Source: an uncultured Rhodospirillales bacterium (GTDB lineage: Bacteria; Pseudomonadota; Alphaproteobacteria; Acetobacterales; Acetobacteraceae). From it: a DNA stretch of 63,962 nucleotides. Below, piece after piece: positions 1 through 63,962 of this stretch. The number at the start of each line of letters is the position of its first letter. Within the stretch, counting starts at the first letter, position 1. The notes beneath the pieces were generated by a model. It was not told where the DNA came from and made no database searches. It worked only from the letters and a program-made list of their open reading frames with translations. The stretch covers positions 1-63,962 of the forward strand of contig CAIPLM010000288.1 in assembly GCA_903865895.1 (NCBI GenBank), in the 5' to 3' direction. The translations under genes were made by a program, and so were the position numbers.

Positions 1-123
1 AACCGCATCTTTCTCAACGCCGACGATCTCATCGATCACTGCTGCGATGCATGGAACAAACTCGAAGCCCAACCGTGGCGCATCATGTCCATCGGACTGC
101 GCGATTGGGCGCATGGGTTCTGA
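1..123 (+). mobile_element. IS630-family transposase, C-terminal end (cut by window edge)
   Basis: Frame 1 is open from the first base to a TGA at 121-123, giving 40 residues. They end in the motif WRIMSIGLRDWAHGF, preceded by DHCCDAWNKL. This is the characteristic C-terminus of IS630-type transposases, a DDE family that inserts at TA. The rest of the element lies left of the window. Whether the transposase is intact cannot be judged. The stop is only 23 bases from the stop of the convergent dehydrogenase gene, so an insertion-sequence end must lie close to 124-145. Confidence 0.8.
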
Positions 124-145
124 TCAGTGAGCATTGGTATAAGTC

Positions 146-1201
146 TCAGTTCGGAACGGGGATCTGGTAGCGCTGGGCGATCTCCGCCAGTTGCCCCCAG
201 GTGGTCTCATCGACATAGATGCCGTTGGCCATGCGCTCGGCGCGGGCGATCTGCTCGGGCTCGCCGGCGATCAGCACCGGTAGGTCGGGGTCCGCCGGGG
301 CGGCCGATTTCACCCAGGCGACCATTTCGTCGATCCCAGCCAGCATCGCGTCCTGGTTGTTGAGGCGGGCGGGGTCGATGACGATCGACAGCATGCCGTT
401 GATGATGCCGCGCTCCGGCGGCGTCATCGTCGCAACCGAGGGGGAGCCGACGATGGCGCCGGCGAGCAGCTCGCAGATCAGCGCGAGGCCGGAACCCTTG
501 TGTTCACCGAAGGGCAGCACCACGCCGCGGCGGCCGGGCTCGTCATACATCACACCGGGATCGGTGGTCGCGCGGCCGTCATGATCGAGCAGGGCGCCGT
601 CGATCATTGGCTTGCCCGCGTTATGCGCCACCCGCACCTTGCCCATGGCGACGCGCGAGGTCGCGAAATCGAGCAGAATCGGCGGGTTGTTGCCGGTGGG
701 GGGGATGGCGATGCAGACGGGGTTGGTGAGGAAGCGTCCCTCCTTGCCGCGATGCGGGGCGACCGGTGGCGGGCCGGAGGCGACGTTGACGAAATGCAGC
801 GAGACCATGCCGGCGCGCGCGGCGATTTCGCCATAAGTGCCGACGCGGCCGATATGGTGCGCGTTGCGCAGCCCGTTCACGGCTACCCCGTGCGTCTTGG
901 CGGCGCCGATCGCCCATTCGACGGCCTGGCGGGCGATCACCTGGCCGTAGCCGGCATGGGCGTCCCACACCGAGATGGTGCCGGTATCGGAGACGATCTC
1001 GGGCTGCTGGTTGGGCTTCAGCGTGCCGGCCTCGAAATCCCGGACGTACGCGACGAGCATGCCGACGCCGTGGCTGTCATGCCCGCGCAGATTGGCCTCC
1101 ACCAGATGATCGGCGACGATGCCGATCTCGGTGGCGCTGCTGCCCCCCGCGGCCACCAGCCGGCCGGCGAAGTCGCGCAGCGTGTCGTGATTGATGATCA
1201 T
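146..1201 (-). CDS. Ldh-family NAD(P)-dependent oxidoreductase (malate/L-lactate/sulfolactate dehydrogenase type)
   Basis: This 351-residue protein has full family length. It belongs to the type-2 malate/L-lactate dehydrogenase fold (YlbC/YiaK/ComC family), which oxidises 2-hydroxyacids or reduces 2-oxoacids and imines with NAD(P). RGHDSHGV is at residues 39-46 and the His-containing motif NAHHIGRVGTYG starts near 113; H116 is in the place of the family's catalytic histidine. The ATG overlaps the stop of the upstream hydrolase gene (ATGA), so the two are translationally coupled. The family includes ComC, an (R)-sulfolactate dehydrogenase, which is worth noting given the sulfoquinovosidase locus 13 kb away. 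The substrate cannot be assigned from sequence alone. Confidence 0.88.
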   Translation of the reverse strand: MIINHDTLRDFAGRLVAAGGSSATEIGIVADHLVEANLRGHDSHGVGMLVAYVRDFEAGTLKPNQQPEIVSDTGTISVWDAHAGYGQVIARQAVEWAIGAAKTHGVAVNGLRNAHHIGRVGTYGEIAARAGMVSLHFVNVASGPPPVAPHRGKEGRFLTNPVCIAIPPTGNNPPILLDFATSRVAMGKVRVAHNAGKPMIDGALLDHDGRATTDPGVMYDEPGRRGVVLPFGEHKGSGLALICELLAGAIVGSPSVATMTPPERGIINGMLSIVIDPARLNNQDAMLAGIDEMVAWVKSAAPADPDLPVLIAGEPEQIARAERMANGIYVDETTWGQLAEIAQRYQIPVPN

Positions 1202-3372
1202 GTTTCCTCCTGGAATCGGCGAACGACGTTTTCGAGAAGCTGCGACACCGGGCCGGTAAAGTCACCCCTCTCGGGGTGCCACAGGCTGCCGCAGAAGGTG
1301 ATGGAGCCGACGGCGAACACCGCGCCGCCGGATGGCGTGTCGAAATAGACGATTTCGCCGCGCATCAGCTGGTCGGGCGGCTCACCGGTGACCGTGGCGA
1401 GGTGGGAGAGCAGCTCTTCCGGCACGGTGACGAAGGAGGCGGGCGGATTCTCCGAACGGGCCAGGATCACCGCGTCGGGCGGGGTACCGAGGGCGAAATC
1501 GGCGCGATCCAGCTCGAACCCGGCCGCTCCGCCGCCTGAGAGCCCATAATCGCCGATGATATCGCCCTCAATGTCCCGGAACATCCAGGCGAAGCGCGGG
1601 TCGTGGCTGGTGGGCAGGCGGCGGTAATGGGTGCCCTCGAACTTGCCTTGGCCGGAGAAGCCGACGCCAGCGAGCATCTGCGGCGCGCGGCGGTTGCGCC
1701 GCCACAGCCCGCCATAGCCGCCATCGAGCTGGTGGTAGTATTCGCCGGCCTCGGCATCCCATGCGCGGATGCCGCCCTCGCCGCGGCGCAGCTCGATGAT
1801 GTGCGGCAGTTCCTTCACCCGGGCGATGCGCCAGTAGAACCCGTTGCCGCCGAGATAGGCGAGGCGGCCGCCATGGTCGACGAAGTGCTGGATGGCATCA
1901 AGCGTGCCGGGCGTGTGGTACTCGGGATGCGAGCCGGTCAGCAGCGCGCGATAGGGGGCGAGCAGGGCAGGGCCTTCATCGTCGAGGTCCTCATCGGTGA
2001 TGATGTCGAAGTCGATGCCCTTGGCCTCAAGCCAGGCGAGGAGATGGGTATCGGCGGGGTAGTGGCGCAGGCCGGAGCCGGGCGGCTGGTTGCCGAGATC
2101 ACGCCCGCTCACCGGCTCGTTGAAGGTGAGGAAGCCGGGCCGCATGGTCAGGATCGGGCGGGCGCGGGAGGAGATCGAAATGCCGGAGCCGTCGGGGTGG
2201 CGGTTATAGGTGGAGCGGCCGTAGGTGGGGTACTGGTCCGGATTGTGGAGCGAGGCACCCCAGGCGGCGGCGCGGGCGAGGTAGGCGGCATCGGCGTTGT
2301 CGCGCGCGTGGTTGGCGTAGGCCTGGTAGGTGAAGGTGGAGGCGAGGAAGGCGACTGGCTTGTGCGGGCCGGCATTGGGCGGCAGCACGTAGAAGGGCAG
2401 GAAGTCTTCGCCACCGTCGCAGGTCAGGCGGAAGGCATAGGCGCCGGACGGTAGGCCCTCCGGCACCGTCCAGCCGAAGCTCTCGGCCCAGCCGCAATCC
2501 TCGATGTCATCGGCGTGGAAGGTGATGGCGCCATACTCGTCCGGCGCGTGGCGCCAGCTCATCTCGCGGCCGCTCCAGTTATGCCCGACCATGCCGCGCG
2601 CGGGGAGGTTCACCAGCCGGGCGTGGCGGCCATGCGGCCCGCGATCGGTGGCGATCTGGGTGCCGATGCCGTCGCTGAAATCCCAGGCGGCGACGATCGG
2701 ACCATCGTGCCCGCCCCGCACCTGCGGCGCCTCGATCTTGCCGTTGAAGTGGTTCTTCGGGTTCTCGGTCCCCTCGGCGCCGAACAACAAGGTGCCACCG
2801 GAGGGCAGGGAGAGGCCGGGGCAGACAGCTTCGGTGGTGACCGCTTGGTAGTCCTTCAACGCGGCCTGGGTGAGCACCACCCTTCCGGTCGCTGGATCAG
2901 CGGCGAGGGTGAGGCGATACCAGCGCCAGGCCGCGAGCTTCACGCCGCTCTCGATCCGCGCCGAACCGCCCGGCCAGTCCAGCCGCGCCACCGCCATGCC
3001 GTCCTCGACGGCGAGCGCGATGCGGGCGCCATTGCCTTCCTCCGCCAACACCGTGCCGGGCTTGCGCGGCTTGGCCATGTGGATGAGCGCCGACCAGGTG
3101 CCGGCCCCCGCGCGAGCGGGCATGGTGGCGATGCCGTAGGAGCCGAGCGCGATGGGCTGGCGGGTGCCGGTGAAAATCATGTCAAGCAGGTCCGCCCGGT
3201 CATCCAGCCGCATGCCCGGCCCTGCGGGATTGGGATCGGCGCAGACCACGCGGACCAGCCGCACCCGGCATTCCCCGCCATCACGTAGGCTCACCTTCGC
3301 GGAGAAGCGCTCACCCGGCCGGTGCGAGAACCGGTCGAGATAGCCGGTGACCGGCAGTTCATTGATGCGCAT
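1198..3372 (-). CDS. N,N-dimethylformamidase large-subunit-like hydrolase
   Basis: 724 residues from the ATG at 3372. The frame extends to 3471, but homology-like sequence (MRINELPVTGYLDRFS) starts at 3372. The protein resembles the beta (large) subunit of N,N-dimethylformamidase. It has an N-terminal beta-rich half with a laminin-G-like segment (LFGAEGTENPKNHFNG) and a C-terminal glutamine-amidotransferase-like half with TGSHPEYHTP and YLGGNGFYWRI. The family enzyme is a mononuclear iron amidohydrolase whose metal is held by Tyr and Glu residues. No small alpha subunit is encoded nearby. The gene is divergent from the peptide-type ABC importer at 3489, which suggests an imported amide as substrate. 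That is inference. Confidence 0.78.
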   Translation of the reverse strand: MRINELPVTGYLDRFSHRPGERFSAKVSLRDGGECRVRLVRVVCADPNPAGPGMRLDDRADLLDMIFTGTRQPIALGSYGIATMPARAGAGTWSALIHMAKPRKPGTVLAEEGNGARIALAVEDGMAVARLDWPGGSARIESGVKLAAWRWYRLTLAADPATGRVVLTQAALKDYQAVTTEAVCPGLSLPSGGTLLFGAEGTENPKNHFNGKIEAPQVRGGHDGPIVAAWDFSDGIGTQIATDRGPHGRHARLVNLPARGMVGHNWSGREMSWRHAPDEYGAITFHADDIEDCGWAESFGWTVPEGLPSGAYAFRLTCDGGEDFLPFYVLPPNAGPHKPVAFLASTFTYQAYANHARDNADAAYLARAAAWGASLHNPDQYPTYGRSTYNRHPDGSGISISSRARPILTMRPGFLTFNEPVSGRDLGNQPPGSGLRHYPADTHLLAWLEAKGIDFDIITDEDLDDEGPALLAPYRALLTGSHPEYHTPGTLDAIQHFVDHGGRLAYLGGNGFYWRIARVKELPHIIELRRGEGGIRAWDAEAGEYYHQLDGGYGGLWRRNRRAPQMLAGVGFSGQGKFEGTHYRRLPTSHDPRFAWMFRDIEGDIIGDYGLSGGGAAGFELDRADFALGTPPDAVILARSENPPASFVTVPEELLSHLATVTGEPPDQLMRGEIVYFDTPSGGAVFAVGSITFCGSLWHPERGDFTGPVSQLLENVVRRFQEET

Positions 3373-3488
3373 GGCGAGCGATCCCCGGGTTTGTCTTGAC
3401 GTCCTGGCGATACTCCTACGAAGATTTGAAATCGGCGTCACGCTGCACTTCACGTGGGGGCGCCGCAACACAATGGGAGCTCACTTCG
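3373..3488. promoter_or_regulatory. divergent intergenic region between hydrolase and ABC importer
   Basis: These 116 bases must hold the start signals for both the minus-strand hydrolase/dehydrogenase pair and the plus-strand transporter operon. A purine-rich GGGAG at about 3475 is a usable ribosome binding site for the ATG at 3489. I see no clean -35/-10 pair or strong palindrome. Confidence 0.35.
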
Positions 3489-5057
3489 ATGGCACATGCT
3501 GTTTCCGCCAGGATCGGTCTGGCGGCCGCGATCGCTTGCCTCTCACTTCCGGCCGCCGCGGCGGCTTTCAAGTGCCCTAAGGTGGGCGGCGATTTCGTCT
3601 TCGGGCAGGAGGCGAACGTCAACAGCCTCGACCAGATGTCCTCAAGCACCATCTCGACCCGCAATGTCGCGATGAACATGTTCGAGGCGCTGATGACGCG
3701 CGACGAGAACACCGCGCCGATCCCCGAGCTCGCCAGCAAGGTGGACGTCTCGGCCGATGGGATGACCTACACTTTCACGATGCGCCAGGGCGTGAAGTTC
3801 CATAACGGCAAGACGATGAGCAGCGCCGACGTGGTGGCCTCCTACGACCGCTACAACAAGGTTGGCATCCTGCGCTCGATGTTCGGCAACGTCGCCGCCT
3901 GGGAGGCGCCGGACGCCAACACCTTCGTCATCCGCATGAAGAAGGCGCAGCCGACCTTCCTGTTGCAGCTCTCCTCCTTCAGCGTGCCGGTGGTGATCGT
4001 GCCGTCGGAAATCGCCGACGCGCCGGCGCAGCAGCTCAAGACCATCGGCACCGGCCCGTGGCAGCTCGTCGATTTCACCCCGGGCAGCGCGGTGAAGATG
4101 CGCCGCTACGACGCCTATTCGCCCAACACCGGCTATGAGGAACGCACCGGCTTCGGCGGCTATAAGCAGGCCTGCTTTGACACGGTGACCTTCCGCATCG
4201 TCACCGAGCCGGGCGCACGGCTCGCCGGCATGAAGACCGGCGAATTGCAGGGCGTGGAAGACCTGCCGACCAAGGCGCTGGCCGACCTCAAGAACGACAA
4301 GAACGTCACGCTGCTGCCGCTGCTGAACTGGTGGATCCAGATCGCGCTGCCCAACGTCTCCTTCCCGCCGACCGACAACCTCGCCTTCCGCAAGGCGGTG
4401 CAGGCCGCGCTCGACATGGACGAGATCATGGATGCGGCATCGGACGGCAACTACAAGCTCAACGTCGGCCTGCGCTACCCCAACAACCCCGACTACACCG
4501 ACGCGGGGAAAGAGACCTACAACATCAAGAGCCCGGCGCTGGCGAAGAAGTATCTCGCCGAGGCCGGCTACAAGGGTGAGCCGGTGGTGCTGCTCACCAA
4601 CAAGGACTACCCGGCGATGTACAACTCCGCGCTGGTGATGTCCGAGCAGATGAAGGCGGTGGGCATCAACGCGCAGCTGAAGGTGGTGGATTGGCCGACC
4701 TCGGTGCAGATGGCGCTCAACACCGATAAGGACTGGAACTTCTTCTACACCGGCTGGGGCACCCAGCCCGCGCTCGGCGGCCTCGATACCGTGCAACTGC
4801 TGATCAACCCCGGCGCCGCCTACAAGCCGAAGAACGGCGACGACCCCGAGTTGTTCGCCGCCTGGCAGGACATGAACAATCTGCCGACCCCCGAGGGCCG
4901 CCAGGCCGCCTTCGCCCGTGCGCAGAAGATCGCACTTGAGAAGGTGTTCGCGGTGCCCTTCGGCTCGCTGACCAAGGTGCAGGCAACACGCGCCAATGTG
5001 CAGGGGTTCAAGCCCTTCCGCATCCCGCGCATGTCCAACGTCTGGTTCACCAACTGA
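3489..5057 (+). CDS. ABC transporter substrate-binding protein, family 5 (peptide/opine/nickel type)
   Basis: 522 residues, SBP_bac_5 family. The ATG at 3489 is chosen because it opens a signal peptide (hydrophobic run to about residue 26 ending AAAAA) and has GGGAG nine bases upstream; the longer frame from 3396 would bury it. Family features include VYTFTMRQGVKFHNG-like sequence (here MTYTFTMRQGVKFHNG), the GTGPWQLVDF segment and a C-terminal LTKVQATRANVQGF region. It captures ligand in the periplasm for the permeases encoded directly downstream. The ligand could be a peptide, an acylated amino acid or another amide. The neighbouring hydrolase and deacylase favour an amide-type ligand. Confidence 0.9.
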   Translation: MAHAVSARIGLAAAIACLSLPAAAAAFKCPKVGGDFVFGQEANVNSLDQMSSSTISTRNVAMNMFEALMTRDENTAPIPELASKVDVSADGMTYTFTMRQGVKFHNGKTMSSADVVASYDRYNKVGILRSMFGNVAAWEAPDANTFVIRMKKAQPTFLLQLSSFSVPVVIVPSEIADAPAQQLKTIGTGPWQLVDFTPGSAVKMRRYDAYSPNTGYEERTGFGGYKQACFDTVTFRIVTEPGARLAGMKTGELQGVEDLPTKALADLKNDKNVTLLPLLNWWIQIALPNVSFPPTDNLAFRKAVQAALDMDEIMDAASDGNYKLNVGLRYPNNPDYTDAGKETYNIKSPALAKKYLAEAGYKGEPVVLLTNKDYPAMYNSALVMSEQMKAVGINAQLKVVDWPTSVQMALNTDKDWNFFYTGWGTQPALGGLDTVQLLINPGAAYKPKNGDDPELFAAWQDMNNLPTPEGRQAAFARAQKIALEKVFAVPFGSLTKVQATRANVQGFKPFRIPRMSNVWFTN

Positions 5058-5079
5058 GCGGCGCGTCGGCGCGGCGGCC

Positions 5080-6016
<937 letters not shown>

Positions 6017-6030
<14 letters not shown>

Positions 6031-6904
6031 AGCTGTGGAGGAGGCGGTGCCGCATGTCCGCCAGCATCCACTGCGCGCGACGCTGCGCCGGCTGTTCCGC
6101 CACCGTCTGTTTGTGATGGGGCTGTGCCTGTTCGGCATCATCGTGCTGGCCGGCGTGCTGGCGCCATGGATCACCGATGTCGATCCGACCAAGCTCTCCA
6201 TGCGTAACAAGTTCCGCCCGCCGTCTTCGGATTTCGTGTTCGGCACCGATAATTTTGGTCGCTCCTTATGGTCCCGGGTGATCTGGGGCGCGCAGCTTTC
6301 GATGATCATCGGCGGCTCGGTGGTGGCGCTGAACGCGGTGTTCGGCACGCTGATCGGCGCGGCGGCCGGCTACTTTCCGCGCATCGACAACGCGCTGATG
6401 CGGTTCAACGATGCGCTGATGGCCTTCCCCGCCATTCTGCTGGCAATCGGCATCACCGCGGTGCTCGGCCCCTCCACGGCGAATGCCATCCTAGCCCTCG
6501 CCATCGTTTACATCCCGCGCACCGCCCGCATCGTGCGCGCCTCGGTGATTGTGCTGCGGGAGATGGAATACGTGCAGGCGGCGATTGCTGCCGGCGCGGG
6601 GCATTGGCGCATCTTGCGCCACCACATCCTGCCCAATGCCATGGCGCCGCTGATCGTGCAGCTCTCCTTCCTGTTCGCCTATGCCGTGCTGTCGGAGGCG
6701 ACCCTCTCCTTCCTCGGCCTCGGCGCGGTGCCGCCAACGCCGACCTGGGGGAACATCATGGCGGAGGGGCGGCAATACATGACCGATTCGCCGTGGATCA
6801 TCACCATCCCCGGCGTCGCGCTGATGATCACCGTGCTCGGCCTCAATTTGCTCGGCGACGGGCTGCGGGACGTGCTGGACCCCCGGTTGAGGATTCAGCA
6901 ATGA
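6017..6904 (+). CDS. ABC transporter permease, DppC/OppC type
   Basis: 295 residues. It has a cytoplasmic N-terminus, a first helix (FVMGLCLFGIIVLAGVLAPW), the conserved FGTDNFGRSLWSRVIWGAQLS stretch in two parts, and the EAA loop QAAIAAGAGHWRILRHHILPN. The start at 6017 overlaps the previous gene by 14 bases, which is normal in this operon type. It partners the DppB-type permease to form the heterodimeric channel. Confidence 0.92.
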
Positions 6905-7872
6905 GCCTGCTGGAGGTGCGCGGCCTCACCACCGCGTTCGCCACCGAGCGGGGCGAGATCACCGCGGTCGAGGATGTCAGCTTCGATCTCGATGCCGGGG
7001 AAATCCTTGGCATCGTCGGCGAATCGGGCAGCGGCAAGTCGGTCTCCGCTTTGTCCATCATGGGCCTGCTGCCGCAGCCCCCGGCGCGGCTGGTCTCCGG
7101 CAGCATCATCTTCGCCGGGCAGGACCTGACGAAGCTCTCCGACCAGCGGATGGAGCGCATTCGCGGCGCCGGCATCTCCATGGTGTTCCAGGAGCCGATG
7201 ACCTCGCTGAACCCGGTGCTGACCATCGGCGAGCAGATCATGGAGACGGTGCGCGCCCATGAGAGCATCTCCGCCCGCGACCAGCGGCTGCGGGCGTTGC
7301 AGATGCTCGATCGCGTCGGCATTCCCTCGGCCGAGAAGCGGCTGGCCGATTATCCACACCAGCTCTCCGGCGGCCAGCGGCAGCGGGTGATGATCGCCAT
7401 GGCGCTGGCCTGCCGGCCCAAACTCCTGATCGCCGATGAACCCACCACCGCGCTCGACGTCACCATCCAGGCCCAGGTGTTGGACCTGCTGATGGATTTG
7501 CGGGACGAGCTGGGCATGGCGATTATCGTGATCACCCATAATATGGGCGTGATCGCCGAGACCGCCGATCGGGTGCTGGTGATGTATGCCGGCCGCATCG
7601 TCGAGCACGCGCCGGTGGCCGGGTTGTTCGACCGGCCGCTGCATCCCTACACCGCCGGGCTGCTCGACTGCGTGCCAACGCTGGAGCAGGACCGGCCCCG
7701 GCTGGTCGCCATCCCCGGATCGCTGCCCGAGCCGGCGCGCCGTCCGCCTGGCTGCCGCTTCGCGCCGCGCTGCGCACGCCGGATCGACGCATGCTCCTCG
7801 GCGATTCCGCCGCTGCTCCCCTATGGCGCCGGGCATGATGCGGCCTGTATCCGCCTCGGGGCCGCGCCATGA
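6901..7872 (+). CDS. ABC transporter ATP-binding protein, DppD type
   Basis: 323 residues. Walker A GESGSGKS is at 40-47, the ABC signature LSGGQRQRV follows, and Walker B is [12 protein letters not shown]. The C-terminal oligopeptide/dipeptide cap contains [10 protein letters not shown], whose cysteines in some family members hold a [4Fe-4S] cluster. The ATG overlaps the stop of the upstream permease (ATGA), so the long open frame beginning at 6268 is not the gene. It powers transport as a heterodimer with the next product. Confidence 0.93.
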
Positions 7873-8855
7873 GCGACCTGCTCGTCGCCGCGGGGCTCAC
7901 CAAGCACTTCGCCATCAAATCCGGCTCCTTCCTGCGTCGCGCCACCACGCCGCTGCGCGCCGTGGATGGGGTGAATTTCAGCATCCGCGCGGGCGAGACG
8001 CTGGGGCTGGTCGGCGAGAGCGGTTGCGGCAAGTCCACCCTCGGGCGGCTGCTGATCCGCCTGATCGAGCCGACCGCCGGCAGCATCCATTTCGCCGGGC
8101 AGGAGATCACCGGGCTCGATGCGCGGGCGCTGCGCAGCGTGCGGGCGGGGATGCAGATCATCTTCCAGGACCCCTATGGCGCGCTCAACCCGCGCATGAC
8201 GGTGGAAGACATCGTCATGGAGCCGCTGCTGATCCATGGCGCACGGCCCGATGCGGCGGCGCGCGCCAAGGTGGCGGACATGCTCCGCCTCGTCGGCCTG
8301 CCCGCCCGCGCCGCCGAGCGTTTCCCGCATGAATTCTCCGGCGGCCAGCGCCAGCGCGTCGGCATCGCGCGGGCTTTGGTGCTGAAGCCCAAGCTGGTGG
8401 TGTGCGACGAGCCGGTTTCGGCGCTCGACGTCTCGGTGCAGGCGCAGATCGTCAACCTGTTGCAGGACCTGCAATCCGAGCTTGGGCTGACGCTGCTGTT
8501 CATCGCGCATGATCTCAGCGTGGTGAAGCATATCTCGGACCGGGTGGCGGTGATGTATCTCGGCAAGATCGTCGAGATCTCCGATAAGCGGACGATCTAC
8601 CGTGCGCCGCTGCACCCTTACACGCAGGCGCTGATTGCCGCCGTGCCCGCGCTCAACCCCGCGCTGCGTGGCCGCGGCAAGCGCCAGCGCCTGGCCGGCG
8701 ACATTCCGAGTGCACTGAATCCGCCATCGGGCTGTCGTTTCCACACGCGCTGCCCGCATGCTATTGCACTATGCCGTAGCGAGGCGCCGGCTTTGCGTGG
8801 CAGTGCCGATGGCCACAGCGTCGCCTGCCATCTGCCGGCAACCCGAGCTATCTGA
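7869..8855 (+). CDS. ABC transporter ATP-binding protein, DppF type
   Basis: 328 residues with Walker [11 protein letters not shown]-loop [12 protein letters not shown], signature [15 protein letters not shown] and Walker [12 protein letters not shown]. The C-terminal cap carries [12 protein letters not shown]. The start overlaps the DppD-type stop by four bases. This completes a five-gene importer (binding protein, B, C, D, F), and no component is missing or broken. Confidence 0.93.
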
Positions 8856-8868
8856 ACCGGAGTGTAAT

Positions 8869-10326
8869 TTGAGCGACCTGCCGAAAGTCATTCCCGACGA
8901 CTATGTCTTCCTCGCCGTGCGTGGTGCCGACGATGCGCAATTCGGCAAACCGTCGAGTGCGGCCGGACAGGCGCGCTATATGCTGATCCGTCCGGGCATG
9001 ACGGTCGGCGAGTTCCTCGCCATCGACTTGCGCGGCAACCAGCCGCGGCGCGCAGACATCACCGCCAACACCAAGGCGAAGGCGGGTCAGACCTCGGCCA
9101 ACCTTATCCTTGCGGCCCCAGCTACGGCCGAGGCGAGGGCGGCCCGGGCGGCATATCTCGGGGCCGCTGCGCCGACGGCTGAAGCCGATACGCTTGAATT
9201 TGTCGCCCCCGAGTCTTCCAACGTTGAACCTGCGGGCGCTGAGGCGGCCGCGCCTGTTGCTGTAGCGCCCCCAACCGCCGCGTACATCGCTCCCGAACCA
9301 GAGGCACGTTCGCCCATGCTAGATCCTAAGAAGAGCCGTCTTGTTTGCGAAGTCGATTTCGACAAGGACGGCAAGCAGAATGGCTTCGTCAGGCTGTTCC
9401 ACTCCGTTCACGCCTCCGCCTATGGCTTCATCCCTATTCCGATCACCGTGATCAAGAACGGCGAGGGCCCCACCGCGGTGCTGGTCTCCGGCAACCACGG
9501 TGACGAGTACGAGGGCCAGGTGGCACTGTGCGACCTCGCGCGCACGCTTGAACCTGCGAAGATCAAGGGCCGCGTCATCATCCTGCCGATGGCCAATTTC
9601 CCAGCCGGGATGGCGGGGCGGCGCACCTCGCCGATCGACGATGTCAATCTCAACCGCGCGTTCCCCGGCGACCCTGACGGCACGGTGACGCAGCAGATCG
9701 CATACTGGATCGAGAGCACCTTGCTGCCCAAGGCCGATTTCGTGGCTGATCTGCACTCCGGCGGCTCGTCGCTGATGTATGTGCCGAGCGCGTTGATGAA
9801 GGTTTCGGGCAATGCCAAGCGCGATGCCGCCCAGCGGGCAATGCTGGAGGCCTTCGGCGCGCCGATGAACTACATCTCAGCCGGCGGCTCAGGCACCGGG
9901 CAGGACAACACCCTCTCAGGCGGCGCCGAGCGGCTTGGCATCCCCGCCATCGGCACCGAACTTGCGGGCAGCGGCACGGTAACGCCGGCGGCCGCCCGGG
10001 TCGTCCGCCGCGGCATCAATAATCTGTTGGTCCATGCTGGCATACTGCCGGAGAGCGAGCGCATCGAACTGCCGAGTCCGCCGAGGTTCGTCACCGTCAG
10101 CGGCCCCGAGCACTTCGTTTATGCCTCGGAAAGCGGTGTGTGGGAGCCGCTGGTGGAACTCGGCCAGGCCGTGAAAGCCGAGCAACTGGCCGCGCGCATC
10201 TACCAGCCCGAGACGCCTTGGAAGCCGCCGGTATTCTTACGATTCCTGGCCGACGGTGTCGTGCTCTGCAAGCGTATCCCCGGGCGAACGAGCCGCGGTG
10301 ACTGTCTCTTCCATCTCGGCGCCTGA
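8869..10326 (+). CDS. succinylglutamate desuccinylase/aspartoacylase-family deacylase with N-terminal extension
   Basis: 485 residues from a TTG at 8869 that has GGAG at 8859-8862, seven bases upstream. Residues about 150-485 are a zinc M14-type deacylase like DoeB or aspartoacylase. SGNHGDE supplies H210 and E213, ADLHSGG supplies H296, and RRTSP and NLNRAFPG are the substrate-side motifs. Such enzymes remove an acyl group from an N-acyl amino acid. The first 80 residues are a small domain I do not recognise, joined by an Ala/Pro-rich linker (82-149). An ordinary family member would begin at the internal ATG (9316). The gene follows the importer by 13 bases and probably acts on the imported compound. 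Confidence 0.85.
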   Translation: MSDLPKVIPDDYVFLAVRGADDAQFGKPSSAAGQARYMLIRPGMTVGEFLAIDLRGNQPRRADITANTKAKAGQTSANLILAAPATAEARAARAAYLGAAAPTAEADTLEFVAPESSNVEPAGAEAAAPVAVAPPTAAYIAPEPEARSPMLDPKKSRLVCEVDFDKDGKQNGFVRLFHSVHASAYGFIPIPITVIKNGEGPTAVLVSGNHGDEYEGQVALCDLARTLEPAKIKGRVIILPMANFPAGMAGRRTSPIDDVNLNRAFPGDPDGTVTQQIAYWIESTLLPKADFVADLHSGGSSLMYVPSALMKVSGNAKRDAAQRAMLEAFGAPMNYISAGGSGTGQDNTLSGGAERLGIPAIGTELAGSGTVTPAAARVVRRGINNLLVHAGILPESERIELPSPPRFVTVSGPEHFVYASESGVWEPLVELGQAVKAEQLAARIYQPETPWKPPVFLRFLADGVVLCKRIPGRTSRGDCLFHLGA

Positions 10327-10327
10327 T

Positions 10328-10344
10328 GATCGAGCGGCTCGATC
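10328..10344. terminator. perfect inverted repeat after the deacylase gene
   Basis: GATCGAG (10328-10334) and CTCGATC (10338-10344) form a perfect 7-bp stem with a 3-base loop, two bases after the deacylase stop. No T-run follows. A further copy of ATCGAG occurs at about 10347, so it could also be an operator for the downstream promoter. Confidence 0.4.
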
Positions 10345-10364
10345 AAATCGAGCGAAACTCTTCA

Positions 10365-10394
10365 TTGGTGCGACATGTCGAGCTGGCCTATATC
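10365..10394 (+). promoter_or_regulatory. candidate promoter for rubrerythrin
   Basis: TTGGTG at 10365-10370 and TATATC at 10389-10394 are separated by 18 bases, a weak match to a vegetative -35/-10 pair. The site lies 60 bases upstream of the rubrerythrin start, which suits an independent transcript. Confidence 0.35.
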
Positions 10395-10407
10395 CTCCAT
10401 CGATGAC

Positions 10408-10428
10408 GGGCCGCCCCCCCGGCGGCCC
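10408..10428 (+). promoter_or_regulatory. GC-rich hairpin in the rubrerythrin leader
   Basis: GGGCCGCC (10408-10415) and GGCGGCCC (10421-10428) are perfect 8-base arms around a C5 loop. The hairpin lies between the candidate promoter and the AGGAGG ribosome binding site at 10441-10446, so it would be in the mRNA leader. It may stabilise the message or modulate translation. Confidence 0.5.
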
Positions 10429-10453
10429 GCCATTCAACGCAGGAGGAATTGAG

Positions 10454-10870
10454 ATGCAGCTCAAGGGCAGCAAGACCGAAGACAACCTGAAGGCCGCCTT
10501 CGCCGGCGAGTCCCAGGCCAACCGCCGCTACCTCTATTTCGCGCAGAAGGCCGACGTTGAGGGCTATAATGACGTCGCCGCCGTCTTCCGCTCGACCGCC
10601 GAGGGCGAAACCGGCCACGCTCATGGCCACCTCGAATTCCTCGAGTCCGTCGGCGATCCCGCCACCGGCCTGCCGATCGGCAAGACCTCCGACAACCTGG
10701 CCGCGGCCGTCGCCGGCGAGACGCACGAATACACCGACATGTATCCGGGCATGGCGCGCTCCGCTCGCGAGGAAGGCTTCGAGGAGATCGCCGACTGGTT
10801 CGAGACGCTGGCCAAGGCCGAGCGTTCGCATGCCGGCCGCTTCCAGCGCGCGCTCGACGAAATCAAGTAA
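10454..10870 (+). CDS. rbr: rubrerythrin, diiron domain only
   Basis: 138 residues. The ATG has an ideal AGGAGG seven bases upstream, so the longer frame from 10256 is rejected. The four-helix ferritin-like fold carries the diiron ligands E19, E52, H55, E89, E92, E123 and H126 (the ExxH pairs are visible in GETGH and ERSH). Classical rubrerythrins add a C-terminal rubredoxin domain of about 45 residues with two CxxC pairs, and that is absent here. Family members reduce hydrogen peroxide. Without rubredoxin the protein needs an external electron donor, possibly the Fe-S protein encoded next. Confidence 0.93.
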
Positions 10871-10916
10871 TCACCTGGTTCCGCGGCACCTCCGCGGTAT
10901 CAGTTGAACGCGTGAT

Positions 10917-10952
10917 CCTGCTGCGTCATCGGCCCGCCGGTGATGCAGCAGG
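10917..10952 (+). promoter_or_regulatory. long imperfect hairpin between rubrerythrin and the Fe-S gene
   Basis: CCTGCTGCGTCA (10917-10928) pairs with TGATGCAGCAGG (10941-10952), 11 of 12 positions, around a GC-rich loop. There is no T-run after it. It could be a processing or partial termination site separating rubrerythrin expression from the downstream pair. Confidence 0.5.
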
Positions 10953-11025
10953 AGACTAGCACGGATGCAGGGCCTGAGTCCCGCCACGAGGGCCGCGCCC
11001 TCGTCTTCATCATTGGAAAACGACC

Positions 11026-12363
11026 ATGCGCGAAGGCAGCCTCGAAGCTCCTACCCGTCATCCCCTGGATTGGCAGAATCCCGAGTTCTACGACGAGGCG
11101 AAGCTCGACGAGGAATTGCGGCGCGTATTCGATATCTGCCACGGCTGCCGCCGCTGCTTCAACCTGTGCGACAGCTTCCCCAAGCTGTTCGACCTCGTCG
11201 ACGCCGCGCCGTCGGAAGAGCTCGACACCGTCAAATCCGCGGATTTCAAGCCGGTCATCGACGCCTGCACGCTGTGCGACATGTGCTACATGACCAAGTG
11301 CCCCTATGTGCCGCCGCATAGCTTTAACCTCGATTTCCCGCATTTGATGCTGCGTTACCGCGCCGTCGAGGCGCGCAAGAACGAGTTGTCGGCGACCGAC
11401 CTGCAACTCGCGCAGACCGACCGCAACGCTGCCTTCGCTGGCCTTGCCGCCCCCATCGCGAATTGGGCGACCGCGACGGATAATGCGCTGACCCGTCCGT
11501 TGCTCTCGAAGTTTGCCGGGCTGCACCCCAAGGCCGAGCTGCCGAAATACGCCGGCCGCTCGCTGGAACAGCGCGCCGTTGGCAACCGGCCGGAGCTGAA
11601 CACCGAGGCCCCGGCGTTCGGCCGCAAGGCGGTGATCTACGCGACCTGCCACGGCAACTATAACGACCCCGAGGTCGGCCTCGCCGCCCGTGCCGTGTTG
11701 GCGCGCAATGGGGTGGATACCGAGATCGTTTATCCCGGCTGCTGCGGCATGCCGATGCTGGAGCAGGGGCAGATCGGCAAGGTGGCCGACAGCGCCCGCA
11801 CGGTGGCCGCCGAACTCGGCATCTGGATCGCCCGCGGCTACGACGTGATCGCCATCGTGCCGTCCTGCGCGCTGATGCTGAAATTCGAGTGGCCGCTGAT
11901 CCTGCCCGATGACGCAGCGGTGAAGACGCTTGCCGCCAACAGCTTTGACATCACCGAATATATTGTCGATATCGCGAAGAAGGAGGGCCTCGCCCCCGGC
12001 CTCGCGCCGATCGGCGGTGGCGTGGCGCTGCATATGGCCTGCCATGCCCGCGCCCAGAACATGGGGCAGAAGGCGGCGGAAATGCTGCGTCTGCTGCCCG
12101 AGGCCGACGTGCAGGTGATCGAGCGCTGCTCCGGCCATGGCGGCTCCTGGGGTTTCAAGAACGAGTACTTCGACACCGCGCTGAAGGTCGGCCGCCCCGT
12201 CGCCCGCCAGGCCAAGGAGGGCGGCAAGGCTTTCGTCACCTCCGAATGCCCGCTCGCCGGTGTGCACATCACCCAGGGTATCGACCGTTTACCCGGTGAC
12301 GCCCCCAAGCCCGAGCGCGTTACCCACCCCGTCCAACTTTTCGCCCGCGCCTACGGATACTGA
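11026..12363 (+). CDS. HdrD/GlpC-like iron-sulfur protein (two 4Fe-4S, two CCG domains)
   Basis: 445 residues. Two ferredoxin-type motifs lie near the N-terminus: CHGCRRCFNLC and CTLCDMCYMTKCP, each CxxCxxCxxxC. Two cysteine-rich CCG-type domains follow: one around YATCHGNYND...YPGCCGMP, the other around HMACHARAQ...ERCSGHGG, where the second CC is replaced by CS. This is the architecture of heterodisulfide-reductase D or GlpC subunits that relay electrons. There is no flavin partner in the window. The neighbours (rubrerythrin, DUF3501) recur together in many proteobacteria, suggesting a shared redox role. A possible GGAAA precedes the ATG. Confidence 0.88.
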   Translation: MREGSLEAPTRHPLDWQNPEFYDEAKLDEELRRVFDICHGCRRCFNLCDSFPKLFDLVDAAPSEELDTVKSADFKPVIDACTLCDMCYMTKCPYVPPHSFNLDFPHLMLRYRAVEARKNELSATDLQLAQTDRNAAFAGLAAPIANWATATDNALTRPLLSKFAGLHPKAELPKYAGRSLEQRAVGNRPELNTEAPAFGRKAVIYATCHGNYNDPEVGLAARAVLARNGVDTEIVYPGCCGMPMLEQGQIGKVADSARTVAAELGIWIARGYDVIAIVPSCALMLKFEWPLILPDDAAVKTLAANSFDITEYIVDIAKKEGLAPGLAPIGGGVALHMACHARAQNMGQKAAEMLRLLPEADVQVIERCSGHGGSWGFKNEYFDTALKVGRPVARQAKEGGKAFVTSECPLAGVHITQGIDRLPGDAPKPERVTHPVQLFARAYGY

Positions 12364-12377
12364 AAGTGACCCTCGCT

Positions 12378-12968
12378 ATGGCCCAGAAGCACGCAATCGA
12401 TCGCGATGACATCCTCACCATGGAGGATTACGCGAAAACCCGCGCCGACTGGCGCCGCAAAATGACGGTGATGAAGCGCAAGCGCCGGCTCGAGGTCGGG
12501 CCGTTCGTCACCTTCTACTTCGAGAACTGGCAGACCATGTGGCACCAGGTCCACGAGATGCTCTATATCGAGCGCGGCGGCGAAGCGCAGATCCCCGACG
12601 AACTTGCGGCCTATAACCCGCTGGTGCCGCAGGGGCAGGAACTCACCGCGACCTTCATGATCGAGATCGACGATCCCGATCGGCGCAAGCGCATGCTGGA
12701 TCGGCTGGGTGGCATCGAGGAGAGCACTTTCCTCCGCTTCGCCGGCCACGAGATCAAGGGCTCCCCGGAGGCCGACCAGGACCGCACCACCGCGGATGGC
12801 AAGGCGTCCTCGGTGCAGTTCGTGCATTTCCACTTCACCCAAGAGCAGGTCACCGCATTCCGCACGCCGGGCACCCAGGTGACGATCGGCTTCGCCCACG
12901 CCAATTACGGCCATATGGCGGTGCTGCCGGACGAGGTGCGCGGCGAGCTTGCCGGGGATTTCGACTGA
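12378..12968 (+). CDS. DUF3501 family protein
   Basis: 196 residues from ATG 12378 (an in-frame GTG at 12366 is an alternative). It begins MAQKHAIDRDDILTMEDYAK, typical of DUF3501, and includes ENWQTMWHQVHEMLYIE and a late FVHFHFTQEQ stretch rich in conserved His. No transmembrane segment or signal peptide is seen. The start lies 14 bases after the Fe-S gene, so they are almost certainly co-transcribed. The biochemical function is unknown to me. The constant association with Fe-S and rubrerythrin genes is the only clue. Confidence 0.85.
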   Translation: MAQKHAIDRDDILTMEDYAKTRADWRRKMTVMKRKRRLEVGPFVTFYFENWQTMWHQVHEMLYIERGGEAQIPDELAAYNPLVPQGQELTATFMIEIDDPDRRKRMLDRLGGIEESTFLRFAGHEIKGSPEADQDRTTADGKASSVQFVHFHFTQEQVTAFRTPGTQVTIGFAHANYGHMAVLPDEVRGELAGDFD

Positions 12969-13040
12969 AATCTATTGCCTGATTACCTGGACGTTGCGAC
13001 GCGCAGGCCCGAATTGACAGCCGATTTGGCTTATCGCACT

Positions 13041-13056
13041 ATTCCAATTTCGGAAT
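13041..13056. promoter_or_regulatory. possible operator and promoter upstream of the secreted repeat protein
   Basis: ATTCC and GGAAT form a small inverted repeat with a 6-base spacer. A consensus TTGACA lies upstream at 13014-13019 with a poor -10 (CACTAT, 17-base spacing). A GGGGGG run six bases before the ATG at 13079 is the ribosome binding site. Confidence 0.3.
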
Positions 13057-13078
13057 CTGTGGCGGTAGGGGGGACGTT

Positions 13079-14284
13079 ATGGGTAGAATCTCGTTGGCGG
13101 TCATGTTCCTTGTGTGGGCGTCAGTTTGTCCGAGTAAGGGGGTAATGGCTGAGATAATTTACTCAGCGGCGGGGTTTAATCCGTGTGCAGTCGGCATTTT
13201 GCCGACCGGCGAGCCACTGGTCTCCGATCAGAGTAGTATGTACAAGTTCTCTCTGTCGACGGGTGGGGTGTGGACCAAAACTACAATTGCCACCCTGAAG
13301 AATAGCAAAAATTTCGTATGTGGGCAAATACTGGTTGATAAGAGTTCGAATGTATTTGCATCATTCACCATCGGAGGTGGTTCGGGTGGGGTGCTTAAAC
13401 TGTCTCCTCCGACATCTGGGTCTACGTGGCTGCAGAGTGTAATATGGTCAATGACGTCTGCAGATGGTTATACGCCAAACGCTGGTATGGTGCTCGATAC
13501 GAAGGGTAATATATTCGGGACGACATACGGTGATACTGGTATTTCGACCAGTATGGGGCAGATGTTTAAATTGTCGCCGCCTGCCTCGGGGAAGACTGCT
13601 TGGAAAAAAAGCACGGCTTGGCAGTTCCCAGTCGGATCAGGTTCGGTCATTACCCAATCGGGTCCAACCATGTTTAATGGAAAATTCTATATCGCAAACG
13701 CTAGAGGCGAATCTGGATCGGGAAGCGGCTCTGTCATCGAGGCCACCCCCCCAGTATCGGCAACCGGTATCTGGGGTATCAGCACTATCTATTCTTTCGT
13801 TGGTGGCAGTGCCGGGGGCACTCCAGTGTCTATTGTTGGGACAAAATTCGGATTGGCTGGTGGATTCGGAGGCATTTGCGATACGAATTGTGGGGGGATA
13901 TATTTGCTTTCTCCACCGACGAGTGTCGGTGCTGCTTGGGGAGAAAGCATATTGGCTGGCCCGAACGGCGATCCGGGGCCAGGTGGTTCGATTATTTCTG
14001 ATAGAAAAGGTGATATTTTTGGCAGCCGCGGCTATTGGTGTGGCTCCGGGTTTGGGAGTGGGTGTGGTGCCGTGATCGAATTGGTTGCACCGACGGCGGC
14101 CAAACCGCTTTGGCAAAATCGCCAAGTGTCCGACTTTGGACACTCCGGTGAACCGAGCGTTTTCGCCGCTGATGCGTCTGGCAATTTGTTTGGAGTTCTG
14201 AATGGCGGTAACACGCAGGCGGGGTGTCTTTCGGCGAACTGCGGAGCGGTATTTCTGCTTTCAGGGGTTGGTTACGTTCCATAA
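13079..14284 (+). CDS. secreted tandem-repeat protein (GloVer-like beta-propeller repeats)
   Basis: 401 residues. A signal peptide (MGRISLAVMFLVWASVCPS, cleavage near VMA) is followed by at least five irregular repeats. Each combines a line like GGVLKLSPP..., a tryptophan (W) and a DxxGNIFGT-type turn; examples are KLSPPTSG, KLSPPASG, YLLSPPTS and IELVAPTA. The pattern matches proteins annotated as choice-of-anchor tandem repeat GloVer-containing. Cysteine pairs (CDTNC, CLSANC) suggest disulfides. No anchor is seen at the C-terminus. Base composition is clearly more AT-rich than that of its neighbours, suggesting horizontal acquisition. Function unknown. Confidence 0.75.
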   Translation: MGRISLAVMFLVWASVCPSKGVMAEIIYSAAGFNPCAVGILPTGEPLVSDQSSMYKFSLSTGGVWTKTTIATLKNSKNFVCGQILVDKSSNVFASFTIGGGSGGVLKLSPPTSGSTWLQSVIWSMTSADGYTPNAGMVLDTKGNIFGTTYGDTGISTSMGQMFKLSPPASGKTAWKKSTAWQFPVGSGSVITQSGPTMFNGKFYIANARGESGSGSGSVIEATPPVSATGIWGISTIYSFVGGSAGGTPVSIVGTKFGLAGGFGGICDTNCGGIYLLSPPTSVGAAWGESILAGPNGDPGPGGSIISDRKGDIFGSRGYWCGSGFGSGCGAVIELVAPTAAKPLWQNRQVSDFGHSGEPSVFAADASGNLFGVLNGGNTQAGCLSANCGAVFLLSGVGYVP

Positions 14285-14423
14285 CTGCTGCGCTGGAAGT
14301 GCATTCGGCATCGGTTCAATTTTTGAATTAGCCTTTGGGTAACGCGAACGCTGGCAGAAATGAGCAGATCTGGATGGCAGGCCGGTAGATGTGGAAAGGT
14401 TGCCTCACGTAATTCGATGCGCG

Positions 14424-15344
14424 ATGCCGGCAGTTGGCACTGATATCTTCAAGCTCGGCCTGCTCGGCGCGGGCCGGATGGGCCGCACCCATCTGGCGGC
14501 CATTGAGGCTAGTGGGGCGGTGCGCATAACCGCGATTGCCGACCCGTCCCCGGGTGCCGCCGTGTTGGCTGGGCCAGGTCGCGTGGTGCATGCCGATCTC
14601 GATGGGCTGCTAACTGAACCGCTCGACGGTATATTGATTGCAGTGCCGAGCACGCTGCACGGCGAGGCCATCGCGCGCATCGCTGCCGCCGGCCTGCCGA
14701 TCCTCTGTGAGAAGCCCTGCGGCGTCACTGCCGCGCAGGCCCGCGCCCATGCCGGCATCGCGGCGGCCGCCGCGATCAAGCTCCAGGTCGCCTATTGGCG
14801 GCGTTTCGTGCCCGACCTCCAGGCCCTGCAGGCGCGCATCGCCGCTGGCGCGCTCGGCAACCTCCTCCATATCGCCTGCCACCAGTGGGACGCAGCGCCC
14901 CCCTCCGCCGCGTTTCGCGCCGGAAGCGGCGGGATTTTCGTCGACATGGGGGTGCATGAATTCGACCAGATCCGCTGGCTCACCGGCCAGGAGATCACCT
15001 CGATCCACACCGCTCGCGCCGGTTTCGCGCCGGAGGAATGCGCGCAGTCCCTTGCCACGCTCTCCGGCGGCGCCACTGCGCTGATCTCGCTCGGCCAGCA
15101 TTTCCCACTTGGCGATGTCTGTCGTGTCGAGGTATTTGGCACGCGGGACGCCGCGGAATCCCGCTTCTTGTGGCCGCCCGCCGCGGACGCCGCTTACCAC
15201 GATGCGCTGCGGCGCCAGGCCGAGGCCTTCGCCGCCTGGGTGCGCGGTGGTCCCGCGCAGGGCGCTACCGCTGAGGATGCCGTCGCCGCGCTTGAGGCGG
15301 CCGAGCGGGCGGGGATCACACCGTCGCCAGTACCCGATCGATGA
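14424..15344 (+). CDS. Gfo/Idh/MocA family NAD(P)-dependent dehydrogenase
   Basis: 306 residues from ATG 14424; an in-frame ATG at 14391 would add 11 residues. The Rossmann motif GLLGAGRMG is at 12-20, EKPCGV carries the family's catalytic Lys, and GGIFVDMGVHEFD supplies the conserved Asp/His. It resembles myo-inositol 2-dehydrogenase-type sugar dehydrogenases. The gene is convergent with the sulfoquinovosidase operon and overlaps its last gene by 29 bases. A role in oxidising the released sugar is plausible but not shown. The 139 bases upstream contain only a short TTCAA/TTGAA repeat. Confidence 0.85.
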   Translation: MPAVGTDIFKLGLLGAGRMGRTHLAAIEASGAVRITAIADPSPGAAVLAGPGRVVHADLDGLLTEPLDGILIAVPSTLHGEAIARIAAAGLPILCEKPCGVTAAQARAHAGIAAAAAIKLQVAYWRRFVPDLQALQARIAAGALGNLLHIACHQWDAAPPSAAFRAGSGGIFVDMGVHEFDQIRWLTGQEITSIHTARAGFAPEECAQSLATLSGGATALISLGQHFPLGDVCRVEVFGTRDAAESRFLWPPAADAAYHDALRRQAEAFAAWVRGGPAQGATAEDAVAALEAAERAGITPSPVPDR

Positions 15345-16656
15345 AGGCCTGCGTGGCACCGAGATAGGCGGAGGGGGCGGTCATCGCATCGATGGCCGGG
15401 CGATCGAGACGGGAGGTGACCTCCGTGTCGCGCATCAGCGCATCGGCGAGCCGGATGCCCTCGGCGAGGGCCACGTCGCAAGCGTGCTTCACCACGTGAT
15501 GAGCGGGCTCGCGGCCGAGATGGGGGGCGAGGCCCATCATCACTGCCTCGGCGACGATCAGCCCGCCGGTGAGGTCGAGGTTGCGGGCCATGCGGGCGGC
15601 ATCCACCACCATGCCCTCGGCGATGGTGCGGGCATGGGCGAGGGCGCCATGGGTGAGCACGAAGGCCTGGGGGAGAGCGAGGTATTCGGCCTGCCAGGGG
15701 CCGGTGGCGCGCTCGTGGTCCTGCGCCATGGCGGATTGCATGAGGGGAACGAGCTGGTGCACCGCGCGGCTGCTGGCGAGGATGTATTCCGACGCGATGG
15801 GGTTGCGCTTCTGCGGCATGGTGGAGGACTGGCCGCGGCCGGGGACGTAGGGCTCGAACACCTCGGCGACCTCGTTCTGGCAGAGCAGGATGATGTCAGT
15901 GGCGATTTTCGACAGGCTGCCGCAGATGAGGCCGAGGAAGGAGACCGCCTCGGCGAGACCGTCGCGGCAGACATGCCAGGGCGCGGCGGGGGCGGCGAGG
16001 CCGAGTTCCTCGGCGAGGCCGAGCATGGTCGGCAGGCCCTGGGCGCCGAGTGAGGCGAGCGTGCCGGCGGCGCCGCCGAACTGGACCACTTCCACGCGCG
16101 GGCGAAGTTGGTTGAGGCGCTCGCGATGGGCGAGCAAGGGCATCAGCCAGGTCGCGCATTTGAGGCCGAAGGTGACGGGCAGGGCGTGCTGGAGATGGGT
16201 GCGCCCGGCCATCACCGTGTTGCGGTGTTCGGCCGCGTTGCGGGCGAGGCCGGCGATGACGGCATCGAGCTCGGAGGCGATGAGGGTGAGGCCGGATTTC
16301 ACCTGGAGCACCGTCGCGGTGTCCATGATGTCCTGCGTGGTGGCGCCCCAATGGGTCCAGGCCCCGGCGGCGCCGGCGGCGCGCGACAGGCCCTTCACCA
16401 CGCCGACCACGGGGTAGCCCACATTGCGGACGGAGGCGGCGAGTTCCGCGGTATCGAGGTTTTCGTAGCGCGCCGCGGCGGTGATGGCATCGGCGGCGTC
16501 GGCTGGGATGATGCCAAGCCGCGCCTGCACGCGGGCGAGCGCGGCCTCGACGTCCAGCATGTTCTGGAACCAGGTGCATTCATCGAAAATCGCGCGCGCG
16601 GCGTCCGAGCCATAGAGCGTGCCGAGGACGGAGGAGTCGGCGGGGTTGATAGGCAT
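15316..16656 (-). CDS. fumarase/aspartase-superfamily lyase (adenylosuccinate lyase / CMLE-like)
   Basis: 446 residues. The three conserved regions are present: WTHWGATTQDIMDTA (100-114), GRTHLQHALPVTFG (151-164) and GRGQSSTMPQKRNP (273-286), whose Ser provides the catalytic base. Members eliminate or cycloisomerise carboxylated substrates. Closest in look are 3-carboxy-cis,cis-muconate cycloisomerase and adenylosuccinate lyase, but no protocatechuate or purine genes are near. It begins two bases after the sulfoquinovosidase stop and is the last gene of that operon. A role in carbon-sulfur or C-O elimination during sulfosugar breakdown is a guess. The longer frame reaching 17841 is a shadow. 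Confidence 0.85.
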   Translation of the reverse strand: MPINPADSSVLGTLYGSDAARAIFDECTWFQNMLDVEAALARVQARLGIIPADAADAITAAARYENLDTAELAASVRNVGYPVVGVVKGLSRAAGAAGAWTHWGATTQDIMDTATVLQVKSGLTLIASELDAVIAGLARNAAEHRNTVMAGRTHLQHALPVTFGLKCATWLMPLLAHRERLNQLRPRVEVVQFGGAAGTLASLGAQGLPTMLGLAEELGLAAPAAPWHVCRDGLAEAVSFLGLICGSLSKIATDIILLCQNEVAEVFEPYVPGRGQSSTMPQKRNPIASEYILASSRAVHQLVPLMQSAMAQDHERATGPWQAEYLALPQAFVLTHGALAHARTIAEGMVVDAARMARNLDLTGGLIVAEAVMMGLAPHLGREPAHHVVKHACDVALAEGIRLADALMRDTEVTSRLDRPAIDAMTAPSAYLGATQAFIDRVLATV

Positions 16657-16658
16657 GG

Positions 16659-18653
16659 TCAGATCCTCGGGAGGGATTGGAATAGGGCGGTGAAGGGCGA
16701 GCCCGCGCGGTAGAAGACGGGCGGCAGGCCGATCGGAGCGGGGATGGTGATGTGGCTTCCGCCGACATGCGGCTTGCCGGTCCACAGATGGTGCCAAATG
16801 GCGCCGGTGGGGAGGTAGACCCGCCATTCGGTGGCGCCGGCGGCGTGGACGGGGGCGACGAGGAGGTCGGGGCCGAGGAGGTAGTGGTCCTGGATGGCGT
16901 AGGTGGCGCGGTCGTCCTCGTGGTGGAGGAAGAGCGGGCGTTGCAGCGGCAGGCCGGTGGCGGCGGCTTCGGCGGAGAGGGTGCGGAGGTAGGGGGCCAG
17001 CGCGCGCCAGATGCGGGTGAAGCGGGCGAAATGGGCGAGGACGGTGGGGTCCTGGTCGACTTGGAGGTTGTCGTCCGGCCGGTTGCCCTCGTGAGTGCGC
17101 ATCATCGCGGTGAAGGCGGACATTTCCGACCAGCGCATGATCAGCTCGGCGGTGCGGATATTGCCGAACAGGGAGGTGTAACCGCCGACGTCGCTGTGGT
17201 GGTACGGGTTGCCGAGCAGGCCGGCGGAGAGGGCGCCGCAGATCACGGTTTGCAGGCCGTCGTGGCGGGAGAAATCGACGGACTGGTCGCCGGCCCACAG
17301 CATGGTGGAGTGGGCCTGCACACCGGTGAAGCCGGCGCGCATCCAGAAGAGTTTCGGCTCCGCGGCGCCGGTGATGGCGGCGGCGTTGACTTCGGACCAG
17401 ATGGTTGGCCAGGCGTTGTGCATGACGGCCGCGTCGCCGTTGGCGAGCACGGCGTCGATGGGGAGGTATTCGCCGAAATCGGCCATCCAGCCGGCGATGC
17501 CGATGCCCATCATGTTGTGTTTGAGGATGCGCTCGATCCACCAAGCGCGGGCTTGGGGGAGGGTGAAATCCATCACCCCGCAGCGGAATTCGCCGAATTG
17601 GACGCGGTAGGTTTCGCCATCGGCATTGCGCGCGAACAGGCCGAGCGCTTCGGCCTCGGGGAACAGGGCGCCGTCGTCGCAGAGATAGGGGCTGCAATAG
17701 GCAAGGAAGCGGATGCCGCGATCGCGGAGTTCGGCGATGCGGGCGGGGAGATCGGGGTAGCGCGCGGGGTTCCACTGCCAGTCCCAGAACAGGCGGCGGC
17801 CGAAGCTGGTTTGGCGGATGCCGGCCCAATCCTCGCACCACAGGGCGGAGACGGCGGCGCCGGCCGCGAGGTATTTTTCGAGGCGGGTGAAGCTCTCGGC
17901 GCCGGCTTTGAGGCCGATCACCGCGCCGTTGTAGAGCCAGTCCGGCAGTTCCGGCGGGCGGCCGAAGCGGGTGGAGACGTGGCCGACCAGATCGATGAAA
18001 TTGTCGGCGGCGAGGAATTCCAGGCGGGAGGGGGCGGCCCAGACCTCAACCTCATGGAAGCCGGGATCGCGGAAATCCAGCACGCTATAGGCGGTGCTCT
18101 CCAGGTGCACGGCGAGGCGGCGCGAGGTGAGGAAGCTCGGCTGTGGGTAGTTGGTGGTCCAGTAATCCCCGCCGGCCTTGCCGGTGACGTCGGATTGCCA
18201 GGTTATGTAGGTGGATTTGTCGCGCCCGACGCCGGGTTCACTGGTCCAGATCGGGAAGCGGCGGCCGCGGAGGTCGAAGTAGGACATCTGCTCTCCGCCG
18301 CCCCAGACATGCTCGTCCGCTTCGGCGTGCAGGCGGAACCAGAAGCGGTTCCAGCGCGGATCGGCCGCCGCCAGCGTGAGGGTGAGGCCGTGGGTGGTTT
18401 CGGCGAGGTCGAAGACCAGGGCAGGGTGGTCGGCGGGGTGGCGGCGCAGGGTGAGGCGGCTGCCGTCGATGGTCGCGTGTTCCAGCGGCGCGCGCTCGCT
18501 GAGGCGGTCGGAGATGTCGAAATTGCCGTGGTGCATGTCCATCCGCCCCTCGCCGCGCCCGGCGAAAAAGGCGGGGGCGTCGGCGGTGTGGCGAAGGATC
18601 AGGCGGCCGGCGAGGTGGATCTCGAAGCCGGCCCCGAACGGGACCAGTGCCAT
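16659..18653 (-). CDS. yihQ: GH31 sulfoquinovosidase
   Basis: 664 residues (E. coli YihQ about 678) aligning throughout with YihQ. The nucleophile is D392 in GWMADFGEYLP and the acid/base is D456 in MLWAGDQSVD. The residues that read the sulfonate are all in place: K249 (IGLKAG), E274 (WCEDW), R287 and W290 (SFGRRLFW), and Y492 (VGGYTSLF). That is the K-E-R-W-Y set of Agrobacterium-type enzymes; gammaproteobacteria have Q-Q-R-W-Y. The spacing R-(3)-W and D-(36)-Y matches YihQ. The enzyme releases sulfoquinovose from its glycosides, such as sulfoquinovosyl glycerol from plant sulfolipid. No signal peptide is present, so it acts in the cytoplasm after uptake by the adjacent importer. Confidence 0.93.
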   Translation of the reverse strand: MALVPFGAGFEIHLAGRLILRHTADAPAFFAGRGEGRMDMHHGNFDISDRLSERAPLEHATIDGSRLTLRRHPADHPALVFDLAETTHGLTLTLAAADPRWNRFWFRLHAEADEHVWGGGEQMSYFDLRGRRFPIWTSEPGVGRDKSTYITWQSDVTGKAGGDYWTTNYPQPSFLTSRRLAVHLESTAYSVLDFRDPGFHEVEVWAAPSRLEFLAADNFIDLVGHVSTRFGRPPELPDWLYNGAVIGLKAGAESFTRLEKYLAAGAAVSALWCEDWAGIRQTSFGRRLFWDWQWNPARYPDLPARIAELRDRGIRFLAYCSPYLCDDGALFPEAEALGLFARNADGETYRVQFGEFRCGVMDFTLPQARAWWIERILKHNMMGIGIAGWMADFGEYLPIDAVLANGDAAVMHNAWPTIWSEVNAAAITGAAEPKLFWMRAGFTGVQAHSTMLWAGDQSVDFSRHDGLQTVICGALSAGLLGNPYHHSDVGGYTSLFGNIRTAELIMRWSEMSAFTAMMRTHEGNRPDDNLQVDQDPTVLAHFARFTRIWRALAPYLRTLSAEAAATGLPLQRPLFLHHEDDRATYAIQDHYLLGPDLLVAPVHAAGATEWRVYLPTGAIWHHLWTGKPHVGGSHITIPAPIGLPPVFYRAGSPFTALFQSLPRI

Positions 18654-18655
18654 GC

Positions 18656-19561
18656 TCAAAGTGCCGAGATGGCGAACCGCATCGTGCCGCGCCGCTGCCC
18701 GCCCGGGGGCAGCACGAACACGCCGGGCGGCGGCGTGCCGTCCATCCGGTTCAACCCGTCGGTGATGTTGGTCACTGGTTCGATGGCGAAGAAGTCCTTG
18801 CCGTCGGGGATGTAGACGATGAGGTTGGCGAAAATCGGGTCCGCCGTGACGTCGAGCGCGTAGCCGCGGTCGGGGTAGGTGATGCGGGCGGTGCCGGTCC
18901 AGCCGGTGAAGCAGTTGTCGATGAAGTGTTGGCCGATGGGGCGCGGCGATGAATGATCGCGCTCGGGAGGGACAAGCGTGTGGTCGATCGGCAGCATGTC
19001 TGGCCCGTTGCGTTGCAGGCCGGTGGCGGCGAATTGCAGCGTGGCCTCGGGGCTGCGGGGGAAGAAGGGGTGCTGGCCGAAGGCGAGGGGGGCCGGCGCG
19101 TCGTGGCGGTTTTCCACCACGCAGGTGATCTCCAGCGCGTCTTCGCTCAGGCGGAAGATCTGCTCGGCATGGAATGCGAAGGGCCATAGCTCGCCGCCCG
19201 GGTAGTCGAGACTGAGGGTGACGGCGTCGCCGTCCTCCTGCGCCGTCCAGGGCAGGCGCCAGCCGGCGCCGTGGATGGCCCAGCCGTTCATGAGGTCCGG
19301 CAGGTCGTAGCTCTGCCCGGCATGGGTGAAGCGGCGGCCGGCGACGCGGTTGGAATAGGGGAAAAGCGGGTAGCTCGCGAGATCCCGCGGGCTGTCGGCC
19401 TGCATGGCGTTGGGCAGGGGCAGGCGGAACATCGGCTCGCCGTCGCGCGTCCAGGAGACCACGCCGCCGCCGAAGCCGGGGGCCAGCACCAGTTCGGCCG
19501 CACCGGACACCACTTTCACCACCTCATGCCGCTTCGGCATGTTCATCCCAAGCATGCTCAT
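18656..19561 (-). CDS. aldose 1-epimerase (mutarotase) family protein
   Basis: 301 residues from ATG 19561, which overlaps the upstream permease stop (ATGA). Galactose-mutarotase fold: FPYSNRVAGRRF holds the conserved Asn-Arg, NGWAIHGAGW the first catalytic His, and FGQHPFF the second. Mutarotases interconvert sugar anomers, which is needed because the glycosidase downstream releases one anomer and dehydrogenases or isomerases often need the other. Sulfoquinovose clusters elsewhere often carry one (YihR type). It ends two bases before the sulfoquinovosidase start. Confidence 0.88.
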   Translation of the reverse strand: MSMLGMNMPKRHEVVKVVSGAAELVLAPGFGGGVVSWTRDGEPMFRLPLPNAMQADSPRDLASYPLFPYSNRVAGRRFTHAGQSYDLPDLMNGWAIHGAGWRLPWTAQEDGDAVTLSLDYPGGELWPFAFHAEQIFRLSEDALEITCVVENRHDAPAPLAFGQHPFFPRSPEATLQFAATGLQRNGPDMLPIDHTLVPPERDHSSPRPIGQHFIDNCFTGWTGTARITYPDRGYALDVTADPIFANLIVYIPDGKDFFAIEPVTNITDGLNRMDGTPPPGVFVLPPGGQRRGTMRFAISAL

Positions 19562-20385
19562 CCCTTTACCGCCCCTTGCGCCAATCCGCGCACCATGGAG
19601 CGCTGCACGATGGCGAACAAGGCCAGCACCGGTAGGATGGAGAGGATGCCGCCCGCGGTCAGCGCGCCCCATGGCAGCTGGAATTCACCGACCATCAATT
19701 GCAGGCCGACCGGCCAGGTACGGCTGCCGGAGGAGGTCGTCAGCATGAGCGCGAACAGATACTCGTTCCAAGCGGCGATGCCGATGAACACCGCGCAGGC
19801 CCATAGGCCGCCCTGCACCAGCGGCAGCACGATGCGCACCATGGCGCCGAAGCGGGTGCAGCCGTCAATCCGCGCGGCCTCCTCGAGCTCCAGCGGAATG
19901 GCGTCGAAGAAGCCCTTCATCATCCAGATGAAGATCGGCAGCAGGAAGGCGGTATAGGCGAGCGCCAGGCCGATCCGGCTATCCAGCAGCCCGGCATTCC
20001 GCATGATCACGAAGAGCGGGATGATCATCAGCACCACCGGGAACATGCGCAGGATCAGGAAGAACAGCAGCAGGTTTTGCCGCCCGCGGAACTGCATGCG
20101 TGAGAGGCTATAGGAGGCCATCGTGCCGGCGATCACGCAGATCACCACGGTGAAAAACGTCGTCACCGCCGAGTTCCACATCAGCGCCGGCAGGTTCGAC
20201 TGGGTCCAGATCGCGATGTAGTTGTCGAGCGTCGCCGGGCTCGGCAAAGCGAAGTGGTTGGTGATGATGTCGCGTTCGGCGCGCAGCGAGATGTTGAACG
20301 CCCACAAAACCGGGAAGGCTGCGAACAGCGTGAAGCCAAGGGCGACGAGATAGACGGCGATGCGTTCGAGCGGGCTGCGGCGCAT
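19558..20385 (-). CDS. carbohydrate ABC transporter permease, MalG/UgpE type
   Basis: 275 residues, six predicted helices. The EAA coupling loop is LEEAARIDGCTRFGAMVRIV, followed by the LP and the WNEYLFALML helix typical of MalG-like permeases. It pairs with the permease encoded one base upstream. Place in the operon suggests transport of sulfoquinovose or its glyceryl glycoside, as for the SmoEFGH system. No MalK-type ATPase is in this cluster. Confidence 0.92.
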   Translation of the reverse strand: MRRSPLERIAVYLVALGFTLFAAFPVLWAFNISLRAERDIITNHFALPSPATLDNYIAIWTQSNLPALMWNSAVTTFFTVVICVIAGTMASYSLSRMQFRGRQNLLLFFLILRMFPVVLMIIPLFVIMRNAGLLDSRIGLALAYTAFLLPIFIWMMKGFFDAIPLELEEAARIDGCTRFGAMVRIVLPLVQGGLWACAVFIGIAAWNEYLFALMLTTSSGSRTWPVGLQLMVGEFQLPWGALTAGGILSILPVLALFAIVQRSMVRGLAQGAVKG

Positions 20386-20386
20386 C

Positions 20387-21283
20387 TCAATCCGCCTTCA
20401 GCGCGTTGGAATAGCGCACGTAGAGCCAGGAGCAGGCCATCAGCAGGGCGAACATCACCACGCTGAGCGCCCCCGCATAGCCGAAATTGAACTCGCGATA
20501 GGCCTTCTGGAAGGCGTAGAGGGACAGCACCTGGGTGGAGCGGCCCGGCCCGCCGCCGGTGAGGATGAGCAGCAACTCGGGCGAGTTCATCAGGCTGATC
20601 GCCCGCAGCACCACGGAGGCGACGATGATCACGCGCAGTCCGGGGAGCTGGATATGGATGAAGCGGTGCCAGAAGCGCGCGCCATCCACCGCGGCGGCTT
20701 CGTACAGCTCCTGAGGCACGCCTTTCAGCCCGGCCAGCAGCAACAGGCCGAAGAAGGGGAAGCCGTGCCAGGTTTCCACCGCGATCGCCGCGGGGAGCGC
20801 CCAGTTGGGGTCGGCGAACCAGGCCTTGAAGCCGCCGATTACGCCGAGCCCCTGCAAGGCCGCGTTGATCACGCCGAGCCGGCTATCCAGCATCAGCGCC
20901 CAGAGATTGCCGGCGACCACCAGCGGCAGGAACCAGGGCAGCAGGATCACCACCGACATGAAGCGGAAGCCGGGCAGCTCGTAGTCCAGCGCCACCGCGA
21001 TGATCAGCCCGCAGATGAGTTCCAGCACCACCGTGCCCACCACCCAGATGGCGGTGTTTTCCAGCGAGATCCAGAACACCGGATCATCCCACAGCGCCAG
21101 ATAATGCCGCAGCCCGACATAGCCGGTGCCGAGGTCCATCCGGTTGAGGCGCATCTGGCGGAAGGAGAGGTCGATGCCGGAGATCGTCGGGTAGATGATC
21201 ACCGCGAAGACGAGCGCCAGCGCCGGCAGCAGCAGCAGCCAGGGGAAGGCCTTGGTGTCGGAGATGGCGGAGAGGCGGCGCAT
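20387..21283 (-). CDS. carbohydrate ABC transporter permease, MalF/UgpA type
   Basis: 298 residues with six helices and the EAA loop YEAAAVDGARFWHRFIHIQL followed by P. The ATG at 21283 shares one base with the stop of the upstream enolase-superfamily gene (TGATG), so translation is coupled. With the MalG-type protein it forms the membrane channel for the substrate bound by the 22578-23819 binding protein. Confidence 0.92.
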   Translation of the reverse strand: MRRLSAISDTKAFPWLLLLPALALVFAVIIYPTISGIDLSFRQMRLNRMDLGTGYVGLRHYLALWDDPVFWISLENTAIWVVGTVVLELICGLIIAVALDYELPGFRFMSVVILLPWFLPLVVAGNLWALMLDSRLGVINAALQGLGVIGGFKAWFADPNWALPAAIAVETWHGFPFFGLLLLAGLKGVPQELYEAAAVDGARFWHRFIHIQLPGLRVIIVASVVLRAISLMNSPELLLILTGGGPGRSTQVLSLYAFQKAYREFNFGYAGALSVVMFALLMACSWLYVRYSNALKAD

Positions 21284-22392
21284 CAGACGATGGCGAGCGC
21301 CGTTTTCTCCACCCAGGCCCAGTCCGGCGCGAAGCCGAGGCCGGGGGCGTCGGGGATGGTGAAGGCGCCATTCTCGATCTTCAGCCCGTGCGAGCCGTGG
21401 CGCAGATTGGCGATCTGCTGGGAGGAGATGACGAGTTCCTCGTAATAGTCGTTATTGGGGATGGCGGCGCAGAGCTGGGCCTGCGGCATGCCCATGCCGT
21501 GCACCTGCGCCTTCATGCCGTGGCATTCCGCGAGATGGGCGATTTTGAGCGCCCCGGTCATGCCGCCCTTCATGTGCGGGTTGGTGCGCAGCATGTCGAG
21601 CGCGCCGGCCTGCACCCAGGAGGCGGCGTTCCAATGCGCGCCATCGGAGGTCTCGGCGGCGAGCACGGGGATATCCAGCGCGTCGCACAGCTTGCGGTAG
21701 GAGCCGAGCTCGAACTCGCGCATCGGCTCCTCGTACCAGTAGAAGCCCTCCTCCTCGAGCCGACGGCCGAACCACAGCGAGGTCACGTAGTCCCACCCCG
21801 CCGAGCCGTCGAACATCAGTACCGCGTCGGGCCCGGTCCATTTACGCAGGTTACGGCAGAGCTTGGCGTCCTCCTTGGCGTCACCCCAGGCGTGCAGCTT
21901 GAAGGCGGTGAAGCCGACGTCGATGCATTCCTTGATGTGGCGCTCATACTCGCCCATCGTGTCCCAGGTGACGGTCGAGGCGTAGACCGGCACCACGGGA
22001 TTATGGCCGCCCAGCATCTGCCAGAGCGGCATGTTCGCGCGCTTGGACTTGAGGTCCCAGATCGCCAGATCGACCAGGCCAAGGGAGTGGAGCTGCATTT
22101 CCTCCAGCCGGTCGAGCTCCCAGATGCGGTGCCAGAGATACTCGCTGTTGAGCGCGTCGAGCCCGATCAGCTCCTTCAGCCGGCGCTCCACCAGCGAGCA
22201 CACTGCCTCGCCGCGGCCAGTTTTCACCGCGCCGGTGATGCCCTCGTCGGTTTCGATACGCAGGATGGCGGATTTCGGCACCTTGCCTTTGGGCGTGCCA
22301 TCCCCGGAGCCGGGGAGGCCCGCCCGCCAGCGGAACGTATCACCGACCCAGGGGTCCTCGACGAGATAGCCCTTGATATCGGTGATGCGCAT
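21283..22392 (-). CDS. enolase-superfamily sugar-acid dehydratase (mandelate racemase-like)
   Basis: 369 residues from ATG 22392; the frame upstream only reads through a repeat. Metal ligands are D195 (MFDGSAG), E221 (YEEPM) and E247 (AAETSD), numbered as in mandelate racemase. The base motif on strand two is K165-L-H167 rather than KxK, and H298 (QVHGMGM) sits where the second general base or acid is expected. Members dehydrate sugar acids to 2-keto-3-deoxy acids or racemise carboxylates. Lying between the binding protein and the permeases of a sulfoquinovose-type operon, it is a candidate 6-deoxy-6-sulfogluconate dehydratase. The specific substrate is inference. Confidence 0.85.
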   Translation of the reverse strand: MRITDIKGYLVEDPWVGDTFRWRAGLPGSGDGTPKGKVPKSAILRIETDEGITGAVKTGRGEAVCSLVERRLKELIGLDALNSEYLWHRIWELDRLEEMQLHSLGLVDLAIWDLKSKRANMPLWQMLGGHNPVVPVYASTVTWDTMGEYERHIKECIDVGFTAFKLHAWGDAKEDAKLCRNLRKWTGPDAVLMFDGSAGWDYVTSLWFGRRLEEEGFYWYEEPMREFELGSYRKLCDALDIPVLAAETSDGAHWNAASWVQAGALDMLRTNPHMKGGMTGALKIAHLAECHGMKAQVHGMGMPQAQLCAAIPNNDYYEELVISSQQIANLRHGSHGLKIENGAFTIPDAPGLGFAPDWAWVEKTALAIV

Positions 22393-22420
22393 TGATCGGT
22401 TCCTCTGGTGAAAGGCAAGT

Positions 22421-22577
22421 GGAAGGAAGGTCTCCTTTTTTGAAAAAAAGGAGCAAAAAACTTTTATCACTTTGCTTTATGCCGCTCCCATCCATCCCGA
22501 GAGGCAAGCCAACGGCAACGAAGTGATAAAAAGTTTTTTTGCTTCTTTTTGTTCACAAAAAGAAGTGCTTCCCTTCC
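22421..22577. repeat. nested-hairpin repeat element A
   Basis: 157 bases between the stop of the binding protein and the start of the enolase gene. Outer arms GGAAGGAAG (22421-22429) and CTTCCCTTCC (22568-22577) enclose three stems. Hairpin 1 is CTCCTTTTTT/AAAAAAGGAG (22432-22441, 22444-22453). A long central pair is 22454-22474 with 22519-22541, sharing CAAAAAAC, TTTTATCACTT. Hairpin 2 is CTTCTTTTTG/CAAAAAGAAG (22542-22551, 22556-22565). The architecture is the same as element B at 27358. It is AT-rich in a GC-rich genome. It may attenuate expression of the downstream genes or stabilise mRNA ends. Confidence 0.85.
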
Positions 22578-23819
22578 TTAATTCAAAGCCGCGTCGAGCC
22601 CCTTGAGCATCGCATCCGTCGCCTTCTCCGGCGTGCTCTGGCCGACCAGGATCTTCTGGAACTCCGGCAGCACCACGTTCTGGCTCCACCCGGCCATGCC
22701 GACGAAAGCCGGCGGCAGGGAGCCGAAGCCGATGGTCTCGGCGGCGGCCTGGTAGAGCGGGTTGCCGGTGATGCGGGCGTCCTTGGCGATCACGGTGGAG
22801 GCGGGGAAGTAGCCGGTCTCCTCAAGGAAGGCGATCGAGGGGTCGGTCTCGCCCCAGAAGCTGATCCAGTCCCACGCGGCGTCGATGTTGTCGGCCTTCA
22901 TGATGCCGTTGAAGAGATAGGCGAGGCGGGCGACGCGGGCGGCCGGGCCGGCGGGCTTGGCGGCGGTGCCGAACTGGCCGGGCTTGAAGAAGCGCACCAT
23001 CTCGGTCAGCGAGCCGGTGTGATGCCAGGTCATCGCGGTCTGGCCGGTCTTGAAGCCCTCCATGATCTGGCGGAACCCGTCATTGGTGACCGACGGCGGG
23101 CAGACCTTATGGACGGTGTGCAGCTCCGAATACCACTTCACCGCGGCCAGCACCTTGGCCTTGTCGGTGGCGTTCTTGCCATCTACCACGAACTTGGAGC
23201 CGAAGGCCTCCATGAGGTCGATCAGGTAGGCAGCGCCGCCGGGGCCGGCGCGCATGCCGAAGCCGTAGCGGTTCTTGCTGGGGTCGGTCAGTTTCTTGGC
23301 GACGGTGACGAATTCTTCGAGATTCTTCGGCGGGCCGGCGATGCCGGCTTCCGCGAACCAGTCCTTCCGGTAATAGGTCCAGTCGACGAAGGTGAAGGCG
23401 GGGACGCCGTAGATCTTGCCGTTGAGCGTGCTGCCCTTCCAGCGGTCATCCGGGTAGTTCACCTTGTTGGACCAGGCATTGACCCGGCTGGTGAGATCGA
23501 CCAGCCCGTTCATCGCCATCATGTCCGGCAGGCGCTCGGCGGCGACCATCGAAACGTCGGGCCGGGTGTTGGCGACCACGGCGGCGGTGAACTTCGCCAT
23601 GTATTCGGGGTTGGGGATGTTCTCCTGCTGGAGGGCGATCGCCGGGTATTTCTTGGCGAACAGCTCCATCACCCGCTTGAGGCCGGCGAATTCCTCCTGA
23701 CTGGTGAAATGGTGCCAGTAGACCACCTTGCCGGAGCCGGCGGCCTCGGCATCGTGCAGTCCGGCGGCGGCAGCGGCAGCGAGGCTGGCCAGTAATGTGC
23801 GGCGCGAGAGGTCGTTCAT
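22578..23819 (-). CDS. sugar ABC transporter substrate-binding protein, family 1
   Basis: 413 residues. The N-terminus MNDLSRRTLLASLAAAAAAG carries a twin-arginine-like SRRTLL and an export signal. The mature part follows the family-1 plan: VVYWHHFTSQEEF, GKIYGVPAFTFVDWTYYRKDWF, and FKTGQTAMTWHHTGSL in the middle. It delivers substrate to the two permeases downstream. Context (sulfoquinovosidase, mutarotase) makes sulfoquinovosyl glycerol or sulfoquinovose the favoured ligand, like SmoF of Agrobacterium, but I cannot check the sulfonate-binding residues from memory. It is separated from its permeases by repeat A and the enolase gene. Confidence 0.9.
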   Translation of the reverse strand: MNDLSRRTLLASLAAAAAAGLHDAEAAGSGKVVYWHHFTSQEEFAGLKRVMELFAKKYPAIALQQENIPNPEYMAKFTAAVVANTRPDVSMVAAERLPDMMAMNGLVDLTSRVNAWSNKVNYPDDRWKGSTLNGKIYGVPAFTFVDWTYYRKDWFAEAGIAGPPKNLEEFVTVAKKLTDPSKNRYGFGMRAGPGGAAYLIDLMEAFGSKFVVDGKNATDKAKVLAAVKWYSELHTVHKVCPPSVTNDGFRQIMEGFKTGQTAMTWHHTGSLTEMVRFFKPGQFGTAAKPAGPAARVARLAYLFNGIMKADNIDAAWDWISFWGETDPSIAFLEETGYFPASTVIAKDARITGNPLYQAAAETIGFGSLPPAFVGMAGWSQNVVLPEFQKILVGQSTPEKATDAMLKGLDAALN

Positions 23820-23846
23820 GGTGTCGTCTCCCAGGGTTGTTTTGGT

Positions 23847-24986
23847 TCAGCTGAGCGTGATCGGCGCCGGCGGCGGGCCGGCGGGGCGAAGTCCTTCGGC
23901 GACGGTGGCGACCGCATGCTCGCGCCGCGCCACCTCGGACAGGCCGAGCCCGTGGCCCGGCACATCCGGCGCGATGGCGTAGCCGGCCTCGAAGCGGATC
24001 GGCGTATCGGTGAGGTGCTTATAGTTCTGGAACGAATACTCGATCCATTCGGCCTCCGGCAGCGCGGCGGCGATGTGCACGCCCACTTCGAGGAAGGTGT
24101 TGCCGAGCGTCACCTTCACGCCGTACTCGGCGGCCAGCCAGCAGGCGCGCATCACGTCAGACATTTTGCCGTGGACGTTCATGTAGTCCACCGCGCGGGC
24201 CTCGATCAGGCGGCGCTTGCCGCTGAGGTCGAGATATTCGCCGGTGTTGATGTGGGTGAAGGGCAGGGCTTCCGAGACCTGGCGCAGCCCCTCGAAATCA
24301 TCGCGCAGGCAGGGATCCTCGATCCACAGGATCTCGTGGCCGGCATCGTGATAGGCGTGCAGCGCGCGGATGGCCTCCTTCGGCGTCCAGGCCTCGTTGG
24401 CGTCCACCATGATGACCGGGTTGGGGCCGACGGCCTCCTTCAGCAGGCGCAGGCGCTTGAGGTCCCAGGCGAGGTCGGGGTGGCCGATCTTGATCTTGAA
24501 GGCCTCGAAGCCCATCGCCTTGGCCTTGGCGAAGAACTCGACGTAGTGGGCGTCCGAGAGGTGGAAATCGAGGCCCGAGGCATAGGCGCGCACCTTGGGG
24601 TTGCTGCCACCGAGGAAGCGGTAGAGGGGCAAGCCGGCCTGCTGGGCGGCGAGGTCCCACAGCGCCTGGTCGATCGCCTCGCCGAAGCCGTGTGAGAGGG
24701 CGCGCTGGTTGCCGCCGCGCGGGCGGCCGATGCGGTGGATGAGGGTGGAGGGATGCTGGCCATTGAGACCGGCCCAGGCCTCCGTGCGGAAGCTGCGTTG
24801 CAACTCGCCGAGATTGGGCTGGGCGTAGAACAGGTTGAGCATCCAGCCAGTGCCGGTGCGTCCGTTCTCGTCGTGCAGCTCCAGCACCGAGACGTTGCAG
24901 ACATCGAACCCGACTTGCGAGTCGCCGATCATGCGGTCCCGCTTGAAGGCAAAGCGTGTGATGGTGAAATCTCGGATGGTCGTCAT
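23847..24986 (-). CDS. enolase-superfamily protein (mandelate racemase/muconate lactonizing type)
   Basis: 379 residues. The acid-base pair is K164-I-K166 and the metal ligands are D195 (VDANEAW), E223 (IEDPC) and E250 (NTGEY). H304 in VGVHIAAALPEAEW is a possible third catalytic residue. This KxK arrangement is standard for mandelate-racemase subgroup racemases and dehydratases, and differs from the KxH enzyme at 21283. The pair may therefore do two different steps on the same carbon skeleton. The gene starts 55 bases after the acylase stop and ends 27 bases before the binding protein start, so it probably belongs to the same transcript. Confidence 0.85.
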   Translation of the reverse strand: MTTIRDFTITRFAFKRDRMIGDSQVGFDVCNVSVLELHDENGRTGTGWMLNLFYAQPNLGELQRSFRTEAWAGLNGQHPSTLIHRIGRPRGGNQRALSHGFGEAIDQALWDLAAQQAGLPLYRFLGGSNPKVRAYASGLDFHLSDAHYVEFFAKAKAMGFEAFKIKIGHPDLAWDLKRLRLLKEAVGPNPVIMVDANEAWTPKEAIRALHAYHDAGHEILWIEDPCLRDDFEGLRQVSEALPFTHINTGEYLDLSGKRRLIEARAVDYMNVHGKMSDVMRACWLAAEYGVKVTLGNTFLEVGVHIAAALPEAEWIEYSFQNYKHLTDTPIRFEAGYAIAPDVPGHGLGLSEVARREHAVATVAEGLRPAGPPPAPITLS

Positions 24987-25041
24987 TGCGGCCGGTTCTC
25001 CCCTGTCGAACTATTATAACCTTTCGCCGCGCGGCGTCACC

Positions 25042-27336
25042 TCATCGCTTGGGCTCCAATCGCACCCGCGTTTCGGCAATCGCCTCGATCGCCGCCGTGC
25101 CAAAAGCGAGTGGGAAGGTCTCGCCGGCGCTCCATTTGGCCGCGAGGTCCGCGTAGTGCGGGTCACCGGGAATGCCGGACTGGCCGGGGGCGTTGATGGC
25201 GCGGCTGGCATCCCAGTTTCCGACATCGACGACGGCGCGGAACAGGGCGCCGCCGGAGACCGCGGGGCGGGCGATGGTGGCCCACCAGCGGGCATTCACC
25301 GTGGCGCCATCGCCGCCCGAGACCGGGCCGGAGACATTGGGCGAGGGCAGGGCGGGAAGTTGGGCGGCGAGGGGGTGATGCAGGTCAAGCGCGTGGAGCG
25401 TCCCCCAGGCCCAGCTTGCCGGGTCCGGCCCGCGGGCGGCGGTGAGGGAGGCGACGGCATTGCGCAGGGCGGCCAGCACCATCGCGTCCCGCGTAGCCAC
25501 CGGCTCCGCCCCGAAGCGGGCATCGGGCGCCAGCATCGCGTCCATCAGGACCTGCGGATGGATGGTGCCGACGAGCTCCCGCGCCGCCGCGGGCACCAGC
25601 ATTTGGCGCACCGGCCCTTGCAGCGAGGCAAGCCAGAAGGCGTAGAGCGCCGCGGCCGGACTCTCGGCGGTCATCCGCCGGTCCCACGCGCGCAGCATCG
25701 CCAGCTCCGCTTCGAGCCCGGCTGCGGTCAGCCCGTCCAGCAGCGGCAGCATCCGCGCGGCCCGGCCGGAGAGCACATCCTGTTGCAGGGCGTCGCTGTC
25801 GGCGAGGCTGTGGCGGGTCTGGCCGCCCAGCACCTCGGCGATGCGGCGGTAGCGGTCATCAGAGATCCACTCGAAGCTGATTTTCCTGATGGCATAGGGA
25901 TAACCCGCCGGGAAGGGCATCTGGTTGGCGCTGGCGATCCAGCCGCGCGGCGGGTTGTATTCGCCGGGCATGTCGGCGACCGTGAGGATGCCCGTCCACT
26001 GGTAGCCCCCCTCCGCCGGCACCGGCAGCAGCCCGTCATGGCGCGGCCGGATCGGCACCCGCCCGGCGGCCTGCCAGCCGATATTCCCGTCAACATCGGC
26101 ATACATGTAGTTGCTGCCCCACACCGCCGTGTCGAGCGCCTTGCGGTATTCGGGCCAATCCCGCGCCAGGATCACCGGCACATATTCCAGCGCCACCGCG
26201 CCGCCGGGATCGAGAAACACCGAGCGCAGCGCGATCGCCTGGCCGGGCGCTTCATGGATGATCGGCCCGTCCGGCGTGAGGCCGATCTCGATCGGCACAG
26301 CCTCGCCGCCACGCACCGCGATGATTTCCCGGACGCGGGTGATCGCCCGCCATCCCGTGGCAGTGCGGTATTCGGTGGCGGCTGCGTTCAGGGTGAGGAG
26401 GAACAGATCCTCCTGGTCAATCTGGAAATCGGTGCGGCCAAAGGCGATGCGGTCATTGTGCCCGAACTGGAACCCCGGCCGGCTCGCCGGTCCGGCGCCG
26501 ATCGCATCAAGCCCTGGCGCCCTTAGATGGGTGATGAAGCGCGGCCCCGGCACGCTGAAGGCGAGATGCGGATCATTGGCCAGGATCGCCCGCCCGGTGC
26601 TGCTCATCGAGGGCGCGATCACCCAGGCATTGCTGCCGTTGCGGGCGTCGATATCGTCGAGCCCGGCATGGCGCACGGCGCGGCTGAAGGGCAGGGGGGC
26701 GGTGAAGAGTTCGTAGAGCGCCAGCGCATCGGCCGGCAGACGGCACGGGTCGAGCCCCTGCGGCACGCTCGGCGTCCAGTCCGGTTCCAGCTTCTGCATC
26801 AGCGCGTCAGCGCTGAGGTGCCCGCGGCAGGCGAGGCGCACCCGGCGCAACTCGCCCCGCACATTCGGCCCGGTGCCGCGCATCCGCAGAAGGTCTTCCG
26901 CCTCCCAAGGCTCGGGCTGCATGGCGAGTGCGCGGAATTCTGGCGGCAGCAGCGCGGGGGCGGCCAACACCTCGGCGATGCGGGCATTGATACCGCGCAC
27001 CCAGGCCTGGGCGATGCCCTTCACGCGGGGATCGTAGAGCCCCCATTCCGCCGTGAGATCGCCACGGAACAGCAGGGTGCGCGCCGCCTTGTCATAGGGC
27101 ACGAAGGCGCTGCCGAGGCTGGCGGCCAGCCGACCGAGCATGCGGCGGCGGCCGATATCCATCTGCCACAGCCGCGCCGTTGCCGCCGCGTAGCCCTGGC
27201 CGAAGAACGCGTCCTCGATGCTTGCCGCCGTGATGTGCGGGATGCCGTTGGTATCGGTGACGATCTCGACCGGCGCCGATACCCCGGCGACCACGCGTGT
27301 TTCAGCCTGCACCTGGCCTCCGATCAGCGATTGCAT
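25042..27336 (-). CDS. penicillin-acylase-family Ntn hydrolase, probably exported
   Basis: 764 residues from ATG 27336. The precursor is an alpha chain followed by the beta-chain nucleophile in ARNGSNAWVIAP; autocleavage would free S235. IVTDTNGIPHI near the start, GFQFGHNDRIAFG and GNWDASRAINAPGQSG at the end are family landmarks. Such enzymes hydrolyse amides (beta-lactam side chains, acyl-homoserine lactones, N-acyl amino acids). An in-frame ATG at 27498, overlapping the previous gene's stop, would add 54 residues encoded by repeat B and supply KR plus a leucine-rich hydrophobic stretch ending VQA, a credible signal peptide. The true start is uncertain. Confidence 0.85.
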   Translation of the reverse strand: MQSLIGGQVQAETRVVAGVSAPVEIVTDTNGIPHITAASIEDAFFGQGYAAATARLWQMDIGRRRMLGRLAASLGSAFVPYDKAARTLLFRGDLTAEWGLYDPRVKGIAQAWVRGINARIAEVLAAPALLPPEFRALAMQPEPWEAEDLLRMRGTGPNVRGELRRVRLACRGHLSADALMQKLEPDWTPSVPQGLDPCRLPADALALYELFTAPLPFSRAVRHAGLDDIDARNGSNAWVIAPSMSSTGRAILANDPHLAFSVPGPRFITHLRAPGLDAIGAGPASRPGFQFGHNDRIAFGRTDFQIDQEDLFLLTLNAAATEYRTATGWRAITRVREIIAVRGGEAVPIEIGLTPDGPIIHEAPGQAIALRSVFLDPGGAVALEYVPVILARDWPEYRKALDTAVWGSNYMYADVDGNIGWQAAGRVPIRPRHDGLLPVPAEGGYQWTGILTVADMPGEYNPPRGWIASANQMPFPAGYPYAIRKISFEWISDDRYRRIAEVLGGQTRHSLADSDALQQDVLSGRAARMLPLLDGLTAAGLEAELAMLRAWDRRMTAESPAAALYAFWLASLQGPVRQMLVPAAARELVGTIHPQVLMDAMLAPDARFGAEPVATRDAMVLAALRNAVASLTAARGPDPASWAWGTLHALDLHHPLAAQLPALPSPNVSGPVSGGDGATVNARWWATIARPAVSGGALFRAVVDVGNWDASRAINAPGQSGIPGDPHYADLAAKWSAGETFPLAFGTAAIEAIAETRVRLEPKR

Positions 27337-27357
27337 GGAAAGCAGAAGTAAAAGTAA

Positions 27358-27483
27358 GCAAGCGCTTCTTTTTGAAAAAAGAAGCAAAAACTTCTTATCC
27401 GTTTGCTTCGCGCCCACCGGGGAGAGCGCGAAGCAAACGGACGAAAGTTTTTTGGTTCTTTTTTTCAAAAAAGAACCGCTTGC
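27358..27483. repeat. nested-hairpin repeat element B
   Basis: 126 bases, the same plan as element A. Outer arms are GCAAGCG (27358-27364) and CGCTTGC (27477-27483). Hairpin 1 is CTTCTTTTT/AAAAAGAAG (27365-27373, 27376-27384). Central arms are 27385-27413 with 27426-27454, including a perfect 15-base match CCGTTTGCTTCGCGC. Hairpin 2 is GTTCTTTTTT/AAAAAAGAAC (27455-27464, 27467-27476). It lies between the two acylase genes. Unlike A, its central stem has a GC-rich top. Confidence 0.88.
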
Positions 27484-27494
27484 CTGCTCCTCCC

Positions 27495-29825
27495 TCATCC
27501 CGGCAGCAACCGAATCACCAGCTCCGCCGCCTCATCGACGGCTGACTTGGAAAAAGGCAGCGGCACATATTCCCCCGCCGCCCATTTCGGCGCGAGATCG
27601 TCGTAGTGGGACGAGCGCGGATCGCCGGATTGGCCGGGGGCGTTGATGCACATCGAGGCATCCCAGTTGCCGACGTCGCACACCATGCGGAACGAGGCCC
27701 CGGCGGTGACGCGGAAATCGGAGCCGCGATAGGTGGCGTTCATCGGCGTGGAGCCGGAACCGCCCTTAGGCAGCGGGCCGACGCTTTTGAAATCCGTCAT
27801 CAGGTCGGCGAGCGGGTGTTCGAAATAGCCGTGATGCAGCTTGCCCCAGCTCCACCAGGCGGTGTGCTCGCCCTGGCGCGCTCGCATATCCACCACCGCG
27901 GCGCGCAGTGTCTCCAGCAGCATGGCGTCGCGATCACCGAGGCGCGGATCGGCGGCTTCGAGCGCGGCGAGGATGGTGTCCATATCGCCCGGCACCATCA
28001 GCGGCCGCAGGTCGGGATCGGGGCACAGCTTATCGAGCACCGCGGGCTTGAGGCACTTGGTCCACCACACCTCGAACAGCGCGGCGCCGGCGCTGTCGCG
28101 GCCGAGGTGCTCGTCCCACTCGGCCAGCAGGTCGAGCCCGGTCTTGATGTCGGCCTCGCCCGTGAGCGGCGCCAGCAACGCCTTCAGACGGCGGCCGGGG
28201 ATGGAGACGTCATCGGTTTGCAGCGCCATGGAATCGGCCAGGGTGTGGGCGGGTTGGGTGTCCAGCACCTCGTGGATGCGGCTGGTGCGCGAGCGCTCGG
28301 CCCATTCGAAGCCGAGCTTGCGCTCGCGGTAGGGGTAGTTGTCCGGCAGGTTCATCTCGTTCGCGGTGGCGAAATAGCCCTTGGCCGGGTTCACCTCGCG
28401 CGGCAGGTCCCCGAAGGGGTGGAAGCCCTGCCACTCGTAGCGCCCATCGCCGGGCACCGGCAGTAGCCCGTCCCAGTTCGGCCGGATCGGCGTGCGCCCG
28501 GCGGCATACCAGGCGATATTGCCGGCGACATCGGCATAGACGTGGTTGACCGAGGGGGTCGCCCAGCCCTCAAGCGACTTCTCGTATTCCGCCAGCGAGC
28601 CGGCCTGCATGTAGCCGAGGCTGGTCAGGTAGGCCGAGGCCCCCGGCTCGAACCACACCGAGCGCACGGCATAGGCCAAGTTACCCTCGGCATCCTCGTA
28701 GACCACCGGGCCGTGGCGGGTGAATTTCAGCGTGACGGTCTGGTCCGGCTGGCCGCGCACCGCGATGGTCTCGGTTACCACCCGCATCTCCTCCCAGCCC
28801 TCGCCGTAGCGGTAGCGGTCGGCGTTCTCCGGGTCGGTCGCGTAGACGTAGAGGTCCTCCTGATCCATCGGGAAGATGGTGAGGCTGAAGGCGCAATGGT
28901 CGTTATGGCCGAGCGAGACGCCGGGCACCGCGGGCTCGCCGGCGCCGATCACGTCGATCCCGGGGCCGGTGAGGTGAACCAGCCAGCGCAGCGAGGGCAA
29001 AGCATGGGCGCGGTGCGGATCGCTGGCGAGGATCGGCCGCCCGGTCTCGGTGCGCGAGGCGGCGACGGCCCAGTTGTTGGAGCCTTGCAGGTAGACGTCG
29101 CCGAGATCGTCCACCCGGGTCCAGTTCCACGCATTATCAAGCGTGGCCATCATGCGGGCATGGCTGAAATCGAGCCGTGCGGTGGCGAGCTTGAAGACGT
29201 CCAACACCTTGGGCGGAATCGCGGCCCAATCGACGCCCTCGGGGATCTCGGTCTCCCATGGCGGTTCGATGGAGCGGCGGGCGAGATCGACGGCGAGATC
29301 GCCCTTGGCCAGCACGCGGGCGCGAGCGACCTCGGAGAGCACGTTGCGCACGAGGCCGTGGCTGCGGATTCGCACCGCATCCTCCGCCGTCCAGCGCTCG
29401 GGCACTGTGCCCATGGCGGCGAATTCCGGGGCGAGCAAAGCAGGCTGCGCGGCGCAGCGGTCGATCCAGGCATTGATGCCGGCGGCGAAGGCCTCGGTGA
29501 TCTCCCGCGCATCGGGGATGGCGTATCCGGCCCACTCCGCCGCCATATCACCGCGATACAGGAACAGGCGGGAGGCGCGATCCTGTGCCAGGAAGCCCGG
29601 CCCGAAATCGGCGGCGAGCCGCCCGAGGCCGCGCTTGCGCCAGAGATCGAGCTGCCACAGCCGCTCGCGCGCCGCGGCGAAGCCCTGGGCGAAGAACACG
29701 TCATGCCGGGTGGCGGCGCGGATATGCGGGATGCCGTTACGGTCCATCACGATCTCCGCCGGCTGTTCGAGGCCGGGGGTGGCGATGTTAATTGTGACAG
29801 GACTGGGGGGCGCTGTATCGGGCAT
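27495..29825 (-). CDS. penicillin-acylase-family Ntn hydrolase, no signal peptide
   Basis: 776 residues. VMDRNGIPHI is near residue 27, the nucleophile is S249 in YLQGSNNWAVAA, then VSLGHNDHCAFS and a C-terminal GNWDASMCINAPGQSG. It is a clear paralogue of the product of 25042-27336, sharing layout and many motifs, but it starts MPDTAPPSPVTINIATPG with no export signal. It may act in the cytoplasm while its neighbour acts outside. The gene is the first of the minus-strand block and is divergent from the second peptide importer at 29937, which could bring in its substrate. Confidence 0.88.
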   Translation of the reverse strand: MPDTAPPSPVTINIATPGLEQPAEIVMDRNGIPHIRAATRHDVFFAQGFAAARERLWQLDLWRKRGLGRLAADFGPGFLAQDRASRLFLYRGDMAAEWAGYAIPDAREITEAFAAGINAWIDRCAAQPALLAPEFAAMGTVPERWTAEDAVRIRSHGLVRNVLSEVARARVLAKGDLAVDLARRSIEPPWETEIPEGVDWAAIPPKVLDVFKLATARLDFSHARMMATLDNAWNWTRVDDLGDVYLQGSNNWAVAASRTETGRPILASDPHRAHALPSLRWLVHLTGPGIDVIGAGEPAVPGVSLGHNDHCAFSLTIFPMDQEDLYVYATDPENADRYRYGEGWEEMRVVTETIAVRGQPDQTVTLKFTRHGPVVYEDAEGNLAYAVRSVWFEPGASAYLTSLGYMQAGSLAEYEKSLEGWATPSVNHVYADVAGNIAWYAAGRTPIRPNWDGLLPVPGDGRYEWQGFHPFGDLPREVNPAKGYFATANEMNLPDNYPYRERKLGFEWAERSRTSRIHEVLDTQPAHTLADSMALQTDDVSIPGRRLKALLAPLTGEADIKTGLDLLAEWDEHLGRDSAGAALFEVWWTKCLKPAVLDKLCPDPDLRPLMVPGDMDTILAALEAADPRLGDRDAMLLETLRAAVVDMRARQGEHTAWWSWGKLHHGYFEHPLADLMTDFKSVGPLPKGGSGSTPMNATYRGSDFRVTAGASFRMVCDVGNWDASMCINAPGQSGDPRSSHYDDLAPKWAAGEYVPLPFSKSAVDEAAELVIRLLPG

Positions 29826-29936
29826 TCTCTATCCTCCGCTAAGTGCCACAGGGTTTCACGCCGCTGCACGATGGACAAGCGGGGGGAGCGATGGCCTACT
29901 CCGCGCCCAGGTTCCATCAACATCGGGGGTTGCACC
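29826..29936. promoter_or_regulatory. divergent promoter region, acylase block / second importer
   Basis: These 111 bases separate the 14.5-kb minus-strand block from the plus-strand importer operon and must hold both promoters. GCGGGGGGAGCG near 29880 and ATCGGGGG near 29925 are G-rich; the latter may serve as ribosome binding site for 29937. No clear -35/-10 or palindrome was found. Confidence 0.35.
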
Positions 29937-31508
29937 ATGAGCCAATCGTTCGGATCTTTCGGCCGTCGCGGCGCACTCGCCGGCGGTACTGCCCTTTCGC
30001 TGTTCGGCGCCTCTGCCGAGGCGGCCGGGCGCACCCGCTACATCACCGCCAACAACAACCCGTACGATATCCTCGACCCGCATCAGGTGTTCGATATCGG
30101 CCGCATCGCTATCCGCCTGAACATGTATGACGCCCTGGTGCGTTGGGTGGATAACCCCCCGAAGCTCGAGATGTGGCTGGCCGAGAAGGTGGATATCTCG
30201 GCCGACGGGCTCGTCTACACCTTCACGCTCCGCCCCGGCGTGAAGTTCCATGACGGCAGCCCGCTCACCGCGGATGACGTTGTCTATTCCATGGAGCGCA
30301 TCCTCGGCATCAAGAAGGGCGCCTATGGGCTGTTCGCCGACGTGGTGAAGCCCGGCACCACCAAGGCGGTTGACCCGCGGACGGTGCGCTTCACCCTCAA
30401 CAAGCCCTTCGCGGTGTTCCAGGCCGTGCTCTCCGAGCTTTGGGTGGTGAACGCCAAGGTGGTGAAATCCCACGAGAAGGATGGCGACTGGGGCGCCGAG
30501 TGGCTCACCCGCAACGAGGCCGGCTCCGGCGGCTATCGCCTGCGCCGGTTTGACCCGGCGATCGGCTTCCAGGCCGAGCGCTTCGAGGGCCACTTCATGC
30601 CCTTCGGCAAGGGCGCGGTGGATGACGCCGATTTCCGTGTCTCGATGGAAACCGCCACCCGCGTGCTCGGCATGATCAAGGGCGAGTTCACCACCACCGA
30701 CGGCTACATGCCGGCCGAGCAGGTGCAGCGGATGAAGGAGAGCGGCAACGTCTGGTTCAAGGAGGCGGAGAGTATCCGCACCTTCTATTTCATCATGAAC
30801 CACGCCAAGGCGCCGATGAACGACGTCAACCTGCGGCGCGCCATCTCCTGCATGTTCGACTACGAGGGATTCAACAACAACATCCTCGGCGGCACCGTCG
30901 TCCGCAATCCCGGCATCATCCCCAACCCGATGTGGGGCGCGCCGAAGGACCTCAAGGGCTACAGCTACGATATCGACAAGGCGAAGTGGTATCTCGCCCA
31001 GGTGAAGGAGAAGCTGCGCACCATCCAGATCGGCGCCATGGCCGGCTATCCGCAATCCGAGCAGGCCGCGCAAATGCTGCAGGCCGGCGCCGCCAAGGCG
31101 GGGCTCGACATCAAGGTGGTCGCCGAGCCCTACACCACCATCGCCCCCAAGCTCGACGACCCCGAGCGCGCGCATGACCTGGTGCCCCTGTGGCGCAGCG
31201 CCTACTTCGCCGACCCCCATAACTGGACCGGCTTCCTCTTCAACTCCAAGAACTTCAAGTCGGGCAATGCGAGCTTCTACAAGAACCCCCGCATCGACGA
31301 GCTGACCGACGCCGCTTTGGTGATCACCGACCAGGAGAAGCGCCGGCCGCTCTACGAGGAGGTCTCGCGCATCCTGGTGGAGGATGCCGTCGGCCTGTTC
31401 GTCAACAACACCAAGTTTTATGGCCCGTACGGCAAGGGCGTGAAGTCGGTGCGCTTCTGCCCGATCGGCGATACGCAGGACCTTCGGTGGATCGAAATGA
31501 ACACCTGA
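29937..31508 (+). CDS. ABC transporter substrate-binding protein, family 5
   Basis: 523 residues. The signal sequence MSQSFGSFGRRGALAGGTAL contains a twin Arg and ends near SAEAA. Family-5 landmarks are VYTFTLRPGVKFHDGSPLTA and DVVYSMERI, and a late WRSAYFADPHNWTGF segment. It is not a close copy of the 3489 protein, so the two importers probably have different ligands. The long open frame beginning at 28542 is antisense to the acylase and is not used; the ATG at 29937 opens the signal peptide. Confidence 0.92.
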   Translation: MSQSFGSFGRRGALAGGTALSLFGASAEAAGRTRYITANNNPYDILDPHQVFDIGRIAIRLNMYDALVRWVDNPPKLEMWLAEKVDISADGLVYTFTLRPGVKFHDGSPLTADDVVYSMERILGIKKGAYGLFADVVKPGTTKAVDPRTVRFTLNKPFAVFQAVLSELWVVNAKVVKSHEKDGDWGAEWLTRNEAGSGGYRLRRFDPAIGFQAERFEGHFMPFGKGAVDDADFRVSMETATRVLGMIKGEFTTTDGYMPAEQVQRMKESGNVWFKEAESIRTFYFIMNHAKAPMNDVNLRRAISCMFDYEGFNNNILGGTVVRNPGIIPNPMWGAPKDLKGYSYDIDKAKWYLAQVKEKLRTIQIGAMAGYPQSEQAAQMLQAGAAKAGLDIKVVAEPYTTIAPKLDDPERAHDLVPLWRSAYFADPHNWTGFLFNSKNFKSGNASFYKNPRIDELTDAALVITDQEKRRPLYEEVSRILVEDAVGLFVNNTKFYGPYGKGVKSVRFCPIGDTQDLRWIEMNT

Positions 31509-31514
31509 GCCACC

Positions 31515-32516
31515 ATGCGCCTGCTCGCGCTGGCATTGCGGCGGTTCCTCTGGATGCCGCCGACTTTGCTGGGTCTCACGCTGATCGTCTTCTCGGTCTC
31601 GCACGTCATCCCCTCCGACCCCGCGCGGGTATTGGCGGGCGAGAACGCGCCGCAGGAGCAGGTCGAGGCGCTCAGGCGCAAATACGGGCTCGACAAGCCC
31701 TTGCCCCAGCAATTCGTCCGCTACGTGACGGACGTCGTCAGTGGCAATATGGGCGTCAGCCTCTACACCCAGCGCCCCGTGGCGACCGATCTGGTCGAGC
31801 GGCTGCCGGCGACCTTCGAGCTCGCGCTGTTCGCCATCACGCTGGCCGTGCTGATAGGACTGCCGCTTGGCGTGGTCTCGGCGCTCTACCGCAACACCTG
31901 GCTTGATCACGGCGTTCGCCTCGTCACCATCGCCGGCCTCGCGATGGCGGCGTTCTGGCTCGCGATCCTCCTGCAACTGCTGTTCTCGATGCAGTGGAAC
32001 CTCACCCCCGTGCAAGGCCGCATCGACGGCTGGGGGCCGGACCCGATCACCGGGTTCTACACCGTGGATGCGCTGATCCGCGGCGATATCGAGACCTTCC
32101 TCACCTCGCTGCGCTATCTCTTTTTGCCGATGATCACCCTGGCCATCCCCGCCATGGCCACCATCGTGCGCTTCACCCGCGCCGGGGTGCTGAACGTGAT
32201 GAACAGCAATTTCGTGTTCTACCAGGCCGCCATGGGGCTCCCCCGCCGGGTGGTGATCTGGAAATACATCCTCCGCGCCGCGTTGATCGGCACCCTCACG
32301 CAAATCGGCCTGGTGTTCGGCAATTTGCTCGCCGGCGCCGTGGTGGTGGAGACGGTGTTCTCCTGGCCCGGCCTCGGCACCTACGCCTACAACTCCATCC
32401 TGCAATCCGACTACAATGCCATCATGGGGTTCACCTTGTTCACCGGCTCGGTCTTCATCGGCATGAACCTCCTGGTCGATATCGCCCAGGCCGTGCTGGA
32501 CCCGCGCGGACGATGA
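31515..32516 (+). CDS. ABC transporter permease, DppB/OppB type
   Basis: 333 residues. It has an N-terminal helix and HVIPSDPARVLAG periplasmic motif, then five helices, with the coupling loop around NSNFVFYQAAMGLPRRVV. A periplasmic insertion around GRIDGWGPDPITGFYTVD is typical of this family. It starts six bases after the binding-protein stop. Confidence 0.92.
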   Translation: MRLLALALRRFLWMPPTLLGLTLIVFSVSHVIPSDPARVLAGENAPQEQVEALRRKYGLDKPLPQQFVRYVTDVVSGNMGVSLYTQRPVATDLVERLPATFELALFAITLAVLIGLPLGVVSALYRNTWLDHGVRLVTIAGLAMAAFWLAILLQLLFSMQWNLTPVQGRIDGWGPDPITGFYTVDALIRGDIETFLTSLRYLFLPMITLAIPAMATIVRFTRAGVLNVMNSNFVFYQAAMGLPRRVVIWKYILRAALIGTLTQIGLVFGNLLAGAVVVETVFSWPGLGTYAYNSILQSDYNAIMGFTLFTGSVFIGMNLLVDIAQAVLDPRGR

Positions 32517-33341
32517 GGGCGCTGCGCCGTCTCATGCGCGACCGGGCACTGGTGACCGGCACGGTGATCGTCTCGGCCCTTGTGCTCGCCGCCATTTTCG
32601 CCACCCCCCTCGCCAATTTCCCCAGCCACGTCACCGGGTTCGACCCGGCCTTCCGCTTGAAGCCACCCGGCGAGGTGTTCTGGCTCGGCACGGACCGCAT
32701 GGGGGCGGACCTCTATTCCCGCCTCCTGTTCGGCGCCCGGCTGACCATCCTGATCTCCGTCACCGCCACCCTGGTTGCCGTGCTGATCGGCGTGCCGATG
32801 GGGCTGATCGCCGGATATTTCGACCGTTGGTACAGCGACCTCCTGATGCGCATCTCCGACGTCTTCCTCGCCGTCCCGCAGATCGTGCTGGCGATCGCCA
32901 TCGCGCAGACTCTGGGGCCGGCGATCCAGAACGTCATCCTCGCCCTCTCCGCCACCTACTGGCCGTTCTGGGCGCGCATCGTCTATGCCGAGACCCGCTC
33001 GCTCCGCAACGAGGTGTTCATCGAGGCCGCCATCGCCATGGGCGCCTCGCCGCTGCGGGTGATGGTGCTTCACGTGCTGCCCTCCATCGCCTCGTCCATC
33101 ATCGTGCGCACCACCATCGGCATGGGCGCGACCATCCTCGCCGCCGCCTCCCTCGGCTTCCTCGGCCTTGGCGCCCCGCCACCCACCCCGGAATGGGGGC
33201 GGATGATCGCCGAGAGCCGCGAATTCCTGCCCCAGGCCTGGTGGTACGCCACCGCCCCCGGCATCGCCATTCTCCTCGTCGTCATGGGCTTCAACCTCCT
33301 CGGCGACGGGCTGCGCGACGCGATTGACCCCAGGATCCGCC

Positions 33342-33352
<11 letters not shown>
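32513..33352 (+). CDS. ABC transporter permease, DppC/OppC type
   Basis: 279 residues starting MRALRRLMRDRALVTG; the ATG overlaps the previous stop (ATGA). Conserved LGTDRMGADLYSRLLFGAR is the family signature, and the coupling loop is EAAIAMGASPLRVMVLHVLP. The C-terminal GFNLLGDGLRDAIDPR motif is the standard end of DppC proteins and is also seen in the first importer. Confidence 0.92.
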
Positions 33353-35301
<1,949 letters not shown>

Positions 35302-35305
<4 letters not shown>

Positions 35306-36045
35306 ACAAAGTCGCCATCGTCACCGGCGGCGCCCGCGGCATCGGCCGCGGTTGCGCCCATGCCTTGGCGGAGAAGGGCCTCGATATCGCGATCGTTGAC
35401 CTGCTCCCCGCCGAAGCCGAACGCACCATCGGCGAACTCACCGCCATGGGCCGCGTCGCCCGCTTCTACGAAGCCGATGTCGCCGATCATGCCCGGGCCC
35501 GCGCCGTGGTGCAGCAAATCGCCGCCGATTTCGGCCGCATCGACGTGCTGGTGAACAACGCCGGCCGCGGCAACCCCAAGGGCATCCTGGAGATCACCGA
35601 GGAGGAATTCGATCGCACCATCGATGTGAACCTCAAATCCTGCTTCAACTTCATCCAGCCCGCCGTCCCCGTGATGCGCGCCACTGGCGGCGGCCGGATC
35701 GTCTCCATGTCCTCGCTGAACGCCCATTCCGGCGGCGTCACCGCGGCCGTCTCGAAGTTCTCCTACGCCGCCGCCAAGGCCGGCATCATCGGCCTCACCC
35801 GCGCGCTGGCGAAGGAACTCGGCCCCGACATCGCCATCAACTGCGTCTGCCCCGGCGTGATCGAGACAGAACTCGGCAACACCCTCACCAAGGCGCGCGG
35901 CCCTGAACTGATGACCGGCATCGCCCTCGGCCGCCTCGGCACCCCCAAGGACGTTGCGGGCCTGGTCGCCTTCCTCGCCACCGTCGAACCCAACTTCATC
36001 ACCGGCCAGGATTTCATCATCGACGGCTTCCAGTTCAAAGTGTGA
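35302..36045 (+). CDS. short-chain dehydrogenase/reductase (SDR)
   Basis: 247 residues of classical SDR type: TGGARGIGRG cofactor loop near residue 8, NNAGRG, catalytic Ser in SMSSLNAHSGG and YAAAK. The C-terminal GQDFIIDGFQFKV resembles FabG/3-hydroxyacyl or sugar-dehydrogenase subfamilies. The ATG overlaps the importer ATPase stop, so it is co-expressed with the peptide-type importer and likely acts on the imported compound. Substrate unknown. An SDR serves as sulfoquinovose dehydrogenase in the Pseudomonas sulfo-ED pathway, so that role is worth testing. Confidence 0.9.
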
Positions 36046-36057
36046 TTTTGGCGGAAA

Positions 36058-36477
36058 TCCGATAATGTTATTAAATCGAAACAATAAAGACGTGCACCCG
36101 GGGCCCGATCCGGCGGCCCGGATCGGTTGTCTATATGCCAGCACACGCGCGGAATCGGGCGGCCGGGCGCAGCGCCACAGCCAAACCGCAGCCGGGCGCA
36201 CCACGTGCGCATCCAGCCGCAAAGCGCGGGTATAGCGCACGGCCCAGGGGGCGGGCACGGCAACCCACACGATCTCCCAGTCCTCGTCCTCATCCCCCGC
36301 ATTCGCCGAGCCGAACCCGGCCGCGTCCCACGCGCCATCCGCCACCGGCGGCCACGCCAGATCGGTCGCCCCCAGGGAACGCAGCAGGCGGAACAGCCAG
36401 ACAAGAATCCGCAACACCTCCGGCCCCATCTCGGGTACCAGGGCCTTCAGGCCAACAGGGAGGGTCGCGCTCTTCAT
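36058..36477 (-). pseudogene. hypothetical protein, probably truncated
   Basis: An ATG at 36477 opens about 140 codons with strongly GC-biased third positions, as in real genes of this window. The product begins MKSATLPVGLKALVPEMG and includes an acidic patch (GDEDEDWE). There is no stop before the frame crosses the terminator at 36105-36126 and enters the antisense of the SDR gene, remaining open to 35284. This looks like a gene that lost its end. I do not recognise the family. Otherwise the stretch 36046-36555 holds only the terminator and an AT-rich patch at about 36510-36545. Confidence 0.35.
36105..36126 (+). terminator. hairpin terminator after the importer/SDR operon
   Basis: CCGATCCGG (36105-36113) and CCGGATCGG (36118-36126) are perfect 9-base arms around CGGC, 60 bases after the SDR stop. 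The following sequence TTGTCTATAT is T-rich for this genome. It fits a Rho-independent terminator of the plus-strand operon. Confidence 0.6.
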
Positions 36478-36555
36478 GACGACCATCCTACGCCCTTCGG
36501 CATGGATCGTCAAGAACAAATTTAGAACTAACCGAAAATTCCTAGGCGATAGATC

Positions 36556-37302
36556 CTAGGTCAGCATCAGCTTCACCGCCGCGATCACCAGCACCCCCGC
36601 CAGCACCCGCTGCAAGGCGGCAGGCGACAGCCAGCGAATGGCCAGCTGCGTACCCAGCAGCGCGCCGGCCAGCGCGGCCACCGCATAGGCGGAAATCTCC
36701 ACCGGCACCGATCGCAGCGAGACGAAATTGCCCGCCAACCCCGCCAGCGAATTCAACAGGATGAACGGGGAGGTGATCCCCGCCGATTGCCGCGCCCCCG
36801 CCCAGCCCATCAACAGCAACACCGGGCTGAGGAAAATCCCCCCGCCCGTCCCCGTCAGCCCCGAGAGCAACCCGATCGCCGCACCGGTGCCGATCGCCAG
36901 CCCCATCGGCGGGCTCGGCGCCGGGCCGCGCGGCGTGGCTGTCTTCTCGCGCGGATCGATCAGCAGCCGCAGCCCGGCGAAGAGCAGCACCAAGCCCACC
37001 AGCATCTTGTAGGCGGCGCCCGGCAGTTGGATCGCCCCGCCGGCAACCGCCAGTGGCATGGAGCCGATCACGAACGGCACAAGTGCCCGCCAGGTGATCC
37101 AGCCCGCCCGGTGCAGCCGCCACGTCGCGAAGGCCGCCACCAGCACGTTGAGGCACAACGCCGTCGGTTTCATCACCGAAGGCGTCACCCCGAACAGCGC
37201 CATCGCCGCGATATAGCCGGAGGCGCCAGCATGTCCCACCGCGGTATAGATGGTCGCCGCGAGGAAGATCAGCCCGGAGAGCGGCAGGGTGGTGGCGAAC
37301 AT
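36556..37302 (-). CDS. TauE/SafE family transporter (sulfite/sulfonate exporter type)
   Basis: 248 residues from ATG 37302; an upstream in-frame ATG at 37338 adds a short hydrophilic leader. Seven or eight predicted helices form two repeats, with the glycine-rich GLLSGLTGTGGGIFLSP loop in the second half diagnostic of the TauE/SafE family. Members are implicated in export of sulfite, sulfoacetate or related anions, and others in uptake. A sulfite exporter would fit a sulfoquinovose-degrading cell, but it is 18 kb from the sulfoquinovosidase and beside a ModE-like regulator, so another anion is possible. TauE stops in a CCTAGG repeat at 36541-36560. Confidence 0.85.
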   Translation of the reverse strand: MFATTLPLSGLIFLAATIYTAVGHAGASGYIAAMALFGVTPSVMKPTALCLNVLVAAFATWRLHRAGWITWRALVPFVIGSMPLAVAGGAIQLPGAAYKMLVGLVLLFAGLRLLIDPREKTATPRGPAPSPPMGLAIGTGAAIGLLSGLTGTGGGIFLSPVLLLMGWAGARQSAGITSPFILLNSLAGLAGNFVSLRSVPVEISAYAVAALAGALLGTQLAIRWLSPAALQRVLAGVLVIAAVKLMLT

Positions 37303-37376
37303 GGCCTTCGATATGGCAATTCCGCCATAACGATACAAGCGATCGCCGCCCGGCGCTACCCAAACAGCGCCCCCAA

Positions 37377-37730
37377 CTACAGCGTGCCGCCCGCCGGTAC
37401 CGCCCGCGCCTCCAACGCCCGCAAATCCTCCGCCGCCAACTCCGCCGCCGCGGCCTCCAGCCGCCGATACCGCGCCACCAAATCCCGCCCCAGCGGCGTC
37501 AACACCGCCCCCCCACCGCCACTCCCACCGGCCACACGCTCCACGGCCGGCGAGGTGAAGGCGGTGTTGAGGCTGTCGATCAGCAGCCAGGCGCGCTTAT
37601 AGTCCATCCGCATTTCCCGCGCCGCCGCGGCGATCGAGCCGGTCGCCTCGATACTCTCCAACAGCGCCGCCTTGCCCGGCCCGATCCGGCTGCCCGAGCC
37701 CAACACCAGGGTGAGTTTGATATGTGCCAT
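37377..37730 (-). CDS. ModE-like N-terminal winged-helix regulator
   Basis: 117 residues. It matches the DNA-binding half of ModE: GKAALLESIEATGSIAAAAR then MRMDYKRAWLLIDSLN, the LysR-like helix-turn-helix. The molybdate-binding MOP domains are missing, as in the short ModE-type regulators of many alphaproteobacteria. A glycine run (GGSGGGG) sits in the wing. It lies 74 bases upstream of the TauE/SafE gene on the same strand and may control it. It is the only obvious transcription factor in the window. Confidence 0.85.
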   Translation of the reverse strand: MAHIKLTLVLGSGSRIGPGKAALLESIEATGSIAAAAREMRMDYKRAWLLIDSLNTAFTSPAVERVAGGSGGGGAVLTPLGRDLVARYRRLEAAAAELAAEDLRALEARAVPAGGTL

Positions 37731-37749
37731 CTGAGTCAGAAGGCCGGCG

Positions 37750-38586
37750 TTACCGCCGGGGTGCCCACCCGTAGGCCTTGGCGCACGCCCCGCCCATTAG
37801 CATCGCCCGCTCGCTCTCGCTCAGCCGGTCCGTCATCAGGAACGGCTTCACCCCGTGCTCATAGGAGAGGATGGCGAATGCCCGCGTCCAGTCCGTGCCC
37901 CACAGGCAGCGCTCGAACCCCCAGGCATCGAAGATATGGCCAAGCGGCGGCCAGATATCGGGGTAGGGGTAGGGCTGGTGCGACAAAGTGCAGGCACCGC
38001 TGATCTTGATCACCACGTTCGGCCGCCGCGCCAACTCCACCACCTTCGGCAGATCCGCCCAGGCATCCACCGGCGCCGGCGGCACCCGCGGCTGCAGCAG
38101 CCCGAGATGGTCGAGAATGATGGACGTATTCGGGTTGCGGTCGATCACCGCGGTCCCGGCGTCGATATTGCCCCAGCAATGCAGGTTGACCGGCATGCCG
38201 TGATGGGCCGCGGCGCGCATGATGCGGTCGATGCCGGGATGGTCCGCCCCCCACAGCCCATCATTCGGCATCATGATGCGCACCCCCACCGCGCCCGGCA
38301 CGCGCTTCCACTCCGCGATCACGTCGGCGACGTCGAGATCCTCCGGGTCGAGCGGCTTGACGATGCCGAACCGCCCGGGATGCGCCCGCTGCACCTCGAT
38401 CGCGTAGCTGGCGTCATAGCGGTAGAGCGAGAAGGCGGAGATGAAGATCGCCCCATCCACCCCCACCGCATCCATCGCCGCCACCATCTCATCGCCCGTC
38501 ACATGCGCCGGCCAGTTCGGCACGCTGTGCCAGGGCCGCCTCGGCGTATTGGCCTCATAGGCATGAACCTGGCTGTCGATGATCAT
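37750..38586 (-). CDS. amidohydrolase family protein (Amidohydro_2, lactonase-like)
   Basis: 278 residues from ATG 38586. TIM-barrel amidohydrolase-2 features: DSQVHAYE at the start (a variant of DxHxH, with Gln in place of the first His region), HCWG near 157, ILDHLGL, and GTDWTRA near the end. The group includes 2-pyrone-4,6-dicarboxylate lactonase and sugar-lactone hydrolases, most of which need little or no metal. Hydrolysis of a lactone or cyclic amide is the likely reaction. It ends 20 bases before the ModE-like gene but is separately oriented behind an AT-rich 5' region. Confidence 0.82.
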   Translation of the reverse strand: MIIDSQVHAYEANTPRRPWHSVPNWPAHVTGDEMVAAMDAVGVDGAIFISAFSLYRYDASYAIEVQRAHPGRFGIVKPLDPEDLDVADVIAEWKRVPGAVGVRIMMPNDGLWGADHPGIDRIMRAAAHHGMPVNLHCWGNIDAGTAVIDRNPNTSIILDHLGLLQPRVPPAPVDAWADLPKVVELARRPNVVIKISGACTLSHQPYPYPDIWPPLGHIFDAWGFERCLWGTDWTRAFAILSYEHGVKPFLMTDRLSESERAMLMGGACAKAYGWAPRR

Positions 38587-38687
38587 GGCGCGCACCCTCC
38601 GTTTGCCCGCGAGTTTGGGCGGGGCGGCGGGGCGTTGTCCAGGGCGTCGATGCAAAGCTGTAGAGTGCACAGAATTAAATACGTAAA

Positions 38688-38729
38688 TTGACCTCATTGA
38701 CGAATATTGTATGGAGCATTGACTTGACG
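38688..38729. promoter_or_regulatory. four TTGAC boxes in an AT-rich divergent intergenic region
   Basis: The region 38587-38783 separates the amidohydrolase from the divergent PEP-CTERM gene and is far more AT-rich than its surroundings. TTGAC occurs at 38688, 38697, 38719 and 38724. They may be overlapping -35 elements or binding sites for a regulator. No good -10 pairs with any of them at normal spacing. Confidence 0.3.
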
Positions 38730-38783
38730 ATTAAGTAATGGCGCGGCCTTGTGCAAGTGTTACCGAATTACGGATTGCCCGCC

Positions 38784-39251
38784 ATGCGCATGCCGCCTCT
38801 CGGTCCCGCCCTTTTGCTGGCATTGCTGATCGCCGCGCCATCCCGTGCGACCCCGATTGCCGCCCTCGCCGGGGACTCGTACCTGGTGACCACCGGCGGC
38901 ACGCTGATGCTGACCGGCAGCACCAATGAACGGGACGGGATCTACGGCGAGGCGAAACCGATCACCGGCCAGCCTCCCGGGGATGACGGGGTATACGAGG
39001 CGGTCGATGCCGAGCCCCCGCCACAGGACGCCTCTCTCCTCGCGCTCGGCTACACCGAGGACCCCGAGCGCTCCTACACCGTGCTGATCCGCAGCGGCGC
39101 CCGCACCAACACGGCCGCGACGGTGGATTACAGTGTGAGGGCCGCCAACATCGCGGTCCCTGAACCCGGGTCGCTCCTGCTATTCGGTTCAGGCCTTTGC
39201 CTGCTCGGCCTCGTCGCAGCCCGCCGGCGCGCCCCACCGGCGCGGGATTGA
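38784..39251 (+). CDS. PEP-CTERM sorting-signal protein
   Basis: 155 residues from ATG 38784. An N-terminal signal peptide (ALLLALLIAAPSRA) is followed by a short Thr/Gly-rich body (TTGGTLMLTGSTNE). The C-terminus is a textbook PEP-CTERM: VPEPGSLLLFGSGLCLLGL then ARRRA. Such proteins are recognised by an exosortase and tied to the cell surface or exopolysaccharide. No exosortase or polysaccharide genes are in the window. Function of the body is unknown. Confidence 0.8.
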   Translation: MRMPPLGPALLLALLIAAPSRATPIAALAGDSYLVTTGGTLMLTGSTNERDGIYGEAKPITGQPPGDDGVYEAVDAEPPPQDASLLALGYTEDPERSYTVLIRSGARTNTAATVDYSVRAANIAVPEPGSLLLFGSGLCLLGLVAARRRAPPARD

Positions 39252-39257
39252 GGCCAA

Positions 39258-40157
39258 TCAGAGCATTGCTGCCGCGAGATCCCGCCGCGCCCGCCGGCCG
39301 GCGGCGAGGTTCCGGCAATTCACGATGGCGAGGCGGAATCCGCCTGGCGGCATGGCGTGCAACCGGTTGGCGCGGCCGGGGTGGAAGGTGATTTGCAGGC
39401 TGGTTATACCCGGCCGCCCCCGGATATCCGCCTGCAAGCCAACCGGCGGCGGCCGGTAACGGCCCTCGTGCGGCGCGAAGAGGATAATCGAGTAACCGGT
39501 TTGCCGGTTCGCCTCCTTGAAACCCCAACCTCGCCCCGCATAGAGACGGATGAGCGCCGCGACCCAGCCTTCGCCATAGAGGTCCGGCCACTGATCGGCG
39601 AAGCGCAAATGCGCCTCGATGATGCGCCCGCCGATCGTCTCGAAATTCATCATGCCGGAATAGCCGGCCATGTTCGCGGCGATCCATGCCGCGCAATACG
39701 CCTCCAACGCCGGGCGCGCCTCGGCATGAATGATCCAGCGATCGAAGGTGCCGCCGGGCCGGGGAATGCCGGTCGCGTGGCGCCACCACACCGCGCGCCC
39801 CTCCAGCACCGCCACGTCCGTGCTGACGTGCTCGCCCCGCAGCAACTCCATCCAGAAATGCCCGGGGGTGAGGGCGGACTTATATTGCGCGGCGGAGCGG
39901 ATCACCTGGCTGCCGGTGCCCATGCCGCGCAAATTGGTGATCGGCTTCGAGAACACCGGAAAGCCCGCCGGCATCACCCCATGTGGCGCCGCCGCGATGC
40001 CCTGGGACATCGCGACCCGCAGCTTGTCATAGACCCAGCGATGCGCGGGGAACCACTCCCACGCATCGGCATCCTCGGTCGGGATATCCACGGCGTCGGG
40101 GCAGGGGACATCCGCGAAATACTGCATCCGCCAGGGATCAGCCTCGCGGATGGCCAT
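39258..40157 (-). CDS. hypothetical protein with ATP-grasp-like features
   Basis: 299 residues. FPVFSKPITNLRGMGTGS carries a Lys where ATP-grasp enzymes bind phosphates, FDRWIIHAEARP follows, and SGMMNFETIGGRIIEAHLRF resembles the ATP-grasp motif with the metal-binding E-x-H/N arrangement. I therefore read it as a possible ATP-grasp ligase, with modest confidence. It starts two bases after the MlrC-like gene, so it is co-translated with an amide-bond hydrolase. Many such operons join ligation and hydrolysis of unusual peptides. Confidence 0.6.
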   Translation of the reverse strand: MAIREADPWRMQYFADVPCPDAVDIPTEDADAWEWFPAHRWVYDKLRVAMSQGIAAAPHGVMPAGFPVFSKPITNLRGMGTGSQVIRSAAQYKSALTPGHFWMELLRGEHVSTDVAVLEGRAVWWRHATGIPRPGGTFDRWIIHAEARPALEAYCAAWIAANMAGYSGMMNFETIGGRIIEAHLRFADQWPDLYGEGWVAALIRLYAGRGWGFKEANRQTGYSIILFAPHEGRYRPPPVGLQADIRGRPGITSLQITFHPGRANRLHAMPPGGFRLAIVNCRNLAAGRRARRDLAAAML

Positions 40158-40159
40158 GA

Positions 40160-41641
40160 TCAGGCGATCGTGTCGAGCGGCCAGATCGGCCGGCGCACGT
40201 TCTTGTAGGGCATGGTCCGCAGGATCATCGAGCCGAGCCCGCCGCCATCCACCGTGATCACCTCACGCGAAATCGGCTCAAAGGCGGCGCGGAAATGATG
40301 GTTGGATTTCACCGCGATGGTGTCCTTGCGGGTGGGCTCGCAGCCCAGCGAGGTCAACTGCGCGAGGTCGGTCGCCTGGCCGTTATTGGTGATCAGCGCG
40401 ATATCGATGCCGCCGACGCGGATCAGCGCCGAGGGCCCGTAATCCCGCCACACGCCACCGCCCATCGGGCCGAACGTCTGCATCCGCCCATCCGCGAGGG
40501 TGACGACCAGCGCTTCCACCGTCAGCGGCCCGCCGCCGGCATTGGGATCATGCTTGCCGCCGATGGTCAGGCTGCCGGTGCGGCCGACGCCGAGCGCGAT
40601 GGCGTCCTGCACCGCCGCGGGGTCGAAAATCGCGTAGAAGGCGGCGTTCTGCACGTCCGCCGCGATCATCGCCCGCAGCAAATTGGTGGCATCGCCATAA
40701 TGGCCGCTGCCGGGATTATCGGTCACATCCGCCATCACCAGCGGCCGCTCATGCTTGCCCTCGCCTTCGCGCGCATGGGCCAGCGCCTTGTCGATCGCCC
40801 AGTTGGTGACGCTGAGGTACTCCCGCGTTTTCCAAGCGTAATCCATGAACTCCTCGGCGATCGCCTGGCCGGCCGGGTCCGCGCCATCGGTGGTGACCGT
40901 GACGGAGGGGCCAATGTCCTGGATATCGGCGGCGGTGAAGCCGGAGCAGACCGAGACCACCAAGGCGCGCCCCTCGGTCTCCAACGTCTCGCCGCGCTCG
41001 ATCAACTCGCGCATCGGCCCGATCTGGGTGCGCCCGCCATTGAGACCGCGCAGCATCGGCCGCTTGGCGATCACCGTGCGCGGCTTGATCTTGCCCTCCA
41101 TGGCGCGCTGCAACAAATCCGCCCCCTGCCACGCCCGCTCGTAGTAGTCGACATGCGGGTAGGTGCGCACGGCGATCAGCGCATTGGCGCAATCGGCCAT
41201 TTGCTGGGTGATGTTGCCGTGCAGGTCGAGGGTGACGACGATCGGCACGTCCGGCCCCACCATGGCGCGCAGGCGGCGCAGGATCTCGCCCTCGCCGTCC
41301 GCAAACCCCTCGGCGACCATGGCGCCGTGCAGATGCAACAGCGCGCCGTCGATGCCCCCCTCGGCACCGGCCAGCAGCATGGCGGTGATGGTCTCGAAGG
41401 TCTCGCGCGTGATCGTGCCCGACGGGTTGGCGGAGGCGGCGACGGGGTGGATCAACGTCCAGCCGAACTTGTCCGCGGCCTCAAACGTGGCGCCGAATTC
41501 GGAGCGCGTGCCGCGGCGGCGGGCCGGAATCTCGTTGGCCGTGAGGAAGGTGCGGCGGCGGAAGTGGTCCATCGTGGTCGGCACCACGCTGAATGTATTG
41601 GTCTCGTGGGCGAACTCACCCGTCAGCACGCGGTATCCCAT
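40160..41641 (-). CDS. M81 family metallopeptidase (microcystinase C / MlrC-like)
   Basis: 493 residues from ATG 41641 (the longer frame to 41818 overlaps DUF2161 codons). The N-terminal MlrC domain has GEFAHETNTFS, LHLHGAMVAEGF and VTLDLHGNITQQM, whose Asp/His residues bind zinc. The C-terminal MlrC domain carries DVTDNPGSGHYGDAT and VKSNHHFRAAF. MlrC hydrolyses small linear peptides in microcystin breakdown; most relatives act on uncharacterised small amides. It overlaps the upstream DUF2161 gene by 26 bases. Confidence 0.88.
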   Translation of the reverse strand: MGYRVLTGEFAHETNTFSVVPTTMDHFRRRTFLTANEIPARRRGTRSEFGATFEAADKFGWTLIHPVAASANPSGTITRETFETITAMLLAGAEGGIDGALLHLHGAMVAEGFADGEGEILRRLRAMVGPDVPIVVTLDLHGNITQQMADCANALIAVRTYPHVDYYERAWQGADLLQRAMEGKIKPRTVIAKRPMLRGLNGGRTQIGPMRELIERGETLETEGRALVVSVCSGFTAADIQDIGPSVTVTTDGADPAGQAIAEEFMDYAWKTREYLSVTNWAIDKALAHAREGEGKHERPLVMADVTDNPGSGHYGDATNLLRAMIAADVQNAAFYAIFDPAAVQDAIALGVGRTGSLTIGGKHDPNAGGGPLTVEALVVTLADGRMQTFGPMGGGVWRDYGPSALIRVGGIDIALITNNGQATDLAQLTSLGCEPTRKDTIAVKSNHHFRAAFEPISREVITVDGGGLGSMILRTMPYKNVRRPIWPLDTIA

Positions 41642-42305
41642 TATCGTCTCCTGCACGATGCTCGGGCCAGGCGCGCAGCGCGTCGTGGCCGGCCGGGGTG
41701 AGACCGTAGACTCCGCGCGCCGTTCGTTCAAACCAGCCGTATACGTTCCTTGACAGGATCGATAGCGCGTCCGGGTGGTCGGGCCGCAGGTCACGCGGGC
41801 GCAACGGCGCCGGGGCAAGCGCGCGGGCGATGGAAAGCGCCTGCTGGCGATAAGCGGTCATGATGCCCGTCCGCGTCGAGCCGCCGGTGCTGGGGTCGCC
41901 GCGCCTCCGGGTGAATTCCTTGACGATCAGGCGCCGCGCCGGCGCATTGCGGCGCGGCGAGTACGGCGTCGGCTCCGCCAGCACCTCGACATGCCCAGTC
42001 CTTACCGTTACCGCCAACAGCCCTATGCCGAGTAGGCGGCACAGCCGGTGCGCCCGGCGATCACGATCGCGCCCCTTCCTGGTGGCCGGCACGGCGAGCC
42101 ACACCTCATCGGCGACGGTCATGCGATCAACGGCCTGCAACACCAAGTCGAAACTCAGCCCCAACTTGAGCTCGGCAATCACCAGCAGCGGCGTTTCGCC
42201 CTCTCGCATCCCCACCACATCCGCCCCACGAATTTCGCCCTTCACGGTGAACCCGTTGGCTTCGAGGAAGCGCTTCACCGGCGCGTAGAGATCGGTCTCC
42301 GACAT
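41616..42305 (-). CDS. DUF2161 family, PD-(D/E)XK nuclease-like protein
   Basis: 229 residues from ATG 42305 (MSETDLYAPVKRFLEANGF); an upstream in-frame ATG at 42374 would overlap the divergent gene's start. GADVVG followed by IAELKLGLS gives the D...ExK pattern of PD-(D/E)XK phosphodiesterases. The C-terminal half is basic with a winged-helix-like end (GWFERTARGVYGLTPAG). The family is annotated as putative phosphodiesterase, and the substrate is unknown. It is the first gene of a three-gene minus-strand operon. Confidence 0.82.
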   Translation of the reverse strand: MSETDLYAPVKRFLEANGFTVKGEIRGADVVGMREGETPLLVIAELKLGLSFDLVLQAVDRMTVADEVWLAVPATRKGRDRDRRAHRLCRLLGIGLLAVTVRTGHVEVLAEPTPYSPRRNAPARRLIVKEFTRRRGDPSTGGSTRTGIMTAYRQQALSIARALAPAPLRPRDLRPDHPDALSILSRNVYGWFERTARGVYGLTPAGHDALRAWPEHRAGDDNGIPRADG

Positions 42306-42363
42306 CGGTTGAGCATCCAAGCCGCGCAAGGTAGCGTCAACTCCATCCCAGATCGTGAGCGCC

Positions 42364-43209
42364 ATGCCCGCCAAACCCGTTTACCGCCCCAAACCCAACG
42401 CCATCGCGGCCATTTTCGGCCGCCGCAAGGCGGTGATCGGGGTGATCCACTCCCTGCCGCTGCCGGGCTCGCCGGCCTATGACGGCATGGCGATGGAGGA
42501 GGTGATCGGCTTCGCCCTCGCCGAGGCACAGCGCTACCGCGCCGGAGGGGTGGATGGGCTGATCGTGGAGAACCACGGCGACATCCCCTTCGCCAAGCCC
42601 GACGCCCTCGGCCCGGAAACGGCCGCCGCCATGGCGGTGATGACGCGCGCGGTCCGCCTCGAAAGCGGCCTGCCGGTCGGCGTTAACGTGCTCGCCAATG
42701 GCGCGATCCAGGCGCTCGCGGTCGCCAAGGCCGCCGGCGCCGCCTTCGTGCGGGTCAACCAATGGGCCAACGCCTACGTCGCCAATGAGGGCTTCATGGA
42801 AGGCCCGGCCGGCGCCGCCGCCCGCTACCGCGCCTGGCTGCATGCGCGGGACGTCAAAATCTTCGCCGATGTGCACGTGAAGCACGGGGCGCATGCCATC
42901 GTCGCCGACCGCTCTATCCCCGAGATGGCGCGTGACGCTGAATTCTTCGACGCCGACGTCGCCATCGCCACCGGCCAGCGCACCGGCGACGCCGCCTCGC
43001 TCGACGAACTCGCCGAAATCGCCGACGGCGCCTCGCTCCCCGTCGCCGTCGGCAGCGGCGTCACCCCCGCCAATGTCGGCGACATCCTCACCATCGCCGA
43101 CGCGGTGATCGTCGCCTCCTACCTCAAGCGCGACGGCGTGTGGTGGAACGAAGTTGACCCCGCCCGACTCGCCACTTTCATGGCGGCAGTGGCACGGGTG
43201 AGGGGGTAG
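42364..43209 (+). CDS. BtpA/SgcQ family TIM-barrel protein
   Basis: 281 residues from ATG 42364 (a GTG at 42355 is an alternative). VIGVIHSLPLPGSPAY near the start, GVDGLIVENHGDIPF, GVNVLANGA, VRVNQWANAYV and the phosphate-binding end VAVGSGVTPANVGD define the BtpA family. BtpA was linked to photosystem I biogenesis in cyanobacteria; SgcQ and relatives accompany sugar-utilisation genes and are probably aldolase- or nucleosidase-like enzymes. No photosystem role is implied here. It is a single gene divergent from DUF2161 across 58 bases. Confidence 0.85.
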   Translation: MPAKPVYRPKPNAIAAIFGRRKAVIGVIHSLPLPGSPAYDGMAMEEVIGFALAEAQRYRAGGVDGLIVENHGDIPFAKPDALGPETAAAMAVMTRAVRLESGLPVGVNVLANGAIQALAVAKAAGAAFVRVNQWANAYVANEGFMEGPAGAAARYRAWLHARDVKIFADVHVKHGAHAIVADRSIPEMARDAEFFDADVAIATGQRTGDAASLDELAEIADGASLPVAVGSGVTPANVGDILTIADAVIVASYLKRDGVWWNEVDPARLATFMAAVARVRG

Positions 43210-43251
43210 ATCCCGCAGTTTGGCTAGGTCCTCAACATTCCCTGACAATTC

Positions 43252-43279
43252 CTGACATTTCGATACGGCATTATATATC
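43252..43279 (+). promoter_or_regulatory. candidate promoter in the 43210-43313 gap
   Basis: CTGACA at 43252-43257 and TATATC at 43274-43279 are spaced by 16 bases in an AT-rich patch, with CCTGACA also repeated at 43241. It would drive the small ORF at 43314. The rest of the gap shows nothing else. Confidence 0.35.
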
Positions 43280-43313
43280 GACTCGGTCACGCGGATTTGA
43301 GTACGACTCAGGG

Positions 43314-43529
43314 ATGCTCAATGAACCCGAGGACTACCGCTACGTGTATCCCGACGGCTCGCTCTCGCCGACCTTCGGAGCCGTGTCCATTTCTGATGCG
43401 GTTGAATATACGCGCATGCACTACTGTCGGCGCTGCTCGGATCGCACCACCCGGCGCCGCATCGAATGCCTCGTCGCCGGACAGTGGGTGCGGCTCGATC
43501 TGTATATCAGGATATGCGCCGGACGTTGA
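43314..43529 (+). CDS. small hypothetical protein with CxxC motif
   Basis: 71 residues. The sequence is not compositionally extreme, begins MLNEPEDYRYVYPDGSLSP and contains YCRRCSDRTTRRRIEC, a CxxC followed by a third Cys that could bind zinc. It follows a plausible promoter and ends 15 bases before the decayed monooxygenase. Only an imperfect ribosome site (AGGG) is present. I do not recognise it; a small DNA- or RNA-binding protein is one possibility. Confidence 0.45.
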   Translation: MLNEPEDYRYVYPDGSLSPTFGAVSISDAVEYTRMHYCRRCSDRTTRRRIECLVAGQWVRLDLYIRICAGR

Positions 43530-43543
43530 GGCCGCGCACAACC

Positions 43544-44460
43544 CTACGCCAGATCGAACCCCGCATAGCCACTCGCGCTGTAGCGGTCGCAATATTCCCG
43601 ATACCTGGGAATGCCCCCCATATAGGCGAGCAATTCGCGGTCACTGCCATCCGGCCCCTTGCGGCGGTACCAGGACTGCCGGTTCTGCCCCAGCAGCGTC
43701 GGCTCCGAGACCGCCTCGTGATGTGCCATCCACTCATCCTCGATTGCGGCCGAGGGCTGGATGGATTTGAGGCCGCGGGCGCGCACGAAGCCAATCGTAT
43801 CGGCGATCCAGTTGCATTGCTGGTCCACGCAGACCGGCACATTGCAGATCGCCGCCGCCGGGGCGAAGGGTGCCATCGTCATGAACATGTTGGGGAATCC
43901 ATGCATCTGCATCCCTTCGGTCGTGCGCAGCGCGCCCGCCCACTGCTCCCGTAGCGCCACGCCGCTGCCGCCCCTAATGTCGATCCGATTGATCGCGCCC
44001 ACGCCTGCATCGAAACCGGTGGCGTCGATCGAGACCACGGCGTCTCGCGCAGATCGACCCGCCGCATATCTTGGCGGTTGAAGGCGTCGTAGAACCCGTT
44101 CGCCAGCGGCACGCGGCGGGAGCCGAAATAGAATTCGCGCGGCACCGGCTTCTCGGCCAGCACCGGGTCATTGATCCGGGCACGGATTTTCGGCCGCACG
44201 ACCTCCGACACATAGGCCGCGGCCACTGGGTTGATGTCGGTATCGGCGAAGCGCTCGTCCCACAGGCGGAGATTACCCTCGTCCCACATCCGCTCGAGAT
44301 GCGCGTCCCGCTCGGCTTCCGGCACCTGCTCGAAGCGCAGCGGCGTCCCGCCGCCATGGACGAAGCCGCCGCGCGACGTGTGCACCTTCTCGCGCAAGTC
44401 ATCGAACTCCTCGCGCATCCCGGCGAGGTCATCCTGGAGGATGGCGTGGTTGCGGATGGC
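43544..44460 (-). pseudogene. Baeyer-Villiger/flavin monooxygenase, truncated and frameshifted
   Basis: Two minus-strand frames together match the C-terminal half of cyclohexanone-monooxygenase-like proteins. The first, from about 44460 to 44040, includes WDEGNLRLWDERFADT and KPVPREFYFGSRRVPLANGF. The second, 44038-43544, includes VSIDATGFDAG, GFPNMFM and ends RYSASGYAGFDLA. At about 44040 the frame changes and roughly 20 residues expected between RETP and VSIDATGFD are missing, so there is a deletion as well as a shift. The N-terminal FAD and NADPH domains are absent; an in-frame TAG sits at about 44482. The gene cannot make a working enzyme. Confidence 0.75.
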
Positions 44461-44632
44461 GATGCTGTGTTGCGGTGTCCACTAAACCAGCAGCAGGCCG
44501 CTCGCTCCAACGCTGCATCACGCCCGTCTGGCATCGTTGGTGCGAAACTCTTACGTGACTAGCCCTGTCAGAGCCCCCTTCCCGACAGCCGTAACTTGCC
44601 GTTCGGGCTGCTGGAGATTATGCGATCAGCCA

Positions 44633-45067
44633 ATGTCTGAACGGAATCCCGGCATGATTGATCGCCAACGCCGTCAGGGTGGCTTCACGCTGCTCGAGAT
44701 CCTGGTGGTGATTGCTATTCTCGGCCTGCTCATTGGCCTCGTAGCGCCGGCAGCTCTCCGCCAATTGGGCGGGGCGCGTACTTCCGTGGCACGTCAGTCG
44801 ATCGAGCGGATCGGCGGATTGTTGGATCTCTACAAGCTCGATGTCGGCCGCTATCCTGGCACCGAACAGGGCCTCACCGCCCTCGCGGAGCAGCCACGCG
44901 GGGTGGCAAGCTGGAACGGCCCCTATGTGAAGGGCGTTATCGGCAACGATCCCTGGGGGAAGCCCTGGACCTATCGCTCACCCTCCACCCGTACCGGCCA
45001 TGACTACGACCTATGCTCTGACGGCCCGCCCGGCGCCGGCAGTGGCGAGCAGATGTGCAACCCCTGA
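44633..45067 (+). CDS. gspG: type II secretion major pseudopilin GspG
   Basis: 144 residues from ATG 44633. The prepilin leader ends QRRQGG, cleaved before F18; E22 is the conserved Glu5 of the mature protein, followed by the hydrophobic helix [17 protein letters not shown]. The C-terminal domain shows [29 protein letters not shown] and YDLCSDG, all hallmarks of GspG. No other gsp gene is in the window, so it is an orphan here. Its last 57 bases overlap the end of the convergent LLM oxidoreductase gene. Confidence 0.92.
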
Positions 45068-46057
45068 TACTGGCCGGCGCACTTCGCCCGCCAAGATTTC
45101 GAACGAGCGCTTTCTTGCGGCATGGTCATGGATCTGCGCCGTCACCATCAGTTCATCGGCCCCGGTGCGGGCGATGAAATCAGCGAGGCCGCGCCGGATG
45201 GTCGCCGGGCCGCCCACCACCGAGCAGGATAGCGAGCGCTCCAGGAGCAGGCGGAAGCGCGGATCGAGCCGCGCATCCATGTCGTCCACCGGCTTCGGGA
45301 GTTTTCCCGGCCGTCCGCTGCGCAGGTTGATGAAGGCCTGTTGCAGTGAGGAGAACAGCCGCTTCGCCTCGGCGTCGCTGTCTGCGGCGAAAATGTTGAT
45401 GCCGAGCATCACGCGGGGGGCCGCAAGCCATTCCGAGGGGCGGAAGCGCTCGCGATAAATTGCCATCGCCTCGAACATCATGTCCGGCGCGAAATGCGAG
45501 GCGAAAGCATAGGGCAGGCCGAGTGCTGCGGCGAGTTGCGCGCCGTAGGTGCTCGACCCCAGGATCCACACCGGCACTTCGAGCCCGGCGCCCGGCACCG
45601 CCTGGAGCTGCTGGCCGGGCCGGGTCTGGCGGAAATAATCGATCAGCTCGATCACATCGCGTGGGAAATCATCTTCCTGGTTCAGGCTGCGGCGCATCGC
45701 CTGCGCGGCGATCTGGTCGCTGCCCGGCGCGCGGCCCACTCCGAGGTCGATCCGCCCGGGATGTAGGGCGGCCAGCGTGCCGAATTGCTCGGCGATCAGC
45801 AGGGGGGCGTGGTTGGGCAGCATCACCCCGCCGGCGCCGAGCCGTATCGTCTTTGTCCCGGCGGCGACATGGGCCAGCGCCACCGCGGTGGCGGCGCTGG
45901 CGATGCCCGGCATGTTGTGATGCTCGGCCATCCAGTAGCGGGTATAGCCGAGCGCCTCGGCATGGCGCGCCAAGTCGGCCGAATTGCGCAGCGCCTGCCC
46001 GGCGTCGCTACCCTCGGGGATCGGCGCCAGGTCGAGGATCGAGAGCGGCACCATCAC
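45011..46057 (-). CDS. LLM-class flavin-dependent oxidoreductase (MsnO8-like)
   Basis: 348 residues. Luciferase-like TIM barrel: [51 protein letters not shown] and [12 protein letters not shown]. These are typical of the MsnO8/YhbW subgroup, which uses reduced FMN or F420. The subgroup differs from alkanesulfonate or sulfoquinovose monooxygenases. It starts two bases after the esterase stop and probably shares its transcript. Substrate unknown. Confidence 0.88.
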
Positions 46058-46058
46058 C

Positions 46059-46973
46059 CTAGCCGACCCGCGGCGTCACCGGAGCGACCCCGTCCATGCT
46101 CGCCTGCACGAAGGCGCCGCCATTGGCGATCGACTTGCGGCCGGCGGCGAGGCGGGGGTGGTGGAGGTGCCAGACATGGATCATCTCGGGCCATACTTCC
46201 ATCGTCACCGCCACATGGGCGGCGCCGGCGATCGCTGCGAGGCGAATGCCGTCATCGAGCAGCGTCTCCGCCGCGCCCACCTGCACCAGCAGCGGCGCCA
46301 GCCCGCGCATATCGGCGTGCAGCGGCGAGGCAAGCGGGTTCCGCTTGTCGCCGCCGGCGAGATAGGTGGTGGCCATCATGTCGAGGCCGGGCTTCTGCAC
46401 ATTGGGGTCTTCGGCCGATTTGCTCGTGATCGAGCCGCCGGTGTTTTCCATGTCGATCCACGGCGAAATCGTCCAGCCGCAGGCCGGCTGCGGCAGGCCG
46501 GCATCGCGGATCGCCACCATGGCCGCCACTGCGAGCCCGCCACCCGCGCTGTCGCCCGCGAGCGCGATGTTGCTCGCCGCGAAACCGCTGGCCAGCAAAT
46601 AGCGATAGGCCGCCAGCGCATCCTCGATCGGGGCGGGGAAGGGGTGCTCGGGCGCCAGCCGGTAGCCCAGCGCCAGCACGCGGGTGGCGGCCGCGCGGCC
46701 GATTTCGGCGGCGACGTGGCGGTGGCTGTCGAGCGAGCCGACCACGTAGCCGCCGCCGTGGAAATACAGGATCACCCGGCGCGGATCGGCGTTGGGCGTG
46801 AAAGTCCATTCCGCCGGCACCCCGGCGGCGCTCACCACATCCACCTGCACATCATCGGCAATGCCATAGGCGAGACCGCGGGCATCGAGCCCGGCGCGCA
46901 TGTCGGCGAGTTCGGTCGGGCGGACCCGTGCGGCCATTTCGGCCCGCAGGGCGTCGATTTCCGGATTGCTCAT
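46059..46973 (-). CDS. alpha/beta hydrolase, hormone-sensitive-lipase family
   Basis: 304 residues. The oxyanion motif [11 protein letters not shown] and the nucleophile elbow GDSAGGGL are both present, and the acid and His fall in [10 protein letters not shown] and MIHVWHL. This is the bacterial HSL (family IV) esterase pattern. No signal peptide. It is encoded just upstream of the flavin oxidoreductase, and the two may act in sequence on an ester. Confidence 0.9.
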
Positions 46974-47040
46974 GGCCTGTGTCCCCTCGCGTTGTTGGTG
47001 TGCGCGAGTGTCGCCCGGCGGTGCCGCCGGCGCAAGCCGA

Positions 47041-48108
47041 TCAGCCGGGGTCGAGCCGCAGCCCGGTCGCCGCGTCGAACACGTGCAGCGCGGCGGCGGG
47101 GAAGCCGACGGACATGCGATCCGTCGGCGCCTCGGCCTTGGGCAGCTTCACCGAGAGCATCTCGCCATTGGCAAGCCGGCCGATCACCACCGTCTCGGAG
47201 CCGAGCGGCTCCAGCAGATCCACCTGCAACTCCTCGCCCGCCGCATCCGCCACCACATGCTCCGGCCGGATGCCGATGGTGAGCGCCATGCCGTCAGCGC
47301 CCGCGCGGCGCCCGTCGGCGAAGGGGATGACGGGGCCGAGCGCGAGGCTCGCCGCGGTGCCGCCATGGCTCAGCGTGGCCGGCAGGAAGTTCATCGCCGG
47401 CGCCCCGATGAAGCCCGCGACATAGACATTGGCCGGCCGCTCGAACACCTCCATGGGGGTGGCGAGCTGCACCGCGCGGCCCTGGTGCAACACCAACAGC
47501 CGGTCCCCCAGCGTCATCGCCTCCACCTGGTCATGCGTCACGTAGAGGGAGGTGACGCCCATGCGCCGCTGCAACCGCTTGATTTCGGCGCGCATGGTCA
47601 CCCGCAAAGTGGCGTCGAGGTTGGAGAGCGGCTCGTCGAACAGGAACAGCTTGGGGTTGCGCACGATGGCGCGCCCCATCGCCACGCGTTGGCGCTGGCC
47701 GCCGGAGAGCTGGCGCGGCTTGCGGGCCAGCAGCGGCGCGAGGCCGAGCATGTCGGCCGCCTCCTGCACCCGCGCGGCAATGTCGGCCTTGGTGAGGCCG
47801 CGGATCTTGAGCGCGTAGGCCATGTTGTCGAACACGCTCATATGCGGATAGAGCGCGTAATTCTGAAACACCATCGCGATGTCCCGCTCCGCCGGGTCGA
47901 GCCGGGCGACATCCTTGCCATCGAGTTCGATGGCCCCCGCGGTGGGATCCTCCAGTCCGGCAACGAGGCGCAGCAGGGTGGATTTGCCGCAGCCCGAGGC
48001 ACCGACGATCACCAGCATTTCGCCTGAGGCGAGGGCGAGGTCGATCCCGTGCAGCACGGCGACGGGGCCGAAACTCTTGCGCAAATCGTGAAGCTTCAGC
48101 GTGGCCAT
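47041..48108 (-). CDS. ugpC: sn-glycerol-3-phosphate-type ABC importer ATP-binding protein UgpC
   Basis: 355 residues with Walker [11 protein letters not shown]-loop [15 protein letters not shown], signature [15 protein letters not shown], Walker [13 protein letters not shown] and the switch His in VTHDQVEAM. The C-terminal TOBE/OB domain from about 240 identifies the MalK/UgpC group. It is the only MalK-type ATPase in the window, and could also energise the ATPase-less sugar importer at 19558-23819. It is the last gene of the ugpBAEC-type operon. Confidence 0.92.
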
Positions 48109-48109
48109 A

Positions 48110-48937
48110 CTACTTGTCGCCTTCCGTGAGGCCTTTGACGAACCAGGTCTGCATCAGCAGCACCACCGCCACCGGCGGCAGCATCGCCAGCACGGCGGTG
48201 GCCATGACGCGGTTCCATTCGACCGAGGTATCCGCCCCGATCATCTTGACGATGCCGATGACGATGGTGTCCAGCCGCGAGTCGGTCGCCACCAGCAGCG
48301 GCCAGAGATACTGGTTCCAGCCATAGACGAAGAGAATGACGAACAGCGCCGCGATATTCGCCCCGGAGACCGGCAGCAAGATATCGCGCAGGAAGCGCAG
48401 CGGCCCGGCGCCATCCATCCGCGCCGCCTCCACCAGCTCATCCGGCACCGCTAGAAAGGTCTGGCGGAACAGCAGCGTCGCGGTGGCCGAGGCGATCAGC
48501 GGCAAAGTGAGGCCGGTGAAGCTGTTGATGAGGCCAAAACCCGCCATCACCGAGTAGGTCGGGATGATGCGTACCTCGACCGGCAGCATCAGGGTGAAAA
48601 AGATCGTCCAGAAGCAGACGAGGCGGAAGGGGAAGCGGAAAAAGGCGATGGCATAGGCCGAGAGCACGGAGATGACGATTTTGCCGATTGCGATCGAGAT
48701 CGCCATGCCGAAGCTGACCATCAGCAAATGCCACACCGGCGCCACGCCGGGTGCCCCTTCGGTCAGCACCTTCCAGTAGACGCCGATTCCGCTGCCGGGG
48801 ATGAAGCTCAACTCGCCGCGGCCGATCATCGCCGGGTCCTGGGTGGAGGCAGAGAACACCAGCCACAGCGGTAGCACGAATAGCAGCACGCCGATGGAGA
48901 GCACGATATGCGCGGTCCAATCCGTACGGCCGTTCAT
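48110..48937 (-). CDS. ugpE: sn-glycerol-3-phosphate-type ABC permease UgpE
   Basis: 275 residues, six helices. The coupling loop is [20 protein letters not shown], followed by LP and the [13 protein letters not shown] segment characteristic of UgpE. It overlaps ugpA by four bases and ends two bases before ugpC. Confidence 0.92.
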
Positions 48938-49815
48938 GTCTTGTCGCGCTTTCCGAGGAAGCGGAACTGCACCACGGTCAGCACCACGATGCCGACCATC
49001 AACACCACCGACTGCGCGGAGGAGCCGCCGAGGTCGAGGTTTACCACCCCGTCCCGATACACCTTCACCACCAGCGTCTCAGTGGATTTGCCGGGGCCGC
49101 CCTGGGTCAGCGCCTGGATGGTGCCGAAGGTGTCGAAGGCGGAGTAGACGAGGTTCACCACCAGCAGGAAAAAAGTGGTGGGCGCAAGCAGCGGAAAGAT
49201 GATGGTGCGGAAGCGCCGCCAGCCGCGCGCGCCGTCCATGCGCGCCGCCTCGATCACCGAGCGGGGGATGGATTGCAGCCCGGCGAGGAAGAAGATGAAA
49301 TTGTAGCTCACCTGCTTCCAGGCTGAAGCCAGGATCACCACCAGCATCGCCTGGCCACCGTTGATCTTGTAGTCCCACACGACGCCGATCGCCTTCAGCC
49401 CGTGCGCGACCATGCCGATCTGCGGGTGCAGCAGCAGGATCCACAGCACCGCGGCCACCGCCGGTGCGATCGCGTAGGGCCAGATCAGCATGGTGCGGTA
49501 GAAGCCGCGCCCGGCGATTTCACGGTCGGCGAAAACCGCCAGCAACAAGGCGACGCTCATTGAAAGCAGGCTGACGGCGGCGCAGAAATACACCGTCCGC
49601 CACAGGCTCTCGACGTAGAGCGGGTCCTCGAACAAATCGACGAAGTTCTCGAAGCCGATGAACTGCGTCTTGAGGCCGAAGGCGTCCTGGCGGGTGAGGC
49701 TGCCATAGATCGCCTCGCCCGCCGGCCACAGGAAGAAGAACACGGTGAGCAGCAGTTGCGGCAGCACGAAGGCCGCCGGCAGCGCCCAGCCGCCGAAGAT
49801 GGTGCGGCGCTCCAT
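48934..49815 (-). CDS. ugpA: sn-glycerol-3-phosphate-type ABC permease UgpA
   Basis: 293 residues with six helices. RQDAFGLKTQFIGFENFVDL is typical of UgpA periplasmic sequence, and the coupling loop is [20 protein letters not shown]. It begins 27 bases after the binding-protein stop. Confidence 0.92.
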   Translation of the reverse strand: MERRTIFGGWALPAAFVLPQLLLTVFFFLWPAGEAIYGSLTRQDAFGLKTQFIGFENFVDLFEDPLYVESLWRTVYFCAAVSLLSMSVALLLAVFADREIAGRGFYRTMLIWPYAIAPAVAAVLWILLLHPQIGMVAHGLKAIGVVWDYKINGGQAMLVVILASAWKQVSYNFIFFLAGLQSIPRSVIEAARMDGARGWRRFRTIIFPLLAPTTFFLLVVNLVYSAFDTFGTIQALTQGGPGKSTETLVVKVYRDGVVNLDLGGSSAQSVVLMVGIVVLTVVQFRFLGKRDKT

Positions 49816-49842
49816 GCCCGGCGGCGGCCCCCGGCTTTCGCC

Positions 49843-51168
49843 TTAGCCCTTGGTCGCCTTCTCGAACTCGCGCAGAACACGATTGCCGCGGGAGACCACC
49901 GCATCGAGCGCGGCCTGCGCACCCTGCTGGCCCTGCAGCGCTTTCTCCAACTCTTCCGAGAAGATGTTGCGCAGCTCAGCCATCCGCCCGAGGCGGAAGC
50001 CGCGGGAATTCGCCGTCACCTCGCCGCGGGTCAGCTGGATGATGGGCAGGTCGGTGCCGACCACCTTCTGGTAGTAGCCCTGCTGCTTCGAGAGCTCGTA
50101 GCCCGCGAGCGTCACCGGCACGTAGCCGGTCTTCTGGTGCCACACCGCGTCATTATCGGCGCGGCCGATGAACTTCAGGAACTGCGCGCAGGCCTTGTAC
50201 TCGGCCGGCGTGCGGTTCGGCGTGGTCATGGTCCACAGCGAGGCGCCGCCGATGATGGAGTTGATCGGCTTGGGGTTCACTTCCGGATCGGTCGGCAGCA
50301 GGGCGGCGGCCCAGCGGAACTTGGCATCCCGCGCGATGGAAGCCCGGGCGGCCGAGGAGTTGAAGCCGATCGCCGCCTCGCCGGAAGGGAAGATGGCGTC
50401 CGCCGCGTTGTCGCGGCCGGCATATTTGAACAGCCCTTCCTTGGACATGTCGAGCAGGCGCTGCATCTGCTTCACGAAGGGGGGGGTGTTGACCTTGAGC
50501 TCGGTGTCCAGCCCCTCGAAGCCGTTGGACTTGGTGGCGAACGGCAGGTCATGCATCGCGGCGTATTGTTCGAATTGGATCCAGATCGGCCAGGCGGAGC
50601 CCATCGGGATCGGCGTCGCGGCCTTGGCCTTCAGCGCCCGGCAGGCGGCGATCACGTCGTTCCAGGTGACCGGCGGCTTCTCGGGGTCGAGCCCGGCCTT
50701 CTCGAATGCGTCCTTGTTGTACCACATCACCGAGGTGGAGGAGTTGAAGGGCAGCGAGGCAAGCCGCCCGTCGGGCAGGCTGTAATAGCCGCGCACGCCG
50801 CCGAGATAGGCCTTGGGGTCGAACTCGATGCCGGTCTCCTGGCTGAGCTGCCAGACCTGCTTCACCGCCGGGCCGGCGGCGAGCATGGAGCCGGTGCCGA
50901 CCTCGAACATCTGCACGATATGCGGCGCCTGCCCGGCGCGCCATGCGGCGATGGCCGCCGTCAGCGTCTCGGGGTAGGTGCCCTTGAACACCGCATCGAC
51001 CTCGACTTCGGCCTGCGCGGCATTAAACTCCTTGGCGATGCGGTTGACCTCTTCGCCCAGCGCGCCGCCCATGGCGTGCCACCAGACGATCTTGGTCTTG
51101 GCCTGGGCGAAGCCGGTTGCCGGCAGGGCGGCGGCGGCCGTTGCGGCCAAAAGGGTGCGGCGCTTCAT
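49843..51168 (-). CDS. ugpB: sn-glycerol-3-phosphate-type ABC binding protein UgpB
   Basis: 441 residues (E. coli UgpB 438). The ATG at 51168 opens a signal peptide MKRRTLLAATAAAALPATGF-A; the longer frame to 51225 is rejected. KIVWWHAMGGALGEEVNRIA, LPFNSSTSVMWYNKDAFEKA and FPSGEAAIGFNSSAARA follow the UgpB pattern. It probably binds glycerol-3-phosphate or glycerophosphodiesters in the periplasm. No pho box was obvious upstream, though phosphate control is usual for ugp. Confidence 0.9.
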   Translation of the reverse strand: MKRRTLLAATAAAALPATGFAQAKTKIVWWHAMGGALGEEVNRIAKEFNAAQAEVEVDAVFKGTYPETLTAAIAAWRAGQAPHIVQMFEVGTGSMLAAGPAVKQVWQLSQETGIEFDPKAYLGGVRGYYSLPDGRLASLPFNSSTSVMWYNKDAFEKAGLDPEKPPVTWNDVIAACRALKAKAATPIPMGSAWPIWIQFEQYAAMHDLPFATKSNGFEGLDTELKVNTPPFVKQMQRLLDMSKEGLFKYAGRDNAADAIFPSGEAAIGFNSSAARASIARDAKFRWAAALLPTDPEVNPKPINSIIGGASLWTMTTPNRTPAEYKACAQFLKFIGRADNDAVWHQKTGYVPVTLAGYELSKQQGYYQKVVGTDLPIIQLTRGEVTANSRGFRLGRMAELRNIFSEELEKALQGQQGAQAALDAVVSRGNRVLREFEKATKG

Positions 51169-51312
51169 GGATGTGCTCCTCGTGTGCATCGGCGTGGCCC
51201 TAGCGGGGCCTTGTTGCCGGAGCATGGCACATTCGGGGCAGTTCGGTGAAGGGCGCTTGCTCGGCGCCCCGCCCCGCCGTTACACAGCCTCAGGCATCAA
51301 AGGACCGGCAAC
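51169..51312. promoter_or_regulatory. divergent region between ugpB and apt
   Basis: 144 bases that must contain promoters for ugpB (minus) and apt (plus). I see no good -10 or palindrome. AAAGGACCGG at about 51299-51308 may give the apt ribosome binding site. Confidence 0.3.
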
Positions 51313-51828
51313 ATGGACCTCAAGGCACATATCCGCGGCATTCCCGATTTCCCCAAGCCCGGCATCCTGTTCTACGACATCGCCACCCTGTTGCGGGATG
51401 CCGATGCCTGGCAGGTCGCGATGGGCCGGATGGCGCGTGCGGTGCGCAAGCACCAACCGGACCTGATCGCCGGCATCGAATCGCGCGGTTTCCTCATCGC
51501 AGCCCCCCTGGCGCTGAAACTCGGCTGCGGCTTCATCATGGTGCGCAAGCCGCGCAAACTGCCGGGGCCGACGATCGGGCATGACTATGCGCTCGAATAC
51601 GGCACGGATCGCATCGAGATCCAGGAAGACGCCGTGCAGCCCGGCCAGCGCGTGGTTGTGGTGGATGATCTGCTCGCGACCGGTGGCACGATGGCGGCGG
51701 CCATCACGCTGCTGCGCAAGGTGGGCGCCGAGGTGCCGGCGGCTGCCGCGCTGATCGAGCTGACTTTCCTGAACGGCCGCGCCAAGGTCCCGGTTCCGGT
51801 CGATGTGCTGATGTCCTACGACGAATAG
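51313..51828 (+). CDS. apt: adenine phosphoribosyltransferase
   Basis: 171 residues, standard Apt length. It begins [27 protein letters not shown], in two stretches typical of Apt. The PRPP-binding loop is [14 protein letters not shown], and [19 protein letters not shown] is the other conserved region. It converts adenine and PRPP to AMP in purine salvage. It is a single gene whose last 13 bases overlap the end of the convergent glycosyltransferase gene. Confidence 0.96.
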
Positions 51829-52880
51829 GCGGCAACACCCCTCTCTCCAAGCGCCAGCAGAGCATAGCGCTCGGCGCTGAGGTCCTCATCGGGCAGGATC
51901 GTCTGCACCGCGTCGAGCACGGCGGCGATTTGGCGCGCCTGCCACAGGGATGCGGCGTGGCTGGTTGCGGCCGCGTCCATGCGGCTGGCCACGATCCGCC
52001 GCAAGCCCGCCGCCTCGCGCCGCATCGCCGGCAGCCAGCGAGCGCGGAAGATCGGGCCGACCTCTTCCATCAGCGCACGCCGCAGCGCAGCCGGAGCACG
52101 CGCGAGGGCGAAGCGTTCGACGTGCGCGTAGGCGGTGCCGATTAGCGGGATGGTCCAGAACAGATCGGCGATCTCATCGTCATGCGGCAGGCTGCGCTGG
52201 GTGAATTGCGAGCAGCCGCGAGCGAGCTGATCCACCGGCTTGCCGCCATGCCGCCGCCAGAAGCTCAACTCCTTCACGTGACTGATCTCGCCGTAAAGGG
52301 TGAGCTCGGCCAGCACCGCATGGTCCCAGCCCGGCCGGTAGGTGATTGGGGCGAGGCGCTCCACCGCGTCGCGACGATATATGCCCCAGAAGGCGGGCGC
52401 GCTGGTGTAGTGCGCCATCACGTGTCGCGCCCGCGCCAGAGGGTCCGGCCCGACCGCATGCAGCCGGTGGGTCTCGGGATAGACGGCGGAGATGCGACGG
52501 TCATCGCCGAACACCACGCCGGCGGAATGGCACATCGCCATGCCGGGTGCCGCAAGCAGGGCCTCCATGACGGCCTCGATGAAATCGGGTGCCAGCAGGT
52601 CATCCGCCGTCTTGGGCATGACGAACGCCGCCTCGCCCCACCAGAACGCCCTCTGGCAATTCAGCACCGGGCCGACATTGGCTGCGTTGCGCAGAAGGCG
52701 CACCCGTGGGTCCGCCGCCGCGAACCCGGCGACAATGCCGCACGTATCGTCCTCCGAGGCATTGTCGATCACGGTGACGGCGAGGTTGCGCCAAGTCTGC
52801 GCCAGCACACTGTCCAGTGCCTCGGCGATGGTCGCCGCCCCGTTATAGACGAAGAGGTTGACGTCGATCCGCGGCTGCAT
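51816..52880 (-). CDS. glycosyltransferase family 2
   Basis: 354 residues from ATG 52880, which shares a base with the upstream stop (TGATG). [20 protein letters not shown] and [10 protein letters not shown] define the GT-A nucleotide-sugar domain, and KTADDLL may hold the metal-binding DxD equivalent. The C-terminal half is helical. It is last in the block that starts at the flagellar genes, so it probably adds a sugar to flagellin or extends the O-linked glycan begun by the GT41 enzyme. A role in an exopolysaccharide cannot be excluded. Confidence 0.85.
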
Positions 52881-55090
52881 CACGCGCCCTGCCGCCGGCA
52901 CCAGTCCTGCCAGGCGCGCCGCAGCGCCGTGCCGAGGCTGCGGCCGAAGCGCGGACCGTCACAGAGCGGGCTTGCGGCCATCCGCCGGCGCAGATCGCCG
53001 CGTAGGGCCGCGAGGCCTGGAATGTCCTGCGCCATGCGCACTGCCAGAGCGGTATAGGCTGCGACATTCTCGGCCACCCAGTCCTCCAGCCCGATATTGG
53101 CGAGATGGCTTGCCGAGTGGCGTGAGGCGAAGGTCTCTCCGGGCATGGTCACCACGGGGACGCCCATCCACAGCGCCTCGCAGGTCGTCAGCCCGCCGCT
53201 ATAGGGAAAGGGGTCGAGCGCGATGTCGATCCGCCCGTAGCGCCGCAACAGCTCGACATGCGGCGCCCCACCGAGCAATTCGAGCCGCTCAGTGTCGATG
53301 CCATGCCCCGCGAAATCCGCCAGCAGCCGCGCCCGGGTCGGCGCCTCGCTCATCTGATGGCACATGATGGCCAGCCGGGCGCCTGGCAGCGCCTGCAAAA
53401 TGTCGGCCCAGGCGGCGATGGCGGCGGGTGTGATTTTGGCGAGGTTGTTGAAGCAGCCGAAGGTGATCGCGCCTGTCGCTGCGGCAGGCAGCGGCGCGAC
53501 GTCCGGGGCATAGGGCGGCGGGCTGTAGCAGACATACCCGTCCGCCAGCCGCAGCGGCCGCTCGCTGTAGAAGCGCTCGAAGCCCAGCGGGATTTCCCAG
53601 CGATCGGCGATGAACCAGTCCATCTCCGCCAGCCCCGTACTGTGGTTCTGCGAACCGACCCATTTGATCTGCACCGGGGCGAGCCGGTTGGCGCAGAGGC
53701 CGAGCATCCCCTGGTCGCCATGGCCGCCGAGCTCGATCAGCACATCAAGCCCGCGGGTGCGGCACTGCGCGACGATCTCGGGCACGGCCATCCCATCAAG
53801 CCGCGTCCAGGAGGCGGCAGCGGCGCGGAAGCGGCGATGGATCGGGTCGGCGCCGTGCTCAGGGCCGAAGCAATGCAGCTCGAACTGGCGGGGATCGAGG
53901 CTCTCGAAGCCGGCGACGGTCAGCCAGCCGACCGGATGGGTCTTGAGCGTGGGCGACAGCAGGCCGACGCGCAGCTTTCGGCCGGGCGACGGATCATTGC
54001 TCCAGGGCACGGCGGACAGGCGCGGCAGGGCAGCAGCGGCGGCCTGCGTGGCCGCCAGTAATTCGCCGCCGCCGATACCTTCCTGATAGGGCAGCGCATT
54101 GCACAGCGTGCGCCAGGCCAGCGGCGACGTGGGGTCTTGCGCCACGGCGCGGCGGGCGAGTTCCACCCCCTCCGCCTGCCGGCCGAGGCTGACCAGGCAG
54201 TTTGACGCGTTGTTGAGCAGGCCGACATGGTCGCCATGGGTGGCGATCAGGCTGGCGAGTTCCTCATGCGCCTCCGCGAAGCGGTGCAGGCGAATCATCG
54301 CCGCTGCGCGGTTGTTGCGCAGATGGAGGTCGCCCGGGTCGAGCGCGATGGCGGCATCCAGCGCCTCCAGCGCCTCGTGCACGCGATTGGCACGCACCAA
54401 GCTCATCGCGAGCAGCCGCTGTGGTGCGATTTCATGCGGTGCCAGGGCCGCGGCCACTGCGAGGCACTCGATGGCCTCTTCGCGCGCCGTGCCGTCGAGC
54501 AGCATGCCGAGGGCGGTCAGCAACGCGGGGTTGTCTGGATCACCAGCGAGGGCGACGCGCAGCCGGGCGACCTCTTCCGCAGCCTCGCCGCAGGCCTGCG
54601 CCGCCTCGGCGCGGTGCAGCGCCATGCCGATATGACCGGGCGCCAGCCGCGTTGCCTCGGCGAAGGCAGAATCGGCGGCGCGCGTGTCGCCCGACAGCAT
54701 CAGCGTGCTGCCGAGTGCGTCCCAAGCTTCCGGCAGATCGGGCGCCGCGCCGCAGCAGCGCAGGAACAGGCTTTGCGCGCGCAGCAGATGGCCGGCCCCG
54801 AGGGTGATAACGCCGAGGCCCAGCAGCGCCTCCGCCCGGCGCGGGTTGAGAAGCAGGGTCGCCTCGTAGGCCTCCGCCGCCGCCTGCATGTCGCCCTCGC
54901 CGCGTTTTGCCTCGGCGATGCGCAGCTTCACCTCGTCCCAGTGCGGCAGGCGGGCGGCGAGGTCGGCAAAAAGCGGAGCGGCAACGGCGCAGCCTTGGTT
55001 GCGGGCGACGTCGATGGCGTGGTTGAGCTGATCGGTCGGGCTGGCCGCGCTGCGGTCCGCCGGATGGAGCGGCGCCAGCGCGTCAGGCAT
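52880..55090 (-). CDS. TPR-containing SPINDLY/GT41-type O-glycosyltransferase
   Basis: 736 residues from ATG 55090. About ten TPR units cover residues 30-340 (for example AEAYEATLLLNPRRAEALLG, ALEALDAAIALDPGDLHLRN). The C-terminal GT41 catalytic region carries KLRVGLLSPTLKTHPVGWL, IELGGHGDQGMLGL, WVGSQNHSTG and DPFPYSGGLTTCEALWMGVP. This matches O-GlcNAc-transferase-like proteins of bacteria, several of which glycosylate flagellin. The overlap with the methyltransferase gene and nearness to flaF support that target. Confidence 0.88.
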   Translation of the reverse strand: MPDALAPLHPADRSAASPTDQLNHAIDVARNQGCAVAAPLFADLAARLPHWDEVKLRIAEAKRGEGDMQAAAEAYEATLLLNPRRAEALLGLGVITLGAGHLLRAQSLFLRCCGAAPDLPEAWDALGSTLMLSGDTRAADSAFAEATRLAPGHIGMALHRAEAAQACGEAAEEVARLRVALAGDPDNPALLTALGMLLDGTAREEAIECLAVAAALAPHEIAPQRLLAMSLVRANRVHEALEALDAAIALDPGDLHLRNNRAAAMIRLHRFAEAHEELASLIATHGDHVGLLNNASNCLVSLGRQAEGVELARRAVAQDPTSPLAWRTLCNALPYQEGIGGGELLAATQAAAAALPRLSAVPWSNDPSPGRKLRVGLLSPTLKTHPVGWLTVAGFESLDPRQFELHCFGPEHGADPIHRRFRAAAASWTRLDGMAVPEIVAQCRTRGLDVLIELGGHGDQGMLGLCANRLAPVQIKWVGSQNHSTGLAEMDWFIADRWEIPLGFERFYSERPLRLADGYVCYSPPPYAPDVAPLPAAATGAITFGCFNNLAKITPAAIAAWADILQALPGARLAIMCHQMSEAPTRARLLADFAGHGIDTERLELLGGAPHVELLRRYGRIDIALDPFPYSGGLTTCEALWMGVPVVTMPGETFASRHSASHLANIGLEDWVAENVAAYTALAVRMAQDIPGLAALRGDLRRRMAASPLCDGPRFGRSLGTALRRAWQDWCRRQGA

Positions 55091-56522
55091 CGGCGCCCAC
55101 CTTGCGCGCGGCAATTACCAAGCCCTGAACCTCTGCGCCCGCCTCGTGGCGCAGCGTCTCGGCACGCCGGCGCTCGATCGCGAAGCCGGCGGCGCGCAAG
55201 GCCGCCTCGACATAGGCCGGGGAATGCGCATAGCGGCCCTGGCTCCCCAGCCGCCAGCCGGTTGCGCCGTCCTCCATGGTCTCCACCGAGAACACCAGCC
55301 GCCCGCCACGGTGCATGCGCGGGCGTATCGCGTGGAACACGGCCTCCAACTCGCCGAAATAGCACAGCACGTCGGCAGCAATCACCGTGTCCCACAGCGC
55401 CTGGGTGGCCCCGAGCCATGCGGTGATGTCACCCTGGGCCAGGTCGGCGTAGATGCCCTTGCCGCGCGCCTCCTCCAGCATCCTGGCCGAGATATCCACG
55501 CCGGCGAGATGCTCCATCGGCAGGTCGGCGACCATCAGCCCGGCGAGCCCGGTGCCGCAACCGAGGTCGAGCACTCGCCCGAGCCCGGCGGCGTCCATCC
55601 CCTCCTGCAGCATCTCGCGCATCAGGCCGGGCACGCGGTAGCCGAGGCCGATCAGATGGTCCTCGAAGCGCCCGGCATAGCCGTCAAATACTGTCTCCAG
55701 GTATTCCGGCGGCGCCCTGCCTTCTCCCGGCAATAGCCCGGCAGCGGCGACGAGATGGCGGACATAGGGGTCCTCTGGCGCGAGACGGAAGGCGCCATGG
55801 TAGGCGTCGCCAGCCTGATCGTGGCGACCGAGCTTACTGAGGGCGTGGCCGAGCAGGCCGAGCACGCAGGCATCCACCAGTCCGGTGGCGCGCGCCTCCG
55901 TGCCGAGGCGCACGCAATCCACGAAATCCCGCGCCCGCATCGCCGCCATCATCGCGGCCTGGCGCAACCCGAGATCGCCGGGGGCAGCGGCGATGCCGTC
56001 CTCCAACGCGTTGCGCGCCGCGTCCTGTTGGCCACTGCGGGAGAGCGCCTCGGCAAGGCCGCGCCAGGCGGCTGCCATTTGGGGCGCGCTACGAGCAGCG
56101 TCGGCGAGGCAGGCGATGGCATCCTCATGGGCGCCGGCGTCCACCAGGCTGAGTCCGAGGATCGCCTTGGCCACCGGGTCATCCGGTGCGAGCACCACGG
56201 CTTCGGCGGCGTCGACGGCGGCTCCTACCGCATCGCCGGCCTGCATGCGGGCCTCCGCGCGCAGCAGGCGCAGGGCCGGGCGCGCGGCTTCGGCGGCGAT
56301 CGCGTCATCGAGGATGGCCAGCGCATCGGCAGTGCGCCCCTCGGCCATTGCCAGCCGGGCGGTGAGCTGGCCGACATCGCCGCTGGCGGGCGAGCGACGA
56401 CGCAGGGCCGCCAGCACGGCGTGCGCGGCGCCGTAGCGGGCGGCGCGGATGAAGCGGTCGGCCTGCTGGAGCAGCGCGGGATCGGCGAGAGGCGTGGCGT
56501 CGCGGGTGGGGGCAGCGGTCAT
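55083..56522 (-). CDS. TPR protein with C-terminal SAM methyltransferase
   Basis: 479 residues. The first 250 are TPR-like (ALRRRSPASGDVGQLTARLA, LALARLAPEDP-type units), followed by a class I methyltransferase: VLDLGCGTGLAGLMVADL is motif I, LAGVDISARMLEEARGKG motif II, and VIAADVLCYFGELEAVFHAI post II. It overlaps the GT41 gene by eight bases. The same TPR-plus-enzyme design as its neighbour suggests that both recognise one protein or glycan target, such as a methylated sugar on flagellin. Confidence 0.88.
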   Translation of the reverse strand: MTAAPTRDATPLADPALLQQADRFIRAARYGAAHAVLAALRRRSPASGDVGQLTARLAMAEGRTADALAILDDAIAAEAARPALRLLRAEARMQAGDAVGAAVDAAEAVVLAPDDPVAKAILGLSLVDAGAHEDAIACLADAARSAPQMAAAWRGLAEALSRSGQQDAARNALEDGIAAAPGDLGLRQAAMMAAMRARDFVDCVRLGTEARATGLVDACVLGLLGHALSKLGRHDQAGDAYHGAFRLAPEDPYVRHLVAAAGLLPGEGRAPPEYLETVFDGYAGRFEDHLIGLGYRVPGLMREMLQEGMDAAGLGRVLDLGCGTGLAGLMVADLPMEHLAGVDISARMLEEARGKGIYADLAQGDITAWLGATQALWDTVIAADVLCYFGELEAVFHAIRPRMHRGGRLVFSVETMEDGATGWRLGSQGRYAHSPAYVEAALRAAGFAIERRRAETLRHEAGAEVQGLVIAARKVGADA

Positions 56523-56586
56523 GGGGATGCTCCTTTTGAGCGTATCCCGTCACGGCCAAAATTGGCCGCGCCGAAGGGGGAAGCGG

Positions 56587-56934
56587 TCAGGCCCGGGCGC
56601 CGAGCCCGGCCGCGAGGTCGGCGTTGACGGCGAGGAGGAAGTCCACATCCGGGTCCTCCCGCTCAACCTCGCGCTGCACCGCATGGCCCACTGAGACCAG
56701 CGAGGCCTTCAGCGTGTCAGGCAGCGCATTCGCGGGGTCCCGCACGATGTCGATCACCGCGCGCCACAGGCGGCTGGTGTCGGACAGCGCGCGGACCCGC
56801 GCCAAGGGCCCGCCTTCGCGGGACTGGCGCAGGGCGGCGTTGGCGCGCAGGAACAGGTCGGCCTCCTGCTCGCGCAGGCCGCGCAGGTTTTGCGCCGCGG
56901 CGTAAGCCTTGGTCATGTGCTGTGTTGCCGACAT
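56587..56934 (-). CDS. flaF: flagellar biosynthesis regulator FlaF
   Basis: 115 residues; an internal ATG at 56916 (MTKAYAAAQNLRG) is an alternative start. SRLWRAVIDIVRDPANALP and LKASLVSVGHAVQREVER are the family core. FlaF helps flagellin secretion and translation in alphaproteobacteria, working with FlbT. It lies between flbT and the TPR-methyltransferase gene. Confidence 0.9.
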   Translation of the reverse strand: MSATQHMTKAYAAAQNLRGLREQEADLFLRANAALRQSREGGPLARVRALSDTSRLWRAVIDIVRDPANALPDTLKASLVSVGHAVQREVEREDPDVDFLLAVNADLAAGLGARA

Positions 56935-56982
56935 GGGATTTTCCCCTGTTCAATCGTGAATGGTACGGTGTTCAGTACCGGC

Positions 56983-57438
56983 TCATGCCGGCACCGCCGC
57001 GTAGGTGGCAGCCCGGCCGCGCTCGGCGGCCAGCGCCGCCGGTTCGGGCCGGCACAGCACCGAATCCTCGTGCCGGATGATCCGGCGGACCAGTTTGAGG
57101 GCGAGGTAGCAATTATCCTGCTCGGCGGCCTCCATCGCGCGGTCGAGGATCTCCCGCGCCAGCGCCGAGGTGGTGGACTCCTTGAAGGCGGCGATGAGTT
57201 CGCGCCCGGCGATCAGGCCGCGCGTGCGCTCCTCGTCGACCCCGATATAGGCCGATTGCAGCGCGAAATAGATCCGCCGCGCCGGAGTGTCGGCCTCTGC
57301 CGGCGCCATGATTTGCTTGCCGAAGAGGAAGCGGGCATGGGCGGTCAGCTCCAGCCGCGTCTTGGTGCGGAACCGGATGGGCGCGCCGTTGACGATCATC
57401 ATTTCGCCCGGCCGCAGTTCGAGTACCAGCGTAGACAT
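56983..57438 (-). CDS. flbT: flagellar biosynthesis repressor FlbT
   Basis: 151 residues. LVLELRPGEMMIVNGAPIRF opens the protein and RFLFGKQIM is the second conserved block; YFALQSAYIG follows. FlbT binds the 5' leader of flagellin mRNA and controls its stability in Caulobacter. Here it sits immediately downstream of the flagellin gene, whose leader has a hairpin (58414-58442). Confidence 0.93.
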   Translation of the reverse strand: MSTLVLELRPGEMMIVNGAPIRFRTKTRLELTAHARFLFGKQIMAPAEADTPARRIYFALQSAYIGVDEERTRGLIAGRELIAAFKESTTSALAREILDRAMEAAEQDNCYLALKLVRRIIRHEDSVLCRPEPAALAAERGRAATYAAVPA

Positions 57439-57487
57439 CCCTGAGGTCTCCTGCTCGCCGCAGTGCGGCGAAACATCCCTGCGAGAC

Positions 57488-57506
57488 GGCGCACGTTTTG
57501 TGCGCC
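57488..57506 (-). terminator. hairpin after the flagellin gene
   Basis: GGCGCAC (57488-57494) and GTGCGCC (57500-57506) are perfect 7-base arms around a five-base loop, 20 bases past the flagellin stop. No T-run follows on the minus strand. It may stabilise the flagellin mRNA 3' end or partly terminate before flbT. Confidence 0.5.
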
Positions 57507-57526
57507 CGCCGTGCGCGTGCGCGGGC

Positions 57527-58381
57527 TTACTTGAACAGGCTGAGCAGGCTCTGCGGCGCCTGGTTGGCGATCGAGAGCGACTGGGTGCCGAGCTGCTGGC
57601 GGATCTGCAACGACTGCATCTTTGCCGACTCCTTGGCGAGATCGGCGTCGATCAGGGCGCCGAGGCCATTGTTCAGCGCGTCGATCTTGTCGCTGTTGTA
57701 GCTCACCTGGTTGCTGACATAGGTCATGGCCGAGCCGTAGGTGTTCATCGCCGTGCCGAGCGAGGTCAGCTGGTTCATGAACGTCGCGCTGCCGGCGGTG
57801 CCGATCAGCGCCGCCACCGTCGCCGCGCCGTTGAGCTGCGTGCTGGTGAAGGTAATGCTGGCCATGAACGCCGAGCCACTGAACGTCGCGACTCCATAGG
57901 TGGCGGCATTCTCGTTGCGCACCACGGCCACGCCGCCGAAACCGCTATTGCCGCCGATATTGCCGACCAGGGTCTTGGAGCTGTAGGTCGCGTCCTGGTA
58001 GAAGGTCTTCATGTTGGAGACCAGGGACTGGTACTGCTGGATGTACTGCGCCCGCTGGGTGCCCTGGGTGTTGCTGTCCGCCAGCTTCACTAGCACATCG
58101 CGCGCCTTGGACATCGTATTGGACACGTTGTTGAGCGCGGTATTGGTGGTGGAGAGCAGGCCCTGCACGTTGCCGAGCTGCTGATTGGCGCTGGTCAGCG
58201 CGTTGACGTCCGAGCGGACCCGCTGGGCCACGGCGTAGGCCGCGCCATCATCGGTGGCGTCGGCAACGCGAAAGCCGGTCGAAATGCGCTTCTGCGTGGC
58301 TTGCAGCATCGAGTTGGTGGAGTTCAGGGACTGGAGCGCGATCGTCGCGCCCATGTTGGTGTTCACTGAGTTCAGAGGCAT
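57527..58381 (-). CDS. flagellin
   Basis: 284 residues from ATG 58381; the frame extends to 58447 but lacks flagellin-like sequence. The N-terminal coiled coil MPLNSVNTNMGATIALQSLN and C-terminal half LAKESAKMQSLQIRQQLGTQ ending SLLSLFK are the conserved D0/D1 domains, with a short variable centre. The size is typical of alphaproteobacterial flagellins. Ser/Thr-rich central residues (TFTSTQLNGAATVAA) would suit O-glycosylation. AGGA lies ahead of the start. Confidence 0.93.
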   Translation of the reverse strand: MPLNSVNTNMGATIALQSLNSTNSMLQATQKRISTGFRVADATDDGAAYAVAQRVRSDVNALTSANQQLGNVQGLLSTTNTALNNVSNTMSKARDVLVKLADSNTQGTQRAQYIQQYQSLVSNMKTFYQDATYSSKTLVGNIGGNSGFGGVAVVRNENAATYGVATFSGSAFMASITFTSTQLNGAATVAALIGTAGSATFMNQLTSLGTAMNTYGSAMTYVSNQVSYNSDKIDALNNGLGALIDADLAKESAKMQSLQIRQQLGTQSLSIANQAPQSLLSLFK

Positions 58382-58413
58382 GGCGATTTTCCTACTTGCC
58401 CTAGAGATGAAGC

Positions 58414-58442
58414 CTGCCCCCGCTTTTTTTGGCGGGCGTGGC
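58414..58442 (-). promoter_or_regulatory. hairpin in the flagellin mRNA leader
   Basis: On the minus strand CCCGC and GCGGG pair across an A-rich loop, with outer GCC/GGC arms separated by an internal loop, about 35-60 bases before the flagellin ATG. Flagellin leaders are the known target of FlbT, encoded just downstream. The role here is inferred. Confidence 0.4.
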
Positions 58443-58513
58443 AGCAAGGTCGCATCGAGTGATTAATGGGCGATGAAAGGCGGGGCGCTTTTTCGCCCGT
58501 GCCAACGGATTTC

Positions 58514-59605
58514 TCACCCAAGGAAGGCGGCCAGCGTCAGCCCGCGCAGTGCACCGAGCAGCTGGTAGGAGGATTGCAACTGGGTTTGCGCCGCCGACAG
58601 GTTGGACAGCGTGGCCGCCATGTCGACGTCCTGGGAGTCGCTGATGCGGGATTTCAGCGCCGTCGCGGTATCGGCCAGGCGCGCGCTCGCCGTGGTCATC
58701 GCCGCCTGCCGGTTGCCGAGCACGCCGGCATCGTCGCTGAGCGCGGTGATGGCGCCGCCCAGGCTGGTATGCACGTCATCGACCAGCGTCGCGTAGCCGG
58801 TGACGCTGGCCTGCCCGCTCGTCAGTGCGCCAATGGTCGCCAGCCCGCGCATGATGTCGCGGATGTAGGAACCGGTGGTGGATGCGCCGGAGGAGGCGAC
58901 ATCGGCATTGCCGCTGGCGATGATGCCCACCGGTTGGTAGCTGCCCGGCCCGGTCTGCACGATCGGGCGTAACCCGGCCAGCACGGCGGCCGACTGAGAA
59001 AATGCCGGGTCGAACGGCGAAGTTCCCGCGGTGTTGGAGGCCGCGGTGGCGCGCGTCGAGGCGATGGTCGCCGCCGCCCCGTTGGTGGCGAGCTGGCCCA
59101 CGGCTGAGGTGATCGAGGTCACCATCCCGCTGCTGTTGATGCTGTCCGGGCTCGGCACCGGCGGTACCGAGCCGTAGATGCCGGCGAAGACGTAGGTATC
59201 GCCGAACTTGCTATCGAGCAGCCCCGCCACTTGGCGCAGCGCGTCGCGCGCCGAGGCGGAGATGGTGTCGATCGCGGTGGCGTCGAGTCCGGTGAGGGTG
59301 TTGGTTTGGGCGAAGAACTGGCTGGTGATGTCGCTGATCTGCGACAGGGCGGATTGCGTTGTCGCCATCCGCCCGCTCGCGGCATCGACATTGGCCTGCC
59401 AGGTCTCGACCTGGCCGAGTGACTGGTTGAGGGTGAGTGAGGCGGTGGCGCTGTTGCCGAGCCCGGCATAGGTGTCGGAAATCAACCCGTCGCCGGCCTG
59501 GCGGGTCAGGGTGTCTAGTCTGCGGCGGACATTGGCAGCATCGCCGATGGCATTGGCCAGCGCGTCGCTGCCCGAGACCATGCTGCCATAGGTGGCGATC
59601 TGCAT
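58514..59605 (-). CDS. flgL: flagellar hook-filament junction protein FlgL
   Basis: 363 residues from ATG 59605. The N-terminus MQIATYGSMVSGSDALANAI and C-terminus DMAATLSNLSAAQTQLQSSY are flagellin-like coiled coils as expected for HAP3. FGDTYVFAGIYGSVPPVP is the conserved middle. FlgL joins the hook-filament adapter FlgK to the filament. It starts 17 bases after flgK. Confidence 0.9.
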   Translation of the reverse strand: MQIATYGSMVSGSDALANAIGDAANVRRRLDTLTRQAGDGLISDTYAGLGNSATASLTLNQSLGQVETWQANVDAASGRMATTQSALSQISDITSQFFAQTNTLTGLDATAIDTISASARDALRQVAGLLDSKFGDTYVFAGIYGSVPPVPSPDSINSSGMVTSITSAVGQLATNGAAATIASTRATAASNTAGTSPFDPAFSQSAAVLAGLRPIVQTGPGSYQPVGIIASGNADVASSGASTTGSYIRDIMRGLATIGALTSGQASVTGYATLVDDVHTSLGGAITALSDDAGVLGNRQAAMTTASARLADTATALKSRISDSQDVDMAATLSNLSAAQTQLQSSYQLLGALRGLTLAAFLG

Positions 59606-59622
59606 CGGGGCGCTTCCCTCGT

Positions 59623-61149
59623 TTACTGCACGGTTTGCAGAAGCTGCGACCACAGACTCTGCATCGTGGTGATCACACGGGCATTGGCGGAGTAGGCGTT
59701 CTGCAACGTGATCATGTGCGACAGCTCGGCATCCATGCTGACGCCGGAGCGCAGCGCGGCGTTTTGTTGCAGCACGGTCTGGGTATCCTGCGCCGCGGTG
59801 AGGGTGGCGGCCGCGCCGGCGGCATCGCCGGCCTGCTGGGTGACGATGCGGGTGGCGAAGGAGGTGAGGTCCGGCGCGGCGACGGCGGGGGAGGAGAGCG
59901 TGCCGCTTGGGCCCATCTGGGTCAGGTTCGGCCTTGGATGCGCGGCCCCTGGCGCGATATTGCCGCCGAGGGCGTAGGTCAGCACGTTGGTGATGAGGGT
60001 GGTGAAGCCGGACGGGCCGCCCGCCGGATTGGGTGTGAAGGGCAACGGCCCACCGGGCCGCGCAGCGACCGCGCCGGTCCCGTCGCGCACCAGCGAGGGA
60101 TTGGCCACGACGGCGGGGTGCACGACGATCTGCCCGGCATAGCCGACATAGGGGCCCTGGCGCGGCGGGGTGGCGGAGGCCGCGTAGAATGTGCCGGCGG
60201 GGTCGCTGAACAGGCCCAGCCCCTGGTCGGAGAAACGCGTTTGGATGGTGACCGCAAACTCGTCGAGCATCGCGTGGTCGGTCGGCAAGGCGGTGTCGCG
60301 TAGGTCGATCGCGCCGCCGATGGTGCCGGAGCGCATGGATTGCGTGACATCCACCCCGTTCAGCATCACCCCTGGCACCCCGCCGCCCGGGTAGTAGGAG
60401 GTCGGCCCCAGGCTGGCGCCGGCCACGCTGAGGCTACTGGTCCCGTTGGTGGGGAGTTCGAGCCCGCTCGTGGTGAACACTGTCATGTCCCCGTTGCTGC
60501 GGGGCACGAAGCTGAGCGCCAGGTAGCTCGACGCATGCATCGCCGCCGCGTCGCGCTGGTTCTCGAGATCCGCCGTGCCGGCGCCCAGCGCGCGGGCGCT
60601 GATGATCTGGCGGTTGAGGTTGCCGATGGTGGCCAAGTCGGCGTTCAGCCCGCCGATATCGCTCACCACCCGGTCATGCGCGGTCTGCCGCAGCGTGGCG
60701 ATCTGCGCCGAGGCATCGCGCAAATGGCCGGCCAGCGCGCTCGCTTGATCCACCACCGCCTGCTGCTGCGCCGTCACCGCCGGATCGGTCAGCAGAGTGG
60801 AGAAGGCGGTGGAGACATTGCCAAGGAGGGCGACAAGATCGGTGCCGGCGCCCGGCTTGCCCTGCATCGCGTCGATCTGCGACAGCGCATCCGCTCGTAC
60901 CGAGGCCTCGCCGGTGCCGGCATTCTGCATGGCGATGCGCGATTGCAGCGCGATATCGATATCGCGGGTGGCGATGCCGGTGGTGACGCCCATCGGCATA
61001 TCGCCGGCGCCCATCGCCTGTTGCTGCAGGCTCTCGTGCACGTAACCAGGGGTGTTCGCGTTGGCGATGTTCTGCGACACCACCGCGAGGCCGCGATTGA
61101 TGTTGGCCAGCCCCGACATGGCGATCGACAGCGGATCGACCTGCGCCAT
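59623..61149 (-). CDS. flgK: flagellar hook-associated protein FlgK
   Basis: 508 residues. The N-terminal rod motif LSIAMSGLANINRGLAVVSQ then NIANANTPGYVHE, and the C-terminus MDAELSHMITLQNAYSANAR are diagnostic of FlgK. It is the first adapter between hook and filament. It begins 32 bases after flgE, so flgE-flgK-flgL form one transcription unit. Confidence 0.93.
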   Translation of the reverse strand: MAQVDPLSIAMSGLANINRGLAVVSQNIANANTPGYVHESLQQQAMGAGDMPMGVTTGIATRDIDIALQSRIAMQNAGTGEASVRADALSQIDAMQGKPGAGTDLVALLGNVSTAFSTLLTDPAVTAQQQAVVDQASALAGHLRDASAQIATLRQTAHDRVVSDIGGLNADLATIGNLNRQIISARALGAGTADLENQRDAAAMHASSYLALSFVPRSNGDMTVFTTSGLELPTNGTSSLSVAGASLGPTSYYPGGGVPGVMLNGVDVTQSMRSGTIGGAIDLRDTALPTDHAMLDEFAVTIQTRFSDQGLGLFSDPAGTFYAASATPPRQGPYVGYAGQIVVHPAVVANPSLVRDGTGAVAARPGGPLPFTPNPAGGPSGFTTLITNVLTYALGGNIAPGAAHPRPNLTQMGPSGTLSSPAVAAPDLTSFATRIVTQQAGDAAGAAATLTAAQDTQTVLQQNAALRSGVSMDAELSHMITLQNAYSANARVITTMQSLWSQLLQTVQ

Positions 61150-61181
61150 GCCTCAGCCCCCGCTTCCGTTGGTCATGCCGC

Positions 61182-62492
61182 TCAGCGCTTCAGGTCGAGC
61201 GTCTGCTGCAGCATGTCATCCGCCGTGGTGATCATCTTGGCATTGGCGGAATAGGCGCGTTGGGCGACGATCAGGCGGGTGAACTCGGTGGCGATATCGA
61301 CGTTGGACTGCTCGACCGAGCCGGTGACGAGATTGCCGGCACCGCTCGACCCCGCACTATTTGCGAGCGCGGTGCCCGAGGCGTTGGTGGCGGTGAAGGA
61401 CTGACCGTCCTCGCGCTGCAAGCCGTCGGGGTTGTTGAACACGATCACCGGCACCTGCGCGATCCCGCGGGACTGGCCGTTGTCGTAGTTGACGATGATC
61501 TTGCCGGCGGTATCGGTGGTGACGCTGCTGAAGCTGCCGGGCGGCACGCCGTTCTGCGTCAAGCCGCGCAGGGTGTAGGTGGAGCCGGCATACTGCGTCA
61601 CCCCGGTGGACTGGCCGTAGACGCCGAGGTTGATGTTCACCACCTGCGGCCCGTTGCCGAAATCTGCGGTGAAGGCGAAATCGGCTGGCGAGCCGGTGGT
61701 GTAGCCGCTGGTCGTCACCGTGCCGGTGGGGGTGCTGATATTGCCCACCGTGCCGTCCGGCACCGGATTGCCGCTGGTGGTGGGCCCGAAATCGACGTTC
61801 ACCCCGCCCACCGCGGCGGAGGTGATATCATCCGGCACGTTGATCGCCACCGTCCAGCTGTTGGTGGCGTTCTGCGTCCAGTTCATCACCACGGTATGGG
61901 CGGTGCCGAGGCTGTCATAGATGTTCACCTGGGAGGTGACGGGCGTTTTGGATGAGGGGGTCGCTGGCAGGTTGGCGGAAAGGGTGAGCTGCGTGGTTGC
62001 CACCGGGCTGTCGATGGTCTGCGTCACTTGGATGGGCGTGATGGCGTTCTGGTTCACCACGCCGCTGACCGGATCGACCGACCAGCCGTTTAGGTACTCG
62101 CCAGCGCTGTTGGTGATGTAGCCGTTCTCGTTGAGCGAGAAGTCGCCGGCGCGGGTGAAGTAGGCGACGTTGGAGAAGCTCGGCAGCCCGGCGGTTGAGC
62201 CGGTGACATGGCTGACCGGGAAGAACCCCTGCCCGGCGATCGCCATCGCCAGCGGGTTGCTGGACTGGGCGAGCGTGCCCTGCACCGAGTTGGTGTAGTG
62301 CGGGCGGGTGACCACCGAACCCGGCGAATTCTGCGTCGCGGTGCTCTCCGTCAGATAGTCGACGAAGGTGGTCTCCACGCCCTTGTAGCCCACGGTCTGG
62401 CTGTTCGCGATGTTGTCGCTGATATTGCCGAAGGCCGCCGACTGGGCCCCGAGGCCGGTGATCGCCGTGCTCATGGCGCCGAATAGACTCAT
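61182..62492 (-). CDS. flgE: flagellar hook protein FlgE
   Basis: 436 residues from ATG 62492; the frame extends to 62753 but only the part from MSLFGAMSTAITGLGAQSAA is FlgE-like. NISDNIANSQTVGYKGVETT is the rod motif, QGFFPVS follows, then the hook domains, and the C-terminal SNVDIATEFTRLIVAQRAYS. FlgE polymerises into the hook. The preceding GGAG serves as ribosome site. Confidence 0.94.
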   Translation of the reverse strand: MSLFGAMSTAITGLGAQSAAFGNISDNIANSQTVGYKGVETTFVDYLTESTATQNSPGSVVTRPHYTNSVQGTLAQSSNPLAMAIAGQGFFPVSHVTGSTAGLPSFSNVAYFTRAGDFSLNENGYITNSAGEYLNGWSVDPVSGVVNQNAITPIQVTQTIDSPVATTQLTLSANLPATPSSKTPVTSQVNIYDSLGTAHTVVMNWTQNATNSWTVAINVPDDITSAAVGGVNVDFGPTTSGNPVPDGTVGNISTPTGTVTTSGYTTGSPADFAFTADFGNGPQVVNINLGVYGQSTGVTQYAGSTYTLRGLTQNGVPPGSFSSVTTDTAGKIIVNYDNGQSRGIAQVPVIVFNNPDGLQREDGQSFTATNASGTALANSAGSSGAGNLVTGSVEQSNVDIATEFTRLIVAQRAYSANAKMITTADDMLQQTLDLKR

Positions 62493-62705
62493 GCCGCTGT
62501 CTCCGCTGATCCGTTTGCCGCTCCTGACGGAGGGCGTGTGCTGCGTCGCAGGTTCCGTGCCAGCGGTGTGTGCGGCGGATTTCCGGGCGCGGCGGCGGCT
62601 GGGCGGCGGGCAGGTTTGTCCTGCCCGGCAGTCCTGACCCGGCAATTTCCGCCGGGTGCGCGGGGCGTGCGCCGCCAATCGCCGCGCATTCCTCCAGCCG
62701 CGCCG

Positions 62706-62722
62706 CTGGCCCGGCGCTTGCA
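62706..62722 (+). promoter_or_regulatory. candidate sigma-54 promoter for fliK
   Basis: CTGGCCCG-GCGC-TTGCA matches the sigma-54 consensus TGGCACG-N4-TTGCA at all but one base. The GG is at 62708-62709 and the GC at 62720-62721, exactly 10 bases between. Transcription would begin about 62733, just before the GGAG at 62741. Flagellar class II/III genes commonly use sigma-54 in alphaproteobacteria. No sigma-54 site was found for flgE in the other direction. Confidence 0.6.
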
Positions 62723-62753
62723 GTTCGGGACCGAGACAGCGGAGCGCACCCAT

Positions 62754-63962
62754 TTGCCCCTCGATATGCAGCCCAGTTCGGCCACAGCCCTTCCGCGTTC
62801 GGCGGCCTCGGCCCCGGCGATGCCGCTCCTGGCCAAGGATGCGAGCAATCTGGCCGGTGCGAGCGCCGATGGTGGCGTGGCGGCCCCGTTCGGCCTGGCG
62901 CTGCTACAGGCGATGCAGGCCGCACCCTCGCCGGGTGACCTGGCGCCTGGCGTGCCACCGGCCACGAACCCGGTACCCGACATTTCCGCCCCCTCCTTGC
63001 CAATCCCGGGCGATGCCACGGTCATGCCGCTGCTGCTGATGGCCGGCGGGGACGATGACGGAGTCGACGAAACCGCGCTGCCTCGAGGGGCGGGCGGTGC
63101 CGGGCCGGCTGTGGCCCGGCTGCGCAAGGCCGCGGCCGGGCCGAAGCCGGGCAATGGGATTGCCGGGATTTTTGACGACCCCGCGTCACCAACAACCGGC
63201 GCCACCGGACCCACACCGATGGATACCGCCGCGATGGTCGACCCGCCCGCGCCGGCGATCCCGGGCATGCCGCCACCCCCGTCACAGCCGTCCGATGGCA
63301 ATGGAGACAAGGCGGGCGCGCCCCGCGACGAACCGGCGGCCCCGGCACCATGCGGGGGGGCGACCAGTCATTCGGCGGCCCCGGCCGACGCCCCTCCGAC
63401 ACCGCAGGGCGTGCTGCGCGACAGCGCCGCCCCCCAGCCCGAACCAGCCCCCCCGGCCCCGCAACCCACGCCGGCACTGGCCGTGACAACGGAACCCGCG
63501 ACGACCACGGGGATCCCGTCACATCCCGCGCCCTCTGGCGCGCCGGCCCCGGCAGCGGCACCTATCGCGGCGACGGAGGGACGGCCGGAACTGATCTACC
63601 AGCCGCCGAGCCACCCCGGCGCGCCCGAACGGCTGACCCTGAAGCTGACGCCGGCGGAGCTGGGCTCGGTGACATTCGAGATCCGCGCGGCCAGCCAAGG
63701 GCCGCGCGAGGTGCATGTGCTGGTCGATCGGCCGGAGACGCTGGCGTTGTTCGAGCAGGATCACCAGCACCTCGCCTCCGCTCTGTCGCGCGCCGGCCTC
63801 GATGCCGAGGCAACGCAGGTCACCTTGCGGCTGGCCCATGGCCATCCCGCGCCGGACGCCCCGCCAGCGGCTCCGCAGGCGGCATCGCCCGCCCCATCCT
63901 TCGGTCAGGGCCAGTTCCCGCCCGGCGGGTCCGGCGGCGGCGGAGAGCGCCCGGCGCCGCAC
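62754..63962 (+). CDS. fliK: flagellar hook-length control protein FliK (3' end beyond window)
   Basis: The frame is open from TTG 62754 (GGAG nine bases upstream; ATG 62766 is the alternative) to the window edge, at least 402 codons. Residues to about 280 are Pro/Ala/Gly-rich and disordered, as in FliK. The C-terminal domain has ERLTLKLTPAELGSVTFEIR and REVHVLVDRPETLALFEQD, the LxLxPxxLGxV motif that FliK uses to switch export specificity when the hook is complete. It is divergent from flgE. Antisense frames on the minus strand (63022-63561, 63519-63962) have no recognisable content. Confidence 0.88.
   Translation, partial: MPLDMQPSSATALPRSAASAPAMPLLAKDASNLAGASADGGVAAPFGLALLQAMQAAPSPGDLAPGVPPATNPVPDISAPSLPIPGDATVMPLLLMAGGDDDGVDETALPRGAGGAGPAVARLRKAAAGPKPGNGIAGIFDDPASPTTGATGPTPMDTAAMVDPPAPAIPGMPPPPSQPSDGNGDKAGAPRDEPAAPAPCGGATSHSAAPADAPPTPQGVLRDSAAPQPEPAPPAPQPTPALAVTTEPATTTGIPSHPAPSGAPAPAAAPIAATEGRPELIYQPPSHPGAPERLTLKLTPAELGSVTFEIRAASQGPREVHVLVDRPETLALFEQDHQHLASALSRAGLDAEATQVTLRLAHGHPAPDAPPAAPQAASPAPSFGQGQFPPGGSGGGGERPAPH

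Follow-up and report, generated by a model that had tools for sequence, protein, structure and literature searches.

The locus and its GH31 enzyme

The window, by which we mean the whole stretch of 63,962 nucleotides analysed here (contig CAIPLM010000288.1 of an uncultured Rhodospirillales bacterium, Acetobacteraceae), contains a run of eight packed genes, all on the minus strand, in the order MR2-SBP-MR1-permF-permG-mutarotase-GH31-lyase. Open frames were confirmed at the following positions across the region 15316–24986.

23847–24986, minus strand: MR2, enolase superfamily, mandelate-racemase group (PF13378)
22578–23819, minus strand: SBP, CUT1 solute-binding protein (PF01547/PF13416)
22413–22555, no strand: imperfect palindrome, intergenic, between SBP and MR1
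21283–22392, minus strand: MR1, second enolase-superfamily enzyme (PF13378 and PF02746)
20387–21283, minus strand: permF, CUT1 inner-membrane permease (PF00528)
19558–20385, minus strand: permG, CUT1 inner-membrane permease (PF00528)
18656–19561, minus strand: mutarotase (aldose 1-epimerase) family protein (PF01263, 118.6 bits)
16659–18653, minus strand: predicted GH31 sulfoquinovosidase (SQase) of 664 aa, seventh in the run, assigned from PDB matches and residue alignment
15316–16656, minus strand: fumarase/CMLE-superfamily lyase (PRK09053, 490.8 bits, under the cut-off of 595)

The permG stop and the mutarotase start overlap in ATGA, and gaps of 2 nt separate the mutarotase gene from GH31 and GH31 from the lyase gene. 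Across all eight genes, pN/pS relative to the nearest relative (G001) ranged from 0.09 to 0.22, which looks like purifying selection. Promoter and terminator scans, Rfam and a tRNA search yielded nothing above chance, and a promoter-like site at 25013–25040, upstream of MR2, falls within the number expected from shuffles. The Gfo/Idh/MocA gene at 14391–15344 was considered as a GH188-like partner and rejected, as it lies on the opposite strand and its homologue is absent from the neighbourhoods fetched from G001 and G004.

The best PDB matches of the GH31 protein by phmmer were 5ohy (E 5.7e-292) and 5ohs (E 2.5e-291), named alpha-glucosidase YihQ, with further matches to 8r56, 6pnr and 5aed (YihQ/Sulfoquinovosidase). 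Homology to 5ohs is full-length at 971 bits; beyond the SQase-type structures, the next GH31 proteins in the PDB drop to about 148 bits. A sequence-only reading of this DNA had credited the enzyme with five sulfonate-reading residues and both catalytic aspartates, and the alignment bears this out. K249, E274, R287, W290 and Y492, which we take to be the sulfonate-binding site, align to the K/E/R/W/Y of 5ohs, while 8r56 and 6pnr carry Q/Q at the first two sites and retain R/W/Y. The catalytic Asp positions are D392 and D456, presumably the nucleophile and acid/base of a GH31 SQase. Of 90 SQase-type locus copies with more than 50% identity, which include some genes fetched twice, 88 show KERWYDD at the seven positions; the other two copies are the two halves of a gene split between contigs and match wherever positions are present. 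None of nine other GH31 matches has this combination, several of these alignments being incomplete over the seven positions. The window enzyme is 64% identical to its GH31 counterpart in Agrobacterium smo loci and, judged by eye, has no signal peptide. The passages of the literature searched for SQase residue roles contained no residue data. It is well supported by homology and residue alignment that this GH31 is a true cytoplasmic sulfoquinovosidase, predicted to hydrolyse alpha-sulfoquinovosides.

Importer, enolase-superfamily enzymes and neighbouring genes

Tight coupling of the GH31 gene to a mutarotase and a carbohydrate ABC importer, as in known sulfoquinovose (SQ) clusters, had also been claimed. 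The gene is indeed physically linked to a gene of the mutarotase family and to a CUT1 importer; the likeness to known clusters is only partial, as the importer is, by homology, not of the SmoEFGH type. The SBP gave a weak match to SmoF (E 2.4e-6), and the best match to an Agrobacterium SmoF anywhere in the genome reached 26%. By eye, the SBP N-terminus, MNDLSRRTLLAS, resembles a Tat signal. The operon has no ATPase gene, and its importer genes are interleaved with the two enolase-superfamily genes, importer and MR1/MR2 together being referred to here as the cassette. The sequence-only reading passes over both these enolase-superfamily genes and the occurrence of the cassette in other genomes with no SQase beside it.

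MR1 and MR2 are enolase-superfamily enzymes of the type that dehydrates sugar acids. MR2 belongs to a family that includes PDB 2oz8 (Mll7089), which it matches at 440 bits, and carries a KxK motif (K164, K166), D195/E223/E250, His272 and Asn296, all of them unchanged across the 20 sequences aligned. His272 and Asn296 occupy the place of the usual Asp/His dyad; D195/E223/E250 we take to be metal-ligand positions, and the roles of the other motif residues are likewise our assumption. MR1 matches PDB 1rvk at 176 bits and has a KxH motif (K166, H168), D196/E222/E248 and H299, none of which varies among the 11 sequences aligned. Its relatives in Streptomyces, Embleya and Paenibacillus (42–49%) adjoin CUT1 importers, and no SQase lies near them in the stretches shown. 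A literature search on 2oz8/Mll7089 and 1rvk found no function in print for the MR2 or MR1 clades.

The mutarotase matches PDB 3nre at 113.7 bits and belongs to the aldose 1-epimerase family (PF01263), yet scores 38.3 bits against PRK15172, presumably the YihR model, with a cut-off of 251. The lyase, whose second-best NCBIfam match is the 3-sulfopropionylcysteine synthase XcbD, was tried as an SQ-specific or sulfonate lyase and rejected because homologues occur in 105 of 200 family genomes, including one without a detected SQase (G002); it is probably not SQ-specific. Penicillin-acylase genes, which lie near the mutarotase and SQase genes in G008 and L063, were tried as sulfolipid deacylases and also rejected, PGA2 being present in 40 of the 200 family genomes. 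In G094, PGA2 sits beside a peptide ABC transporter and an SDR, with SQase absent from the fetched stretch.

Distribution of the cassette and a possible route for sulfoquinovose

The block MR2-SBP-MR1-permF-permG-mutarotase-GH31 is also found in the same-genus genomes G001 and G004 and, at 52–80% identity, in a second genus, represented by L020 (G079/G581 being one and the same contig as L020). In another genome of the same genus, G003, SQase and cassette lie on separate contigs with other neighbours. MR2 and SQase are known to occur together in eight genomes; the two are at most 7 kb apart in five (G000, G001, G004, G581, G583) and not within that distance in three (G003, G022, G600). The cassette stands without an adjoining SQase in G002, G218, G130, G255, G429, G022 and G003. 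A search of the whole G002 genome found no SQase, and in G022 the SQase is accompanied instead by a SmoF-type importer (SmoF 57%). MR2 further occurs on Rhizobiaceae, Microvirga and Martelella plasmids, with or without the window-type importer, the MR2-adjoining SBPs of Martelella and Rhizobium jaguaris not being among those at least 45% identical to the window SBP. Several of these plasmid and cassette cases adjoin SDR, AKR, amidohydrolase or FAH genes, which are typical of ordinary sugar-acid routes, and at the limits used the 14 plasmid records with MR2 and the 35 with SQase did not overlap.

Next to smoA-smoB-smoC-smoD-SQase in Agrobacterium cavarae (L022) lie MR2 (58%) and an importer homologous to that of the window (SBP 60%); all smo names here, smoA and smoD included, are assigned from gene order and likeness. 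At this locus smoEFGH is missing from its usual place, and no SmoF orthologue was detected in the A. cavarae genome (best match 36%); a 36% paralogue is also present in both of two control genomes, whose SmoF reaches 97 and 100%. The SBP of A. cavarae shares 91% identity with one from Rhizobium whose fetched flanks (about 9 kb on each side) hold no SQase, and the SQase-linked cassettes therefore do not form a clade.

The favoured reading, at about even odds, is that SQ-glycosides are imported, cleaved and anomerised by this operon and that SQ then enters an unrecognised, perhaps Entner-Doudoroff-like route through an enolase-superfamily dehydratase. The SBP would capture alpha-sulfoquinovosides such as sulfoquinovosyl glycerol, and permF and permG would import them with a shared ATPase encoded elsewhere. 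The GH31, as its sequence strongly suggests, would hydrolyse them to SQ, the anomers of which the mutarotase-family protein may equilibrate. A dehydrogenase encoded elsewhere would oxidise SQ to the sugar acid, and, as a hypothesis, MR1 or MR2 would dehydrate this sulfo-sugar acid in place of the IlvD/EDD-type enzyme of standard sulfo-ED. That there exists a further SQ route combining a CUT1 sulfoquinovoside importer unrelated to SmoFGH with MR1 or MR2, and not IlvD, as the enzyme dehydrating 6-sulfogluconate seems rather unlikely.

The main alternative, quite possible if somewhat short of probable, is that importer, MR1 and MR2 are a general sugar or sugar-acid module (L-fucose/L-rhamnose/galactonate-like) to which SQase and mutarotase have been appended, SQ being handled by scattered enzymes or its release serving only to yield glycerol. 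Several findings favour such a module and count against an SQ route: the wide occurrence of the cassette without an adjoining SQase, in several cases beside the SDR, AKR, amidohydrolase or FAH genes, the lack of monophyly among SQase-linked members, the separation of SQase and cassette in G003 and the SmoF-type importer in G022. Also against an SQ route are the lack of an operon ATPase and, at the limits used, of any plasmid record with both genes, the dissimilar SBPs beside MR2 in Martelella and Rhizobium jaguaris, and the MR1 relatives that adjoin CUT1 importers with no SQase in the stretches shown. In favour of an SQ route, and against a general module, SQase adjacency is seen in at least two separate lineages, one of them A. 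cavarae with importer and MR2 beside smo genes without smoEFGH, and the block is retained with identical gene order in two genera. An SQ route is further favoured by the family and residues of the GH31, by the closeness of MR2 and SQase in five of the eight genomes, by the lack of an IlvD-type SG dehydratase in the range of SQase loci and by the precedent of the sulfofucose enzyme SfcF, both set out below.

Described pathways and known systems

The naming of the region as a breakdown operon is not backed as it stands; domain searches of the operon recognised no gene of the described SQ breakdown pathways. No sulfo-ED core enzymes cluster with SQase among the operon domains, no SDR, lactonase or HpcH aldolase was detected there, and no signature enzyme of sulfo-EMP, TAL, TK or SDO was recognised in the operon. 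Also considered was an ordinary pathway, sulfo-SMO or sulfo-ED, whose other genes are encoded outside the operon. Several enzymes of both were sought genome-wide and calibrated on 80 SQase loci, a comparison in which the searches for IlvD and SmoC alone proved discriminating. SmoC gave no match at E<=1e-20 (50–100% in the 25 of 80 loci having one), and the best IlvD-type SG dehydratase reached 48%, under the 62.6–100% of the 34 of 80 loci having one. By these comparisons the latter appears to be the sulfo-ED enzyme most clearly missing. The best SDR has 53% identity to an SQ-dehydrogenase-like query, near the bottom of the values among SQase loci (52–100%, save one at 33%), and the best HpcH aldolase has 38%, inside the 34–100% of 35 SQase loci. 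These two, inside or at the edge of the ranges, count in favour of an ordinary pathway, and the case against sulfo-ED as a whole was narrowed accordingly. The apparent stop inside the HpcH match may simply mark where the gene ends, because the gene call there gives an open frame of 236 aa. This aldolase gene is not linked to SQase and lies on another contig, beside another CUT1 importer; the SQase-less G002 has IlvD at 50% and SDR at 52%, and the window's own genome has no SmoF orthologue. Together with the SmoC and IlvD results, these findings make an ordinary pathway very improbable. Least credible is that the GH31 acts on a related sulfosugar glycoside, for example as a sulfofucosidase feeding a sulfofucose-type pathway with an enolase-superfamily dehydratase: the available text of the sulfofucose study names no candidate sulfofucosidase and describes candidate clusters in which a PF13378/PF02746 dehydratase is joined by an ABC importer and, in some cases, by an aldose 1-epimerase (PMC12421959), yet the GH31 has the close smo-locus and full KERWY likeness given above, and the operon lacks SfcH/SfcD/SfcE-type genes.

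Production of SQ, the sugar of plant sulfolipid, is put at about 10 billion tons a year in paper abstracts. A 2026 review gives a short list of SQ breakdown routes, and the word "enolase" is absent from its text (PMC12890257). Rhodospirillaceae are listed among SQ-assimilating taxa in a source whose available part holds nothing on these genes (PMC13372026). Literature searches combining SQ with mandelate racemase, penicillin acylase, enolase superfamily or Acetobacteraceae apparently returned nothing on SQ clusters, judging from the listings. The presence of an SQase in an operon that has none of the breakdown genes described so far suggests that SQ meets an undescribed or rearranged fate in this alphaproteobacterial family, for which one importer and two enolase-superfamily clades, including that of the solved structure 2oz8, are directly testable candidates. 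If such a further SQ route exists, this importer type would take the place of SmoEFGH in A. cavarae, and SQase-less cassette carriers would scavenge free SQ or sulfogluconate.

In comparison with known systems, the window GH31 shares homology, KERWY and the Asp pair with YihQ-type SQases (5ohs/5ohy, 5aed, 8r56, 6pnr), with no residue difference among those checked, the Q/Q variants aside, and differs from the solved enzymes in gene context. Like the Agrobacterium smo (sulfo-SMO) cluster, the operon places a cytoplasmic SQase downstream of a CUT1 importer; unlike it, the importer is not orthologous to SmoEFGH, SmoA/B/C are lacking from the operon and SmoC was not detected in the genome, and two enolase-superfamily enzymes are present. 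Sulfo-ED clusters resemble the operon in SQase, in a mutarotase-family gene at some loci and in a possible dehydratase function, whereas the operon has none of their four core genes (SQ dehydrogenase, lactonase, IlvD-type SG dehydratase, KDSG aldolase) and its dehydratase candidates come from another superfamily. The Rhizobiaceae MR2-importer cassette (ATPase-permG-permF-SBP-GntR / MR2) is homologous in MR2, SBP and permeases at about 55–65%; unlike the window it has its own ATPase and GntR and no MR1, and it adjoins SQase in one of six fetched cases (L022, and not L125, L128, L140, L142 or L143). Finally, the sulfofucolytic ED pathway of Paracoccus wurundjeri (SfcH, SfcD, SfcF, SfcE) differs in its SfcH, SfcD and SfcE and in having no identified glycosidase. 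It shares with the operon a PF13378/PF02746 enzyme, SfcF being likened by Pfam families, together with an ABC importer and, in some related clusters, an aldose 1-epimerase. According to the available text of that study, SfcF, a member of the enolase superfamily, dehydrates sulfogalactonate, and the genome concerned has no SG dehydratase of the IlvD type (PMC12421959).

The GH31 enzyme and its operon

The best matches of the 664-residue GH31 protein in the Protein Data Bank (PDB) are 5ohy (974 bits) and 5ohs (971 bits), the latter of which we take to be the Agrobacterium sulfoquinovosidase (SQase). Next come 8r56, 6pnr and 5aed, named YihQ or Sulfoquinovosidase, and after a clear gap other GH31 enzymes in the PDB drop to about 148 bits. 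In the alignment, the five sulfonate-site residues named in the sequence-only reading (K249, E274, R287, W290 and Y492) match K, E, R, W and Y of 5ohs; these columns read Q, Q, R, W and Y in 8r56 and 6pnr. The five residues and both Asp residues are complete in 88 of 90 SQase-type locus copies, a set that includes several genes fetched twice, and the two incomplete copies come from a single gene of genome G008 that a contig break divides in two. The full pattern was found in none of nine more distant GH31 matches, several of which aligned over only part of the positions. The earlier assignment of this enzyme as an SQase is borne out by its sequence with high confidence, and the protein very probably hydrolyses alpha-sulfoquinovosides. 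It is the sole GH31 match in its own 5.69 Mb draft genome (G000), and an SQase-type gene, as judged from identity values, is present in seven of the 60 genomes searched: G000, its congeners G001, G003 and G004, and G008, G014 and G022.

The gene belongs to one co-directional run of open frames.
24986-15316, minus strand: MR2 (enolase superfamily, mandelate-racemase group), solute-binding protein (SBP), MR1 (second enolase-superfamily enzyme), permeases permF and permG, mutarotase, GH31 SQase, lyase

The end of permG and the start of the mutarotase have an ATGA in common, and the downstream junctions are tight, with 2 nt separating mutarotase stop from GH31 start and again GH31 stop from lyase start. 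The SBP-MR1 gap measures 185 nt and contains a palindrome. Relative to G001, the nearest relative found, differences in all eight genes are mainly synonymous (pN/pS 0.09-0.22). In each of the four genus members examined that have an SQase (G000, G001, G003, G004), the lyase lies beside or near that gene, and the lyase was found in 105 of 200 family genomes; because it is this common, its position need not imply a role in sulfoquinovose (SQ) use.

Other genes of the contig

Several further features were observed outside the operon or within it.
146-1201, minus strand: Ldh2-family dehydrogenase, passing PRK10098
22413-22555 and 27369-27470: A/T-rich imperfect palindromes, related to each other, in an otherwise G+C-rich window
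25042-29825, minus strand: tandem penicillin-acylase-type (Ntn hydrolase) genes PGA1 and PGA2
about 29937-36042, plus strand: peptide-type ABC transporter and SDR (PRK07231 above cut-off), divergent from PGA2
45011-46973, minus strand: MsnO8-family luciferase-like monooxygenase and adjoining HSL-type esterase
47041-51225: UgpC-type CUT1 transporter, adjoining the MsnO8-family region

The called PGA1 frame includes the 27369-27470 palindrome in its 5' part, and the true PGA1 start is probably downstream of the called one. PGA2 occurs in 40 of 200 family genomes, in one of which (G094) it is adjoined by the same peptide-type transporter and SDR set. Penicillin-acylase-type genes near a mutarotase and SQase were also seen in G008 (locus L106, with an SDR) and in locus L063. 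As a sulfolactate enzyme, the 146-1201 product is not clear, scoring 210 bits with the L-sulfolactate dehydrogenase model against a cut-off of 500.

Distribution of the cassette and its importer

Of 200 family genomes 8 carried MR2, as did 3 of 385 class genomes, the own genome being counted in both. The complete five-gene cassette (MR2-SBP-MR1-permF-permG) is carried by G002, G003, G218, G022, G130, G255, G429 and G079, plus the window genus, and the SQase follows it only in G079, G000, G001 and G004, with some of the stretches ending at contig ends. In G003, SQase and lyase sit 1.2 kb apart on one contig, and cassette and mutarotase on another. The genome search of G002 gave no SQase match; because its lyase and PGA2 homologues (L195, 5144-9805) are about 1 kb apart with no gene of the SQase block between them, the block looks to have been inserted or lost at this site. 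MR2 was found in 3 of 50 SQase-bearing genomes searched, with nine further loci outside that set; among plasmid records, MR2 occurred in 14, SQase in 35, and both in none at the limits used. The neighbours of MR2 vary among loci, including AKR and amidohydrolase (L125), SDR and FAH (L128), an HpcH aldolase (Microvirga, L126), aldose epimerase and SDR (Martelella, L127) and SDR and AKR (R. jaguaris, L144); in the last two, the SBP beside MR2 is no close relative of the window SBP. The Rhizobiaceae cassette is without MR1 and has an ATPase and GntR.

The best evidence that a cassette-type importer can serve SQ uptake is the arrangement in Agrobacterium cavarae (L022), where ATPase-permG-permF-SBP-GntR and MR2 adjoin smoA-smoB-smoC-smoD-SQase (names that we assigned by order and likeness). 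This locus is without the importer genes smoEFGH, which lie between smoD and SQase in the standard Agrobacterium locus L026. No SmoF orthologue was found in the A. cavarae genome, the best match being 36%, and two control genomes with SmoF at 97 and 100% also carry a 36% paralogue. This evidence is weakened because the A. cavarae SBP is 91% identical to one in a Rhizobium with no SQase in the fetched flanks (about 9 kb per side). The smo locus of Rhizobium terrae (G600) likewise has no smoEFGH beside its SQase, but the cassette is on a different contig and the SQase is followed downstream by another kind of ABC importer; G022 holds the cassette, but its SQase goes with a SmoF-type importer (57%). 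The window SBP is a CUT1 family member with similarity to SmoF no better than E 2.4e-6, and the best SmoF match in its genome is only 26%. The chances that the window importer serves SQ-glycosides are about even.

The dehydratase step and the enolase-superfamily enzymes

The own genome was searched with proteins that other bacteria encode in their SQase loci, with pathway roles that we assigned from cluster context, and the searches were calibrated on 80 SQase loci. The SQ monooxygenase SmoC (50-100% in 25 loci) had no match at E<=1e-20, and the IlvD-type dehydratase (62.6-100% in 34) reached 48%, compared with 50% in SQase-less G002. As these results fall outside the calibration ranges, SmoC and an SQase-type IlvD are absent from the own genome by this test. 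The SDR dehydrogenase (52-100% in 46 loci, bar one at 33%) reached 53%, with 52% in G002, and the HpcH aldolase (34-100% in 35) reached 38% at a gene adjoining another CUT1 importer. An SQ-pathway SDR and aldolase may thus be either present or absent, leaving the dehydratase as the clearly missing step of the sulfo-ED pathway.

MR1 or MR2 could act at this step, though an enolase-superfamily sulfogluconate dehydratase in the operon is a minority reading. Neither protein reached a curated dehydratase cut-off in the profile search. MR2 is closest to PDB 2oz8 (440 bits). An alignment of 20 sequences, close relatives among them, shows no variation in its KxK motif, its metal-ligand positions or His272/Asn296; the Asp/His pair usual at this place in the mandelate-racemase group is therefore replaced. 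For MR1 the best PDB match is 1rvk (176 bits), and all 11 aligned sequences share its KxH motif and H299. Relatives of MR1 (42-49%) adjoin CUT1 importers in Paenibacillus, Embleya and Streptomyces (L205-L208), and the Paenibacillus one is also near SDR, amidohydrolase-like and mutarotase-like genes, some of these roles being assigned by eye.

In PMC12421959, an enolase-superfamily dehydratase is shown to act on a sulfosugar acid in sulfofucose breakdown; some clusters there have an ABC importer and aldose 1-epimerase, and a candidate sulfofucosidase was not identified. The 2026 review PMC12890257 gives sulfo-ASMO, ASDO, EMP, ED, TAL and TK as SQ routes, and "enolase" does not occur in its text. 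A search of publication listings found no paper tying SQ clusters to mandelate racemase, the enolase superfamily or penicillin acylase. GH31 SQases are often part of SQ-pathway clusters, according to PMC10755693 (on GH188). The window SQase, which is without an SDR neighbour, differs in this respect from other SQase loci, in which an SDR adjoins the SQase (G022, L095, L043) or lies one gene off (G008).
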